From Axinella damicornis (lineage: Eukaryota > Porifera > Demospongiae > Axinellida > Axinellidae): 64,000 bases of DNA. This document shows positions 1 through 64,000 of this stretch, one piece after another. Made by a program: the position numbers and the translations under genes. The stretch is from contig OZ007517.1 of NCBI GenBank assembly GCA_963931865.1, positions 7,304,676 through 7,368,675 on the forward strand, given 5' to 3'. Each line of letters begins with the position of its first letter. Position 1 is the first letter of the stretch. The notes below the pieces were generated by a model. It had not been told where the DNA came from. It ran no database searches and saw only the letters and a list, made by a program, of their open reading frames with translations.

Positions 1-138
1 TTCTTCCACTTGCAGCAAAGTGGGCACCGTGCAACATGTCCACATGTGTACACTCTGACAATTATATGTTACTTCTGAGTGAACTTACGTAGACCTGGTT
101 ACACGTTGACATTCAGTTTGTTCCTTTCTGTCCACCAG

Positions 139-231
139 ACGACTCCCCTGCATCTGGCAACCAAAGGGCACCATCTAGACACAGAGAAGTACCTAGTTGA
201 TCATGGAGCTGATGTCAATGTCAAAGATGGG
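139..231 (+). CDS. Ankyrin exon preceding block 1
   Basis: 31 codons, phase 0 to 0, between a CAG acceptor and GTAAAT donor. It begins TTPLHLATKGHHLD and ends GADVNVKDG, a standard ankyrin helix-turn-helix and loop. It shows that the gene continues upstream of the window. Confidence 0.85.
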
Positions 232-1734
232 GTAAATGAATCACACTACGTACTTAAATCTGGTTCCTAGTGATATAGATATATAAAATGAATGGTGTTA
301 CAAGTTGTGGAATTGATTTATAACTGTGAAAGTTACAGTCATACTGCACATAAAATGTATTCATGCTTACATTGCGTAAGGTGCATGTCTTTATAAATGG
401 CACACAGTTTGCAGAACCACTTCCATCATGGCGCCGGATTTATGCGCCGGCGCCACAGATATGGAATGCCTAAACAAAAAACTCTGGAACATCTGTAAGC
501 GATTCTGCACCGTACGTTCTTCGGATGAAGTTTTCTGCATCTTTGGAAGAAAACTTCTGATTTTCTTAAGGAGCCTTCCGATTTTCCAAAAGAGCCTTCC
601 GATTTACAGCAAAGTTGTCGCACAAATGCATGTTAGAACAGTGTTCTGAATCCTGGCATCAATTTTAAAAATGTGTACTGTACTAGGACCTTTTATATTG
701 GGGATGAGACTGGACCCCAAGCTGAATGCGATCTCAGTTTTGTAACACATTACCATATGCCTGATTCTCCTTTTAGGAGGTTGTGCTACAGGACCTTGAG
801 AAGGCCATTCGGCTTGAAAATGTGGAGTCATTCAATCGACACCTCACGGAATTGGAGAAGCTTTTCCAAGATTGTGACATCACAGTGGGAAAAGCACTTG
901 CTGCTAGTGGTACTCTGCACTATGCTGCAGAGGTTGGGTCCATTCCAATCATGAACACCCTGATTCAGAAGGGTGTAGGTGAGGCACCGTTATGGGCTGA
1001 GTAGTGCGTTTTTCAAGATAGTGTGTTATAAGAAATTGATAGAGCCTGCCGTATGATATCCATGCATAGTACCTATGTACATAGATTCGTTTGCAGGCCT
1101 ATACCCAAGTGGAAGGCAGGGAGAGATTGAATTAGCTATGATGCCGTACTGTGAGGCCTACGCCAATTTTCTTGAGCTTAAATTTGATAATGATTCATGA
1201 AATTGAGTGAATCAGATAGCTATGTGGACGGCGTTGCGTCAATGATGACATGAAGGATGTCCCATTAAGGTTTATTGGGGCCCAACTGCAATTCAGTTTG
1301 TAAATGTCACACACAGGCCTTGTATCTTCTTGGAATGTTTGCCGTAGTCGTGCGAAAGAGTGCCCTCCCTTCACATTTGGCTCAGTTTCCTGCAGATGGT
1401 CAAACTTTACTTCAGTGAGTGCCCACTATAGTCTTGCACGATGGCATCAAGAGTACGTGTTGGCTTGTGTGGTAGAAAACGCAGGGTTTTGCCTCTCATT
1501 TCACCTATGACCGACAGCCTGAGGGCAATAGAAATCAACCCTTTCATCATTGGCAGGTGTACTGAACGCTCTATGGACTAGTTGCTGCGGAGAGAAAACT
1601 GTAGCTACTGTGCTCCGGAGACTAATCTGGCATCTTTTAACTTAAGTAGCTGCAGCAAATCGCGGCTGTTGTGAAGAGTGACAACAATAACCAACTGCAC
1701 ACAAGTACAAACCATCAACATGGGCACTCTTTCA

Positions 1735-1772
<38 letters not shown>

Positions 1773-4700
1773 CCCCCCCCCGCCTCTTTGTGAACATGTA
1801 AGGCGCACCACCCATGGATACTCTTTGCAAGACTATGGTAATTTTAGAACCTTATGCATACATCATTAGTGAACCCGGACTATAGTGCTTTGGTTTCAGC
1901 ATGAAGTTGCTTGTTTCCCCTCTAGATGTCAATACCATGTCAGGTGTGACCCCCAGGGATAGTAACTGGGATTTTGAAATGAAGTTTAAAGTGTATGTGG
2001 TAAGTGAGTAACTATGGCATCTGGAACTGGTTTGAGTTTGATTATAGGTAGCGGACGTTGGCCACCCACAAAATAGCCCTATTATCATACACTTCTCCCT
2101 GCTTCCATTTATGCATGGCCAAACCCTCCCAGTTGACTTGCTTAATAGAAAATCTAATATGAGATCCATGAAAGATTGATTTCCATGCTAATACGTTCAG
2201 CAGAAAATAGTATAGGGACAGACAGATCTGTCCCTATACTGGTGAAATGGCAAGACACATACAATATACAGAACGTCGAACAAAAGAAGTAGCTACCATA
2301 CAGACAAATATAAAAAGGTATTGTCAGCAGCCTTACATAACCAGTGATGAAAGCATTACGCACAATCCTCCTGCATATACATGGACAAAGTAGAATAAAC
2401 TGTTTCATATTCTCCTCCATCAGTGCACTCCCCTGATATGGGCAGCTGCGATGCGCAGTACTGATGCAGTGAAACATCTTCTTGACAAGGGAGCTGATGC
2501 CAACATCAAAGATACCGCGGAAGGGGTAAGTGAATGAGACTACTGCCGACACAATATTTCTGATTAGGAATAGTGATTGCTGGCACACAACTGCATGAAT
2601 GCTCTGGTTGCAAGGAAAACAGCAATACTGTCGGTCATGTACCACAGGACATTTCCTAGTATTTCCTGCAGAAGAGTGGCAGCGAGATGACTTGTATCGT
2701 CGACGTCAACGCAACGGTGACTACCGACTGAAGTTGCGCACGTGTAGTTTAGATTTTCCAGTAGACGCTCACCAGGGGGCGTTAAAACGAGTCAAACTAC
2801 CCAGTACAGGAACTTCGGCGAAAAGAAGGGGGAGGGTGTATTTTCGAAGGGGGCGTATTAGCGGGACACTACGGTACTTGGCAATTAAATGCATTGGCCC
2901 AAGGAATTACTTAGATCTTCTGATCTTTTAATTTGGTGTGAAGTAAAAATCTTCCTGCATTTTCGTCAATGGTTCTGCACCTTACCTCTTTACTACAGTA
3001 CAATAAGTGAGCAGATAATGTCTTCCTTGAATACTTGGACGTGCACAGGTACATTATGGCATGGGCCCAGCAAACAAATTTGGACTTGATTCTGTTGCTG
3101 TTGTTGATTCGGAAACAGCTATATTATCCGGACAGTTGTGCGTGTTTTCATACGCTGCATGCTCCCTGTTGCTTCTCTGAAGGAGCTTTCGTAGATACTT
3201 CTGCTACATTGGTTAGCTCCAAGATCCCCTCCACTGCACGCTTGATTTCACCACTATAGCATCCTCTGAAGTGGTGTAGGAACCTGGGTGCTACAGGTGC
3301 TGGTGCACCCATAACATTTTCAGATTTCATTATCCTGCAACATACGGTGTGTTTCGAACTCAGAATTACAAGATCACCCCATATTCATTTACCAGTTGGT
3401 CTCGCATGGTGCACTCCCTATTGTAGACTACTTCCTATGCCACTGCTCTGGTTGTTAGTAATATTGACTACTAGAATAGGAATAAGCTGACACCGGGGCC
3501 TGAACCTATTTATGTTACCAACCAGCAATCATACTATCTGTGAAATTGTGGTAAAATTTTGTTTCTGCCAGAGAACTTCCCTTCACTGGGCAGCTAGGAC
3601 AGACAATCACATCGCAGTGAGATATCTCATTGAGAAGGGAGCAGATGTCAATGTCCAAACTCGCTTTGGGGTAAGTGGCCCGACAGTTCTGTTTATGTAG
3701 TGGTTTACATGCTGGGAGTCGGTAAAAGAGAGGTAGATAGGTTGGTAAACTAACATTTCAATTTGTATGTTTAGTACTCTGTGTGTTGGCACTCTGCATG
3801 TAGCAGTGATTGCATGTGACATGCTAAACGTTGGAACTGGACCTTTGGTTGGGCAGTCAGTGTTGACTGTGTAATTTCCTTCTCTCCTTCAGAAAACGGC
3901 CCTGCACATGGCAAAAATGGAGCACCATAAGCAAACAGAACAGTGTCTAGTTGAGCTTGGAGCTGATGACAGCATCAAAGCTGTAAGTGGAGACTATTAA
4001 CTGAACATTAGTAAAGGATTTACGGCAGTTACTGGAAAGATGTAAGTTAGCTAGCTGGCTGGCTTGGATCTTGCTAGGCTTGGATCTGGCTTGGGTTGGA
4101 ATTGGCTTTGCTTGGATCTGGGTTGGATAGCATTTAGCTAGCTTGATTAGGATCTGGATCTGGCTTGGCTTGGATCTAGGTTGGATAGCCTCTAGCTTGG
4201 CTTGGATCAGACTTGGCTTGTATCTGGCTTGCAGGCTTGGATCTGGCTTGGGTTGGATTGCATCTGACTTGGATCTGGGTTGGATAGCATCTAGCTTGAT
4301 CAGGATATGGATCTGGCTTGGCTTGGATCTGGGTTGGATAGCATCTAGCTTGATCAGGATCTGGATCTGGCTTGGCTTGGATCTTGCTTGGCATGGTTTG
4401 GGTTGGATCTTGCTTGGGTTGGATTTGGCTTGGGTTGGATTGCATCTGACTTGGATCTGGGTTTGGATAGCATCTAGCTTGGCTTGGATCTGGGTTGAAT
4501 TACATCTGACTTGGCTGGAATCAGACTTGGCTTGGATCTAGGTTTGATGGCATCTAGGTTGGCTTGGATCTGGCTTGGGTTGGATTACATCTGACTTGGC
4601 TTAGATCAGACTTGGCTTGGATCTCATTTGGATAGCATCTAGCTTGACTTAGATCAGACTTGGCATCTTGCTTGGCTTGGATCAGACTTGGCATCTGGCT

Positions 4701-7700
4701 TGGCTTAGATCAGACTTGACTTGGCTTGAATCTGCATCTACATAATATTGTTGGTCATGCCTCTCCTAATAAAATTAAACCCATACCAAGCCAAGCCAGA
4801 TGCAAGCCAAGCCAGATCCAAGCCAAGTCTGATCCAAGTCGAGCAAGATGCGATCTAACATAGATCAAGTCTGATGTAGATGCTAGCAAAGTTCAAACCC
4901 AAAGAAAGTCTTTCTAGTGGTGTTTAAACCTCTCATCCACAAGCATTGTATGAACCAGCTAGCAATCAACCCTTGCTCCAATGTACCTACGTAATGCAGC
5001 TAGAATTCGTCAAAAGTACGCCCATCCTCCTTTTTCATGACAAGTTGTTGTACAGGGTCAGTTACTGCTCGAAAGTATGCCCACCCAATTTCCTTGAACA
5101 GGGAAATACTGTATGGAATGGCTAGTACTGTGAAAAAGGTTGGACTGCAAAAGAAATAATCGATAGCCGGCTAATGTGGTAATTATCATTGTGTAATCAT
5201 TGTGCATGACATGAGACTGTACATGCTCTGTGCTTGCATGCTTGTATCTTTGTGTGTGCAACCGCCTAGCATAGCACTAGCAGCACACTACGGATTTCTC
5301 AGAAAACAGCAATTGGCAAAAATCAGTCCTGAAAATTGTTTGCGTGCTCCACGTCACCATTCCTTTCCAAATACGGCAAATCACTTAGTCTGCTAACTTG
5401 ATTTCCTCTCTCCATCTTCTGCTAAGCCACAATACTGCTAGGCCTTGGCGGATTTTGCTCGAACTTTTACCTATTTTTCTTTTCTTTTTTCCCCTGTTAT
5501 TAACCTGTTACTCTTTTTAATTCACCTATTTTTCTCAACTATGCTGGCATTGATTTTGAAAATTTACATTCAATACACGTTTGTAAACACTTGAAAACTG
5601 ATTGTGAGTGACACTGTCGCCGTGACAAAGCATCAACTACAACAAGCTACAGGCCATGTGTTGCACTAGTCAATATACTTCTGAGTAGTTCTATCTAATA
5701 CGTAGCTATGGCCTATGTAGCTAGCTAATACGTAGCTAGTCTAGTAGTAGTCTACATTGCTATTTCTGAACCTGTACCTGACAGTGTTGTTTCAAGATTA
5801 CAAAACCCTATTCTTCTCATCAGAGTCAGAAAGTGTACCTATTTTTCCCAGCATAATTCACTATGCTCAGAAGCACCTATTTTTATGCCAGCAAAATCCG
5901 CCAAGGCCTAAATACTGCCAAATGGGCCCTTTGCTCTTTAGCTTTGCTGCAAGCTTCGTTCAGCCAAAACGTACGTAGATACAGTAGACTAAGTATGTTC
6001 TAACGTGTGGTTTCATTACCTGCCCTCCAAACCACACAATCTAGTATATGGAGAACCAGCTACTATTCAAGGGACACTATATACAGTGGACTGGGGACCG
6101 GGGACTGGGGACCCAGGACCCGGGGACCCGGGGACCCGGGACCTGGGACCCGGGGACCCAGTCCCAGGGACCGGGGAACCAAGGAACTTCAGCTGTTATG
6201 GGAGACAGAAATGCAACTACAAGCAATCTGTGCTAATGTAAAAGCACGATTATGTTGTTACCATGAGTATGCAAGTCAGCTTTGCACAGCTGGATTAATA
6301 CTTAGCCTCATTCCCAGGCCATAATCCTGGGAACCAGGCTAGATTAATATAAGGTTATAATAGTTATTAATAACGGAATTAAAGTTCAAAGTGCAGTGCT
6401 ATAGATACATGACAACAGTCAAATGCTTCTCTGGAGGAGCCGGAGAACGAGGTATATACATGAATATCTGATTATATTCTGAAGTGAAAAAGTGTTGTAG
6501 ACAAGCTAGAGGATAACGCTGTATGCTCTTCTGATTTGTGCCAAGTTGACTTGCATACTCCAGGCAACGATATAACCATGACTTATAGTTGCATTTCTGT
6601 CTCCTGTAACAGCTGAAGATCCTTGGGTCCCCGGGTCCTCAGGTCCTCGGGTCCCCGGGTCCACTGTTTATAGTGTCCCACTATTCAATGCTGGTTTTAT
6701 TGTGCGTATTTTCTAGTTTAGTGGGCTGTATGCTTGGTGATCAGACTACATCTGAGGTGTTTGTGAACCCAGTGTTGCAGCAAGTTACCAAAGGCCCTTC
6801 CACCCTATAGGTGGATGAACTAGTGGAGAACGTCAAGAATGCCATTAAAGCTAAGAATTTGGAGTCATTCAATCGACACCTTGCTGATTTGGAGAAATTT
6901 TGTGATGAAACAGTGTTCTGCCGTCTTCTGTTTTATGCAGCAAAGGCTGGGTCCATTCCAATGATGAATATCCTGATTGAGAAGGGGGCAGGTAAGGCAC
7001 CGGGAAAACTTAAGAGTGGTATATTTTGTTCATGCACTCATTCCCAGATCCAACCCGCACCAGAGAAGAAGGACCTGGTATTCACTGTTTGCTCATGTGG
7101 TCAATTTTGGAGAAATCTTTATCTGTAGTACGTATGTGGATCAGTAACCATCATTTGTTCCTTGCCCTTTCATTTTAGCATAGACAATTATGCGAATGAT
7201 GGATACAGGTCACTTCTCTCTGCACCTGGAAATGAGGACTGTGTATCTATCGTTGGATTGAATATACCATCCACTGCTGTTGGCAGAGCATCTGCTTAAA
7301 CACTTGCAGGCCATTGATGCCATAAGGCATCGTGAGGCTTTCAGCTCGATACGTATGTCTGATATGTCGATTTGACAGGGGAGGTGGGTGGCTTCACCCA
7401 TAGGGTGGCACACCTGTAGACATGCCTTGAGGGCCATTTCTGTCCTTTTAATTGGTACAGATAATCAAGACATACTTGGCAACTAATTGTCATGCACGAA
7501 TAGCCAAGGGCCCACCAGAACCAATGCAGTACACATGAATGTCTAAGCTCATAGTGGTGGGAATGAGCTTTGGATAAACCATGCTGCCCCCCTCTTCATA
7601 AAAGCCAGCTATATACTACCCTAGATCCTGAGGTTAGTGGTCTCCAATGTCAGGGGTTTGTGGCTTGCACCTGTGGATTTCTACCGACTTGGAGATCGAG

Positions 7701-10700
7701 TTACCTGTCTGCTTATGGTGACCAAAATTACCTCTGGGAGAGGTTTTGAGCCCAACAAGCCGTGGGAACTAAAATTGGGATGTGGCTCCAGAGCCTGATC
7801 CATTTGGTAGGCACAGACACAGCATAATTGTATCTAACTGTCTGAAGTATGTGCCTAGTCCTAGGGGCCGGGTTACAAGTGCCCTAGGGAGACTTTGAAG
7901 TCGAGCAATGGGACCATCACTGCTCCTTGAAAAACATTGATATTTCATAAACCATAGTGAGAGATTCAAACGATGCTGAGCTAGCTGGCCAGTATGAAGA
8001 CTTTCTGTGTCAATACTTTCGTGATGCAATTTGTGCTGCTAGGAGTGTTGTTGACTCACTCGAAGATGAATGGCATGTTGTTGTAAAGGCATAATTATAT
8101 ATCCCACTTATCTAAATCTCCTAGAAGCAGAGGGTGGTTTATGGACCATAATTCCCTCCCTCTGGGTACTTGTAGGGAATATTAATTTTGGCGCATATAA
8201 TTCCCTCCCCGGGGCTATACATGTAGCTACTAACCAGTGATGTTTGTAACAATATAATATGTGTTGAATTGCATCTTAAAAATTTACGCTGAGAACCAGA
8301 ACGCTTATGGATCTTCCAGGGCTGCATTAAATCCGGAGCCATGATGGAAGCGATTCCATAAATGCACATCATTTTAACTGTGTACCATAGGTTCCTCCAG
8401 TTTAGCATGAGCTTGTCACAGTCCTATCAAGGTCGACAGCCTCACTTGAGCAAGTGACATGTTTCCCCTCCAGATGTTGACACCACTGGCACCACTGCAG
8501 GAGTGGCTGGTGAATTTGGGGTGGTAAGTGAGTAGATATGCACTCTGTTGGTCAAACCTTACAAACAAACTACCTAGCAACCAGCTGTTTGGCTGTGGAT
8601 CTGTGGATGAACTTTGTTTCATTCTCTCCATCAGGCGACTCCCTTGCATGTGGCAGTTAAGAATGGGAATCTTGAAACAGTGACCTACCTCATTGACAAA
8701 GGAGCTGATGTCAACATTAAGGGTGGCCCTGGAGTAAGTGAATGAAATGATGTTGGTATATTTGCAGGAATATAACCTTATTAGAAGGTGGTCATAGTCA
8801 TGTTCAAAAAGAATGCTATCAATATAGTCTAAATGCTTGGTTTGGTGATGCTGTTTTTTGTGCTGTAATTTTTGAGGGAGTCCAGATGTGATTTTCTTTG
8901 TGTGCTGGCCGGCATGGGTTCTGTTCACCGGTGGAACATCACACCCACTGGCATGAAGGAGACAATTTTGTGCCAGGGATTTCAGAAAACTTTCAACATG
9001 ATATTGTAGTAACCACCTCAAAGGACTAGCGAATTTCCCTAATTGCAACGCCAGAAATAGCTCCACGGTACTAAAAATAGCCACACGATGCCAAAAATAG
9101 CTCCACAGCACCAAAATTAGCCACACAGAGCCAAAGATAGCCCCACGGCACCAAAAATAGCACCACTGTCCAAAAATTAGCTCCACAGTGCCAAAAATAG
9201 CCACACAGTGTCAAAAATAGACTCACAATGTCAAAAATAGGCCCACGGTGTCAAGAATAGGCCCACGGTGTCAAAAATAGGCCCACGGTATCAACGCACA
9301 GTGTCAAAAATAGGTCCACAGTGCCAAAAACAGGTAACTAGCAGAGCTCTCAGCCATCTTGTCTCATCCATGAGCACGAGGTAATGAATTGTGCATGCAA
9401 TAGTTCATTCAATTAGTCTACTAATTGTTCAGAGCCTAGTAACCATGTAATTAGATGTACTGAAACGGTTATCATTTAATGGTGGTATCTTAAGAGGATA
9501 CTATAGGCGATTGAGACATAGTTTTTGTGCCCTGTCATATGCCCTTGCCTGGAAGTTTGGGCGACTTAGAAGTTTGCTTGTATGGTGTATGAGGACTTGA
9601 GATAATTATATGATTTTAACATCTGTGTGTGTTCTGTGCATGACTTTACTTAACCCCGAACTCCACGAAGAATGTTCGAGAAATCTTCCAGAACAGCTGG
9701 GGCTACAAGTGGATGCAATCGGGGAGCAGCAGTTGAAGTGGACGCAATCGGGGAGCAGCAGCCGCAATCGGGGAACAGTTGAACGGGGAGCAGCAGCTGA
9801 AGCGGACACAATCGGGGAGCAGCAGTTGAAGCAGATCGATGCAATCAGGGAGCAGCAGTTGAAGCAGACACAATTGGGGAGCAGCAGCTCTACAAAGAGA
9901 GCTGTCCGATGCCGGATTACTCACGTAGGGGAAGTAGCTGAGCGAGCGAAGCTACTTGTAGAACTTTGTTTACAGAGCCACAACAATTTAGGTTTGCTGG
10001 CTTTCTAAAGGGCAAGATTAGTCTCAAAGGACTGTAGTTTGTAAAACTTTAAGGGACCAACTTAGCACAGTTTAGCTGTATATGAATACCTTACAACATG
10101 ACTTGTCCTGCTGGATTGAGATTGAGAACATGTATACTGACTGATTGTGCCAAGAAGTGCTAGCCTGAGTGTACCTAGCCTCGTTCCCAGGCTGTTTTGG
10201 GAGGGAGAAACGGCCTAGCAACTTCCGCGAGTTCAAACAAACTGTTAGATGTGCTCAAACAAACTGTTAGATTCAGATGTGCTTCTTAAGTTCTTTAGAC
10301 CTGAGGATCCCTCTCTCTGTTGGCATTTGACACGTACACATGTACAGAGCATTGAATCTTATACTGCATATTTACGGTACCACTGTGTATACCGTATAGC
10401 ACTTACATTTTGCGGGTCTAAATTGTTGAGAATTTCGCGAGTTATTCGCAAAATTATTTCAACAAAAATTTTGACATGTGTTGTGTGCCTACAGCTATGT
10501 GGACAGTATTCCAACGTACACGCGCGATGGCTAGCTTGGTGGCTCTGTTTGTGTACTTCAACAGTGAGGATGGACAGTAGTCGAAGTGTAAGCTTCCGGT
10601 TCCACATGGAGAGGTACCATCATGTGCGATATCTGCCATTGCTGAAGCTGCCAGCTCGATCCAGCGCGGCGAAGGTCAGGGGAACGCCAGGTATCTGAAA

Positions 10701-13700
10701 ACGAACTCTGAGAGCATTGAAGTGGGGAATACAGTCGCAGAATACTACGCACCGGCGATGTGGTCTGTGGTAGTTGAGTCCAGCGTGCATGGGTGTCTTC
10801 AAGTGCAGTACACCACGCCCATTGTGTGGGTGTGGCGCTTTTACTGTGAATTCACAAAATTTTTTCAACGAAATGTTCTCGGAGAGCAATTCGTGAAAAT
10901 TTAGATCCGCGAAATATAAGCACCATACGGTACTATGTAATGTCCCGATGTCAATGCACTTTCTTGGGCATAATTACACGTACTAGAGACAAATAGTGTT
11001 GAGATTTGCGCACCATGTTAGGGATGCATTTTTGACCAAGGACGGAATACTAATTGATTTTTATCTGGGACTTCCGCATATATTGGGCAGTCACCAGCAG
11101 CGTTCTTTGAGTGAGGATTGCTGAACGCCTTAGTGTGAGGCACATAATCGTGCGCATGCAGGCAGTCGTAGTCTCAGGTTGCACTTGTATTTAGTTATTT
11201 ATTGTATGTATTTATCTATGTCCGTCCGTTACGTTTTACGATCAATATTATGAGGGTTTTTTGCATAGTTTACGTACTTCCTAGCATGTGGCGCACATTA
11301 TGCATGTGTGTATGTCCAGTAAGGATTAAATGGCATTGTGACACACGGAATGTATACAGGGTCATACATTCCAGTGAAGTCCAGGGATGTCCCATTCAGT
11401 ACCAGAGAGCAGGTTCTCCCTTCAGTAAGGTTCTAGCACACTGTTTCTTTCTCTCTTTCAGGAAACTCCCCTGTATTATGCAGTTGATCGTGGCCATCTG
11501 GACATAGTGAAATACCTTGTTAGCAAAGGAGCTGATGTCAATGCCATGAGCAGGCGTTGGAATGTGAGTGAATCAGACTACTACTGACTCCATGTTAGTA
11601 TATGCTGTTTGGGTAGGAGTACAAGTTGCCATTCATTGATTACTGGCAATATGAAAGGTGGCCGTTTGACATGCCCTGGATATAATGACATGAACTACTA
11701 GCGTATGGCAGTGAAGTAACATCCAACTCCAATACCATATTTGAGACATGTCTCCATTGAATTCCAGCCTTATCCGATTATACATTGAATTTAATCGGAT
11801 GCAATCATGTATCCCCAAACATTCGATCACTTAATGCAACGTACACAGACCAGATGCAAGGAACTTTCTCTGAGATTTTGCAGCCTCGGGAAACCTCTTG
11901 ACCCCTCTGCATGTCGCAGGCTCATTTCTTGTCACCATGGCTGATTTGAGCACTACTCAGGGTCAGTAAGGTTGGGTTGGAAATTGAAGTTTCGCTGGCT
12001 GTAGTTCAGAACCAAGCAGCAGAGAACCACTAAACTTTAAACTCAAAGTGTGAGGAAAAGTGACTGAAGGTCCCGCCCACATCCAGTAATATACGCAGAC
12101 AAGTATACTTGATAAAGCACGTCCAAGCGACTGGGAATGAAGATGAAAGTCATTATAGATTCTGGGGCATGGCATCCTGGATCGAGGTCAGTCTGTCCAA
12201 GTCTGCATCCAAAAATTGGTGTCTTCTATGGAACTACAGGCTGTTTAAGTTAGTGTCCAAAATCATTCACGTTTGGACGACAGTATTCTTGATCAGACAG
12301 TCCTGCATGAAGGGACGGTCATCTTGCGCATAACATACACATCTACAGTCTGCATTAGGGTGATCTTAACCGTTTACTAGCTAATGACGCCTTAAGGTGT
12401 CATGAGACTTTCAGCTTCATGATGTCACATCCGGCAATGTCCTTGAGAGATAGGATCTGCGCCAGCAGAAAGGGCGGGGCAGGGGGAGGTGGGTGGGTGC
12501 ACCCGAAGGGTGCAAACAGCATGGCCGCGTTTGGGCTCAGCTTTGAACGGCCCTTGGTTGGAGCCGGGTAGGCCATTTCTCGGGTTTTAAGCATAAATGG
12601 ACTTAGAAAGTAGCTGTCTTGCCTTGTAGGCCCTCCATTTCCAGTGTTCATGGTCAGTTTTTTAGCTACGGCAGGTTGGCCACTTCTCGGGAGGCTTGAT
12701 TGCAAGTTCGTTAGTTGGTGGGTGTGGTTAAGTCACGTATATGCTTAGTGTAGCTGAAATTAGCAGTTTCGAGCCCAGCAACGCCAGGGAACAGAAATTA
12801 GGGTATGTTTAAGTGTTCTATAGACTGAAAATGACCTAGAGAAATAAATTTAGGCCCTAAAGAGTTAACCTGCGATCCATACAACTTGTTGTTCTTGAGA
12901 TTATTACTTAACCACAGCTAGCAATGAATCTCCATGTGAATACTGGCTGCAGACACTCAATATTGCCGTATACTGGGAAATTTAGGCAACCGTTTTAATT
13001 TGGCGATTTTGGTGATTCGGAAGTCAGTCGCCAAATTAAATGATCGGCCAGATCGACTGTCGGCGCGCGTGACCAGGCAAGACCACCTTGAAATTGCAAG
13101 ACCCAACGTACTACCTGCTGAGCAAGGCACTGAATTAAAGCATACAGGCTGCTGAAAATTATTATCAAGGTCATGGCCTACTGTGTACCTGTGTCGTGCA
13201 TTACTTACTGCCACAGCGTACGCATCCTGGACAGTGCATGCTGACCTGATGACCTCGCTGTTATAAATTGATATAAATTATTGGGGCGAGCCTGAGCGAG
13301 CCCCACATAGACGTGTAAAACGGAATCCGTGTCTGTATGTATGTATGTATGTATGTATCATACGTACGTATACCGTAAATAAACGATTCTGCAAATAACC
13401 GAAAGTCCCTTGCGTCATGATAATTCACACGTGCTCAGCGCTCGATTGCTCATCGATGTGTTCTGAGACTCAGAGTGGCACAACTTCGTGAATCGTGTAC
13501 TCCTTGGATGGCTATACGGACGGAGACCACTCACGAATCTACCTCTTCAATGGATACAGCGATGCACGCTACCCCGCGCACAGCAACAAAGACTGCATGT
13601 GAAAGTGCACTTCTGACTGATCTAGCTAGCCCTACATTTAAGTTCACCGATCGCAACTCGCGGCTGCACTGTGTTGAAGTCACTGACTTGTAGACCTAGC

Positions 13701-16700
13701 TACCTCTGGTCTTCAATGGCTACAGCAGGAGCGCATGAGCCGCCGAAGGCTACAGTCATGGGAGCTACTGCATAGCGAAAGAAGACAGCGAGAGAGCTTT
13801 CATCTGCTCGTGCCACATGTAGCTAGCTATACATGATCACCGTGTACTGTCTAATTAATTACAAATGTACTGTGATATAAATTATTACACAAGTAATAAA
13901 AAACATTTGAAAATGTAACAGGATGTAGGGATACCAGAACGGCAAAAAGTAAGGAAACAAGGCAGGGATGATCGCACAAAACAGTGAAGTATACAATCCC
14001 CCTACATATCTTTTTTCATTATACACGTATATGGAAAAAGATCTCTGTAGGGGGGTTGTATACTTCACTGTTTTGTGCGATCATCCCTGCCTTGTTTCCT
14101 TACGTTTTGCCGTTCTGGTATCCCTACATCCTGTTCAAATGTTTTTTATTACTTGTGTAATAATTTATATCACTGTACATTTGTAATTAGTTCGTTGCTG
14201 TTCTTTCATTTGCACTACTTTTCCCTGGTTAGATTGTTATACTTAGCTATTATATTAACAGGGTACATTTCTATTTAGCATATGCTATTATGTATCCTAT
14301 GCCTTATGCATAAAGTTACATAGGAAAAAAAAAGAAGAAAAAAAAAAGAAAAAAAAAGTGAAATGCATGTTGCAATGCATGCACTCGCTCAGGCTCACCC
14401 CACAATGTTATACATTCTGCTAGTTATCACCTACTGTGTACCTGTGTCGTGCATTACTTACTGTCACAGCGTACGCATCCTGGACAGTGCATGCTGACCT
14501 GATGACCTCGCTGTTCACCGATTGTGGGCCTCCAGATGCCACTGAAAACGTGATGGTGACGACACTGCTCTCCATTTCGTACATCTTTGTCCTGGGGCCG
14601 GGGGGTTTCACGATCTCGTGTCAGAAGTACAAGTCGCGTCGCGAGCCCACGTCGCGCTTGCGACGCGCATAGTTATGTCATACTTTTTCGCCAAATTTTA
14701 AATTAAGCTACAGAGCTCGGATTCTAAAGGCCATCACTTGATGACATTGATGTGGAGCTAGCTAGTCACTTGCGAGTGGGCACCTGCGAATGGAGTGAGT
14801 ATTCGCATCTATGGGTCTACTAACTCACGAGGCAAATGCTTGTGTGTGCTACCTCACATGAGATCTGTACTGTATTTCAGCAACCATTACTGTGGCTAAC
14901 TGTGGATAGTGATCATGAGTCATGAGTAGTGAACGTAACACTTTGTTTCTTTCCCTCCATTAGAGGACTCTCGTGCACCGTGCAGTGTTCCAGTACGCCG
15001 GTCTTGCCAGACTGGAATGCCTTTGTGAGCTCAAAGCTGATGTCAACGTTAGAGATCATAGAGGGGTAGGTTAATGGGACCACTACTGATTCAGTGTACA
15101 TTGAGTTGGAACTTCCATATACCCTCAGCTAGCTCTTCTTTCTTAATTCTTTACCAACCAATGATGGCAAATGCCACCATTAGCTTCCGTAAGGAAATAT
15201 GTGGGGAATGTAATACTAGGTGTTATACTATAACACAAGGTTTTGCTTGTTTAAGCTGTTTCTTATGGTTGGTAAAGAGTGAACCCTACCCATTCATGGG
15301 TGGGGGTTATATTGCAGTCATATAGTGTCTGTCTGTTACTGCTTACCACCCACATTAATTGTTTACCCTACAGTTCCAACTAAATTACAATTACAAAGTA
15401 CTTGAAAAGCACTTAGTTCAAACATTATAAAGTGGTTTATAGCTCACCACGAAACTTACGTTGGCACTTCTGGCAGAAAATCGAGACAGCAGGTACGTAA
15501 TTATCACTGTTACAAGTGTGTTGGTCAAGTGCTGCTTCTAACACTATCAGCTACTGCAACAGGCCTGCCAACCTCAGAAGTTTAAAAACCTTGAGATGTA
15601 TATAGCATGCGGGTATTTTAAGACAAAAATACGCAAATTTGTGCAAGTTCATGTTTTCATAATATTTATACATACTTTTTCTGTACAGCATCATATTGTT
15701 TTGTTACACGTTTGAATTTTTTGACTTTTAATATTAGGTTGCATGCACAGAAATCGGTGTTTGCCAGTCTCTAGCTATCAGATGACAAGTTTCCATTTGA
15801 ATCAAAACTTGATCAACAGGGCATTCCAATGAAAAAAAATCCGTTCTTCCCCTCCATTGGAATTAGTGTTTACCAAGCTGGCAACACTCGACTCAGCTTT
15901 TGACAATGACTCGAACCTAAGAGATCTGTGTGCATTCTTCATGCCTGAAAGGTAAACCCATATGACATCCATTCTGTGGTATTTGTTTTATGTTACCATG
16001 ATACCATCTGTGCCTTGAGACTTGATGCAGGGCTGCAGTCCATGTCACTTCCACTCGAGTCCTTGCGCAAATTGTGCGCGCATGCACATAATATATGGAC
16101 TTTGCTTTATTGCCTGGTCTCATCCCCAGGCTTGCATGTGAACGAGGCTGCCAAAATACTGGTTCCAACGGCCACCGTAGTCTAGTATGTGTCCAAGCTC
16201 TAGCCTCTCAGCATTTCCGTGAGTTTGAGCTGGTTAACCGTGAGAGCGTGAGATCAGCACTGAATCCGTGAGACTCACAGATTTTCCGTGAGAGTTGGCA
16301 GGCGTGCTGCAAATGTAAGCAACACAAACTGAACTAGCCTTTGGATGCATGCAACTAAAACATGGAAAACGGACTGGAAAACGGACCGGAAAATGAACTG
16401 AGTTTTCTCATGCCCGGGCGCCTGATCCTGCAGTGAACTAAAGTTTAGTAGCACAGGTCTGCAGTCCAGCAGACAGTCACCAGTGGCCACGGGGTTATCC
16501 GTGGTATCGCTCTGAACATTGCCGAGCCGCCCGAGTGCCAGCCTCCCGGGTCTGGCTTCGCCAAACTTGACTGCCCTTCTGTACAATACTACATGAGTGC
16601 TTAAGTAACATTGCTGCATTGCTCCTATGCACTGGAGTATTCGTGACAGGCAGGTTGGCATGCAAGACTGAGTTGATTGTGGTGTAATTGTACTGACCTG

Positions 16701-19700
16701 AGCTGTGTACCAAACTTGAGAGAGGAGTCGTTGTTTGGCTGCGAGGTGCTGGTCACCGTACATCTATGGCTGCGCAGACCTGTGGCACTGATGATCGTCC
16801 GCTGGACTGCGGACCAGCTGTACTAAGCTAAACTGTAGTTTTACTCTGCGATTGAGTAGATGCCGTGTCTAGCACATGGAAACCCAGTCTGTTTTCAGGT
16901 CCATTTTCCGGTCCGTTTTCCAGTCCGTTCTGTGATTTAGTCACGTCCCTAGCCATTATGACCTTTGACACCAAGGCGGCACACGCATGGTGTGCAGGTG
17001 AGGGTTTGGACTTTAGTGCTTTTCAAATTGACGGTAAATCTGTAATCTGTGAGTGGTTGCTAGGTTCCAGTGTGATATACCTAGCAACCACAGTTTGATA
17101 TACCTAGCAACCACAGTTTGATATACCTAGCAACCACAGTGTGATATACCTAGCAACCACAGTGTGATATACCTAGCAACCACACCAAGTGTGGTATACC
17201 TAGCAACCACAGTGTGATATAGCTACCTTGCAATCACAGTGTGATATGCTTAGCAACCACAATGTGATATGCCTAGCGACCACAGTGTGATATAGCGTAC
17301 GGTCCCCAATGATGACCACGTTTTCACTAGTTTCTTCTATTGTGTACACATGCGTTCACTATACCCACGGGTCTGCATACATATACTTGCAACCAACCTC
17401 TGTCCTTCTACAGGTAGCAACATCGTTCCGTATCTAGGTCTGAGCGAACGAAGCTGAGGGGTCTAGTACTCAACGTTCACGGTGGCCATAATAGGGGACC
17501 GTCCCCTATTATGGCCACCCCATGCTAACCAGGGAACCAAGGGTTAATTCTTTAAAACTTTAACCCTGCATTGACCCCCACCCCTACTTGACAGATGGTG
17601 AAGATTTCACTGTCCTAGGACATGCTGAGCCACCACAGGAGCTTATTATATTGTTGTACTGCATCATCAAATTCAATACAGCAAGTATAGTAAAATAAAC
17701 AAAGGTGTTGACAATTAAACTTCCAGCAACGACAGAACTTACAAAAATACTCTACAAACAGTCATAGATACCTAGAAATACAAAAATGGAGCAACACCAC
17801 CTGTCTCAACTCAGTAGGAGCCCGTCGCCCGAACATCGCGAGGTGAGAAAAGTCAATTTCCGATACAGGGCGATATTTCTCCGAGAGCAATAATGCTGAC
17901 ACCAACTTTTTTGTGCCCTACGTTACCTTAGTTATACTGCGCATGTGCAAAAATACGGGAATCTACCAGTAGTCAGGAATGGCGAATACACGTAAGTGGC
18001 CATAATAGGGGACTGGCCATAATAGGGGACCGTACGCTACCTAGCAACCACATGAAGTGTGATATATCACATAGCACATGTTACATACCTACTATCATTT
18101 TTTTTTAACAGAAAACTCCTTTGCACCGTGTGGCTGAGGATGACAGGCATGACAAGGCAAGATACCTGGTTGAACATGGTGCTGATGTTAACATCAAAGA
18201 CAACTGTGGCGTAAGTGAATGAGACTAAGTGTAACTGGTGGCGCAGTGAGATCTTGTTAACATTGCAACTGGGGTCAAATATCAAGGATGAGGATGGGCT
18301 AAGTGAATGGGACTGGTTGTGTCCAGCCTCTGTTGGATCTCAGATTCTTGTTGCTGTAACTGCCATTCAAGCTGCTGTTTTGTTTGGATTGTGTCTCTCC
18401 TCTGCTACTCTGGGGTGCTAAGGTCTGGATTATTCGATTAACGTTATACGAAAAGTTCACGGAATTACGTAATAGTGCACGGAGAAAGCTAATGGCGGTG
18501 TTTAATAATGAGCGAAGTAAAGTCTGCTAGTTTGTCTCTCTCGGCGATAGCTGTAGCTTCGCTTTGTGCTAGTTGTAGTCATCACCTTTGGTAGTTCCTT
18601 GTGTGAATCCGTGCCGTCACTCCTGTGTTGAGTTCAAACGGCAGTACATCAGTCAATCATGGCCGCGGAGTTAAGGACCTATATAGCGACGATTCTGGAG
18701 GAGCGCAGCGGCTAGCTTGGAGTTGTAGTACAATAATTATGTTTCAGACAAAATGTACACAAAATAGCCTCTGCCTGGCCTTAATGCCCCAGAGTAGTTA
18801 TTGCTGTTTTGTGTAGGAGTGTAGCATTCATTGATTACTGGCAGGACATAAGGTAGCCAGCACTATACGCTTGTATACCAACTGTGTAGCTATTGTTGCT
18901 AGTTGCTGAAAAATGCAAGGCTAAATAAAACTAAATCAAGCTGTGGGTGCTGATATAGAGGATACTGACTAAACCTTGTTATGTTTCTGCATCAGTGGAC
19001 TCCCCTACGGTTCGTACCTAGCTACTATCATTGTTTTGACAGAAAGCTCCCTTGCACTATGCGGCTAAGGCTCAGGATAGGCATGGCACTGCAAGATACC
19101 TGGTTGATCATGGTGCTGATGTTAACATCAAAGACAACAGTGGGGTAAGTGAAGTGTAACTGGTGGCGCAGTGAGTTCTTGTTAACAAAGCAACTAGGGT
19201 CAAGATGAGGAAGGGCTAAATGAATTGGACTGCTATTAATTGCTGTTTTGTGTAGGAGTATAGCATTTATTGATTACTGGCAGGACATAAGATAGCCAGC
19301 ACTATATGCTTACCAACTGTGTTGTTATGATTGCTTGTTGCTGAATAATACAAGGCTAAAGTGAATGAATTATTGTGGACTTGCTACCAGCTTTTTGACT
19401 ATACGTAGCTATGGGTATTGATATAGAAGATGCTAACCAAACCTTGTTATGTTTCTGCATCAGCGGACTCCTCTATGGTATGTGGTTCACCTGGATGGAG
19501 GCTACAAGTCACAACGCGGTGACTTGGTGAGATGTCTAGTTGACAAAGGAGCTGATGTGAACATCAAGAATAAAGATGGGGTAAGTGAGTGGGACTATTA
19601 TAGTCATTGTGGAGTGTAACAATTTATTGATTACCGACTAGACACAAGACAGCCTGCAGTATTCATTTAGTAACTGTGTGGTTTTCATGTGGTCCTGGCC

Positions 19701-22700
19701 ACCAATTACTGGGGAACGATGACAGCATCACTGGAGTTACCATAAATGGCAATAGTCAAACCTGTCCTTCTGGAATGGCTAGTTACTTTTGTTAAGGCGC
19801 ACCACCCTTCAACACAAAAGTCAAGGGCATTCAATTCCAGCACTGAGCCTGAGCTGAGCGCTAGAGACTCTCACTCTACCAGTGCATCACTTCCACCCTT
19901 TCATTTGAGTGCTATAGTTTACCATGCAGTCAATTTCACCTTGCTGGTGCATGAAAACCCAAGTGTAGCATCTTACGTTAGGGCCACTGTAGCATTGTAG
20001 TTTGCATTGTGCTTCTACTTCTAGGCATTGAGAAACAAATAAGTAGTTTTTGCGATCAAGTAGCATGGCGGGAAGGGAAGCCATATGAATGCATGGACGG
20101 TATGTGTTATAAAGCATTTGTGTGTCTGAGGCAACAATGGTGAAGCTCTCTTGGAGTGAGGGGTGCAGCTGGCAGTAATGTTTTTCCTCAAATTGAGTTG
20201 TTCAGACTACATCTTAGAGCACTAAGCAGTAATGAGGTTGTGCTTAAGCAGCCAGCTATACATATAGGATTTGTACGTGGTGCTAATCTTGTTTCTTTAT
20301 TTCAACAGAACACTCTCCTACACGCTATGGCTAAGAAAGGCAATCATGCTGCAGTGAAAATCCTTGTTGAACTTGGAGCTGATGTCAAAATCCTAGACAA
20401 GTGTGGGGTAAGGGAATGTGGTTACGATAACTGTTGACTTTTAGGGCTTGAGTGTGACAGTTTAAGGGATCAAACCGTGGAAGCTGGCGACCAAGGGACC
20501 CCGTACAAATCAGCATTTATACACTAAAGGCCTGAAACTGTACCAAGTGATAAAGTTCCAACTATAGCTACTGCCTTTACTATGAAGGATCTAATTCCTA
20601 ATGGGTTAAATTATGAAATTGTGTAATGTTAGGTCACTTGTGTGTATGCAATGACATTAAGCTGAGCTATTGTGTTTTATAACCAGTATGCCATTAAAAG
20701 TAGCATTGTTCGAGTTGAATATTAAAAGAGGGTACTCGGGCACGTTAACAACTGGATCTAATTAATCAACAATCAACCTAATGCGGAAATGCAGGAAATT
20801 ACTATAGTGTACTGAGAAGGCTAATGGTGGTGCAAAATAATGAGCTGAGTAAAGTCTACCAGTGTGTCTCTCAGTGTGATAGCTGTAGATTCACTTGATG
20901 GCAGTTGTAGTCGTTGTTTATGGGAAATTCAAACGGTAATACGCTACAGATTCGGTATGTCTGACTTACTTCATGAGTTTAGCTATGCAATATACATAGG
21001 CGCCGGGTCCAGTCCAGCCGGTCCGGCCATGGCCGGACTATTTCAGGGCTGTGTTTTTTAAAAACAAAATAATAGGCATTTATATTAAGTAGGGCGAGGT
21101 GATCGCCTAACCATAAATGCACATGGAGCTCGTTAGAGAATCTGAGAGACCTACCTGCGTAGTTAGATCGCAAAAAGTTCGGCCTTACCGCACAAAGATA
21201 CGGGATCCTTGGTCTCGTTCTCAGATTGCAATATTGAGATCCGGTACGCCATGTGCACGTACCAGACACCGCACGCCACATACATAGCGCGCGTAGCGCT
21301 GCCGTGACAGCAGCAGTGACTATGCAGTGATGGCACAACTGCGTGGTCTGCGCGATCTGACTCTATCGAACCTTCCAGGAGAACCACACCATCCTCCACT
21401 CTCGTTCTCGTTCCTAAAACGGGCCTTCACAGCAGACAAAGGTAGTCAATAGGTCCTTTCAGTGTACGTGGTTTAAGTCGTGGCCTGATGCTTTTCCATA
21501 TCAAAAAATTCTTGCTATTTCATCCCAAGATTGCATCAGAAATGATCTCAGAAGGTGTAAAAAGCCAAAACTTTCCTGGGAGTTGGCTCCCCAGACCCCC
21601 CTGCCTGGCACACTTCGTGCGCTTATGTCCGCCGGACCAAAGTACAATGACGTCCTCCACAACCATGGCCTGACCATCCAAAATTTGCTTCCGGCGCCCC
21701 TGATATATCCATCGCAGTGGGCATGGCACTTTTGCAAGTAGCAGGTGAATGAATGTAACTATCACGGTGAAAACTTGGATAATATATGCAAATTTGTTTC
21801 ACGTTGATGCTGGTAGTTCAGTCAGAATCGGTTTAGCAAATGCAATCCAGGAAGTTGCATTTGTACCATGCAATATGGCATACTCAAGAAGCCATAATCA
21901 CACGGTTGCAATTGCATGTGTCCGTTGATGACATCATCATGCAGATAAGGGGTGGAATAGGCAAAAAAATATCAACAGTATACTCAGATTTGGTAAAAAT
22001 CAGCTGCAAGAGTATTGGTTCTAGTCCTTAACTATCCTGAGTCCTCAGAGAACGCTATAGCTATTGTGCTGATTTGCAGCTATCAAGCTAACTGTGTTGT
22101 GTTGTAGTGTTGATGATTCATTTCGATTATTTCTCAGATGACCCCGCTGCGTGTGGCAAAAAGGGAGAACCATCAGGACATAGTGGAGTACCTCATTGCA
22201 CAAGGAGCTGATTCCAGTGACTTACTCAAGGTCAGGTTTCAATCCGTTCTCACTATTGTTTGCTCTGTGTATGGTTTGTTGGAGCCCACTATTGTTGTGG
22301 GTGTGCAATGGTGCTCAGGGTTAATTAAACACTTTTCTGATCTTGGATGCCGTATACTGTCATGCCAAATCATGTCAGAGACTATAGACACTCATAAGTT
22401 TAATAAACACATACTGTAGTCTCTGTTAATACCCCCCCCCCCCCCCCGATAGTTCCAGCCTAAAGTGGGGTGCTATGTAAGCCTACACAAATTATTATGA
22501 CACTGCTAAGGTTCATGTTCACATAGCAACACAGTTACATTTAAAGTGCGAAGGATCGAGAGCACTGTTCATGGTCATCATGTTTACAAAGCTGCGTGGT
22601 CTCCCTACATTGGCAAGAAGAGCTGCCACTTCAACGTGAGGACTCGGACATTCACGATGACTTAGCTATAGCTATCCTCAAGAACAGCCATCGGAAGGGA

Positions 22701-25700
22701 GGTAATTGCATATATGCCATGTTGCATGGCTCAATGCAACTACCTCCCTTCCATCATAACATGCTATGATTTACCAACTTACACAACCTGCTGACACCAC
22801 CTAGCTATAATAGCGAAACACACTATATTGAGTGCACCACATGATGCAGTAAGTTGTAGCGCATACAATTCTGGCTTGGCCTACATCGAGAACAATCCTG
22901 GAATGAGATGCACCCAGCTTCTGCTGTGATTTCAGTGTTGTAAATGAGGTACTGTATAAACATGCACCTCATTTATCGTTTAGGAGGATGCTCTGGAGGA
23001 CCTCAAGAAGGCCATTCAAGAAAGTGATGTGGAGTTATTCAATCAGCGACTCTCTGAGGTTGAGAACCTTTTCAAGGACGATGACAATGCAGTGAGAGAG
23101 CAACTAGCTGTTAGTGGTGCTCTGCGGTGTGCTGCGGAAGTTGGTTCCATTCCAATGATGAATACCCTGATTCAGAAGGGTGTAGGTAAGGCACTGTACA
23201 TACCAACCAGCTGAACAACTGTAATTAATGTTCATGCAGCGTAGATGTCTTTTTGAGTCGTCTTGTGCGCCTGCTCTAAAGCATACGTACATCGTTACAC
23301 GCTTTGTGCCCAGGCCTCCATAATATTATCTCTGTGATCAAATATTGTTTCATTGTGAACTTTGTGTGCGTGCGTACTCTGAAGGGTACTGAGGTCAGGG
23401 CAGGTCCATGCACTAGTGCTCTGTTAGCAAAAAAGCCGCACAACACTCCACACAGCACAACTGTGCCACAAGGTATAATCCACGGATCAATAATGTGATT
23501 CCGCATTACGTGAAATTGATTGAGGCATGCCTTAACAAGCCTGACCAGTATCGATCCCAGGTGGCAGCCCAGCAACACCCAGCATTCGTGAGTCAGTCTA
23601 GTATCTGCTAGCATCATTCACTGTGTGACCCTTGAAGCATTTCATTTGCAGTTCTGTCATACACCCATGGTGGGAAATTGAACTAAAATTGTCACTGAAC
23701 CAAACCACTCAGATAGGATTGTTTACATCTGAGATGTCTCCATTTTGCCATCTGAAGTGCTATTTGGATAGGGTGGTGTCTGTTCTGTTTCCAGTGTGTG
23801 GCTACTATTTTAAGTGTGCATGTGCTGTATGTACTTAACTAACTCCATTGTGGTAGGGAATGATCGTGTGCTGACTCGCATCCAAAGTAGGCAGCCCAGC
23901 TGTAAGCCTTGAATTTCCTCCCGTCACTGTTGATAGTGTGCTGGAATCTTTGATTCACCACACATGGAACGACCAGCCCCCAGATGTTACAGTGCAGCAC
24001 ATCTAGTTTGCCAGTCCCACCTACTAACACGGACAGCTTCGCCGCAAACCAGAGGGCCTTCGAAAACCTGAAGGCTACTTACAAGTATTGGAAGGTTTCA
24101 TCCGAAGATGTAAAAAGTTTCTTCTGGAGAGCACTGGCACCTAAGTATCCGAAATGGTGCAGCTTCGATTACAGACCATCGTTTGGGCCTTCTGGAGCTG
24201 CGTTCAGGTCTTCTGGAGCTGCGTTTGTAATGGAAACCCTGCATGACCAATGGCAGAAAGGTTTCCAAATCTTGGCATCAATTTTAAAGATGCATACCAT
24301 ACCGTAGTTTTCTTTATACCCCTGGAGAACCAGGGAGAGTTGTAAAAAGTGTCCAGACTTTGAAATGTAACCCAATGTTTCTTATAATGAAATGGCTTAT
24401 TATTCCTCTAGATATCAACGTCTTTGGGATTGACGGAGAGGTACGTAAGTGAATAATACCAAGTGTGTACAGCTGGTTTTTAGTAGGAGTGTAATCAGTG
24501 CTCAGTGGCGTGTCATTGGATAGCGAGAGTGATGTTAATTTTAAGCACAAGATGTGTTTTTATAGCATGAATTGTACTGCTGTTCTGACGTTGAGGATTA
24601 ATACACTCTGGGGTGCAGAATACACACTATTATCATACACCTACATTTCAATAGTGTACAGCAGTCAATGGGAAAGCCTGGTATGCAAGCGCAGTTGATA
24701 AAAACGTACTGTAGGTCACGTGAAAAATCCGTATTAGTACTGTAGGTAAAATGAGAAATCCGTATTATGTATAGTAAGTCACGTGCGCTACAGCCAATCT
24801 GTGATAGTTTCATGTCAGAGACTAGCTGGTACTGACTACCTTTTGGGCTGCTGAAGAGGGCTAACTTACATCTCGATACTTCTGGAAGTGGAGGTTGAAC
24901 TCGTTTGTATAGTCGGGCATCCCGTTTTAAGTGGACCGTACAACTGCCAGTTATTGTCGTGGACCGACCGTACAACTGCCAGTTATCGGCCTTGGCTTGG
25001 TTCGCAGGCCTTCTCACCCAAGCGTTTGTAGCTTGTCATACTAACGTGAATGGTTGGCAACCAGAAATGAAAGTATTGTCGCCAAGCAAGCTATGGTGTA
25101 ACGCGCATTCGCTATGTTCATTGGTACCAAGCTATACCGGAAACATATCACTCGTTTTTCGCCTTCGGCATTGTTACTCGTGCTTCGCACTCATAACAAT
25201 ACTACGGCAACAAACTCATCCGGTATAGCTTTGTACTATGGTGATACTTAATATATTCTTTAATAACTCTGGGGCGCAGAATACACACTATTCTTGTAGT
25301 TCCTACTGAGGGAAATCCCGGCACATCATGCAAAAATTGGTTTACATAGGCAAATTTTCAGCAAAAATGTAAGTATTACAGCAATAGGTCAACTGGATCA
25401 TTGATTGTTTTGTTTTGCTCTGAGGCAAGGTTAGAGAAAGCTAATACAATATGTGTTGTTGTCTCAATTGCTTCATACTGCAGAATGTGCCAGGAATTTG
25501 CTCAATGGGCCACATAGGTATGGATGCGCTATGAAAGAATAAAATGCAAGAAGGGAATTCGAAGTGTCATTCAAGCACATTTCCAGCAGTGGTAGTGGTA
25601 TCTTGATCTTGAAGGCCACCTTGATCAGGGCCGTCGGAAGGTCTTTGGAGGTGGAGAGGCTATTATTTGTTGGACATGAAGTGGTTAGTTCTGCGCAAAA

Positions 25701-28700
25701 TTTTTAGCGTGCAAAGCACGCGCAAATTTATTAGAGTGCGAAGCACGCCTTTCTAGGGGGGTCTAGGGAAAATTTTGAAATCCTGGACCTCTGAGATCCC
25801 ATCTGCCGGCATTTCAGGCATCAAAAGACATGACGGGAAGCTGGGGGTGGGGCCTGGCTACATACGAGGCTATTGCCAGGGCCTGTGACCGGGTGTGGCT
25901 ACTCCATGCACTACAACTGCAGATATCACTCAACACAGTATGGCCATGAATGAAGCAAAAAGGCTTACAATAGATCAGATGGCTTGAACTCAATGCCAAA
26001 TACGTGCTTCCTGTGGTCATTACCAGCAATGAAATCATTGGCAACATCCACAAGGTTGGGACCATCAGTAATACTCTTGTGGATGTGCAAGAGCATCAAA
26101 TGGTTGAGACGTTGCTGAGACATTGTTGCACGTAGGTAGGTCTTGATATGCCGCACAGCACTGCATTGGTGATGGGCATCACAAGCAGTAGCCTTACTAG
26201 CTTACATACTTAGCTACAGCCTTGAGGAGAAGTGCCTGTACTTTTCCATAGGTCTTGTAACCAGGCTGATCAAAGCGATCCTCAATGCATGAAATGATGA
26301 GGTCAAGTGCCTCAAAATAAACGACCCGAAAGCGGTCCTCCACTGTCTCATGGACGGTAGGTGTAGAACCATCATCAAAGCGGCAGGGAGCCTTGCGTCG
26401 GTGAGTCAAAACAGGCTTGTCAACACCAAAATAGTTAGCTGAAGCAGTGACTCTCTGCCAAAACAGACCAAACATAGAATCATTGCGCAGGGACTTCAAG
26501 GTTGAAAGGGTCATGGCTGTCACAGTTTGACCTTCTGCTGCCGACAAATCTGCCCTCTGCTGAGATTGTCAGTGTGTTGTAAGATCAGCAGACCCAGAGA
26601 GACACCAAAGAAGTAGTCAAACTTCACCATCTGAGCAGCAACACTGTAGATCCTTGCCTTCATCTCTGTATCCTTGACACGCTCCCCCGCTTCAGCCCAA
26701 AGCTCCAAAAGCACGTTGAAATTATCCACAATGCTCTTTAATGCTTCGGCTCAGACAGTCCACCTGGTTGGGCATAGAACACGAATTCCAGGAGAGTCAC
26801 TGCCCATTTCCTCCTTCAGCCTTTTGAAGATCACATCACGAGCAGGTGATTTCTTGATCAACTTTGTGATTTCGTGTGTGGTATCCAGGGCATCCCGCAT
26901 CAGCTTGCACTGCTTGATGGTATCAGCACAAGCCAAACTTAATGCATGCCCATAGCAATGAGTGAAAACAGCTCTAGGCTCAGCTGCGAGCAATCTTGTT
27001 GCCACACTTGATTTCGCACACGACATGGTAGCAGCCCCATCGTAGCACTGGCCACGTACCTTTGAAACCGAAAGATTCAGCCGTAGGAGCACATCAGTGA
27101 TAGTAGCGTAAATGGTCTCAGCTCCAGTCGATGCCACAGCATACAATCCAACAACTCCTCACAAATGTCGAATTCTTCACTTACCCACCTCAGACAGACC
27201 ACAACCTGCTCCATGTTCGAAATGTCTGTCGTTTCATCTACAAAAATGATGCACTCTGCAGCTTCCCAGCAATCTCTCGTAGGACACGTAAAGCCATCAC
27301 TTTCACCATCTCATGCAATGGTTTTGTTGTAGTCCTGCTGTTGTTTTTCAGATATCAGTGAGGCCAGTCTCTTGAAGGTGGTTGTTGCAGCCGGTGCCAT
27401 GCCTCCAGACGCGGAGAAAACTAATGGAGTGAAAGAGCCGTGTTCAACTTCTCGTACTCGCTGCTCATAGCTTCTCTTTTTGACATTCTTATGACGTCTG
27501 TAGGTCGCATTGAGAGAAGTCCTGCAGTTGCTGGGTGCAAGAGGGTTGAACACACGCACATCAAAGAAAGCACGGACATGCCTGTCTCCCCAAAATCCCT
27601 GTGCTGAGACATCCAGACGGGCTCCATCCTCATAGTTGGAGGTTCTGTGTGATAATGCTTCTCCTGTCAAAGGCTGAAGGTCAGGTTCAACGGCGACGTT
27701 GGGGCATACTTCCGTGAGCAACTTTGCTGTCAGGTCCCTGATGTCGTTGTGTCGGATCGATGGTAGAGTACCACTTGGGCAGCTGAAGGCATGTTCCACC
27801 GAGAAATTACAGCCACAAACACAATGTGATGGCATCCTTGATGGTTTCCACCCATAGCGGAGACACAGTGCATCCCGAAAGGAGCCTTTAAAGATCAATT
27901 ATTGTATTGTACGTAGAAATTACAACGGTGCGCGCATGAAAGTTGTATATATAGCTAGGTATAAATTTTGAAAAAGGACGAAAAGTGGGGCGGCCACGGC
28001 CGCCCCAGCCGCCCCGCTTCTGACGGCCATGTTGATGGCTCATGATGTACAATATGACATTGAAACCAGAGCATGTGCTGTACCGTGAAGGAGAGTGAGG
28101 CCACGCGAGAGACTCCTTGTTTGGCCGTACATTTGTCACTGAGTAAGCCATTGACTCGCCTACTGGACGGTCTGCCAAGGCTGTGCTGGAGCTCCAATTT
28201 GTGAAATCTTGTAGCAACAGAATGTGACTATGTTGTGGATGTGGACCATAAAATTATTGCTTCCAAAAACAAATTTTGTTGCTGTCTATAGGCATACGGA
28301 AATATATTAACACCTCAAATCACCTATTTGTTTATTTGGTAATTAAAATTGGAGCTAACAAGATGTATTGTAGGGATACGTAGCAAAATGCCTAAGATAT
28401 AGGAATATGGTTGGCAATTAGGTGTGCAACTTCCCTGCAGGCTTCATTTAAGAACATGCATGGGTGCATTATATGGTGGTCCCTACCTCAAACGTTAGCT
28501 GGTTTGACAGGAGAGTGTGTATTGAAGTGAAATTAGGTGTTTCCTAAGCAAAAAATAGGGCTGACTGATGATTTGTAAACTCTGTTTTTTCTCTAACATC
28601 CACAGACTCCTTTGAACATGGCAGCTAGCAGTGGCAATCTGGGAACAGTGAAATTCCTAGTTGACAAAGAAGCAAATGTCAACCTTGGAAATAGTAGTGG

Positions 28701-31700
28701 GGTAAGTAGGACTAATATTGACTCTGTACTATGAGAGCATTTTAACACCAATTTTTTTTTTTTTTTTTTTTGGGGGGGGGGGGGGTTAGTTAAAATTGCA
28801 GCTTACAAGATGTTAGGGAAAGAAAAATGCCCAAAACTATGTGAATAAAGGATAAGTGTACAGCTCCCCTACAAGCAACATTTCCATAAACCAAGAAAGT
28901 CCCGTGTAGAAATTGAAGATCATTCTGGAATGCAATTAGTGAGAAAAATACCATCTTTGTTCTCTATCCATTGTTGTAAGAGATGTACATCTAGAAAGAT
29001 GGAGCAAAATGCTGCAGCAAGATGGATCCTTTTGCCAGAGAAACAACCAACTCTGAAGGAAAACTGCCAAGCAAAAACAGCACGATGAAATCATACTGTC
29101 CATCCCATATTGTAGTGATCTAACACTCAGTGTACAAGTTCTGCTTACCTGTTTCGCTTCAGAGGTGCTTTGGTTTTAGATGAAGCATCCCTCTCACTGT
29201 TGGCCCGTGTTTTAGCCGTAAATACAGAACATTGAATCAAATCATGCATATTCCGAGGGTAAGTGTGCTTCAGTTCGCATAACTACTCATACTTGCATGC
29301 AACAGATAGTGCTCACACTTGTGCACCATGTTGGGGAAGCCTAAGGCCTTGATTAACTAAGTTTTGACTAATGCGGACTAATCTTTGATTTCTACACGGG
29401 ACTGCCACATGTATGGGTGTATTTAAAGTCATGCCTACCTCAAATGTTAGCTGGTTTGACAGGACAGTATGTTTTGAAGTGAGAATAGAATCTGATGTTT
29501 GTTAGACAAAGTTAATTGCAGTGAATGTTTAACTCTATTTCTTTCTCTAACTTCAGCGGACTCCTTTGATCATGGCAGTTCGGAGTGGCAATCTGGACAC
29601 AGTGAGATACCTAATTGAAAAAGGAGCTAATGTCAACCATGGAGAGAGTAGTGGGGTAAGTAAATAATGCTGACTCCATATTAGTATCATCGTTTGGGTA
29701 GGAATGTAAGCTTTTGTGATTACTGGCAAGACACAAAATAGCCTCCAGTAGACAAACATGTGTGAAGTAGATTCTACTTACAAGGAGTACTGCATACATG
29801 GCTCTCCAAGTTTCCAGTAGTAAATGTTCTTTCTCTCCATCAGGAAACTCCACTGCTTTATGCAGCTACAACTGGCCATCTTGACTTTGTGGCATACCTT
29901 GTTGATAAAGGAGCTGATGTGAACCTTGCAAATTGTCTTCGGGTAAGTAAATGAGACTACTGCATATGCTCCATGTTAGTGTTGCGGTTTCGGTGGAATC
30001 AACAACATCAATGTGCTTTAGTTATGTGTGCTATGTTCGTTTGGGTTAGGAAGAGAGCTTTAGAATTTAGTACACACCTTTAATTAAGAAACTTCTTATG
30101 AACTTCTGTCTACAGTGTCTACCCTTATCTTCACATGCATGTATTATAGTACCGTAGTCTCCCATTCATACACTCTCCACCCCCCCATTTTGTACTGTAA
30201 AGTGGGAAGTGGGCTGATAATGGCCTGTACCACCCTCCCAAGCTTCTTCTAGACAGAAGCCCCTCATATGTTAATTAGTGTGCAGACACTTAGTCTAATT
30301 AACTCTATGTAAACACCCAAACAAAGTGGCCAGTCAAGTGGTAATTTGACCGCCCTGTCAGCTGCTTGCACGGAAATTGACCGATGGCCGCCTGTTATTT
30401 TCAGCTCTGGATCATCACCATGGCCTTAGCACTACCATCAGCATGAAAACCGCCTCACATCAATCCCATACCCCAAGACAAACAGTGTGGCGATACGCCC
30501 ATGCTGACTTCGCAAAGGCCTCCTGAATGATTTCTGAACTAACTGCATGGGATCCACTCGTTTCTGAAGTTGTTGACCAATACAGCACACGATGGCAAAC
30601 CACCTTCTTGGCAATCATGGACCAATGCTTCCCAAAGAAAGTTCTTCCTTCTAAAAGGTGCAATCTTCCCTGGCTGACGAAGTCCCTAGTCCAGTCCATG
30701 TGCAGAAGAAACAATCCCTTCAAAAGAGCTAAATGTGCGAGTTGTCCATCTCTGAAAGCACAGTACAACTGTGCTCGCAATAAGATAACATCGCCATGCC
30801 AAAGTGAATTCTTTGCTAACCTTGATCCATCCAACACTAAGCAGTTCTGGATGACAGTTAACACTCTTAGTAAGAAGGATGCATCAGTAAGCAAGCACAC
30901 TGACACATGAAGGAGCAACTTGCCATTCAGACTTGCAAAAAGTCAATGCTCCTAATGAATTCTTCTCCACTGTTTCAATTCCTTCTCGGAGCCAGACACC
31001 ACAAGACAGACAGACTGACAGGCAGACAGATGGGACACAACCGATCAAAGTTCAAAGTCAAAGTTCATCTTGCAGACACCTGTGAGGGCAATAGCACACA
31101 GCATGCAGGGCACACAAGCAGAACGATGGAACAATGGAACACCACGCATGATGATACATCACAACAGCACCTACATGTACATGACAACACACAGTATAGT
31201 GCAATGAGGACGATGTAGTGGAACTTTTGAGCTCCAAGTTTCCAGCACCCTTTTGCCTATTTATGAAGATGAATCCAACATTTTGTGTGAATTGATGAGC
31301 ATCGTTTCAGCATTGCCTGGCTCATTTCAGTTAACTTCATTGCTTTCCAAAGATATAAGTAGACTACTTTGGCAACTGATCCAATATTTTGGCAACCGAT
31401 CCAATACTTTGGCAACCAGGTATAGGGCTAACTATTGATGTTGCAGTAGTAAAATGTTCTTTCTCTCCATCAGAAAACTCCACTGCTTTATGCAGCTCAA
31501 ACTGGCCATCTTGACCTTGTGTCATACCTTGTTGATAAGGGAGCTGATGTGAACCTTGCAAGTCATGATCGGGTAAGTAAATGAGACTGCTGCATGCTCC
31601 TCCATGTTAGTGTTGCGGTTTGGGTAGAATCAACAACATCAATGTGCTTTAGTTATGTGTGCTATGTTTGTTTGGGTTAGGAAGAGAGCTTTAGAATTTA

Positions 31701-31792
31701 GTACACACCTTAAACTTCTTATGAACTTCTACAGTGTCTACCCTTTTGTTCATATGCATGTATATATTATAGTCTCCCATTCATACACTCTC

Positions 31793-31830
<38 letters not shown>

Positions 31831-34800
31831 CATTTTGTACTGTAAAGTGGGAAGTGGGCTTTTACTCTCGGCTCATGGGAAGCCATACTATCAAAGGTGC
31901 CACTGACAGGTTGATTTGACATCCATTCTGATTATGTCATATTTGAATATCACATGGGTAGGGCTGCTGATAAACCACAAACCACAATAGCCACAGCAGC
32001 AAAACCATAGAAGTGTACTGTGTCAGTACATAACAGCTGGTACATATAAGACAGTAAGTGATGAGTCCAGACTTGGATTAGAGACGATATAGACCACTAC
32101 TACGCTAACGCACTTCAACGATTTTGCAAAAGTTCATTCTGAATATGCGTGAGGAAATTTTTACAATGATGCAATGGGAAATGACAAAACAGGAAATGAC
32201 AAGAAAATTACGCACAACATACCGCCGGTCTAAGACCTAGAGGGTCTTACAATCACATGAGAAATGTACAATCAATTAAAAAGGTGATCAGAGAATAGGC
32301 GACAAAAGCTCTAAATTCAGTTATTCAGTTTCGTTAGGCAAGATCAAGGCAACCTTGGTCACAGGTCGTCTGTAGACTCCAGATTGTGTCTTGACTTCAA
32401 CAACACGCACCAAATGATCTTCACCATGGAAAGTTTTGACAATTCTTCCTAGAGGCCACCTGGTTGGAACCAGATTAGTATCTTGCAAAATAACAATGTC
32501 ATTGACTTGGATGTTTCTTGAAGGCTTGTGCCATTTGTTGTAGGCTCTGAGACTTGTGAGGTATTCTTGACGCCATCTCTCCCAAAACTGTCGAATCAAA
32601 TTCTGACACAAATCCCAGCGACGTAACAGAGACACGGGTCGATAAGAAAATGATGGGTCAGGGAGTGACTCTAGGGGTCTTCCGATTAGAAAATGGCCAG
32701 GCGTCAACACATCTATTCCCTCACCGTCACATGGTAAGGCAACAAGCGGCCGGCTGTTCATACATGCTTCAATTTGAGTCAAAATAGTAGAACACTCCTC
32801 AAAGGTAAGCTTCACATCGGACACAACACGCTTGAGATGATATTTCATACTCTTCACGGCTGACTCCCACAATCCTCCGAAGTGAGGTGCCTTTTCAGGT
32901 ATGAACTTCCATTCTATGTGTTGAGTTGCACAAAATTCAGAAATGTCCTTCTGTGCCATCTGAGTGTTTAGAAACTTCACTAGTTCTTTGAGATCGCTCT
33001 TTGCACCAACAAAATTGGAACCATGGTCACTCCAGAGTAATTTGGGTTTTCCACGTCTGGCTATAAAGCGTCTCAGTGCAGAAATGAAACAGTCTGAGGT
33101 TAAGTCTGAAACTAGCTCAAGATGCACTGCCTTGACCGACAATGAGACAAATACACACACGTACGACTTCACAATCGTAGGTTTACGGACATACCCGTAT
33201 TTGGTGTATATGGGTCCAGCGTAGTCCACTCCAACATTCTCGAAAACGATGTCAGGAGTCACTCTCTCACTTGGGAGTTGGCCCATCTGCTGTGGTTCTG
33301 GTTTCTTGGAGTGACGGCGACAAACAACACAACTGCGAGTAACAGTACGAATGGCCTTGCGACCACCAACTATGTGGTATTTACCATTGAGAGAAGAGCT
33401 GAGCAGAGTAACACCAGCGTGCAGAAGACGGGTGTGCTCTAACTGGATAATCAACTTGGTGAGTGTGTGCTTGCCAGACAGAATGGCTGGATGCATAGCA
33501 GAATATGCTAGGTTCGATTTCTGTTCTCTTCCTGAGACTCTCAACAGCCCATTAGTGTCCAAAAATGGGTGTAATCTTGTCAGTGAGCTGCTGGACGGGA
33601 TAGATTTCTTCATTTTCAGATTCTCAATTTCTTTACTGAAGCAAGCGGCTTGTGAGGAAGACAACCAGTAGTTTTCTGCACGGGTTATCTCTTGAACAGT
33701 CAGATATGAGAAGTTTTGAGTGGCTTCAGTGTTGACACCGGAAACACGACAATTGTCGATGAATCGCATTACCCATGCGGTGACCCGGACTATTTTGAGA
33801 TAAGAGGAGAAACGATCCAATGGGAATAGAGGGCGATTAGTTTCGACAGATGCTAGATGACAGGTAGTCACCAGTTCGGTATCACTCTCATCACGTGTCA
33901 ATTGTGGCTGTCGTGGCCAGTTTAAAGTTGAGGATACGAGCCATTCAGGACCGTTCCACCAAAGGTCATGGTTTACCAGCTGACATGGGAGCAAGCCCCT
34001 TGAAGCACAATCAGCTGGATTCTGTTCTCCGGGAACGTGTTTCCATCGGTTGGGAGGGATGTGATCAAGTATGAATGAGATACGATTGCCAACATATATC
34101 TTGAAGCGACGTGGGCTGCCATCAAGCCAATTCAACACAATAGTGCTGTCGGTCCAAGCATGTATGTTCTCGATGGGAATGCCCAAGGTCTGCCTGATAT
34201 GATCTAGCAACTTGCTAAGAAGGTACGCACCACAAAGCTCCAATCTGGGAATAGTGAGCCGTTTTAGCGGGGCAACTTTGGTCTTGGATGTAACCAATGA
34301 GACATGCACTCTTCCTCTGGTGTCGGTCAGGCGCAAATAGACAACTGCAGCATATGCACTCTCAGAGGCGTCACTGAATCCATGTAGTTGCATCGACACA
34401 ATCTCAACTTCTTTCGGGAAGTAACATCGAGGTATGTGCACCTGAGAGAGAGATTTTAATTGTGAGCTCCAAAGAGTCCACTCATCAGCAACTGATTCTG
34501 GGACCTCTTCGTCCCAATCAACTCCAGCTTCCCACACTCTCTGCAGTAGAATCTTAGCCTTGATTATGACGGGAGCAAACCAACCTAAGACATCATAGGT
34601 TTTGGCTATAGCAGACACTAAAGCTCGTTTTGTCAACGGGTCATGAGGTGATTGATTGGCCACGCTAAGTCTGAAGTGGTCCAAAACAGAGTGCCACTCG
34701 ATGCCGAGTGTCTTGTGGTAGATCTCATCTTGATCAGAGATGGTGAGTGAGGTTTCGTTATCTCTGAGCTCAGGGGGTACTCCTTCTAAGACACCGGGAC

Positions 34801-37800
34801 TACTGGAATTCCACTTTCTTAGCAAGAAGTCGGCCTTGGCAAACAGTCCTTGAAGTTGACGACACAGTTCAATTCCTTCTTCAACTGAGTCAGCTCCTGT
34901 TAGGCAGTCATCAACATAGAAGGCCTCGTTCACGGTCTTGTTAGCCAAGGGATATTCGTGAGCAAAGTCAGCGGCATTTTGTTTAACTGCCATGTTTGCC
35001 ACATAAGATGACGAAGACACACCAAATGTGACTCTGGTCATCCTGAAATCGTGGAGAGTCTCGTCTGGAGTACTTCTCCACACAAAGCGGTGAAGGTCAC
35101 GATCAGATGGAGGTAGTTCAATGGCTCTGTACATCTTGCTGATGTCAGCCACCAGGGCAATACGATGCATTCGAAACCGAATCAGGACGTCAATCAGGGA
35201 AGAGTGTACTGTGGGGCCTACCATTAGTGTGTCATTCAGAGAGACACCTGTTGAGGTCTTCATAGAGGCATCAAAAACGGCACGAATCTTTGTTGTAGTA
35301 CTGGAATCCTTTCGGACAGCATGCATCGGTAGATAGAAGACTTCATTAGGGGGTTTCTCAAGATCTCGGCGTGGAACTGCTTCCGCGTGACCAAGCTTGA
35401 AGTATTCTTCCATGACTGCTCCAAAGTCTTGGAACTGGTCCTTTGAGTGTAGATTACGCTCAAGAGAAAAGAACCTTCGAACTGCTTGGGTCCTGGATTC
35501 TCCCAGTTGCTTGACATTCTCTCTCCTTGGCAGCGGTACAACGAATCTACCATTCTCAGCACGAGTACAGTTGGCCTTGAAATGCTGAATAGCTGATCTC
35601 TCTTCAGGGTTCAGAGCAGGTTCTGCCAATGGACTCTCTTCTGTCACCCAAAACTTCTGAAGTAGATCATCTCCAGTGGCACATGAGATGTGGTAAGTCG
35701 CAACTTCCGACACAGGTGAACAGGATTCAGTAGAGCCAGCCAATACCCATCCAAAGTGTGTTTCAAAGGCTATAGGGGTTCCCATAGGTCCACTCCGCCG
35801 GCCATGCAAGATGGCTTCCACAAAGATGTCGATACCAAGGAGCACGTCTATCTTCCCAGGACAACCAAATCCAGGATCTGCAAGATCAATGCCTTCAAGG
35901 TGATTCCACTCCTTCTTCAGTGGGATAGGATTGAATGGGAGATCACAAGTTACTCTTGGCACAATGATGGCTGTGACATCAAACTTCTTGTTAGGAGATT
36001 TGATAGGTGAGACACTGAAGCTAGCGACAGACTGGTGTGAGGATTGCTGTGTTATGCCAGCTATGCCTGATATCCTAGCTCTCTGACTAGTCCTAGGCAA
36101 TCGTAGAGTCTGAGCCAAGCGTTCAGATACGAAGGATGCAGAGGATCCATTGTCAAGCAAAGCTCTAGCCTCCACACGTGTGCCATCAGGTGAGCACACC
36201 AAAACTCGACAAGTCATTAACAAAGCTTGTGATCTAAGCTGAACAGCTGTGCTCGCGATCACGTCACTAGGAGGTTGGCTTTGGGATACACTCGTTAACT
36301 CCATCCCCTGAGGGTTAAATGGTGGAGCAGCAGGATTGATGGTTGAAGGAGGGGTAGCAACAGGACTAACAGGCATCCTTGGAGGAATGATAGTAGCAGG
36401 GGTTGAGCTGATAGGTATTGTGGAAGGAGTAGCAGCAGGACTTGAGCTAGTGGGTACACTATCCACGTGCAATAGGGTATGATGCGGCTTCTGACATCGC
36501 TTGCATCGATGCACGGATTTGCACTGCTTCACAAAATGATTGGGTGAAAAACAATTCATACACAGATTGTTTGACTTCAGAGTAGCAACCTTGTTTTCGT
36601 GTGACATGTCTTTGAATGTAGGACACGCATACAGTGGATGCTTGTCAGGTTTGCACAGAATGCATTGACTAGAGTACGGCTCAGCATGAGCCGCATGAGA
36701 GGCCACACTACCACTGGGGGCATAACCTCTTCTCAAATGAGTATCATGCTTTGGCTTCTTATTGCTACCCTCAGTGAGGGAGGATTCTGATGCCTGGGCA
36801 CGGAGATTCAAAAAATCAAGGAGCTCTTGATAATGTGGGACATCAACACTCTTCTGGCTATGCCTCTGCCACTCAAACATGGTATTTTGATCAAGCTTCA
36901 ATTCCAAGGCTGAGGTAATAAAGGGACCTGACGGACCATACCCCATAGACTTCAGTGCACGTAAATGTTGCAATACAGTGTCATGCAACTTACGAATCTC
37001 CCTTCCTGTTCCATCCTTAATGGGAGGAGCATCCAGGATGATCTTCACATGAGCCTGATGTATCTGACGAGGACGGTCGTACTTCGCCTTGAGGCAACGA
37101 ACTGCTTCGTCATAGTTGTCACCACTACGAGAGAGACCTTCAATCGTGTTTCTTGCTGGACCACCCTTCAGGGCTTGTTGCAAATAGACAAGCTTCTCCG
37201 CTGAAGACAGGTTCGAGCGACTGTGTACTGAGATACAAAATTGTTCCCAGAAGCTTCTCCAATGGAGTATGTTCCCATTGAACGTGGGAACTTCCAATTT
37301 CGGTAACTTGACTCCTCTGGCATCTCCATCAGTGGGCATTGCTGCCCTTGCAGGGGTGTGCATCTCAAACAACTTCCTCAGTCGAACTGAGTAGTTGAAC
37401 AAAGCTTTGTTAAGCTGTGCATGATGTGTCATGAGATCATCAGTTTCGGCTATCTCCAAGGAAAAGAGTTTGACATCAATGTCGGTTAGTTCCTTCTTGT
37501 ACCCTTGAAACTGTTCATCATGTAGCTTCATACGGGGTACATCTGGACGCTCACCACCTTCCAATGCTGTGAGGGCTTCGTCGACTGGAGCCAACGATCT
37601 CTGCAAACGAGCCAATCTCTGAGAAAGCACCTTGTATTCATCATCAGGACTAAGCTTATCGGCAGAATCGATCACGGTCTGAATTCGGGCAGCTAATTCT
37701 TCGGAGGTATCAAGTAGCTCATCCAGTATGGCTTGCTCAGCCTCTAGCTCTTCTTCCTCGTTTATGGCATCGATCAATGACAGGTGAATGCGCTGGAACT

Positions 37801-40800
37801 CTTCAGTGGCACTTTGTAACTTTGTCAGCAATTGTTTGGCGTTTTTGCCAGCATCAGGTGCAGCCGCTTCTGCTTCTAGTTTAGCTGTACGAGTGATCAG
37901 ACGAGTCACTGAGGATTTAGCCACACCTCTTCGCTTACGAAGGTTTGAAACGGCACGTGCATCAGCTTCCATTATGAAGTGGGCGTGTTCAACACAGTGC
38001 ACATGGCGGAGAATGAACAACTTCAAGTAGCGATGGAAATAGCAGTAGACTGTTCACAACAACAAGCGGTTTCAAGTCAGGACCAAAAGACAACAAAGTT
38101 CAGACGACATCCGGCTCGAAGGACCAAATATGATGAGTCCAGACTTGGATTAGAGACGATATAGACCACTACTACGCTAACGCACTTCAACGATTTTGCA
38201 AAAGTTCATTCTGAATATGCGTGAGGAAATTTTTACAATGATGCAATGGGAAATGACAAAACAGGAAATGACAAGAAAATTACGCACAACAGTAAGTAAT
38301 TACTACTTAAGCACAATGGGCCAAAACACTTGCGTAAAAGAACACAGCAAGCAAGGAGTGATTGGTTTTGCGTGGTATCTCTGGTTGATCACGTGTATCC
38401 TTCGCCATTATTATTACTCAGTTTGTTTTGACAAACAGCGATGGCATTATACCATGGGCTTTCATTGTCTGAGGGAGCCTTTGTTTTAGGCTGACAGTAA
38501 AGGATGTTTTCCATGAAAGCATATTCTGGCAATTTGGAAAGGTAAAATAACACCAAACAGTCCGGAATATTTTGAGCACAGCATACGTAGCAGGGAACAC
38601 ACGGTTGTGCTAATCCTCCATCCCTATTCTTCGGCCCATGCTCAATATAATTATGTGAAACAATCAGGGTCATGATTGTGCACAAACTGAGAAGGCACCA
38701 GATTCCGTTGTTCACCCCTTCTAAGACAGATGCGCTTACCGATATAAAAGAACACAGCATGCTGCAGAGTGTTGCAGCCAATCACCCGAAGCTTCTGTTC
38801 CACTTCTGCAGTAAATAGTGAGGAACCTTGGTCCCAATGCCTTGCTGGTGGTCATGATATCGCATGTCAAACACCGTCTGAGTATGATCCAATTATGTTG
38901 AGCATTAGGCTGCTTTTCAAGCACATACCTTTGTAAGTCTGACAGAGTGTGCTGTCAGTAGTCTTGGGAGGATATGGCTGGCCATCCTGCATGCTTCCTG
39001 ATTTTGACTGTCAGGATTGTCGAGGAGATTGTCTGGACACTTTTCGGCACTGTCTGAATAGTTTTTGCTTCTTTCAGCTTTCCATTAAAACTCTCATTGC
39101 CTAGCCAGTGTTGTGTTAGCTAGAACAAAGCCTTTAGCAACAATGCTCATTTCCTGGTCAGATCTATGCTGGAACCGAGCGCTAGACTATGCCTACATAA
39201 TTATAGAGTCTACAAACTCCATGATTAGCTATGTAGTTACACATACCATGCCTATGACTGTAGATTAGATAATTTCTCAAACAAGCTCCTTGGAGAGTAT
39301 GTTGAAATGAAACCGCCTATTGCTACATGAATTCACAGTGAAAACAGTTTTCACTGCAAGATTGTCTAGTAGTGATGCAGCAGTGCATTTGGTCTCCAAT
39401 AAGTTTGAAGAACCTTTGAGAAAGGTATAATATGCAAGCTGTGACTTCAGCTTTGTTTCTGCCTCTCCACCAGGAAACTCCCTTGACGATTGCAACAAGA
39501 CGTAGGGATCTGGAGGTAGTGAGATACCTTGTTAAAAATGGAGCTGATGTGAACCTTGCAAGTCGTTATCGGGTAAGTAAATGAGACTGCTGCATGCTCC
39601 ATGTTAGTGTTGCGGTTTGGGTAGAATCAACAACATCAATGTGTTTAGTTATGTGTGCTATGTTCGTTTGGGTTAGGAAGAGAGCTTTAGAATTTAGTAC
39701 ACAACTTTAATTAAGAAACTTCTTATGAACTTCTGTCTACAGTGTCTACCCTTATCTTCATATGCATGTATTATAGTACCGTAGTCTCCCATTCATACAC
39801 TCTCTCCCCCCCCCCTCCCATTTTGTACTGTAAAGTGGGAAGTGGGCTTTTACTCTTGGCTCATAGAAAGCCATACTATCAAAGGTGCCACTGACAGGTT
39901 GATTTGACATCCTGTCTGATTATGTAATATTTGAATATCACATGGGTAGGCCTGCCGATAAACCACAAACCACAATAGCCACAGCAGCAAAACCATAGAA
40001 GTGTACAGTGTCAGTACATAACAGCTGGTACATATAAAACAGTAAGTAATTACTACTTAACTCTTTAGGGCCTAAATTTATTTCTCTAGGTCATTTTCAG
40101 TCTATAGAACACTTAAACATACCCTAATTTCTGTTCCCTGGCGTTGCTGGGCTCGAAACTGCTCACACAGGTAATTTCAGCTACACTAAGCATATACGTG
40201 ACTTAACCACACCCACCAACTAACGAACTTGCAATCAAGCCTCCCGAGAAGTGGCCAACCTGCCGTAGCTAAAAACTGACCATGAACACTGGAAATGGAG
40301 GGCCTACAAGGCAAGACAGCTACTTTCTAAGTCCATTTATGCTTAAAACCCGAGAAATGGCCTACCCGGCTCCAACCAAGGGCCGTTCAAAGCTGAGCCC
40401 AAACGCGGCCATGCTGTTTGCACCCTTCGGGTGCACCACCCACCTCCCCCTGCCCCGCCCTTTCTGCTGGCGCAGAGCCTATCTCTCAAGGACATTGCCG
40501 GATGTGACATCATGAAGCTGAAAGTCTCACGTTGCAGATATGCAACGTTAGGTCTTAAAGGGTTAAGCACAATGGGCCAAAACACTTGCGTAAAAGAACA
40601 CAGCAAGCAGGGAGTGATTGGTTTTGCGTGGTATCTCTGGTTGATCACGTGTATCCTTCGCCATAATTATTACTCAGTTTGTTTTGACAAACAGCGATGG
40701 CATCATACCATGGGCTTTCATTGTCTGAGGGAGCCTTTGTTTTAGGCTGACAGTAAAGGATGTTTTCCATGAAAGCATATTCTGGCAATTTGGAAAGGTA

Positions 40801-43800
40801 AAATAACACCAAACAGTCCGGAATATTTTGAGCACAGCATACGTAGCAGGGAACACACGGTTGTGCTAATCCTCCATCCCTATTCTTCGGCCCATGCTCA
40901 ATATAATTATGTGAAACAATCAGGGTCATGATTGTGCACAAACTGAGAAGGCACCAGATTCCGTTGTTCACCCCTTCTAAGACAGATGCGCTTACCGATA
41001 TAAAAGAACACAGCATGCTGCAGAGTGTTGCAGCCAATCACCCGAAGCTTCTGTTCCACTTCTGCAGTAAATAGTGAGGAACCTTGGTCCCAATGCCTTG
41101 CTGGTGGTCATGATATCGCATGTCAAACACCGTCTGAGTATGATCCAATTATGTTGAGCATTAGGCTGCTTTTCAAGCACATACCTTTGTAAGTCTGACA
41201 GAGTGTGCTGTCAGTAGTCTTGGGAGGATATGGCTGGCCATCCTGCATGCTTCCTGATTTTGACTGTCAGGATTGTCGAGGAGATTGTCTGGACACTTTT
41301 CGGCACTGTCTGAATAGTTTTTGCTTCTTTCAGCTTTCCATTAAAACTCTCATGCCCAGCCAGTGTTGTGTTAGCTAGAACAAAGCCTTTAGCAACAATG
41401 CTCATTTCCTGGTCAGATCTATGCTGGAACCGAGCGCTAGACTATGCCTACATAATTATAGAGTCTACAAACTCCATGATTAGCTATGTAGTTACACATA
41501 CCATGCCTATGACTGTAGATTAGATAATTTCTCAAACAAGCTCCTTGGAGAGTATGTTGAAATGAGACCACCTATTGCTACATGAATTCACAGTGAAACA
41601 GCTGTGACTTCAGCTTTGTTTCTGCCTCTCCACCAGGGAACACCCTTGATGATTGCAGCAAAACGTGGGGATCTGGAGGTAATGAGATACCTTGTTGAAA
41701 ATGAAGCCGATGCCAACTATAACTTTTCAAGGGAGGAAAAGGTAACCCGTCCGTAGTTCTGTAGCTGTTTAGGGTAGGAGAATATTCATGTTGGATTTAC
41801 TATAAAAATGGTGCAGTACAGCTTACACCCTATGAACTAGTAAGATGAATTGACCAGGTCTTGTTGAGCAGCAGGTTTTGTCGGTGGAAAGTGCAAGATC
41901 CTCAGCTATATCAACCGGGCACCGATATAAATGCAGAGGTCTAATTTAGCAAACAGACAAACTGGCAATACCTTTTGCACCAACCACCTACCTGTGCAGA
42001 CATTTGACAGCTGACTATCACGGGCACAAACACTAGCATGGTACTGGAGAGAGTGTTGTTTCATATTCGGACAGATTGTGTCAGTTGGTTGGGACCCCAG
42101 CTAGCGCTGAGAGATGATCATGAGGTTTATGGAATATGATCCCCTTTTGCAAATCCGGTCACATTTGTTGTTGGTGTTGCTATGTTACATCTTCAAATGC
42201 AAGTGGCGTATGTGAATGTTGAAGTTTTTTTTCTTTATCTGGATACACAAACAGCATATCAGCTAACATAAAGTGCACCCAAACAAGACAGACAGAACAC
42301 GAAACATGTACTTTAAGACATAAAATGGCTAGACTATATATACTGCATAACATTATTGCTGAATGAAGACATGATGAGCGGCTCGGGGAGGGAGTTCCAT
42401 ATATTTACAGTATGAGGTACAAATGAATTGTGGTAAGTGCTTTGCGGGCAAAGGGTTGATGGAGAAGAAACTGCCCGTTGGTCCGCTGGAAGGAATTGGG
42501 TCTCTGTGATACAATGTCTGGAGTAAAGAACACAAGCCATGTACAATCTTGTACAATGTGCACAATGCAGCCTTCTGGACTCTAGGGAGGGAACGTTAGC
42601 CAGGTTCAGCAGCTCCTGATACCCAGTATCCCACCTCCTAGTAATCACCCTCATGGCAAACTTCTCCACATCTTCAATCGTTTTCACTTCTTTACGCATG
42701 AAAGGGCTCCAAACAGGGCTTGCATATTCAAGATGCGGTCTAACCATTGACAAATACAACTGCAACAATGTGTCATTTGTTTATCACGTAAATGCAATTT
42801 TTTTATGATGTTGCTATGGCATGTCAATATCTCATTCAGTAAGTAAGTAGCTTTAGGTTGCTAGCTCTGAACTCATTCAGTAAGTACATAGCTTTAGGTT
42901 GCTAGCTCTGGACTCATTCAGTAAGTAGCTTTAGGTAGCTTGCTACCCTTCTCATGACTCATCCAGTTGAAAGCTATATGTCAGATGGAGGGAAATGGAT
43001 TGAAGAAGCTACAAGATGGTGTGAAAGCACACCTTTTGCTGGAAACAGTGTGTTCTGTATGTGTGGCAACACATTCATGCTCTATTATCTGCACGACAAC
43101 ATAGCGTGAGTTTGGGCTTATAACGCCAGAATGGAAGTAGAGCCGGGCTTAATACTGTAGCATCTTGCAGTCGAATAGGTCTCCTTTCCCACTGCTGTAA
43201 TGATCACATTTTCAATGACTAAGTTACCTTCATCACTGGCTGATATGACGGGTTTTCCCTCAAATAACAATGTATTATTATGGCCTCCACTAACTCATTG
43301 CAACAGCAAGTTCAAATGAAAAATCTGGTATATAATTGTGTACCAATAGTATTGTTTGAGGTAGTGAATGTTTTTCTTTCTCTCGACTCCATCACAGACG
43401 CCCCTGCTCCTAGCAGTTCAGAATGGCTTTGTTGATGGAGTGAAATGCCTTGTTGATCATGGAGCTAATGTCAACTTTAAAGATCGCCATGGGGTTAGTG
43501 AATGAGACTCTCAGTATTGCTATTGCTGGTGATTTCTACTGCTAGTAAATGCATAAATTAACCTGTTGTGGGAAAACGCCTAATGCTGACCAGGGCAATT
43601 ATGGTTGACAAACTTAACCTATACTCCTGCCCGGAACTGCATGTCAATGCTTAAATGTCAACAGCATAAACTCTTTATATTGCACAGTAAATAATTGATT
43701 TCTACTTCATAAAAAAACGTTGATGAAGAAATGCAATCAATCACTTTCTACACTTATCTTAGATTGCTAACTTACTAGCTTATCCCAGATACTGAATTTC

Positions 43801-46800
43801 ACCAGTCGCAGAGCAAATATAATGTCAGTGCTAGAGAAGCCAAACTTTGTGACATGATAGTCAAGACTTAATAAATAACAGCTACGTACCAGCAATAGAG
43901 TATGGAATGTTTTGCACATGCGGCAAAGAGTAATGATCGTACACAAGGAGGGCTGATTAATAATTACCTTCTGAGACCTCTGAGATGGGCAAACCACAAC
44001 ATCTGCCCATTCAAACACTCCAGAGTAACAGTGAATTCTTTTAGTCTAGATCCTAAACGACCGGTCCCTTCGACCAAAGACAATGCGAGTCTATTACTGT
44101 AAACTAAATTAATAGTTAGCAGTCTTTGTTTGTACAAACTTCTTCATCAAAACAGTTGCGACGTTTCGATCCCGAGGGATCTTCATTAGGCAGATAGCAA
44201 TACAAGTACAAAAATCACAAGTGGCTGGCTTAAATACTAAACTGGCAGACTTCTATAACGCCAGGGTTCTGCTTACATAAATAAGCAATAACACAAAGAG
44301 ACATGGAAACAACTCATAACATTGACTAGCAGTTGCCAATGTACTCCAGAGACTGCACATGATGGGGGATTTTTCTTTAGCCTCCTATCACCATCACTCT
44401 AGAGCCAATCATCAGATTCCTTTGGCCACTCTTTGGTTGTGTACAGAGGGAATGGTGAAATTACAACTGTAGCTATACAAAAAACATCAAAAACTCTGTC
44501 ATGTCTGTTAAATTCTTGTGTTCTTACACAGCAACCCCTCCCAGGTGCAGGCTCACACCATCGAGGCTGTCTTTCTCATATAACTTCCAGTTTTCTCATC
44601 CAGTTCCCCCACTCCCCCACCCAAACAAAAAAAACACCCTGCTTATCCAACAGCTATAGGTCGGTGGGATATCCCCAAAGAATACCACACCACACCACTG
44701 TACACCTCTTTGAGGTATGAGCTCAGACCACAGTTTGGTCGTTAGGCAAATCAAAAGAGAGCTCCCAGCCTGCTGCTTCAAATAACATCCTCCTTAGTGG
44801 ACAGACTGGTGGGACGTCAACAAAGAAAAGAAAATCACCCTGCTGTACACTCTTTCGAGGCACAGGCTCGCACCACAGAAGTCGGATCTTAGCTCTCACT
44901 TAGAGCTACGTACCTATGCGCGGTCCAGCTATCAGTCAACAATGCACTTCATTCCATTTCACATCCATAAATTCCATTTCAGCACAAGCTCCAGTTCATG
45001 AATGAACTATTAGTACTTCTATACACCATTATAGCTGTACCATTTTCTTCTCTCCATCAGTATAATCCACTGCAACTGGCTGAACAAGGAGCTGTCGAAA
45101 CAATCAAGTACCTTGTTGAACATGGAGCTGATGTTAACATGAAAGGATGTCATGGGGTAAGCAAGTGAGATTACTGCCCACTCCATAATTGGGGCGAGCC
45201 TGAGTGAGCCCCACATAGTTGTGCTCTCCAGGATGTCCGTCCGTCCGTCCGTCCATCCGTCAAGTTGGTGTCCGTCCGATGTCCTGTGTTCGTTTAGCGT
45301 ATGACCGTATATCCAAGTGGAAAATCGTAATGTTGCGCCGCCTGCCCGTGTGCTGAATCGACAACATGTGTACAAGTCACCTAGCATAATGCACAACAGT
45401 ACCGGGTCGAGCCTGCTATGTTTTACGCTGGTGCTACAAACTATTGTACTATAGACCTGTTGAGAGCTGCAGAGGTCAGCTGGAGGGAGAGATTCTCTTG
45501 GCAACTTGGGGTACTCCTCTCAGGTACAGTATAGCCTCATTCCCAGTCCCACGCCCAGCTTTTCATTGCTTGCCGTATGTTGCTTGCAGTATGGTAAGCG
45601 ACGAAAAGCTAGGCGTGGGACTACTAAGGAACGAGGCTACCACGAACGTGAAACTGTAGACTGTCAATGATGAACGACAATTGGCTACATCGCAGACCCC
45701 ACCCCCAGCTTCCCTTATAAGTTGCACCGCACCACCCGGGCCTCCCAGCCTCAGGGGTGGATCCAGGAAAAATGTTAAGGGGGGGCTATATGATCTGGCC
45801 ACAGGCGAAGTATCCAGTGCAGTGGTGAACAGAGGTGTGAAGTGTTGATCCAATCCGCACGAAGCGCGGAAAAAATTTTTCACCATCATTTTCCAGTTGT
45901 CTAGATGGGCTCTCGTAGCACTTTCGTGCTCACTGCTTTCTGGTTCCGTGTCGTCCGTGAACGTCTCACTCTCGATGTGGAAAGGTAATTGTGACTAGTT
46001 GTGAAAGTCTAGAGAAGAAGATCTGCGGAGAAGCGCCTACTACTTCACAGATGGTGCACCGAATTAAAAGCATACTGGCTGCTGAAAATTATTATCCAGA
46101 GCATGTGATCATGGCCGACTGTGTACCTGGGTCATGCATTACTGCTACAGTGTATGCGCCGCTTCGCGGCACTCATAAGCTCCAGACGTATGCGTCCTAG
46201 GCATTGCTGACCTCCCTGATAGCTGTCAAGTTCACAGATCGTGGGCATCTAGATGCTGCTGAAACGTGACGGACACGACACTGCTCTCCATTTCACATGT
46301 CTTCGTCCTTGGTTTGTGAAGTGACATCGCACTCACTGCACGCATAGTTACGTCATACTTTTTCTGTCGAGATCTCCAAATTTTAAAATCGTCGAATTTA
46401 TACCGAGCCATTTCAGGTCATTTTGCCAAATTTAATGGCCGCCAAAACTTCCCGGTATACGGTAGTTCAACATTGTTGAAATTTAGTGGTGTAATATGTT
46501 GTAATATCTTAGTTACTACTACTTTTGCTGGAGTGCTGTTTCCCCCTCAGCATGTCACATGAAATACACATACTTTGTACAATTACAATCAATACAGTAA
46601 GATTTTAAGAGTGTGTGTTTGTCGTGTGTCTGTACATGACTAGCGGAAAAGGGGTGGGACTAAAATAGCCTGCGATGTGTGAGGGACCTTTACATACCTT
46701 GATACCCTCTGAACCTCAAATGCTCGAGAATGTTGAACCTTTCAGAATGGCTGGGGGATGCAATCGGGGAGCAACAGCAGATGCAATCAGGCGGCAGCAT

Positions 46801-49800
46801 ACAGCTGAAGCGGATGCAAATGGGGAGCAGCAGCTGAATTGGACTTGATTGGGGAGCAGCAGCTGAGGCGGACACAATTGAGGAATAGCAGCTGAAGCAG
46901 ACACCATCGGGAAGTAGCAGTTGAAGCGGACACAATCAGGGAGCAGCAGCTGAAGTGGCCGCAATCGGGGAGCAGCAAGCCGAAGTGGGTGCAATCAAGG
47001 GACAGCAGCTCTGCACAGAGTTACCTGGCACCGGCGCCGATGGGGAAGTAGCTGAGCAAGTGAAGCGAACGAAGCTACTTGTAAATAGTATGTCTTGTCT
47101 TTGAAAGCAAATATCTATTCTGCTAAAGTCAATACTCAAACATGCTTGCAGTATTGATACTGTTGCAAAGGCCAGCTCATCAGATACATAGTGTTAATTG
47201 CCTCATGGAAGTCTTTGGCTATTGAGGTAATTAATCTTAAAGAATTCATTTCTTTCTCTCCATCAGCGTACTCCACTGATTAGAGCAGCAAGGGCTGGCC
47301 GTGTTGACCTAATGAAATACCTTATTGAAAAAGGAGCTGATGTCAACATGAAGGCTACTTGGCTTGGTGTAAGTGAATGAGATTGCTTGTGTTGTTTTCT
47401 TGGGTCGGAGTGTAGTGCTCAAAGGACAAAAGATAGTCAGCATTATACACTTTACCAACTCCCTTGTTACACATATCATGCCGAATCTTTTGAGGTTGGG
47501 AAGATATAATATTGCTGCTAAGCACCACAAGGCGAATGAAACCTAAGTGAATGATATCACTTGGGTATACGTTGGGGGACATAATTATCTCTTTGCACGC
47601 CACGGGCACATTTATGTGCCCGTGGCGATTTTGAACGGTTAGCTTTTAAATACCTGTACGCGTTAGAGAAGGATAGTACGGCGATTTGGTGTAGTCGGCA
47701 GTGCGCTTGCGTGTTAATGCGGACATAGGTGGATCGAATCCAGAAAGAGGAACTCTTTTTTTTTATCTTCCATTTTGGTTTTTCTAACTTATTAATTATT
47801 CATAAGTGCATATCCCGCGTGCAAAGAGTTGGGGGCCACATATTGAAATTTTTTTTGGTTGTTTCGTTGCCAGCCATTAATGTCCCTGAGTGATATTGAA
47901 CTGTGTATTTGGATTTATTAGCGATTCCTACTCCAAAGTGTGCATGCCTACTCGTATATAAAGTACCAAATTCCAGAAAATACTGCAAGAAATGGAAGAG
48001 GGAGTGGCTGGGTAACGAGGCTGGGGTACCTGACTGAGTAGTAATGCTTGCTGGTTATTGCAAGTGCACTCTTTGCTTTACCTATACTACTTACTATCTT
48101 CTTTGGTATAGGTAACACCTTTGCACATTGCATGTGATGGTGGAAATGTTGAAATTGTGAAATGTTTATTGGACAAAGGGGCAGACCCGACTGCTAAAGA
48201 CGATCGTGGAGAGAACTTCATCTCCAAGGCCATCCGTTCAAGACAAAAGTAAGATAACTAGTGGAATGTGTGACATTGTGGGGCGAGCGTGAGCGAGTGC
48301 ATGTGCGAAATTAGCTATGTGGAACGGTTGTAGCTACTGACGTACAAGACTGTCATAATTATGCATCAGAATGTGACTAGCCCTACATGAGAACAGCTCA
48401 GGTCACAGAATGTCACACCAAAAGTACACTGTCGCATATGCACAACACAGAGTGAGGCTAGCTGAAGTAGTCTAGCGGCGATATGGATATGGCAGGTATT
48501 AAACACAAAACCTATAGCTACTAGCTAGCTATGCATGCTGCACACTGGTCCAGCACACCATGTGCTCTGCAGGACACGTACACGTAGCTACGGCTCTGAG
48601 GTCAATGAATAGGTAGGTCCACCAGCGGTGTTCGTCTTTGCTGTCGCCACTGGGGAGGTACAGAGGTACATGTAGGTAGGTCACGATCGATCTGTTGTTG
48701 CCATAGTCCGAGGCTCGGTGCCAGACTCTCGCGCACGGTGGAGATTTACGGTACGACGTCCGGAAATGAATGCAATGTTTCGTACGTTATATTGCACGTG
48801 CTGGATTTACGGTATGGGAGACAGATCGACAACATCGATCATACATAATTATACGTAGTACAGCGCCATATAGCGCCGCGCGCGAGACTACGACTAGTGT
48901 GGGGCTCGCTCACACTCGCCCAATTACTTTGTACTTATTGTATCCATGGAAATTGATAATTGATTGTTATTATCCAAGGCACAACATCAAAAGCAGCTCA
49001 GTCCTTGTGCACAGCCACTAATACACAATTTTAGACACAGAAGCTTAGGTCTTAAAAGTTCCAACTCCGCATGCACTGCCGGCTGAGCCACTGATTACAG
49101 CCCTATTGACTTTGCTGCTTCGGGCAATATCATCTGAGGTGGCCTCATTCCCTACACCCCCAACAACTGGTCCACTTTGCGGCAACTGCCTTTTGAGACT
49201 TTTCCGCATTAGTCTCCAGGGCTAGGGTCTCTATGGGCGGATGCTTTTCTTTCTGGGCCATCTCCATTGTCTCCTGTTGATTTGCAATGCATAGCATTTT
49301 GCACATGGTTCTAGGCATCTCTAGCATCAACCAAAGCTGAACAGATGAGGGTCGAATCCCTTGAACAAATTCACCTTGTAGAATTGCTTGTGGCTGTTCA
49401 GTGGAACATACCGTATGGCCGGAAAATTTGGCGGGGAATTTAATTTGGTGGTTTGGCGGATTATGAACACACCGCCAAATTAAATTCCGCCAATATTTAC
49501 GACGTGCGTGTGGGCGGGGTCTCATAGCGACGCTCGAAGTCTCGCGCAAGCACTCATAATACTACAGTACCTCTGCTGTCTCTGGAAATAGCGAGCAAGC
49601 AACTGATCGGCAAGAAATAGCAAGCAAGCAGCTGATCGGCCAGAAATAGCGAGCGAGCAGCTGACATCTTCCTGACGGTAGCCGACGATGGTGCGCCTTC
49701 GCATCACTGCTACTGCGTACCACTCACACGGCAGTTCCTCTCCCAGAGATTTTGTAGACGTGGTACCTCGAACACAGCTCTCCACCGCAAACTCGGACTC

Positions 49801-52800
49801 CATCGCAGCCTGACACAAGATCTCACGTAAACCACAGAGCGCTCTGTGGCCACGCGGCCGTGCGGTAAGTATCACGTCATTCTCACCCTGCAAATCCGCC
49901 AAATTTTAATCCGCCAAATACAATTCACAGCTTTTTAGAGCCGATCTGCCAAATTTAATTCCCACCAATTTTTCCGGCCATACGGTATAGGATAGGCTTT
50001 GTCAGCGAGCACATGCACACACAGGACGAGTCCCTCTAGTTTTTACAGCTTGGCTACTAGAGATGGGTGACTGTCGTACAGTGATGGAGTGCCTGTGGCA
50101 ATGCTACGCACCAGACAGAAATGAACTCGAATGGCAGTACAAGATACAAACCAGAGTTGAGAAGCCAGTTGGCTGGCTTCATTGGAGCCCTGTGTGTGCT
50201 CGCTGACAAGGTTTATTGTATGGTTCAACCGGGAATGTGTCACTCCTTCACGTGTCCAAGTACGCCACTGCACTTGACGAGTTTCATCAGGCCTTCCCCA
50301 CATTAGTGCTGCAAGCAACAAGTGCTGGTGTGATAAGGCTGGGTACGAGGTTACCGTGCTAGTGTGTGATTATATGTGTCATCTGAAGATATGAGGGGTT
50401 ACTCTACTGAAAATACTTGCCTCTATTCCTTAATAGGGGTGTTGCTCTAACCCTACTGGACCATAAGAATTGGAAGGAGCTACTGAAGTCTTCACTGAAG
50501 ATTGATGGCAGGGAGACTACGACCAATTTGAGGGAGCTAATTGCCATCATGCCAGGTAGGCTATGGTTGAATACGCATTTCACTGTTGATTTGCACTGTT
50601 CCCAGCCACCGGCCTCATTGACTGGTGATTGCCTACCTCATGCTTAAATTCTGGCTAGTATTCAGGAGGCTTTGGCTCAATCCCAACAAGAACTAGGATC
50701 CGATGTATTTCTCTATTCCTGTGTACATCTTGAAAAATGACACTGTCATTTGGACTGATTTTCTGAACTTGCCTTTACTGGGCAGGTTCATCGTAAATTG
50801 GAGGGCTTCTTTGGGGAGTTGGAAAGCATTATTGGGTGCTTTCTTTCTAAAATGCAGAAGAGTTAGTAGGAGTGGAAAGCCCTTTGCAAAGGAGCAGAAG
50901 GTTTTGTAAGCTACTGATCTAACAAACATCTTCTGCCAACTTTTACCTAATAATTCGATCACTGTATTAATTCTAATTCGTATGTCCCCTTTTCCAAGAA
51001 ATGCTTGTGATTCCAAGAAGTTCGAACATCCACTTCTGAATTTATTATTCCAACAGTTATTTGCAAGTACAGCCCACAGGAGTTAGTCTTGCGGGCCTGG
51101 CTTTACAATTGTCTGGTAACAAGACGATGCCAGAAATGCACAACGGATACCATGCAGTTACAGTAAAGAGCAGTCCAGATTCAACAAAAGGTAGGCATTC
51201 CGCTCACTGCATGTAAGGCCTGGGTCGAGTTGACCACAGCAAGAATTTCGTGTGCCGTGCGTATCTATGGAAACGATTGCACACAGCAGGGGCGGATCCA
51301 GGATTATTTAAAGGGGGGGGGGGGGGGGGGGGGGGCACAAGTGATCAGTATGCGAGAAACAATGCGCGTGTGTCGCGCGCAAAGCGCGCAGTAGGAAGGG
51401 GGTCTGGGGGCATGCCCCCCCAGGAAAATTTTGCATTTTAGACGCTCTGAGATCGATTCTGGCGGCGTTTTGAGACACTTTTTCCATTGTAAGGTAGCTA
51501 CTTATGCAACATGGATAATATGGACTTGTCTACATGACATTGTAGGATAACTGATACAGTATTAGCTAACTAGCTTAGCTGTTAGCTCTATATACATGAA
51601 TAGCTAGAAAACTGTCACGTGACCGATTAGTCCGTCTATAGCAACATTCGACGTGGGTGGCGAATAGCGAACTCTTGCACAACTTCCTCTGGACTAAGTT
51701 CGACGTCGCGATGGTACTGTACATATGTACATACTTCTAGCGTAGGAATTGCCACCTGTTTGAGCTCTTCACATGGACTTGACTTCCAGTGTTATGTACA
51801 TAAGCAGCTAACCTTAGGCTACATGTAACTGTACGCAGTGTTAAATGGCTGGTGATTGAGGACTAGGTTTGTGTCTGTAAATTTATCTGACTGCAGACCC
51901 CTCTCACCTGTAAAGGTTGCTTGCTTATGAATGATGTGCCTACTTTATTGCATATAATTATCATTTGCTTGCAGGGTTTTATTAGCAGTCAGTACTACAT
52001 TCCAGCATCTAATTCTTCCACACAGATGTTGCGGAAAAGGCCTTCAATAAGTGTGTTGAAACCAATGAAACCACCGATCAAAAAGATGAAAGTGAAACCA
52101 CCGATCAAAAAGATGAAAGTGAAACCACTGATAAAAAAAAGAAAGCAAAAAAAGTGTATCCTACTAGTCACGACTTTTGGGTTGAATTCAACTATGAAGT
52201 TCTTGAAGACTTCCAAGACGAACCCACGGAGGATGCAACCAGACGGAGAACAAGGTACAGCAACCCTATACACATTATCTTGAGTTCACAAGTTACGGTG
52301 ATCCTCTGTTCTCCCACAGTGATGAAAAGAAATTCACAAAATACAATCACCCTCTTCACCTCATAGTGAGTATTGCAGTTAAAGTTACCTTGCCTGCAGG
52401 CCAGCATATTGATTGAAGATAGGTTAGTTAGGTAGGTGAGTAGGTATAGTTGAACAAAAGGTGTGTGTATGTCAGCGAGTTCGAAGCATTATGGCTGCAC
52501 CGATGCAAAATTAGCCATTCAGAGCATGAATTGGCATCAGAATTTGGGACCAGAAGACAGCGCTTCCTGATGTGGCAACTACGTATAGGCCTGTGCATGT
52601 GATTACTGATACATATTGTTATAAATACACTGCAGGTATGAATTAATGAATGACTTGTGCTATAATTATATTGTTCTTGATACACAGGGAAAGCATGGCT
52701 GCTCAAACCTTTTGAAGCACCCATTGGTGATCAGCCTCCTTGAACACAAGTGGACCAGATTTGGCCGCTACATCTTCTTTGGGAATCTATTGATCTACCT

Positions 52801-55800
52801 CTTCTTCCTGACATTTCTGACAGCATTTGGTCTTGTAGTCCTCAGCCCTTTGGAGGGAACATGTTAGCATGTCTTATAGCTGTTGTATGGTGCTAATGTG
52901 ATGAGAGTATTCACATATGTACCTTTACAGGTGTTGATGTTTTGAACGGATCATTCAATGGGACAGCTCCAGAGGATTGTGAAGGTGGGATATTACCTAC
53001 AGTAGTACGTAGCAGCTTGGTGTGATTAATTTCATTGTAATTGCTCATACCATCTACGTAGGTCTATCAGTTCATGAGTACCGATTCCTCTACGTTGGTG
53101 CTGCGGTTACCATTCTGACAGCATTCCTTCGAATGGCGGTAGAGATATTCCAACTCTGCAGGCACCCACTGGAGTACCTTCTGGACTGGGTCAACTGGCT
53201 GGAGCTTCCACTTTATCTATTCTCCATAATATTTACGTTTGTATTTGCCACCCCCTGTCTGTGTGTTTACAACTGGCAGTGGCAAATTGGAGTGGTAGCT
53301 GTATTTCTGGGATGGATAGGACTAATAGCGTTTCTCCAAAAATGGTCTGTGACGGGAGTCTATGTTCTGATGTTCGTGAACATTCTGGTCTCTTTTCTGA
53401 AGATAGCCTTTCTGGCTCTGTTGCTGGTGATTGCTTTTGCTCTGGCATTTTACATGCTGTTATTTGAGCCAGATGAGATGGTAAGTGAAATTAATGATCC
53501 ATACTTGAATGAGCTTTCATAATCAGTTTACCACTGTGATCATATAGGGAGCATGGTTTCTTCAAAGTTCAGTTTCATAGCACACCACATGTAAGGTTTA
53601 TAATAGTGATTCAGCTTGCACCTAGGAAGCTTTGCTTGGCACAACATTACACAGAGAATGCCGTAACTGATACTGCTAACTACATCTATCCTCCAGCGTA
53701 CTGCCTTCTCCCACCCTGGACGGGCCATTTTGAAGTTGATGGCCATGACCATTGGAGAACTGGATTATGATGACCTATTCCACCAGCAGGAGGGAGAGGA
53801 TGAGATAGCCTTCCCACCAGTATCATTCCTTCTCTGGATCACCTTCCTAGTCTTGATGCCTGTTCTACTGAGCAACTTGCTGGTGAGTTGCTAAAATGCT
53901 TCTGGACTCTGTTTTGACGCGATTGCAGCATGGCTGTGTGCTAAGGAATCAGAAACTAAATCATCACATAACTAGCTACAGATAACGTTTTGCAAATATG
54001 ATATAGTATTCATGCAGTAGCAGCATTTAATATTTTAACGGTATTTTTCACTTCTGTTTAAGTGTGATATCGCTGGTGTGACGGATTTTTTGTTAGCTTA
54101 GTGTGTAATGCATTTTTCCTATTTCTTTAATTTGTAAGCCTTTTTGTTTAGTTATGAACTTAAAGTGTTTTAGAACCAAAGAACAGCCCATTGTTTTAGG
54201 ACATGCTATGCTTTGCCTTTCGACTCATCTACATGTGATTGATTTAGTATTCAGTCATGTCTGAACGTTCTTGTACATGCTTGCACTTGACTATCATCAT
54301 TTTGTATTAATGGATACTGTAGGTTGGTTTGGCTGTTGGTGATGTCGATCGTCTTCAGAAAACTGCTAGTGAGAACAGAATTCTATTACAGGTAGGCAGT
54401 GTGATGTTAAATACCTACTGACCATGAGGAAGGATTTCTAAACTCTTGCCAATAGCATTCATTCATTGTACATTAAAATTAATACTTTTCAGATTGACCT
54501 TGTCTTGAGTTTTGAGGAGCTGCTTGAGTCTCTGGGTATTCGTCATCGATTTGCAATTAAGTCGAAGAAATGTTATCCAAATGTGCCATCAACCTTACTT
54601 CCTCAATGTTGCAAGCGTGGTTCAACTGATGACAACTTGGTTAAAGAAGCTGAGCAGGAGAGAGGCCTAGGAAGACCAGCCAAGGTTCGAAAATGGATTG
54701 CCAAGTGGTATTCAAAGTTGTGGATCACAGATGAGTACAGCACCTCTGGAGTGAATATTTCTGAAGCCATCAAACCACCTCCGGTAAGTACTTCAGTAGT
54801 CATGTTACAGACAAAGTAGCAGCAAGGAAATACTGAAACTAAATTCAATTTGACCAGTCATGGAACTGGGTGCCCAAAAGTGGATGCCCTTTGACCATGC
54901 AAACCTTTCATAATTAAATTTGTTTGTATAAAGAATTTATATCTGGGGAGTGATTCACACAGCACAACTGTGATAAATCACTGATTTTGGGCACTGCACT
55001 TAAGTAGCTAATGCATAAATGATTTCAGATAATTAGATCCGTGCTCCTGTGCACACAGCTCGTGTTATATTGTACACTGCAATATGAATCCCCCCTATCA
55101 GAAGTATAACTATACTCTCGCTCTTGTTTCTGAAATAGAATATGGCTAAAACATGTCTCAAGCCCTTCTACTTATGGCTAGTAATAACTAGCAATGTGGA
55201 GACTTTCTGAAAACTATTGACAAGGCTTGATTCTTACGTATCCCCTGTAAACTCAATTCAAATCTCATTCAGGATTGCATAGAAGATCAGCTGCAGAAAC
55301 AAAGTCAGCATCAAAGCGAGCAGTTGGAAACCAAATTGAAGGAGCAGAGTGAACGATTGGACACTAAGCTTAAGGAACTGAAGAAGCAGAGTGAGCGATT
55401 GGATACCAAGCTAATGGAGCAGAGTGAGCGATTGGATACTAAGCTGATGGAGCAGAGTGAGCGATTGGATACTAAGCTAAAGGAACAAGATGCACACTTG
55501 GAAACCAAACTGAAGGAGCAGAGTGCGCAGTTTGAAAACCAACTGAAGGAACACAGTGAAAAACAGAGTGATCAGCTTCAAGGAGCAATCAGACAGCTTT
55601 CAGAGTGTCAGAAGGTACACAACAGTCACATTGTACTATATAGGCTGCAGGGCTGTAGCTAGGTACGTATATGGTGACATTACTGGATGGTCAAAATCAG
55701 AAGTGAACTACATTGTGAACATTTTCAACTGGGAGAGTCTGGTATGTTTCCTTGTGAGCTCAACAAATTGCCAAAATTAGAATGAAAAGGTGAAGTTTTG

Positions 55801-56300
55801 TGTATTGTTCAACCAATTACACGTTCAACGCTTGGTGTGTATGACAGTCACCCCCCGCTAGCCAGACACAGATGGTAAGTTACCTGGTACCTTAGCTCTT
55901 CTTGCTGTTCCGAGCGTCAGATTGCCCACGTTCAATTACCGGGTAAGTCCTTTCTACCACCTTTCTACCCTTGACGTCGTGCAAGTGAGGAAAGATGCCA
56001 GGCCCTCCGCGTTCTTTCGTGCAACCAAAAGTGGTGCGAGGCTATTTCAACTGTACAATGATTTCAAGGGATGTGTGGTGCTTAAGTGGTTTTGTTGGCA
56101 TCTGGTCTTCCAAAGTGAAGCCTCCGTCCCTACAGTTAGTTCTCTGTGCTATAGCCTGGGTTTCTCAAAGTGGGATCCCATTTCTCTTGTTGCAGGAGCC
56201 GGCAAAGAAAATGGAGGAGCGAGCTGAACAGCTGGCTGGTGAAGTTGCTTCCCTGAGGGAGACACTTGAGAAACTTGTCACCCAGATGGCTGCAAAATGA
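139..56300 (+). CDS. Ankyrin-repeat TRPA-type cation channel, 5' partial, 39 exons
   Basis: Hand-spliced gene. Exons: 139-231, 777-978, 1926-1999, 2424-2525, 3572-3670, 3893-3982, 6811-6991, 8474-8523, 8635-8733, 11462-11563, 14964-15065, 18112-18210, 19043-19144, 19464-19580, 20309-20407, 22138-22230, 22984-23185, 24412-24440, 28606-28701, 29557-29655, 29844-29942, 31474-31572, 39474-39572, 41637-41741, 43398-43493, 45061-45156, 47267-47368, 48112-48248, 50437-50555, 52026-52254, 52320-52365, 52688-52862, 52931-52984, 53062-53480, 53697-53882, 54323-54391, 54493-54783, 55273-55614, 56196-56300. The sum is 4,998 nt, divisible by three, with one terminal TGA. About 25 ankyrin repeats precede a six-helix channel. 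The pore (IGELDYDDLF) and post-S6 sequence (VGLAVGDVDRLQKTAS) are TRPA-like by established family features. TRPA proteins are plasma-membrane Ca2+-permeable sensory channels; the stimulus here is unknown. The start codon lies upstream of the window. One gene is inferred from matching phases; separate tandem genes remain a lesser possibility. Confidence 0.8.
421..690. repeat. Dispersed intronic repeat, copy 1
   Basis: CTTCCATCATGGCGCCGGAT and later GTAAGCGATTCTGCACCG; the reverse complement of 8270-8360 has the same ordered motifs (CTTCCATCATGGCTCCGGAT, ATAAGCGTTCTGG). The TGGCATCAATTTTAAA motif at its end recurs near 24270-24310. Confidence 0.5.
777..978 (+). CDS. Block-start exon A1 (helical linker plus half ankyrin)
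   Basis: 202 nt, phase 0 to 1, TTTTAG acceptor, GTGAGG donor. An amphipathic helical stretch (VESFNRHLTELEKLF) leads into an ankyrin core (LHYAAEVGSIPIMNTLIQKG). The loop is finished by the next exon. It is paralogous to exons at 6811 and 22984. It has no Met of its own, which argues for an internal exon. Confidence 0.8.
1740..1783. repeat. Poly-C tract
   Basis: About 40 C residues with one T interruption. Frames with long proline or glycine runs here are artefacts. Confidence 0.95.
1926..1999 (+). CDS. Linker exon B1
   Basis: 74 nt, phase 1 to 0. With the G from A1 it encodes 25 residues starting DVNTMSGVTPRDSNW, completing the ankyrin loop (DVN) and adding a polar linker. The equivalents are 17 residues at 8474 and 10 residues at 24412, so linker length varies between blocks. 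Confidence 0.65.
2424..2525 (+). CDS. Ankyrin exon, block 1
   Basis: 34 codons, phase 0. CTPLIWAAAMRSTDAVKHLL then GADANIKDTAEG. Acceptor CTCCATCAG and donor GTAAGTGAATGAG are shared almost word for word with many other ankyrin exons here. Confidence 0.85.
3572..3670 (+). CDS. Ankyrin exon, block 1
   Basis: 33 codons, phase 0, RTSLHWAARTDNHIAVRYLI then EKGADVNVQTRFG. A canonical single ankyrin repeat. Confidence 0.87.
3893..3982 (+). CDS. Block-ending ankyrin exon, block 1
   Basis: 30 codons, phase 0, KTALHMAKMEHHKQTEQCLV then ELGADDSIKA. It is shorter than the usual 33 and lacks the DVN loop. It resembles exon 22138 (TPLRVAKRENHQD), which also sits directly before a block-start exon, so this looks like a block-terminal repeat type. 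Confidence 0.82.
4045..4740. repeat. TTGGATCTGGC-type minisatellite
   Basis: About 700 bp of degenerate tandem units built from TTGGATCTGGCTTGGCTTGG and GGGTTGGATAGCATCTAGC. Open frames across it are repeat artefacts. Confidence 0.9.
4775..4890. repeat. Inverted tract of the TTGGATCTGGC minisatellite
   Basis: Reads CCAAGCCAAGCCAGATGCAA and similar, the reverse complement of the preceding array, so the locus can fold back. Confidence 0.85.
5429..5926. mobile_element. MITE with long inverted ends
   Basis: Left end CAATACTGCTAGGCCTTGGC and right end, inverted, GGCAGTATTTAGGCCTTGGC; both continue into GGATTTTGCT and an ACCTATTTTT motif. About 500 bp, no coding capacity. Confidence 0.6.
6054..6711. 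mobile_element. Foldback element with GGGGACC arrays in the arms
   Basis: Long inverted repeats. Left arm from AACCAGCTACTATTCAAGGG through a GGGGACC-rich array (6087-6182) to the CAGCTGTTATGGGAGACAG region; right arm 6530-6711 is the inverse, with its own GGGTCC array (6625-6662). The spacer is about 250 bp. No target duplication was identified. Confidence 0.7.
6087..6182. repeat. GGGGACC-type minisatellite
   Basis: Irregular tandem GGGGACCCGG/GGGACC units, G-rich on the plus strand. The inverse array sits at 6625-6662. Confidence 0.85.
6811..6991 (+). CDS. Block-start exon A2
   Basis: 181 nt, phase 0 to 1, CTATAG acceptor. VDELVENVKNAIKAKNLESF then an ankyrin core LLFYAAKAGSIPMMNILIEK. 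It is 7 codons shorter than A1 and A3 through loss in the middle of the helix-ankyrin junction. Confidence 0.8.
7296..7790 (-). mobile_element. Diverged relative of the piggyBac-like MITE
   Basis: Shares ordered blocks with the other two copies: CATAAGGCATCGTGAGGCTTT, the GGGGAGGTGGGTGG stretch near 7380, and TTTGAGCCCAACAAGCCGTG near 7745. Ends are not clearly delimited. Confidence 0.45.
8270..8365 (-). repeat. Dispersed intronic repeat, copy 2
   Basis: Inverse-orientation relative of 421-690. Confidence 0.45.
8474..8523 (+). CDS. Linker exon B2
   Basis: 50 nt, phase 1 to 0, 17 residues: DVDTTGTTAGVAGEFGV with the carried G. A Gly/Thr-rich linker closing the ankyrin loop. The acceptor CCCCTCCAG resembles that of B1. 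Confidence 0.65.
8635..8733 (+). CDS. Ankyrin exon, block 2
   Basis: 33 codons, phase 0, ATPLHVAVKNGNLETVTYLI then DKGADVNIKGGPG. Consensus ankyrin repeat with acceptor CTCTCCATCAG. Confidence 0.88.
9057..9336. repeat. 20-bp minisatellite
   Basis: About 14 copies of GCCCACGGTGTCAAAAATAG and variants. It is the source of a repetitive minus-strand frame, which is not a gene. Confidence 0.9.
9700..9995. repeat. 29-bp minisatellite element, copy 1
   Basis: Units GCAATCGGGGAGCAGCAG plus TTGAAGTGGAC, about seven copies, followed by a conserved tail (GGGGAAGTAGCTGAGCGAG). The same array and tail recur at 46738-47090, so this is a dispersed repeat, not a local slippage product. Confidence 0.85.
10390..10932. 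mobile_element. TACCGTAT-ended MITE
   Basis: 543 bp. Left end TACCGTATAGCACTTACATT, right end (inverted) TACCGTATGGTGCTTATATT; both continue GCGG-TCTAAA. TA flanks are compatible with a TA target. The 149-residue frame inside is not protein-like. Confidence 0.75.
11462..11563 (+). CDS. Ankyrin exon, block 2
   Basis: 34 codons, phase 0, ETPLYYAVDRGHLDIVKYLV then SKGADVNAMSRRWN; donor GTGAGT. Confidence 0.87.
11895..11960 (+). pseudogene. Decayed ankyrin exon remnant
   Basis: CTTGACCCCTCTGCATGTCG reads LTPLHVA, an ankyrin start, but the rest runs to an early stop and lacks the GADVN loop. Not included in the gene model. Confidence 0.4.
12366..12868 (-). mobile_element. piggyBac-like MITE, copy 1
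   Basis: 503 bp bounded by TTAA on both sides. Its right end (inverted) TTAACTCTTTAGGGCCTAAA matches the left end of the copy at 40057; its other end reads TTAACCGTTTACTAG. The TTAA target and TTAACYCTTTA termini are piggyBac features. It lies in opposite orientation to copy 2. Confidence 0.82.
13336..13358. repeat. GTAT microsatellite
   Basis: About five to six GTAT units. Confidence 0.9.
13857..14189. repeat. Large palindrome, about 150-bp arms
   Basis: Left arm to about 14015, right arm from about 14040, centred in ATTATACACGTATATGG. Arms differ by few bases and a 7-nt indel. Both strands give frames sharing FFITCVIIYITVHL, a palindrome artefact. Confidence 0.92.
14964..15065 (+). CDS. 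Ankyrin exon, block 2, divergent
   Basis: 34 codons, phase 0, RTLVHRAVFQYAGLARLECL then CELKADVNVRDHRG. It departs from consensus (TLVH for TPLH, KADVN for GADVN) but stays open with intact splice sites, donor GTAGGT. Confidence 0.78.
15559..16305. mobile_element. Possible GCCTGCCAAC-ended element
   Basis: Left AGGCCTGCCAACCTCAG and right, inverted, CACGCCTGCCAACTCTCACG. No further support. Confidence 0.4.
16369..16928. mobile_element. MITE with ACGGACTGG inverted ends
   Basis: ACGGACTGGAAAACGGACCG at the left and its inverse at the right (arms 16369-16397 and 16901-16928), 560 bp. The 162-residue minus-strand frame inside is not recognised. Confidence 0.75.
17069..17290. repeat. 23-bp minisatellite
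   Basis: About nine units of TAGCAACCACAGTGTGATAT plus ACC. A further unit-like stretch occurs at 18035-18065, beyond an inserted element, suggesting the array was split. Confidence 0.9.
17481..17519. repeat. Perfect 19-bp palindrome
   Basis: GGTGGCCATAATAGGGGAC, one C, then its exact inverse. The same motif occurs twice in direct orientation at 17997-18030, so it marks the ends of a mobile element. Confidence 0.9.
17501..18030. mobile_element. TGGCCATAATAGGGGAC-ended element
   Basis: Inverted motif copies at 17501-17519 and 17997-18013 enclose about 500 bp with no coding frame. It lies within the 23-bp minisatellite neighbourhood. Confidence 0.55.
18112..18210 (+). CDS. Ankyrin exon, block 2
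   Basis: 33 codons, phase 0, KTPLHRVAEDDRHDKARYLV then EHGADVNIKDNCG. Close paralogue of exon 19043; the two share intron flanks, which points to a recent local duplication. Confidence 0.87.
18470..18650 (+). repeat. Dispersed intronic repeat pair, copy A
   Basis: Resembles 20810-20950: GAGAAAGCTAATGGCGGTG, TAATGAGCGAAGTAAAGTCT, GTCTCTCTCGGCGATAGCTG and TTCAAACGG in the same order. Confidence 0.6.
18990..19012 (+). pseudogene. Truncated ankyrin exon start
   Basis: CATCAG then TGGACTCCCCTACGG matches the acceptor and first codons of exon 19464, then breaks into the intron end of exon 19043. A by-product of local duplication. Confidence 0.6.
19043..19144 (+). CDS. Ankyrin exon, block 2
   Basis: 34 codons, phase 0, KAPLHYAAKAQDRHGTARYL then VDHGADVNIKDNSG. 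Duplicate of exon 18112. About 47 bases upstream (18996-19010) lies the truncated start of another ankyrin exon. Confidence 0.87.
19464..19580 (+). CDS. Ankyrin exon, block 2, long form
   Basis: 39 codons, phase 0, RTPLWYVVHLDGGYKSQRGD then LVRCLVDKGADVNIKNKDG. The turn between the two helices is enlarged by about six residues. Confidence 0.85.
20309..20407 (+). CDS. Ankyrin exon, block 2
   Basis: 33 codons, phase 0, NTLLHAMAKKGNHAAVKILV then ELGADVKILDKCG; donor GTAAGG. Confidence 0.85.
20810..20950 (+). repeat. Dispersed intronic repeat pair, copy B
   Basis: See 18470-18650; clearly diverged second copy. Confidence 0.6.
22138..22230 (+). CDS. Block-ending ankyrin exon, block 2
   Basis: 31 codons, phase 0, MTPLRVAKRENHQDIVEYLI then AQGADSSDLLK. 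Like exon 3893 it lacks the DVN loop and is followed directly by a block-start exon. The Met is the first ankyrin residue, not a translation start. Confidence 0.82.
22693..22753. repeat. Short hairpin repeat
   Basis: GGAAGGGAGGTAATTGCAT and ATGCAACTACCTCCCTTCC arms around a small loop; a foldback unit of unknown origin. Confidence 0.7.
22984..23185 (+). CDS. Block-start exon A3
   Basis: 202 nt, phase 0 to 1. EDALEDLKKAIQESDVELFN, then RLSEVENLFKDDDNAVRE and the ankyrin core AAEVGSIPMMNTLIQKGVG. Same length as A1 and clearly paralogous; donor GTAAGGCAC matches A2. Confidence 0.8.
24412..24440 (+). CDS. Linker exon B3 (29 nt micro-exon)
   Basis: Phase 1 to 0, ten residues DINVFGIDGE with the carried G. 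The CTCTAG acceptor matches B1 and the DxN start matches both paralogues, which supports an otherwise very short exon. Donor GTACGTAAGT. Confidence 0.55.
25129..25236. repeat. Inverted-repeat unit CAAGCTATACCGGA
   Basis: ACCAAGCTATACCGGA at the left and TCCGGTATAGCTTTGTAC at the right enclose a segment with self-complementary CACTCGTTTTTCGCC/CGAAGCACGAG-like motifs. Confidence 0.55.
25965..27330 (-). pseudogene. hAT transposase remnant (DUF4371/ZMYM-like)
   Basis: Minus-strand fragments read in order. FVDETTDISNMEQVV lies near 27200, then a frame at 27146-26751 with VRGQCYDGAATMS and HCYGHALSLACADTI. Next come MDNFNVLLELWAEAG near 26729, MTLSTLKSLRNDSMFGLFWQ near 26510, and the C-terminal dimerisation-type segment RHIKTYLRATMSQQRLNHLM near 26150. 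At least two frameshifts (near 27150 and 26550) break it. The N-terminal zinc finger is missing. Confidence 0.85.
27311..27898 (-). pseudogene. Retrotransposon pol C-terminal fragment
   Basis: 195-residue frame. A Cys/His-containing start (HCVCGCNFSVEHAFSC), then SIRHNDIRDLTAKLLTEVCP, RLDVSAQGFWGDRHVRAFFD and EVEHGSFTPLVFSASGGM. This is the conserved tail that follows reverse transcriptase in a retroelement group common in sponges and cnidarians. It ends abruptly at the hAT sequence, so it is a truncated insertion. Confidence 0.75.
28606..28701 (+). CDS. Ankyrin exon, block 3
   Basis: 32 codons, phase 0, TPLNMAASSGNLGTVKFLVD then KEANVNLGNSSG. One codon shorter at the 5' end than its paralogue at 29557. 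Confidence 0.83.
28750..28787. repeat. Poly-T then poly-G tract
   Basis: About 20 T followed by about 15 G. Confidence 0.95.
29557..29655 (+). CDS. Ankyrin exon, block 3
   Basis: 33 codons, phase 0, RTPLIMAVRSGNLDTVRYLI then EKGANVNHGESSG. Paralogue of the preceding exon, with a similar upstream intron end. Confidence 0.87.
29844..29942 (+). CDS. Ankyrin exon, block 3
   Basis: 33 codons, phase 0, ETPLLYAATTGHLDFVAYLV then DKGADVNLANCLR. Near copy of exon 31474; the downstream intron (to about 30210) is repeated after exons 31474 and 39474. Confidence 0.88.
30430..30910 (+). pseudogene. LINE fragment, region between endonuclease and reverse transcriptase
   Basis: Frame with VWRYAHADFAKAS, stop, then MISELTAWDPLVSEVVDQYS, SKRCNLPWLTKSLVQSMCRR and FFANLDPSNTKQFWMTVNTL. 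This is the linker typical of Jockey/CR1-type LINE pol proteins. The in-frame TGA near 30524 and missing RT show it is dead. Confidence 0.8.
31474..31572 (+). CDS. Ankyrin exon, block 3
   Basis: 33 codons, phase 0, KTPLLYAAQTGHLDLVSYLV then DKGADVNLASHDR. The following 7.9 kb intron carries the BEL/Pao element. Confidence 0.88.
31794..31828. repeat. Expanded poly-C tract in duplicated intron
   Basis: About 30 C; the homologous site has 7 C near 30180 and about 10 C near 39807. Confidence 0.95.
32059..32219 (-). repeat. BEL/Pao 3' LTR
   Basis: 161 bp; by element orientation this is the 3' LTR. It starts TGATGAGTCC and ends CGCACAACA on the plus strand, the same as the copy at 38131. 161 bp is short for the superfamily. 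Confidence 0.93.
32229..32250. other. Stem-loop beside 3' LTR
   Basis: TAAGACC and GGTCTTA arms form a short hairpin between the BEL stop codon and the 3' LTR, where a polypurine tract is normally found. Its role is unknown. Confidence 0.45.
32321..38026 (-). CDS. BEL/Pao Gag-Pol polyprotein
   Basis: 1,901 residues from the first Met; Met19 is an alternative start (about base 37972). Order: coiled coil about 40-190; Gag-like domain about 240-400; two CX2CX4HX4C zinc knuckles (C455-C468 and C489-C502) and a third CKRC motif; Pro/Ser-rich spacer 525-590. Next come the A17-type aspartic protease (LLDNGSS, D625), reverse transcriptase (LVADISKM near 959; FYVDDC 1036-1041) and RNase H (D1219, E1263, D1293). 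The integrase follows, with an HH-CC zinc site (H1531, H1536, C1566, C1569) and D1601, D1667, E1721, and a C-terminal DUF5641-like tail. All catalytic residues I can place are present. The protease motif is DNG rather than the usual DSG or DTG, which deserves note. Confidence 0.95.
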   Translation of the reverse strand: MKLFILRHVHCVEHAHFIMEADARAVSNLRKRRGVAKSSVTRLITRTAKLEAEAAAPDAGKNAKQLLTKLQSATEEFQRIHLSLIDAINEEEELEAEQAILDELLDTSEELAARIQTVIDSADKLSPDDEYKVLSQRLARLQRSLAPVDEALTALEGGERPDVPRMKLHDEQFQGYKKELTDIDVKLFSLEIAETDDLMTHHAQLNKALFNYSVRLRKLFEMHTPARAAMPTDGDARGVKLPKLEVPTFNGNILHWRSFWEQFCISVHSRSNLSSAEKLVYLQQALKGGPARNTIEGLSRSGDNYDEAVRCLKAKYDRPRQIHQAHVKIILDAPPIKDGTGREIRKLHDTVLQHLRALKSMGYGPSGPFITSALELKLDQNTMFEWQRHSQKSVDVPHYQELLDFLNLRAQASESSLTEGSNKKPKHDTHLRRGYAPSGSVASHAAHAEPYSSQCILCKPDKHPLYACPTFKDMSHENKVATLKSNNLCMNCFSPNHFVKQCKSVHRCKRCQKPHHTLLHVDSVPTSSSPAATPSTIPISSTPATIIPPRMPVSPVATPPSTINPAAPPFNPQGMELTSVSQSQPPSDVIASTAVQLRSQALLMTCRVLVCSPDGTRVEARALLDNGSSASFVSERLAQTLRLPRTSQRARISGIAGITQQSSHQSVASFSVSPIKSPNKKFDVTAIIVPRVTCDLPFNPIPLKKEWNHLEGIDLADPGFGCPGKIDVLLGIDIFVEAILHGRRSGPMGTPIAFETHFGWVLAGSTESCSPVSEVATYHISCATGDDLLQKFWVTEESPLAEPALNPEERSAIQHFKANCTRAENGRFVVPLPRRENVKQLGESRTQAVRRFFSLERNLHSKDQFQDFGAVMEEYFKLGHAEAVPRRDLEKPPNEVFYLPMHAVRKDSSTTTKIRAVFDASMKTSTGVSLNDTLMVGPTVHSSLIDVLIRFRMHRIALVADISKMYRAIELPPSDRDLHRFVWRSTPDETLHDFRMTRVTFGVSSSSYVANMAVKQNAADFAHEYPLANKTVNEAFYVDDCLTGADSVEEGIELCRQLQGLFAKADFLLRKWNSSSPGVLEGVPPELRDNETSLTISDQDEIYHKTLGIEWHSVLDHFRLSVANQSPHDPLTKRALVSAIAKTYDVLGWFAPVIIKAKILLQRVWEAGVDWDEEVPESVADEWTLWSSQLKSLSQVHIPRCYFPKEVEIVSMQLHGFSDASESAYAAVVYLRLTDTRGRVHVSLVTSKTKVAPLKRLTIPRLELCGAYLLSKLLDHIRQTLGIPIENIHAWTDSTIVLNWLDGSPRRFKIYVGNRISFILDHIPPNRWKHVPGEQNPADCASRGLLPCQLVNHDLWWNGPEWLVSSTLNWPRQPQLTRDESDTELVTTCHLASVETNRPLFPLDRFSSYLKIVRVTAWVMRFIDNCRVSGVNTEATQNFSYLTVQEITRAENYWLSSSQAACFSKEIENLKMKKSIPSSSSLTRLHPFLDTNGLLRVSGREQKSNLAYSAMHPAILSGKHTLTKLIIQLEHTRLLHAGVTLLSSSLNGKYHIVGGRKAIRTVTRSCVVCRRHSKKPEPQQMGQLPSERVTPDIVFENVGVDYAGPIYTKYGYVRKPTIVKSYVCVFVSLSVKAVHLELVSDLTSDCFISALRRFIARRGKPKLLWSDHGSNFVGAKSDLKELVKFLNTQMAQKDISEFCATQHIEWKFIPEKAPHFGGLWESAVKSMKYHLKRVVSDVKLTFEECSTILTQIEACMNSRPLVALPCDGEGIDVLTPGHFLIGRPLESLPDPSFSYRPVSLLRRWDLCQNLIRQFWERWRQEYLTSLRAYNKWHKPSRNIQVNDIVILQDTNLVPTRWPLGRIVKTFHGEDHLVRVVEVKTQSGVYRRPVTKVALILPNETE
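38110..38126 (-). other. Primer binding site, tRNA-Tyr type
   Basis: The plus strand reads TCCGGCTCGAAGGACCA, which matches the 3' end of eukaryotic tRNA-Tyr (GUA) including CCA over 17 nt. The minus strand is therefore complementary to it. It lies 4 nt inside the 5' LTR, as expected for minus-strand DNA priming. Confidence 0.8.
38131..38291 (-). repeat. BEL/Pao 5' LTR
   Basis: 161 bp, identical by eye to 32059-32219. Promoter elements were not resolved. It is followed on the minus strand by a 4-nt spacer and the primer binding site. Confidence 0.93.
38389..38781 (-). CDS. Hypothetical antisense intronic ORF, copy A
   Basis: 130-codon minus-strand frame. A hydrophobic stretch (WCLLSLCTIMTLIVSHNYIE) is followed by a Cys-rich segment (CVPCYVCCAQNIPDC) and FYLSKLPEYAFMENILYC. 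Composition is protein-like but I recognise no family. A GTAAGC donor lies upstream inside it (near 38733), so it could be part of a spliced gene or a decayed one. The identical copy at 40645 reflects recent duplication, not conservation. Confidence 0.25.
   Translation of the reverse strand: MAATLCSMLCSFISVSASVLEGVNNGIWCLLSLCTIMTLIVSHNYIEHGPKNRDGGLAQPCVPCYVCCAQNIPDCLVLFYLSKLPEYAFMENILYCQPKTKAPSDNESPWYNAIAVCQNKLSNNNGEGYT
39474..39572 (+). CDS. Ankyrin exon, block 3, apparent chimera
   Basis: 33 codons, phase 0, ETPLTIATRRRDLEVVRYLV then KNGADVNLASRYR. The first half resembles exon 41637 and the second half plus downstream intron resemble exon 31474, as expected if a duplication junction lies inside the exon. 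Confidence 0.86.
40057..40566 (+). mobile_element. piggyBac-like MITE, copy 2
   Basis: 510 bp, TTAA at both ends, imperfect terminal inverted repeats (TTAACTCTTTAGGGCCTAAA and, inverted, TTAACCCTTTAAGACCTAAC). The paralogous intron at 38305-38312 has the uninterrupted site ACTTAAGC, an empty-site proof of insertion. Confidence 0.9.
40645..41037 (-). CDS. Hypothetical antisense intronic ORF, copy B
   Basis: Duplicate of 38389-38781 with about two residue changes (N to D, N to Y near the C-terminus). Same caveats. Confidence 0.22.
   Translation of the reverse strand: MAATLCSMLCSFISVSASVLEGVNNGIWCLLSLCTIMTLIVSHNYIEHGPKNRDGGLAQPCVPCYVCCAQNIPDCLVLFYLSKLPEYAFMENILYCQPKTKAPSDNESPWYDAIAVCQNKLSNNYGEGYT
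41637..41741 (+). CDS. Ankyrin exon, block 3
   Basis: 35 codons, phase 0, GTPLMIAAKRGDLEVMRYLV then ENEADANYNFSREEK. The C-terminal loop is atypical; donor GTAACC is weaker than its neighbours. Confidence 0.8.
42334..42768 (-). pseudogene. LINE reverse transcriptase C-terminus, 5' truncated
   Basis: 144-residue frame starting LQLYLSMVRPHLEYASPVWS and continuing CAHCTRLYMACVLYSRHC, then HNSFVPHTVNIWNSLPE. This is the highly recognisable last part of non-LTR retrotransposon pol. 5' truncation is usual for LINE insertions. Confidence 0.88.
43398..43493 (+). CDS. Ankyrin exon, block 3
   Basis: 32 codons, phase 0, TPLLLAVQNGFVDGVKCLVD then HGANVNFKDRHG; donor GTTAGT. Confidence 0.84.
45061..45156 (+). 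CDS. Ankyrin exon, block 3
   Basis: 32 codons, phase 0, YNPLQLAEQGAVETIKYLVE then HGADVNMKGCHG. First helix shortened by about one residue; splice sites canonical. Confidence 0.84.
45190..45270. repeat. GGGGCGAGCCTGAG end with CCGT microsatellite
   Basis: GGGGCGAGCCTGAGTGAGCC matches the end of the 13284 element; followed by CCGT units (about 45237-45262). No matching right end was found. Confidence 0.6.
45755..45900. repeat. hAT-like MITE end (CAGGGGTGGATCCAGGA)
   Basis: CAGGGGTGGATCCAGGA followed by a G run and a GCACGAAGCGCGG motif; resembles 51288-51480. Confidence 0.5.
45985..46464. repeat. TACCGTAT-family repeat copy
   Basis: Shares GACACTGCTCTCCATTTC and CATAGTTACGTCATACTTTT with 14430-14725 and ends in CCCGGTATACGGTA. 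Confidence 0.6.
46738..47090. repeat. 29-bp minisatellite element, copy 2
   Basis: About nine GCAATCGGGGAGCAGCAGCT-type units with the same CTCGAGAATGTT-like head and GGGGAAGTAGCTGAGCAAG tail as copy 1. Confidence 0.85.
47267..47368 (+). CDS. Ankyrin exon, block 3
   Basis: 34 codons, phase 0, RTPLIRAARAGRVDLMKYLI then EKGADVNMKATWLG. Confidence 0.86.
47599..47626. repeat. Perfect hairpin, 13-bp arms
   Basis: GCCACGGGCACAT, TT, ATGTGCCCGTGGC. Confidence 0.92.
47680..47764 (+). ncRNA. tRNA-like SINE head with A and B boxes
   Basis: A box TGGTGTAGTCGG (47687-47698) and B box GGATCGAATCC (47731-47741, one mismatch to GGTTCGANTCC), 32 nt apart, then a T run (from 47755) as a pol III terminator. 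The acceptor and anticodon stems do not pair well, so it is not a functional tRNA. Confidence 0.55.
48112..48248 (+). CDS. Last ankyrin exon with exit helix
   Basis: 137 nt, phase 0 to 2. VTPLHIACDGGNVEIVKCLL, GADPTAKDDRG, then ENFISKAIRSRQK. It is the first exon to break the phase-0 pattern and leads into the TRPA pre-S1 region. The acceptor is TATAG. Confidence 0.86.
48279..48927. mobile_element. GGGGCGAG-ended MITE
   Basis: Left GTGGGGCGAGCGTGAGCGAG and right, inverted, TGGGCGAGTGTGAGCGAGCC; same family as 13284-14407, about 650 bp, no gene. Confidence 0.7.
49409..49987. mobile_element. TACCGTATGGCCGGAAAA-ended MITE
   Basis: 579 bp, inverted ends TACCGTATGGCCGGAAAATT, several internal GGCGGAATTTAATTTGG-type motifs in both orientations, TA flanks. 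It harbours spurious minus-strand frames. Confidence 0.8.
50437..50555 (+). CDS. TRPA post-ankyrin linker exon
   Basis: 119 nt, phase 2 to 1. With the carried AA it reads KGVALTLLDHKNWKELLKSS and ends LRELIAIMP. The DHKNWKELL segment is typical of the helix after the ankyrin domain in TRPA family members. It was chosen over nearby open frames because only it fits both flanking phases and the family. Confidence 0.85.
51288..51480. repeat. hAT-like MITE end (CAGGGGCGGATCCAGGA)
   Basis: CAGGGGCGGATCCAGGA, poly-G, CGCGCAAAGCGCGC palindrome, GGGGGCATGCCCCCC palindrome. Similar to the left end region of the 25626 hAT element. Confidence 0.55.
51314..51336. repeat. Poly-G tract
   Basis: About 22 G inside a hAT-like MITE end (51288-51480). 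Confidence 0.95.
52026..52254 (+). CDS. TRPA pre-S1 linker exon with acidic/Lys repeat
   Basis: 229 nt, phase 1 to 2, CACAG acceptor. DVAEKAFNKCVE, then two tandem ETTDQKDES units and a run of lysines, then FWVEFNYEVLEDFQDEPTED. VEFNYEVLEDF is the recognisable conserved part. A 27-nt tandem repeat underlies the ETTDQKDES units. A longer open frame in another register covers the same DNA but is a shadow. Confidence 0.85.
52320..52365 (+). CDS. TRPA pre-S1 short exon
   Basis: 46 nt, phase 2 to 0; SDEKKFTKYNHPLHLI. The NHPL motif is expected just before S1 in TRPA. Donor GTGAGT. Confidence 0.82.
52688..52862 (+). CDS. TRPA S1 exon
   Basis: 175 nt, phase 0 to 1. LLKHPLVISLLEHKWTRFGR leads into a strongly hydrophobic S1 (FFGNLLIYLFFLTFLTAFGL). 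Read through, the frame meets a TAG 2 nt after the exon end; the T|GTTAGC donor and an in-frame next exon resolve this. Confidence 0.87.
52931..52984 (+). CDS. TRPA S1-S2 extracellular loop exon
   Basis: 54 nt, phase 1 to 1; CVDVLNGSFNGTAPEDCE. Two N-glycosylation sequons (NGS, NGT) and two cysteines fit an extracellular loop. Donor GTGGGA is weak but preserves frame. Confidence 0.72.
53062..53480 (+). CDS. TRPA S2-S5 exon
   Basis: 419 nt, phase 1 to 0, 140 residues. S2 (FLYVGAAVTILTAFLRMAVE), S3 (LPLYLFSIIFTFVF), S4 (IGVVAVFLGWIGLIAFLQKW) and S5 (YVLMFVNILVSFLKIAFLAL) are all visible. S4 has few positive charges, as is usual for TRP rather than voltage-gated channels. It ends MLLFEPDEM. Confidence 0.92.
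53697..53882 (+). CDS. TRPA pore and S6 exon
   Basis: 186 nt, phase 0, 62 residues. Pore helix LKLMAMTIGELDYDDLF, acidic outer-pore loop HQQEGEDEIAF, then S6 (SFLLWITFLVLMPVLLSNLL). GELDY aligns in position with the TRPA selectivity-filter G-[DE]-x-[ND]-Y pattern known for the family. Confidence 0.92.
54323..54391 (+). CDS. TRPA S6 end and TRP-box-like helix exon
   Basis: 69 nt, phase 0; VGLAVGDVDRLQKTASENRI plus LLQ. The GLAVGD motif followed by an amphipathic helix is the most diagnostic TRPA signature in the window. Confidence 0.92.
54493..54783 (+). CDS. TRPA C-terminal cytosolic exon
   Basis: 291 nt, phase 0, 97 residues beginning IDLVLSFEELLESLGIRHRF. It contains a basic stretch (RKWIAKWYSKLW) and ends EAIKPPP. 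This is the cytosolic region between the TRP-like helix and the coiled coil; fine similarity is low. Confidence 0.87.
55273..55614 (+). CDS. C-terminal coiled-coil exon with hendecad repeats
   Basis: 342 nt, phase 0, 114 residues. About eight 11-residue units of the form EQSERLDTKLK, mirrored by 33-nt tandem repeats, with one three-residue insertion (ELK). TRPA channels are known to carry a C-terminal coiled coil at the tetramer axis. A hendecad version is inferred to serve the same role. Confidence 0.85.
56196..56300 (+). CDS. Terminal exon
   Basis: 105 nt, phase 0, 34 residues plus TGA. EERAEQLAGEVASLRETLEK continues the helical, coiled-coil character. No AATAAA was found in the next few hundred bases. 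Confidence 0.83.
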   Translation, partial: EPAKKMEERAEQLAGEVASLRETLEKLVTQMAAK

Positions 56301-58221
56301 GACCATAGTGATTGCGCCATAAAGAAACTGAGTAGTTATTTTGTATCCCAGTAGATAGCATTAACAATACAGTTTATATAAGATGCTGATTGGGAATTGG
56401 ACAACAAAATATTTTTGTAGATGTATGATTGGACTCCACTTTATAAGATGATTTTAATTAGTTTAGGTGCACATGCAAACTTGTACAAATCATGTATGTT
56501 GATTCTACTATACACCCACAATATTATTATAAGATGATCTTATTATTAGTTTAGGTGCACAAACTTGTACAATTGTGATTGTTGATTCTACTATAGCTAG
56601 CTCCACATTATTATATCATTTTAATGATTATAGTTGCACAATCGTGTGCATGTATCTAGATTGAAGATGAATTTGACAACTAATGATTTGCTAACTGTAA
56701 GCTATAGTACTTTTACAAACCACTCTTCATTCTGAAACAGCAATTCTAAGATGGAAGAGCATATACCGTCTTGTATTTTTACTGCTCCAGGTGGGAATCT
56801 GTATATATAGCTTCTCGTTCCCATGCAGGCCCCTCCCAGCTTTCCTTCACTTGCAGTATGGTTGAGCTGGGGCGGTGGCCTGGGAATGAGGTTAGGGGAT
56901 CTGAACAATTAGACAAGTGATGCTACTATGATGTCATCCATGGAGAAACTGAAAGTGAAGGTGGATTGCTTTGCTGTTCACTGTTATTGTTATTATATCC
57001 TGTTATTGTTTTTGCATTATTATCTTCTGCTATTGTCGGCTATGATCTCCTGTTATTGTTATTTTCATTGATTATCATTGCCAACATTGCAGCCATCTGT
57101 TTCAGATTAGTCAATCCGCACCAAACTTATTACAATTTTAACAGACCTAATAATATTCACATGAAGTGAAATTCCAGGTCTTTATACCACTTGGTCACTG
57201 CACAGAGAAGCTCAATGACATGGTTGTTCATAAATTGGTTGTGTGGTGTCTGAGTTACGTATGACCTCATATCGATTTCCTGTTTTACCTCAATGACATG
57301 CTTTCTCCAGTTGATTAATATTGCACTATGCAAGCACAGCTGCAAGTGATAACTTATAAGATTTGGTCTACAGTGGCTTGTGCCACTTCTGAATAAATTA
57401 TTCGGTGTAATGCACAACCATGCATCACTTTCCATATTCGGTACACAATCCTACAGTGCACAATCCTGTCAGTCTACTCTGTCAAAGATTGCATGTACCT
57501 CACACTCCTATAATTTTAATAACATCCATCTGGGATAATGTAGTTGAGCTGGTGTTTAATCATTCGGAGGGATCCAATCCTTAATCATGTTACACCTGTG
57601 GAAATACTCTATCGGAAGTGATGTTGCAGGACTCTATATTATACAGGTCACATGACGCTGGTACCTGACCTGATGTTACCTTGAGAGGATGCGTCTGTTT
57701 GTATAAGGCACTGTTTAGATTGCAACTTCTCATAAAGTTGGCGCCTCTTGTTCCTTGCACTGTTATTTTTACCACTGCTGTTGATATTTTGTATTCGAGA
57801 TTGTGTCATCGCTTTCAATGATTCATTATCCTTTCGAGTCAATCTGCATTGCTATATTATGTACCAGTTGGGTTCCATCAGAACACTCTAGTCAATTTGG
57901 TTCTGCCCATGTAGGCAGGTTATCATCCAAACAGAATTGCAGCTATCTTTGTGGCAGAATTTCAGCTTGATGTGAGTGTTTTGAATTGAAGTTTTGTACC
58001 GTGCAAAAACATGTATGGTCAATTGCACAGGGTATAGTATTGCTCATATATGCAGGACAGTTGTGTTGGTTGATCATTGATTGCTAGGGGATTCCGCAAA
58101 ATTGTCCAAGGCTGTTACAGTTCACGCCGTATTTGTACCAACTAATCAATTATTCTACATCTTGAGGATTAATATAGTTATTGACATGTTTCCAATCCTC
58201 TCTCCCTACTAGGTCAGTGCA
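56301..58221 (+). other. Intergenic and 3'/5' untranslated region
   Basis: Between the channel gene and paralogue 1. AT-rich, with two similar TTATAAGATGATTTTAATTA-type stretches (56441, 56529). A hydrophobic frame at 56966-57169 has no ATG start. A CTAG acceptor at 58212 suggests an upstream noncoding exon for paralogue 1. Confidence 0.5.
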
Positions 58222-60453
58222 ATGTATGTGTCTCATCATTCGTTAGTGGTGGTTCATATTGCCATTCTCTGCATGGTAAGTATAGACTATAGAGATGTTA
58301 TGTGAACTCTGATTGGATTTCGGTTTTTGGTTTCTGTGATGCAGATCCAGATTGCTTGAGGAGTTCCTCAGATATGATGGGGTATCACAGTTACAGACAC
58401 CATTTAGCAAAATCCCACCCAATGAGCACATAACGTATTTTCTCACTGGGCCACACACTATGTGTTTTGAAGGAGGTTCAAAGTGCATGCTGTAGTATGA
58501 CCTTGACTATGACTGCAATATTGGCACTGGGCTCAGTGAGGCTATATATATTGCCATTGGCAATACCTTGAATATAACTTCTGTTTAGCTATACCCATGC
58601 AGGTGCTAATAATATAATGTGCTATTCTCTTCCATTGCACCATTTTCTCAACACAGATTGTCTATGCTGCTGCAGCATCTAGTTCCAGTGAAGTCCAAAC
58701 CATCACATATTCGCGCAGCTGTCCCCCGTGGTTTTTGCTACGCAACAATTCAGCAGGAAAGGAGTGTTCTTCTCGCTGTGAGTGCAAAAAAGATTTTGGA
58801 GACATTGTCATCTGTGATGAAAAACTGCAGCAATCCTACCTCGACTTGGGTAACTGCATGACATACAATGACAGCGAACCTAATGTGCAAGAATCTGATG
58901 CCATATCATTCGGCGGCTGTCCTTACGTTTACTACAGCAACATAGTAAACCGCAGATACATAGCTCTACCACGCAACATATCAGATCTGAATGATGTCTT
59001 CTGTGCCCCAGTAAATAGACGTGGACTGCTGTGCAGAGATTGTATCGATGGGTTTGGCCCTTCAGTGGTTACCACTGACTATGCTTGTGCAAACTGTACG
59101 GAGATTCACAGCTGTGGGTGGATGCTATACATCCTATCAGAACTGGTTCCTGCCACTGTCTTCTATTTTGCAATTCTCATACTTCGAATCCGAATAACAT
59201 CTGCGCCAATGAACTGCTTTGTGATGTTCAGCCAACTACTCATAAATGTTTTAAACCACAGTCCATGGTTCATGTCGTCTTTAATGGCAAGCCTAGATGT
59301 AACCTCACGTGCTTTTCTAAAAGTCATTCTCACAGGGTATGGATTCTGGAACCTGGACTTCTTCCGCTATCTCATTCCACCATTCTGTGTGAGCCGAGGC
59401 CTCAAGAACATCCACGTGCTTACCCTCCAGTACGTGTCTGCCTTTTACCCACTATTACTAATTGCACTTACATATGCTTGTGTGGAATTACATGGGCACA
59501 ACTTTAGACCATTTGTCTGGCTATGGAAACCTTTTCACAGATGTTGTGTTAAAGTCAGAAGGAGTTGGAATACAAAAGCATCCATTATTGATGTCTTTGC
59601 CACATTCCTTGTTCTCTCTTACTCTAAGCTTTTGTTTGTGTCAGCCTTCCTTCTAAAAGGGACCGAGATATATAATGCTGATGGTGAGCTTGTGTCAGGC
59701 ACTCCTTATGTGCTAAGAGCAGATGCCACTGTGAAATTTCTAGGCGAGGAACACCTCCCATTTGCCATCATTGCGTATTGTGTCATAAGTTTTACGCTTA
59801 TCCCTCCACTTCTGTTGATTTTCTACCCCTGCAACATCTTCAAGAAGTGTCTCAATCGCTGCAGTGCGAGAAGGTGGCATGCTCTGCACATTTTCGTAGA
59901 AGCTTTTCAAGGATGCTACAAAGACGGAGTCACCGGAGGATGGGATTTAAGGTCAATGTCTGGAGTCTACTTGCTGTTTCGGTTCTTACTCCTCATTGCA
60001 AATTGCAACATTGGGAATAAAATTGGCTGGCTGTTGCGTGCATTGATGTTCCTGAGCTTATCCATACTCGTACTAATTGTGCAGCCCTACAAGAAGACCT
60101 ACATGAATGTAGCGGATGGTTTATTACTTGCTCTACTGGGGTTTCTGACACTAGTGCTTGTCATATTCCAATATTTTCATATAGCAGTTGGATATGCAAC
60201 ATTGCCGCTCATACTTGCGACAACCTGCAGTCTACCACAGCTTGTCCTGCTGCTGAGTGTAACCTACAGACAACTGAAAGGAAAGCAAGTTGTGCAATAT
60301 ATCACAAGGCAGGTTCGCACTTTCATAAAGCGAGTATGCAAACGAAACCGGGCAGAAAACGAACTATCAGAAGCCAATCCACTGCCCCATCGATTGATTG
60401 ATCCTAACCAGTACAACAACAGGCCTGTGGGCACTTATGGCTCAATCAACTAG
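58222..60453 (+). CDS. Secretory-signal, Cys-rich, multi-pass membrane protein (paralogue 1)
   Basis: Two exons, 58222-58275 and 58657-60453 (phase 0 junction), 616 residues. Exon 1 plus the start of exon 2 form a signal peptide (MYVSHHSLVVVHIAILCM, then IVYAAAASS). The ectodomain has paired cysteines (CPPWF, CSSRCECKKDFGD, GGCPY) and a CRDCIDGFGPSV module followed by ACANC. About nine to ten hydrophobic segments follow (LVPATVFYFAILILRI to LPQLVLLLSVTYRQL), then a basic tail and ATYGSIN-like end (VGTYGSIN). The layout resembles uncharacterised multi-TM receptor-like families expanded in sponges and cnidarians, from general knowledge; function unknown. The start was chosen because the paralogue at 62079 has the same exon design. 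Paralogue 2 lies 1.6 kb downstream on the same strand. Confidence 0.85.
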
Positions 60454-60748
60454 AGAGAAGGAACCTCCAACTTCGTTATGTTTGTGTACTGTGATGCTCC
60501 AAATCACATCTAAAGTAACTTCAACTTAGTTGTGGATGCATACATGTATAATAACAGTGTGGTTAAACAGTTCACATCCAGTATCATGATTGTACAACCT
60601 TGTCTCAGTTATTAATAGCTGTGCAATAATAGTAAGTTGGGAACACTTAAGTTTTATGACACATACATTATACATTTTCCTCTCTCCATAAGTGTACCTA
60701 TCATGACTGTATTCTTTCATATGCATTACAGAGGAAGTGGCACCATCA

Positions 60749-60843
60749 ATGCCACTAGTGCAAGTTTATCTGGTTGTTATAAGTTTGTTGGTGAGCACCT
60801 TCTTCATGCTTTCTAACATCTTGTTGGGATGCACTCATCGTTG
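60749..60843 (+). CDS. Possible transmembrane exon or small ORF
   Basis: After an ACAG acceptor, ATG opens MPLVQVYLVVISLLVSTFFM then LSNILLGCTHR, one clear hydrophobic segment, ending at a TG|GTAAAT donor in phase 2. It sits between the two multi-TM genes. No family is recognised and no in-frame partner exon was proven. Confidence 0.25.
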
Positions 60844-61033
60844 GTAAATACATTTTCGTACTGCAACTGCTCAAAATGACCTGGTATCAGGCAGCTAACT
60901 AGTGAGTGTGTGTGTAGCGATGTTATTTGGACACCCACCTATTATGATAAAGGCAGGATACCTAGCCTTATGCGGTGAACGGCCATTAACTCTTTGTGTG
61001 TTTTGACTTCTCATGTTGCTGTAAGAGATTGTC

Positions 61034-61236
61034 TTCATCCTTATAATAATGGTAACATTTGTCCAGTTATCTGTTGTTGTTGTTGTAGTAGCCATTGTTA
61101 TTTTTTACATCCATCAGTGGCATACATTCATACCTTTTATGTTGCTAGTGTTGCTTCTCTTTTCATATCGAGCTCTAGTCATTTTGGCATCCATAGCTAT
61201 TGTTGGACGATTGCAGCTAGCTAGCCAGTGTTGGTG
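61034..61236 (+). CDS. Possible transmembrane exon or small ORF
   Basis: Open frame with two hydrophobic segments (MVTFVQLSVVVVVVAIVIFY and PFMLLVLLLFSYRALVILAS) ending QCW at a TG|GTAAGT donor, phase 2 like the exon at 60749. Joining it to the 62073 exon region gives a stop within about 15 codons. It could therefore be a 5' leader exon, a separate small protein or chance. Confidence 0.25.
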
Positions 61237-61589
61237 GTAAGTGTGTGATGTAACTGATGTATTTTGCATAAAAAGGCCTAATGTCACAGCACTGTGACAT
61301 GTATTATTTATGTGACCAGTCAATGTGATTGTAAAGAAGTACCCGCTATTCATTTATGTGCATATCTGCTTGCTGAAATGCAGTTTGCTCTTTGCATATA
61401 TAATATGACAAGAACAACAAACTTAATGTAGAATGCAATTCTTCACATGTGGGGTAACTTTGCTACACTAATTACATTAACCGGAATTCTGCTGTACAAC
61501 AGCACTGTTCTGAATCAGCTAGTAGGTAGCTATAGCTAGTACCGGACACCACCATTGAGATGGTATGTATATTGGCCAAACATTTTAAC

Positions 61590-61955
61590 CAGGGGCGTAG
61601 CTAGGATTTAGAGACGGAGGAGGCATGGAGTTCTCTGCGCGCGCGAATCGCGAGGCGAAAATTTTTTGAGCTAATTAATTATTCATAAGTTAATACGCAG
61701 TGCGCGCAAACAGTTGCTCTCGAAATGCTACTAATGCTACAGCAATATTCCGGTGCCCTGACTGTCCAGACTTGCAGCACTATCAGCATTAATTAAAGAG
61801 TATACGTCCGCTCATGGTCAGCCTAGCTCCTGTCTCTGTCATCAGATCAAACGCACATCGTACGCGGAGTGTGCGAGACTCCGGACACGCGCGTCATTGT
61901 CCAGAAAAGCGAGGAGGCAACTGCCTCCCTTGCCTCATTGCTAGCTACGCCCTAG
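61590..61955. mobile_element. hAT-type MITE with target duplication
   Basis: CAGGGGCGTAGCTAG at the left and CTAGCTACGCCCTAG at the right, flanked by TTTTAAC direct repeats (61583-61589, 61956-61962). About 366 bp, no gene. Confidence 0.8.
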
Positions 61956-62078
61956 TTTTAACATATGTTGACTTGGAGATGGGGAGTGGGTCATAGTGTG
62001 TCTCTGGTTTATATTAGCTATGTATCAGGCTGGAATTGTGTGGCTTATACCAATTCTCTATCTCTACTATAGGTCATC

Positions 62079-64000
62079 ATGTTCTTGTCACGCTATTGGT
62101 CAGTGGTGGTACTAACAGTACATACTGCCATTCTTCATGAGGTGAGAAGATGTTCTTAAGACTATTGTTCATTCATACAGAGTATTTCTAGTTTTCAAGG
62201 AAGTTCAAAGTTGTTTTTAATAACTTAAATAACTGAAGGGTTGAGAAGAAAAACAAAGTAGGTAGTACATGCTGAATTTTCAAAAGTTTCGCCGCATGCT
62301 CACAGAATACGGCAGGTGCATGCATACATATTTTCAAATGTAATTTATAGCCACTTAATGAGGGTAAGCTGACTTTTTTCAACTATGACCTCTGAACGCA
62401 CTGTTATAGTCGATAGCTACAAAACTCAGCAAAATTCACGGAAATCTCAAGCGTCCATGCTACATGCAACAGTCTTACTATGTTAACGAACAGAATCTTA
62501 TCCTTTGATCTACTGTGTATTTGATTTAGGTTGCTGCTGAGTCCAACGAAGTTCAAACCATCCCAAATGCTGACAGCTGCCCTCCGTGGTTTGTGTACAG
62601 CAACAACTCAGATGGAAAGGGGTGTTCTCCCTGTGAGTGCAAGGAAAATTTCGGAGACATTGTCATCTGTGATGAGAAACTGCAGGTATCCTACCTTCAC
62701 GTGGGTAACTGCATGACATACAACAGCAGTTTTGACGGGCAAGAACCTGATGCCATATCGTTTGGTGCGTGTCCTTATGCTTACTACAACAACATAATAA
62801 ACAATGCATACATAGCTCTACCACATAACGCATCTGAGCTGAACAATGTTTTCTGTGCACCACTAAACAGAGATGGACTGCTGTGCAGGGAGTGTATTGA
62901 TGGGTTTGGCCCTTCAGTCATTGGGGTTGGCTATGCTTGTGCAAACTGCACTGAGAACAACTACGGGTGGATGCTGTACATCTTGTCAGAGTTTGTTCCT
63001 GCAACTGTCTTTTACTTTGCAGTTCTCACACTTCGAATCCGTATTGCATCTGCACCAATGAACTGCTTTGTCATGTTCAGCCAATTAGTGATACTTGTCC
63101 TAAACAACAATTCTGGGTTTCGTGGGGCCTTAATGGCAGAACTGGATGCAACTTCACTCATTGTGTTCAAAGTCATTCTCACAGGATATGGATTCTGGAA
63201 CCTGGACTACTTCCGTTATTTCATTCCACCATTTTGTGTGAGCCGAGGCCACAAGAACATCCATGTCCTTGCCCTCCAATATGTGTCTGCCTTTTACCCA
63301 CTACTGCTCATTACACTGACATATGCTTGTGTTGAATTACATGGTCACAATTTCAGACCAATTGTCTGGCTATGGAAGCCATTTCATCAATGTTGTGTTA
63401 AGGCTAGACGAAGGTGGGAGATAAAAGCATCCATTATCGATGTCTTTGCTACATTTCTTCTTCTTTCTTACTCGAAACTTCTGTTTGTGTCATTGCTTCT
63501 GCTGCAAAGGACAGAGATATACAATGCTGACGGTGAGGGTACTTCATACACTCTACTGGTAGATGCCACTGTGCATTACTTAAGCGCGGAACACCTTCCT
63601 TTTGCCATCATTGCTTTTCTTGTCTTGTTTCTTGTATCTCTCCCTCCACTCCTGCTGATCTTTTACCCATGCAAAATAATTAACAGGTGTCGCTACAAGA
63701 GAAGGTGGCATGCACTGCGCACATTTGTTGAAGCATTTCACGGATGCTACAAAAATGGTGTTACTGGAGGATGGGATTTTCGATCTGGATCCGGAGTCCA
63801 TATGCTCAATCGTTTTGGTGTGGTCATTGCCAATTACTGTAGTGTGAATCCACAAAATGCCTGGCTACTGTGTGCATTGTGGTTTGTGACTTCATCCATA
63901 CTCATACTGATTATGCAGCCCTTCAAGAAAAGTTACATGAGTGTAGCGGATGCTTTACTACTAGCTCTGTTGGGGTTTCTGGCACTTCTAGTTGTCACGT
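62079..64000 (+). CDS. Cys-rich multi-pass membrane protein (paralogue 2, 3' partial)
   Basis: Exons 62079-62141 (21 codons, MFLSRYWSVVVLTVHTAILH plus E) and 62530 to beyond the window. Exon 2 starts VAAESNEVQTI and stays open for 490 codons to the last base. It is closely similar to paralogue 1 throughout: CPPWF, GKGCSPCECKENFGD, LLCRECIDGFGPSV, YGFWNLDYFRYFIPPFC and ASIIDVFATFLLLSYSKLL. N-glycosylation sequons in the ectodomain include NNS, NSS and NAS. The stop codon and last transmembrane helices are outside the window. Confidence 0.85.

What the first reader, a model, noticed from the sequence alone, without database searches (positions are those of the whole stretch)
777..24440. Three-block internal architecture of the ankyrin domain
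Exons at 777, 6811 and 22984 are paralogous helix-plus-half-ankyrin exons. Each is followed by a short phase-1 linker exon starting DxN, a run of ankyrin exons and, in blocks 1 and 2, a special block-ending ankyrin lacking DVN. The N-terminal domain therefore seems built from repeated super-modules, which is not described for standard TRPA proteins as far as I know.
Basis: partly seen in the sequence, partly recalled or inferred. Interest (0 to 1): 0.75.

Follow-up and report, generated by a model that had tools for sequence, protein, structure and literature searches.

The report
Channel built from repeated ankyrin blocks
A predicted TRPA-type ion channel gene of an unnamed animal, probably a sponge, carries four consecutive copies of its start-capped ankyrin domain where one is usual, and related places in the same genome appear to carry one to four, so the sensor arm of this channel seems to have grown by copying a whole cassette of exons.

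Summary
The exons at 777, 6811 and 22984 are paralogues, each followed by a phase-1 linker exon; a fourth copy lies upstream of the window (position -3586), so the gene has four blocks. A predicted 43-exon model runs in frame from a start exon at -6263 to a stop at 56300: 1803 aa, four ankyrin blocks, then a TRPA-type pore. A tail-to-tail inverted copy (pore 97% identical) keeps the four blocks. The A exon matches 29 places in the genome; 13 pore-bearing loci carry one to four by position. The block-ending ankyrin is a real position-specific class (9 of 9 recognised with the test gene left out, 0 of 46 others), though 'lacks DVN' does not define it. Start exons, where found (8 places, five weak), never lie between blocks. 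Between the inverted copies ankyrin structural positions are conserved (omega 0.24-0.32) and variable positions are not (1.2-1.3); for blocks I-III alone the interval includes 1. The A exon's extra half aligns best with the N-terminal cap region of TRPAs, weakly, suggesting repeated duplication of the capped domain. One transcript, separate folding and function are inferred; no RNA was available.

The parts
139..231 (+). last (block-ending class) ankyrin exon of block I; block I's A exon (-3586..-3391), linker (-2308..-2262) and two ankyrins (-1745..-1647, -1324..-1226), and the gene's start exon (-6263..-6189), lie upstream of the window
777..978 (+). A exon of block II: helix pair plus first ankyrin helices, phase 0 in, 1 out
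   Evidence: AF2 model of the exon, five helices, mean pLDDT 81.6
1926..1999 (+). linker exon of block II (DVN...), phase 1 in, 0 out; completes the ankyrin begun in the A exon
2424..2525 (+). ankyrin exon II.1
3572..3670 (+). ankyrin exon II.2
3893..3982 (+). block-ending ankyrin II.3
6811..6991 (+). A exon of block III
8474..8523 (+). linker exon of block III (DVD...)
8635..20407 (+). six ankyrin exons III.1-III.6: 8635-8733, 11462-11563, 18112-18210, 19043-19144, 19464-19580, 20309-20407
   Evidence: no counterpart of III.2-III.4 found in the inverted copy
22138..22230 (+). block-ending ankyrin III.7
22984..23185 (+). A exon of block IV
24412..24440 (+). linker exon of block IV (DIN...)
28606..48248 (+). 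ten ankyrin exons IV.1-IV.10: 28606-28701, 29557-29655, 29844-29942, 31474-31572, 39474-39572, 41637-41741 (least certain), 43398-43493, 45061-45156, 47267-47368, 48112-48248
50437..52365 (+). pre-membrane exons 50437-50555, 52026-52254, 52320-52365
52688..54391 (+). TRPA-type membrane and pore exons 52688-52862, 52931-52984, 53062-53480, 53697-53882, 54323-54391
   Evidence: Ion_trans E 6.7e-16; TRPA1 E 2e-44
54493..56300 (+). C-terminal exons 54493-54783, 55273-55614 (heptad-like repeats), 56196-56300 with stop

Best explanation
One gene encodes a TRPA-family cation channel subunit of about 1803 aa whose cytoplasmic arm is four consecutive ankyrin blocks. Each block is a phase 0-to-0 exon cassette: A exon (a helix pair that caps the domain, plus the helices of the first ankyrin), linker exon (the finger of that ankyrin), a variable run of ankyrin exons and, in blocks I-III, a block-ending ankyrin. 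The A exon probably descends from the N-terminal cap of TRPA ankyrin domains, so the blocks arose by repeated in-frame duplication of the capped domain, while single ankyrin exons kept being gained or lost inside blocks. Shown: the exons, phases and paralogy, the four-block order in two inverted gene copies, one start exon and one pore set in the gene models read, and stronger conservation at ankyrin structural positions. Inferred: a single transcript, the origin of the A exon, separate folding of the blocks as capped beads, and function. Most likely function: a tetrameric sensory channel in which stimuli (ligand binding or pull on the arms) act through the faster-changing ankyrin surfaces, with the pore conserved.
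For: In-frame 43-exon model (with 42 exons; IV.6 added). In this gene, its inverted copy and the C9 gene, tblastn of start exon and pore protein found nothing between blocks below E 0.1. Inverted paralogue with the same four blocks. Two-block gene on C2 read from its first A exon into its C-terminal exons: A, 6 ankyrins, block-ending ankyrin, A, 10 ankyrins, pore. Block-end class 9 of 9, false of 46, leave-one-gene-out. Omega at structural and variable ankyrin positions 0.24 (0.09-0.58) and 1.27 (0.71-2.81) in 12 exons, 0.32 (0.13-0.68) and 1.17 (0.68-2.43) in 13. No stop in the shared block exons of either copy (borders of the copy hand-corrected); 15 of 2000 neutral simulations had none. Non-ankyrin half of the A profile: the best five of 118 TRPA windows all align within residues 80-100 of P0130, 0 of 60 column shuffles as good.
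Against: No transcript evidence. Whole-block omega is near 1 in blocks II (1.01) and IV (0.90) with wide intervals, and in blocks I-III alone the structural-position interval reaches 1.22 (0.36, 0.09-1.22). The cap match to TRPAs is weak in absolute terms (hhalign probability 11-16%), and the best A match among the 177 database proteins scanned is full length in a non-TRPA ankyrin protein (P0050, 14.8 bits). Fold search of the A model found nothing significant (best E 0.85). The last exon of the first C9 block is degenerate. Last-block A exons cluster only weakly on the tree (117 of 2000 within-gene shuffles as good).
Confidence: 0.7

Rival explanations
1. Blocks I-III are separate upstream ankyrin genes (or genes that lost their pore exons), and only block IV belongs to the channel.
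For: No RNA data. A exons without a pore match nearby exist at C2:16803611 and 16822236. A 40%-identical, insignificant start-exon match (E 0.49) lies inside block 2 of the C2 gene.
Against: Phases join without a break. The start exon was found at 8 places, never between blocks (7, five of them weak at E 0.006-0.24; one more on C9). No pore or start relic between blocks below E 0.1 in three genes; the lowest off-target hit, E 0.077, is antisense inside block IV of the inverted copy. Same order kept in the inverted copy.
Confidence: 0.13
2. The arm is one continuous ankyrin stack; the A segments are irregular internal repeats (kinks), not caps of separate beads.
For: The end of A resembles ankyrin (weak), and solved ankyrins and designed ankyrins cover A positions from about 13-20 to 61-65 at E 1e-5 to 0.1.
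Against: A follows a block-ending class and precedes a linker of 9-24 residues; its non-ankyrin half aligns best to the N-terminal cap region of TRPAs.
Confidence: 0.35
3. The block pattern is chance: ankyrin exons duplicate freely and A exons are scattered among them.
For: Single ankyrin exons do duplicate with their introns (IV.3-IV.5 at 85-89%, III.3/III.4 at 80%).
Against: Ordered classes at block ends (0 of 5000 label shuffles for the block-ending class, 6 of 5000 for the exon before it); the A exon is shared by 29 places.
Confidence: 0.03
4. The N-terminal blocks are decaying and the long protein is not functional.
For: Whole-block omega near 1 in II and IV; blocks I-III alone do not reject omega 1 at structural positions. 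A relative on C10 seems to have a broken first A exon (two weak part-matches), and one on C3 has a stop in its pore exon.
Against: No stop in either copy and net frame kept in the shared exons of blocks I-III; structural positions conserved over all blocks.
Confidence: 0.1

Closest known systems
TRPA1 and other TRPA channels (solved chains 7ykr, 7or0 and others named TRPA1)
   Same: Membrane and pore region, N-terminal ankyrins; the N-terminal cap region of TRPAs resembles the A exon's helix pair, weakly.
   Different: Among 57 TRPA-like homologues scanned, near-full-length A matches appear in 4, once each and at the N terminus, at insignificant scores (top two matches per protein printed); this gene has four A segments.
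Sponge TRPA homologues (Amphimedon P0121, Ephydatia P0122 and P0140, Dysidea P0124)
   Same: 30-37% identity over the pre-membrane and membrane region; TRPA diversification in demosponges is reported (PMC7385117, passages seen).
   Different: No A-module match above 8.5 bits in these four; P0121 may be an incomplete model.
TRPN/NompC (about 29 ankyrins in one stack, recalled)
   Same: Similar total number of ankyrins (23 ankyrin exons plus 4 in A exons = 27, with IV.6).
   Different: Here the run is divided by four A segments. Not compared by any search.

Membership tests
TRPA channel | Ion_trans membrane domain closest to TRPA | tested here: met
   Ion_trans E 6.7e-16; TRPA1 E 2e-44 against TRPV3 4.5e-8
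TRPA channel | N-terminal ankyrin repeats joined to the membrane domain by one open frame | tested here: inconclusive
   Met in the exon model; not confirmed by RNA
TRPA channel | Nearest full-length proteins are TRPAs | tested here: met
   24 of 57 hits carry a subfamily A name; apart from one 'sTRP5' and one name cut short, the rest are unnamed or generic, and no name of another TRP subfamily is shown
TRPA channel | Placement inside the TRPA clade on a TRP tree | not tested
   No tree of pore regions was built
TRPA channel | Electrophile-sensing cysteines and pre-S1 pocket | not tested
   No call
Canonical single-cap TRPA ankyrin domain | One N-terminal cap followed by one uninterrupted repeat run | tested here: not met
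   Four A exons in the model and four in the inverted copy; that A exons act as caps is inferred

The most novel reading that the evidence does not exclude
Each block is a separately capped, separately binding ankyrin receptor domain, and because every block is a phase 0-0 cassette, the animal can change the inputs of the channel by splicing blocks in or out and, over evolution, by adding or losing blocks: a modular multi-input sensor family in an animal that (if a sponge) has no neurons.
Probability: 0.15. Interest if true: 0.85.

Novelty: new variant of a known kind. Interest (0 to 1): 0.55.

Why it matters
TRPA channels are usually described with one capped ankyrin arm (recalled). Loci that carry one to four copies of the whole capped unit give a natural series for asking what the arm does in gating, since the pore exon changes less (72-97% identical to this one at the other A-bearing loci) while arm length and surface vary. 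It also shows a way in which a very long ankyrin arm can be built in cassette steps.

Tried and rejected
Whole-protein homology search was swamped by unrelated ankyrin proteins; repeated on the pre-membrane and membrane region. A search for database proteins with the A-IV module (76 residues; candidates limited to about 522-1660 aa) found 114 word-sharing candidates and none at E <= 10, so whether other sponges have the module is open. Fold search with the 67-residue A model was inconclusive. Pfam scan of the 29 A exons gave only weak matches: ankyrin families in a few members, best E of any family 0.0053 (thioredoxin, one member). PDB profile search with A: the best row (E 9e-18) is a designed repeat protein that sums several weak matches of at most 10.3 bits, then designed and natural ankyrins at partial cover; no TRPA among the 60 of 159 rows shown. 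The idea that last-block A exons form one old class is only weakly supported. The raw indel count by blastn gave 8 frame-breaking gaps in block exons against 49.5 expected at the intron rate; placed one by one they add up to whole codons inside L-II, III.5 and IV.6, or fall at the 3' ends of IV.2 and IV.4, where the inverted copy's donor is shifted. The idea that blocks are former tandem genes with lost pore exons was tested by looking for relics and not supported. In some searches the G1 copy of exon IV.6 was taken 3 bases too short; the right end, 41741, was used. That does not change the sets (IV.6 was left out there and again, for register).

Odds changed after rechecking: main explanation 0.72 to 0.70 and decay rival 0.07 to 0.10 (blocks I-III alone do not reject omega 1); separate-genes rival 0.12 to 0.13 (antisense hit at E 0.077 and weak start match); descent of the A exon from the TRPA cap 0.65 to 0.55 (P0050).

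Literature: searches (open-licence full text only) showed no listed title or abstract start about block-wise duplication of the TRPA ankyrin domain; two searches returned nothing. Passages of PMC7385117 and PMC11526382 were seen, not the whole papers. Absence from print is not shown.

Full report
What was checked. The window is C13:7304676-7368675 of an unnamed 226 Mb genome. The best database hit over the pre-membrane and membrane region is the Amphimedon TRPA1 homologue (P0121, 37% identity), so the animal is probably a demosponge; that is inference.

The A exons. 777-978, 6811-6991 and 22984-23185 are paralogous (61% identity, E 3e-27; 50%, E 2e-19). Searching the genome with the 777 exon gives 29 matches, E 2.6e-38 to 4.6e-5; a majority-type query gives 35 at E <= 10, including one more full-length A (C2:16803611, E 1.4e-7) and two part-matches on C10 that look like a broken A. 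Four of the 29 belong to this gene, one of them about 3.4-3.6 kb upstream of the window. DNA similarity between A copies in the five pairs tried reaches about 20 bases beyond the exon at most, apart from separate short matches, some of them ankyrin exons. Single ankyrin exons, by contrast, have been duplicated with their introns, so block duplication looks older (inference).

The gene. Joining the exons gives one open frame with AG/GT borders and consistent phases: start exon (-6263..-6189), block I (A, linker, 3 ankyrins), II (A, linker, 3), III (A, linker, 7), IV (A, linker, 10), three pre-membrane exons, membrane and pore exons, a C-terminal part with heptad-like repeats, stop at 56300. In one search the start exon was entered one base late; its true place is given. 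Exon IV.6 (41637-41741) was added because its counterpart exists in the inverted copy. The membrane part is TRPA-like: Ion_trans E 6.7e-16, TRPA1 E 2e-44 against TRPV3 4.5e-8.

The inverted copy. A second gene lies tail to tail with this one (pore C13:7373378, minus strand, 97% identical). It has four A exons in the same order, with ankyrin exon counts 3, 3, 4 and 8 (plus one weak match), against 3, 3, 7 and 10. No counterpart of III.2-III.4 was found. Several of its exon borders were corrected by eye, and one exon, IV.2, is shorter there, since the longer reading meets a stop.

Other loci. Of 72 pore matches, 13 lie within about 60 kb downstream of one or more A exons on the same strand: 4, 4, 3, 3, 2, 2, 2, 2, 2, 1, 1, 1 and 1 copies. 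The remaining match (C2:16822236) has no pore match nearby. This assignment is by position. Only this gene and the inverted copy were read from start exon to stop; the C9 gene was read from start exon into its pore exons, and the C2 gene from its first A exon into its C-terminal exons. The longest distances (C3, 57 kb; C14, 39 kb from its first A) are unverified, and the C3:9743281 pore exon has a stop. Of the 17 best pore matches (E <= 1.3e-62), 4 had no A exon found. The C2 gene reads A, 6 ankyrins, block-ending ankyrin, A, 10 ankyrins, pore.

One gene or several. The start exon was found at 8 places: 7 at E <= 1, two strong and five weak (E 0.006-0.24), and one on C9 (E 1e-4). Seven lie upstream of the first A exon of a pore-bearing locus (on C10 that first A is the apparently broken one), one upstream of a pore without a detected A; none lies between blocks. 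tblastn of start exon and pore protein in this gene, the inverted copy and the C9 gene found nothing between blocks below E 0.1; the lowest off-target hit (E 0.077) is antisense inside block IV of the copy. In the C2 gene, whose start was not held, an insignificant start-exon match (40% identity, E 0.49) lies inside block 2. Without RNA, a single gene remains inference, but these tests favour it.

Block ends. 55 ankyrin exons from eight loci were labelled by position (9 block-ending, 8 next to last, 38 other). Left out: the inverted copy, the terminal IV.10-type exons, and the degenerate last exon of the first C9 block. Leave-one-gene-out profiles recognised 9 of 9 block-ending exons with 0 false calls among 46 others, and 6 of 8 next-to-last exons with 2 false calls; label shuffling reached the observed similarity in 0 of 5000 and 6 of 5000. 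So blocks have an ordered end, which random exon duplication would not give.

Selection. Between the two inverted copies the shared block exons have no stop. Neutral scattering of 177 differences gave a mean of 4.4 stops, none in 15 of 2000 runs. Omega is 0.54 (block I), 1.01 (II), 0.72 (III), 0.90 (IV) and 0.36 for the membrane and adjoining C-terminal part. In 12 of 18 shared ankyrin exons (others dropped for unequal length or register) structural positions give 0.24 (0.09-0.58) and variable positions 1.27 (0.71-2.81). With IV.1 added (13 exons) the values are 0.32 (0.13-0.68) and 1.17 (0.68-2.43); for the 9 exons of blocks I-III alone 0.36 (0.09-1.22) and 0.86 (0.43-2.05). The ankyrin fold thus seems kept while surfaces change freely; for blocks I-III alone this is suggestive only, and positive selection is not shown. 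Raw gap counts are lower in block exons than in introns (8 frame-breaking against 49.5 expected), and the gaps add up to whole codons within exons or lie at shifted donors.

What the A exon is. AlphaFold2 on the exon with the window's two paralogues gives five helices, mean pLDDT 81.6, pTM 0.66: a helix pair, a short helix and an ankyrin-like helix pair. Foldseek found nothing significant. Against sliding windows of 27 TRPA homologues the whole A profile aligned over nearly its full length in three N-terminal windows (starting at 65, 73 and 81 of P0130), though the single best window aligned only the ankyrin half (best 14 and first 24 windows printed). With the non-ankyrin half alone, the best five of 118 windows all align within residues 80-100 of P0130, score 16.1-16.6 against 11.5 for the next, and 0 of 60 column shuffles were as good. 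Among 57 TRPA-like homologues, near-full-length A matches occur in 4, at residues 68-170, with insignificant scores (top two matches per protein printed). Against this, the best A match among all 177 proteins held is full length in a non-TRPA ankyrin protein (P0050, 14.8 bits). I put the chance that the A exon descends from the TRPA N-terminal cap at about 0.55.

How it probably works. Inferred: a tetrameric TRPA channel whose arms are four capped ankyrin blocks with a long loop after the first ankyrin of each. Stimuli act on block surfaces and pass to the pore through the conserved membrane-proximal part. Phase 0-0 blocks could be skipped or multiplied without breaking the frame.

Novelty. 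TRPA diversification in demosponges is reported (PMC7385117, passages). The repeated capped-block architecture did not show in the listings, which cover open-licence papers only. It is filed as a new variant of a known kind.

Noticed in passing
window 53062-56300 and C13:7373378 (minus): Tail-to-tail inverted duplicate of the whole gene, pore 97% identical. C9:4374416 (minus) and C9:4591620 (plus) look like a second, divergently oriented pair with three A exons each.
   Followed up: partly
window 32059-38291: Minus-strand ORF of 1910 aa (32321-38053) inside the intron between ankyrins IV.4 and IV.5, flanked by 161-base stretches 100% identical (32059-32219, 38131-38291): looks like a recent retroelement, Pao/BEL by recalled resemblance; no domain search done.
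   Followed up: no
window 38307-39358 and 40563-41612: 1052-base direct repeat, 98.9% identical, on either side of ankyrin IV.5.
   Followed up: no
window 26197-27310 (minus): ORFs that resemble a hAT-type transposase (recalled resemblance only) in the intron after linker IV.
   Followed up: no
window 58618-60453: 611-aa ORF that looks like a multi-pass membrane protein downstream of the gene, with a similar frame near 62955.
   Followed up: no
L013 and L015 (C14:3873859, 3908094): Two A exons 34 kb apart are 96% identical over 187 bases while their introns hardly align: possible exon-scale gene conversion. The L013 copy lacks the AG expected before its start.
   Followed up: no
C10:10394221-10394378; C2:16803611-16822430; C3:9743281: An apparently broken first A exon, two A exons without a pore match nearby, and a pore exon with a stop: members of this family also decay.
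   Followed up: no
genome-wide: 72 matches to the pore exon, so this genome has a large TRPA-like family. No clear A exon shows near the more distant ones; one very weak match (C7:10441126, E 1.6) lies near C7 pores.
   Followed up: no
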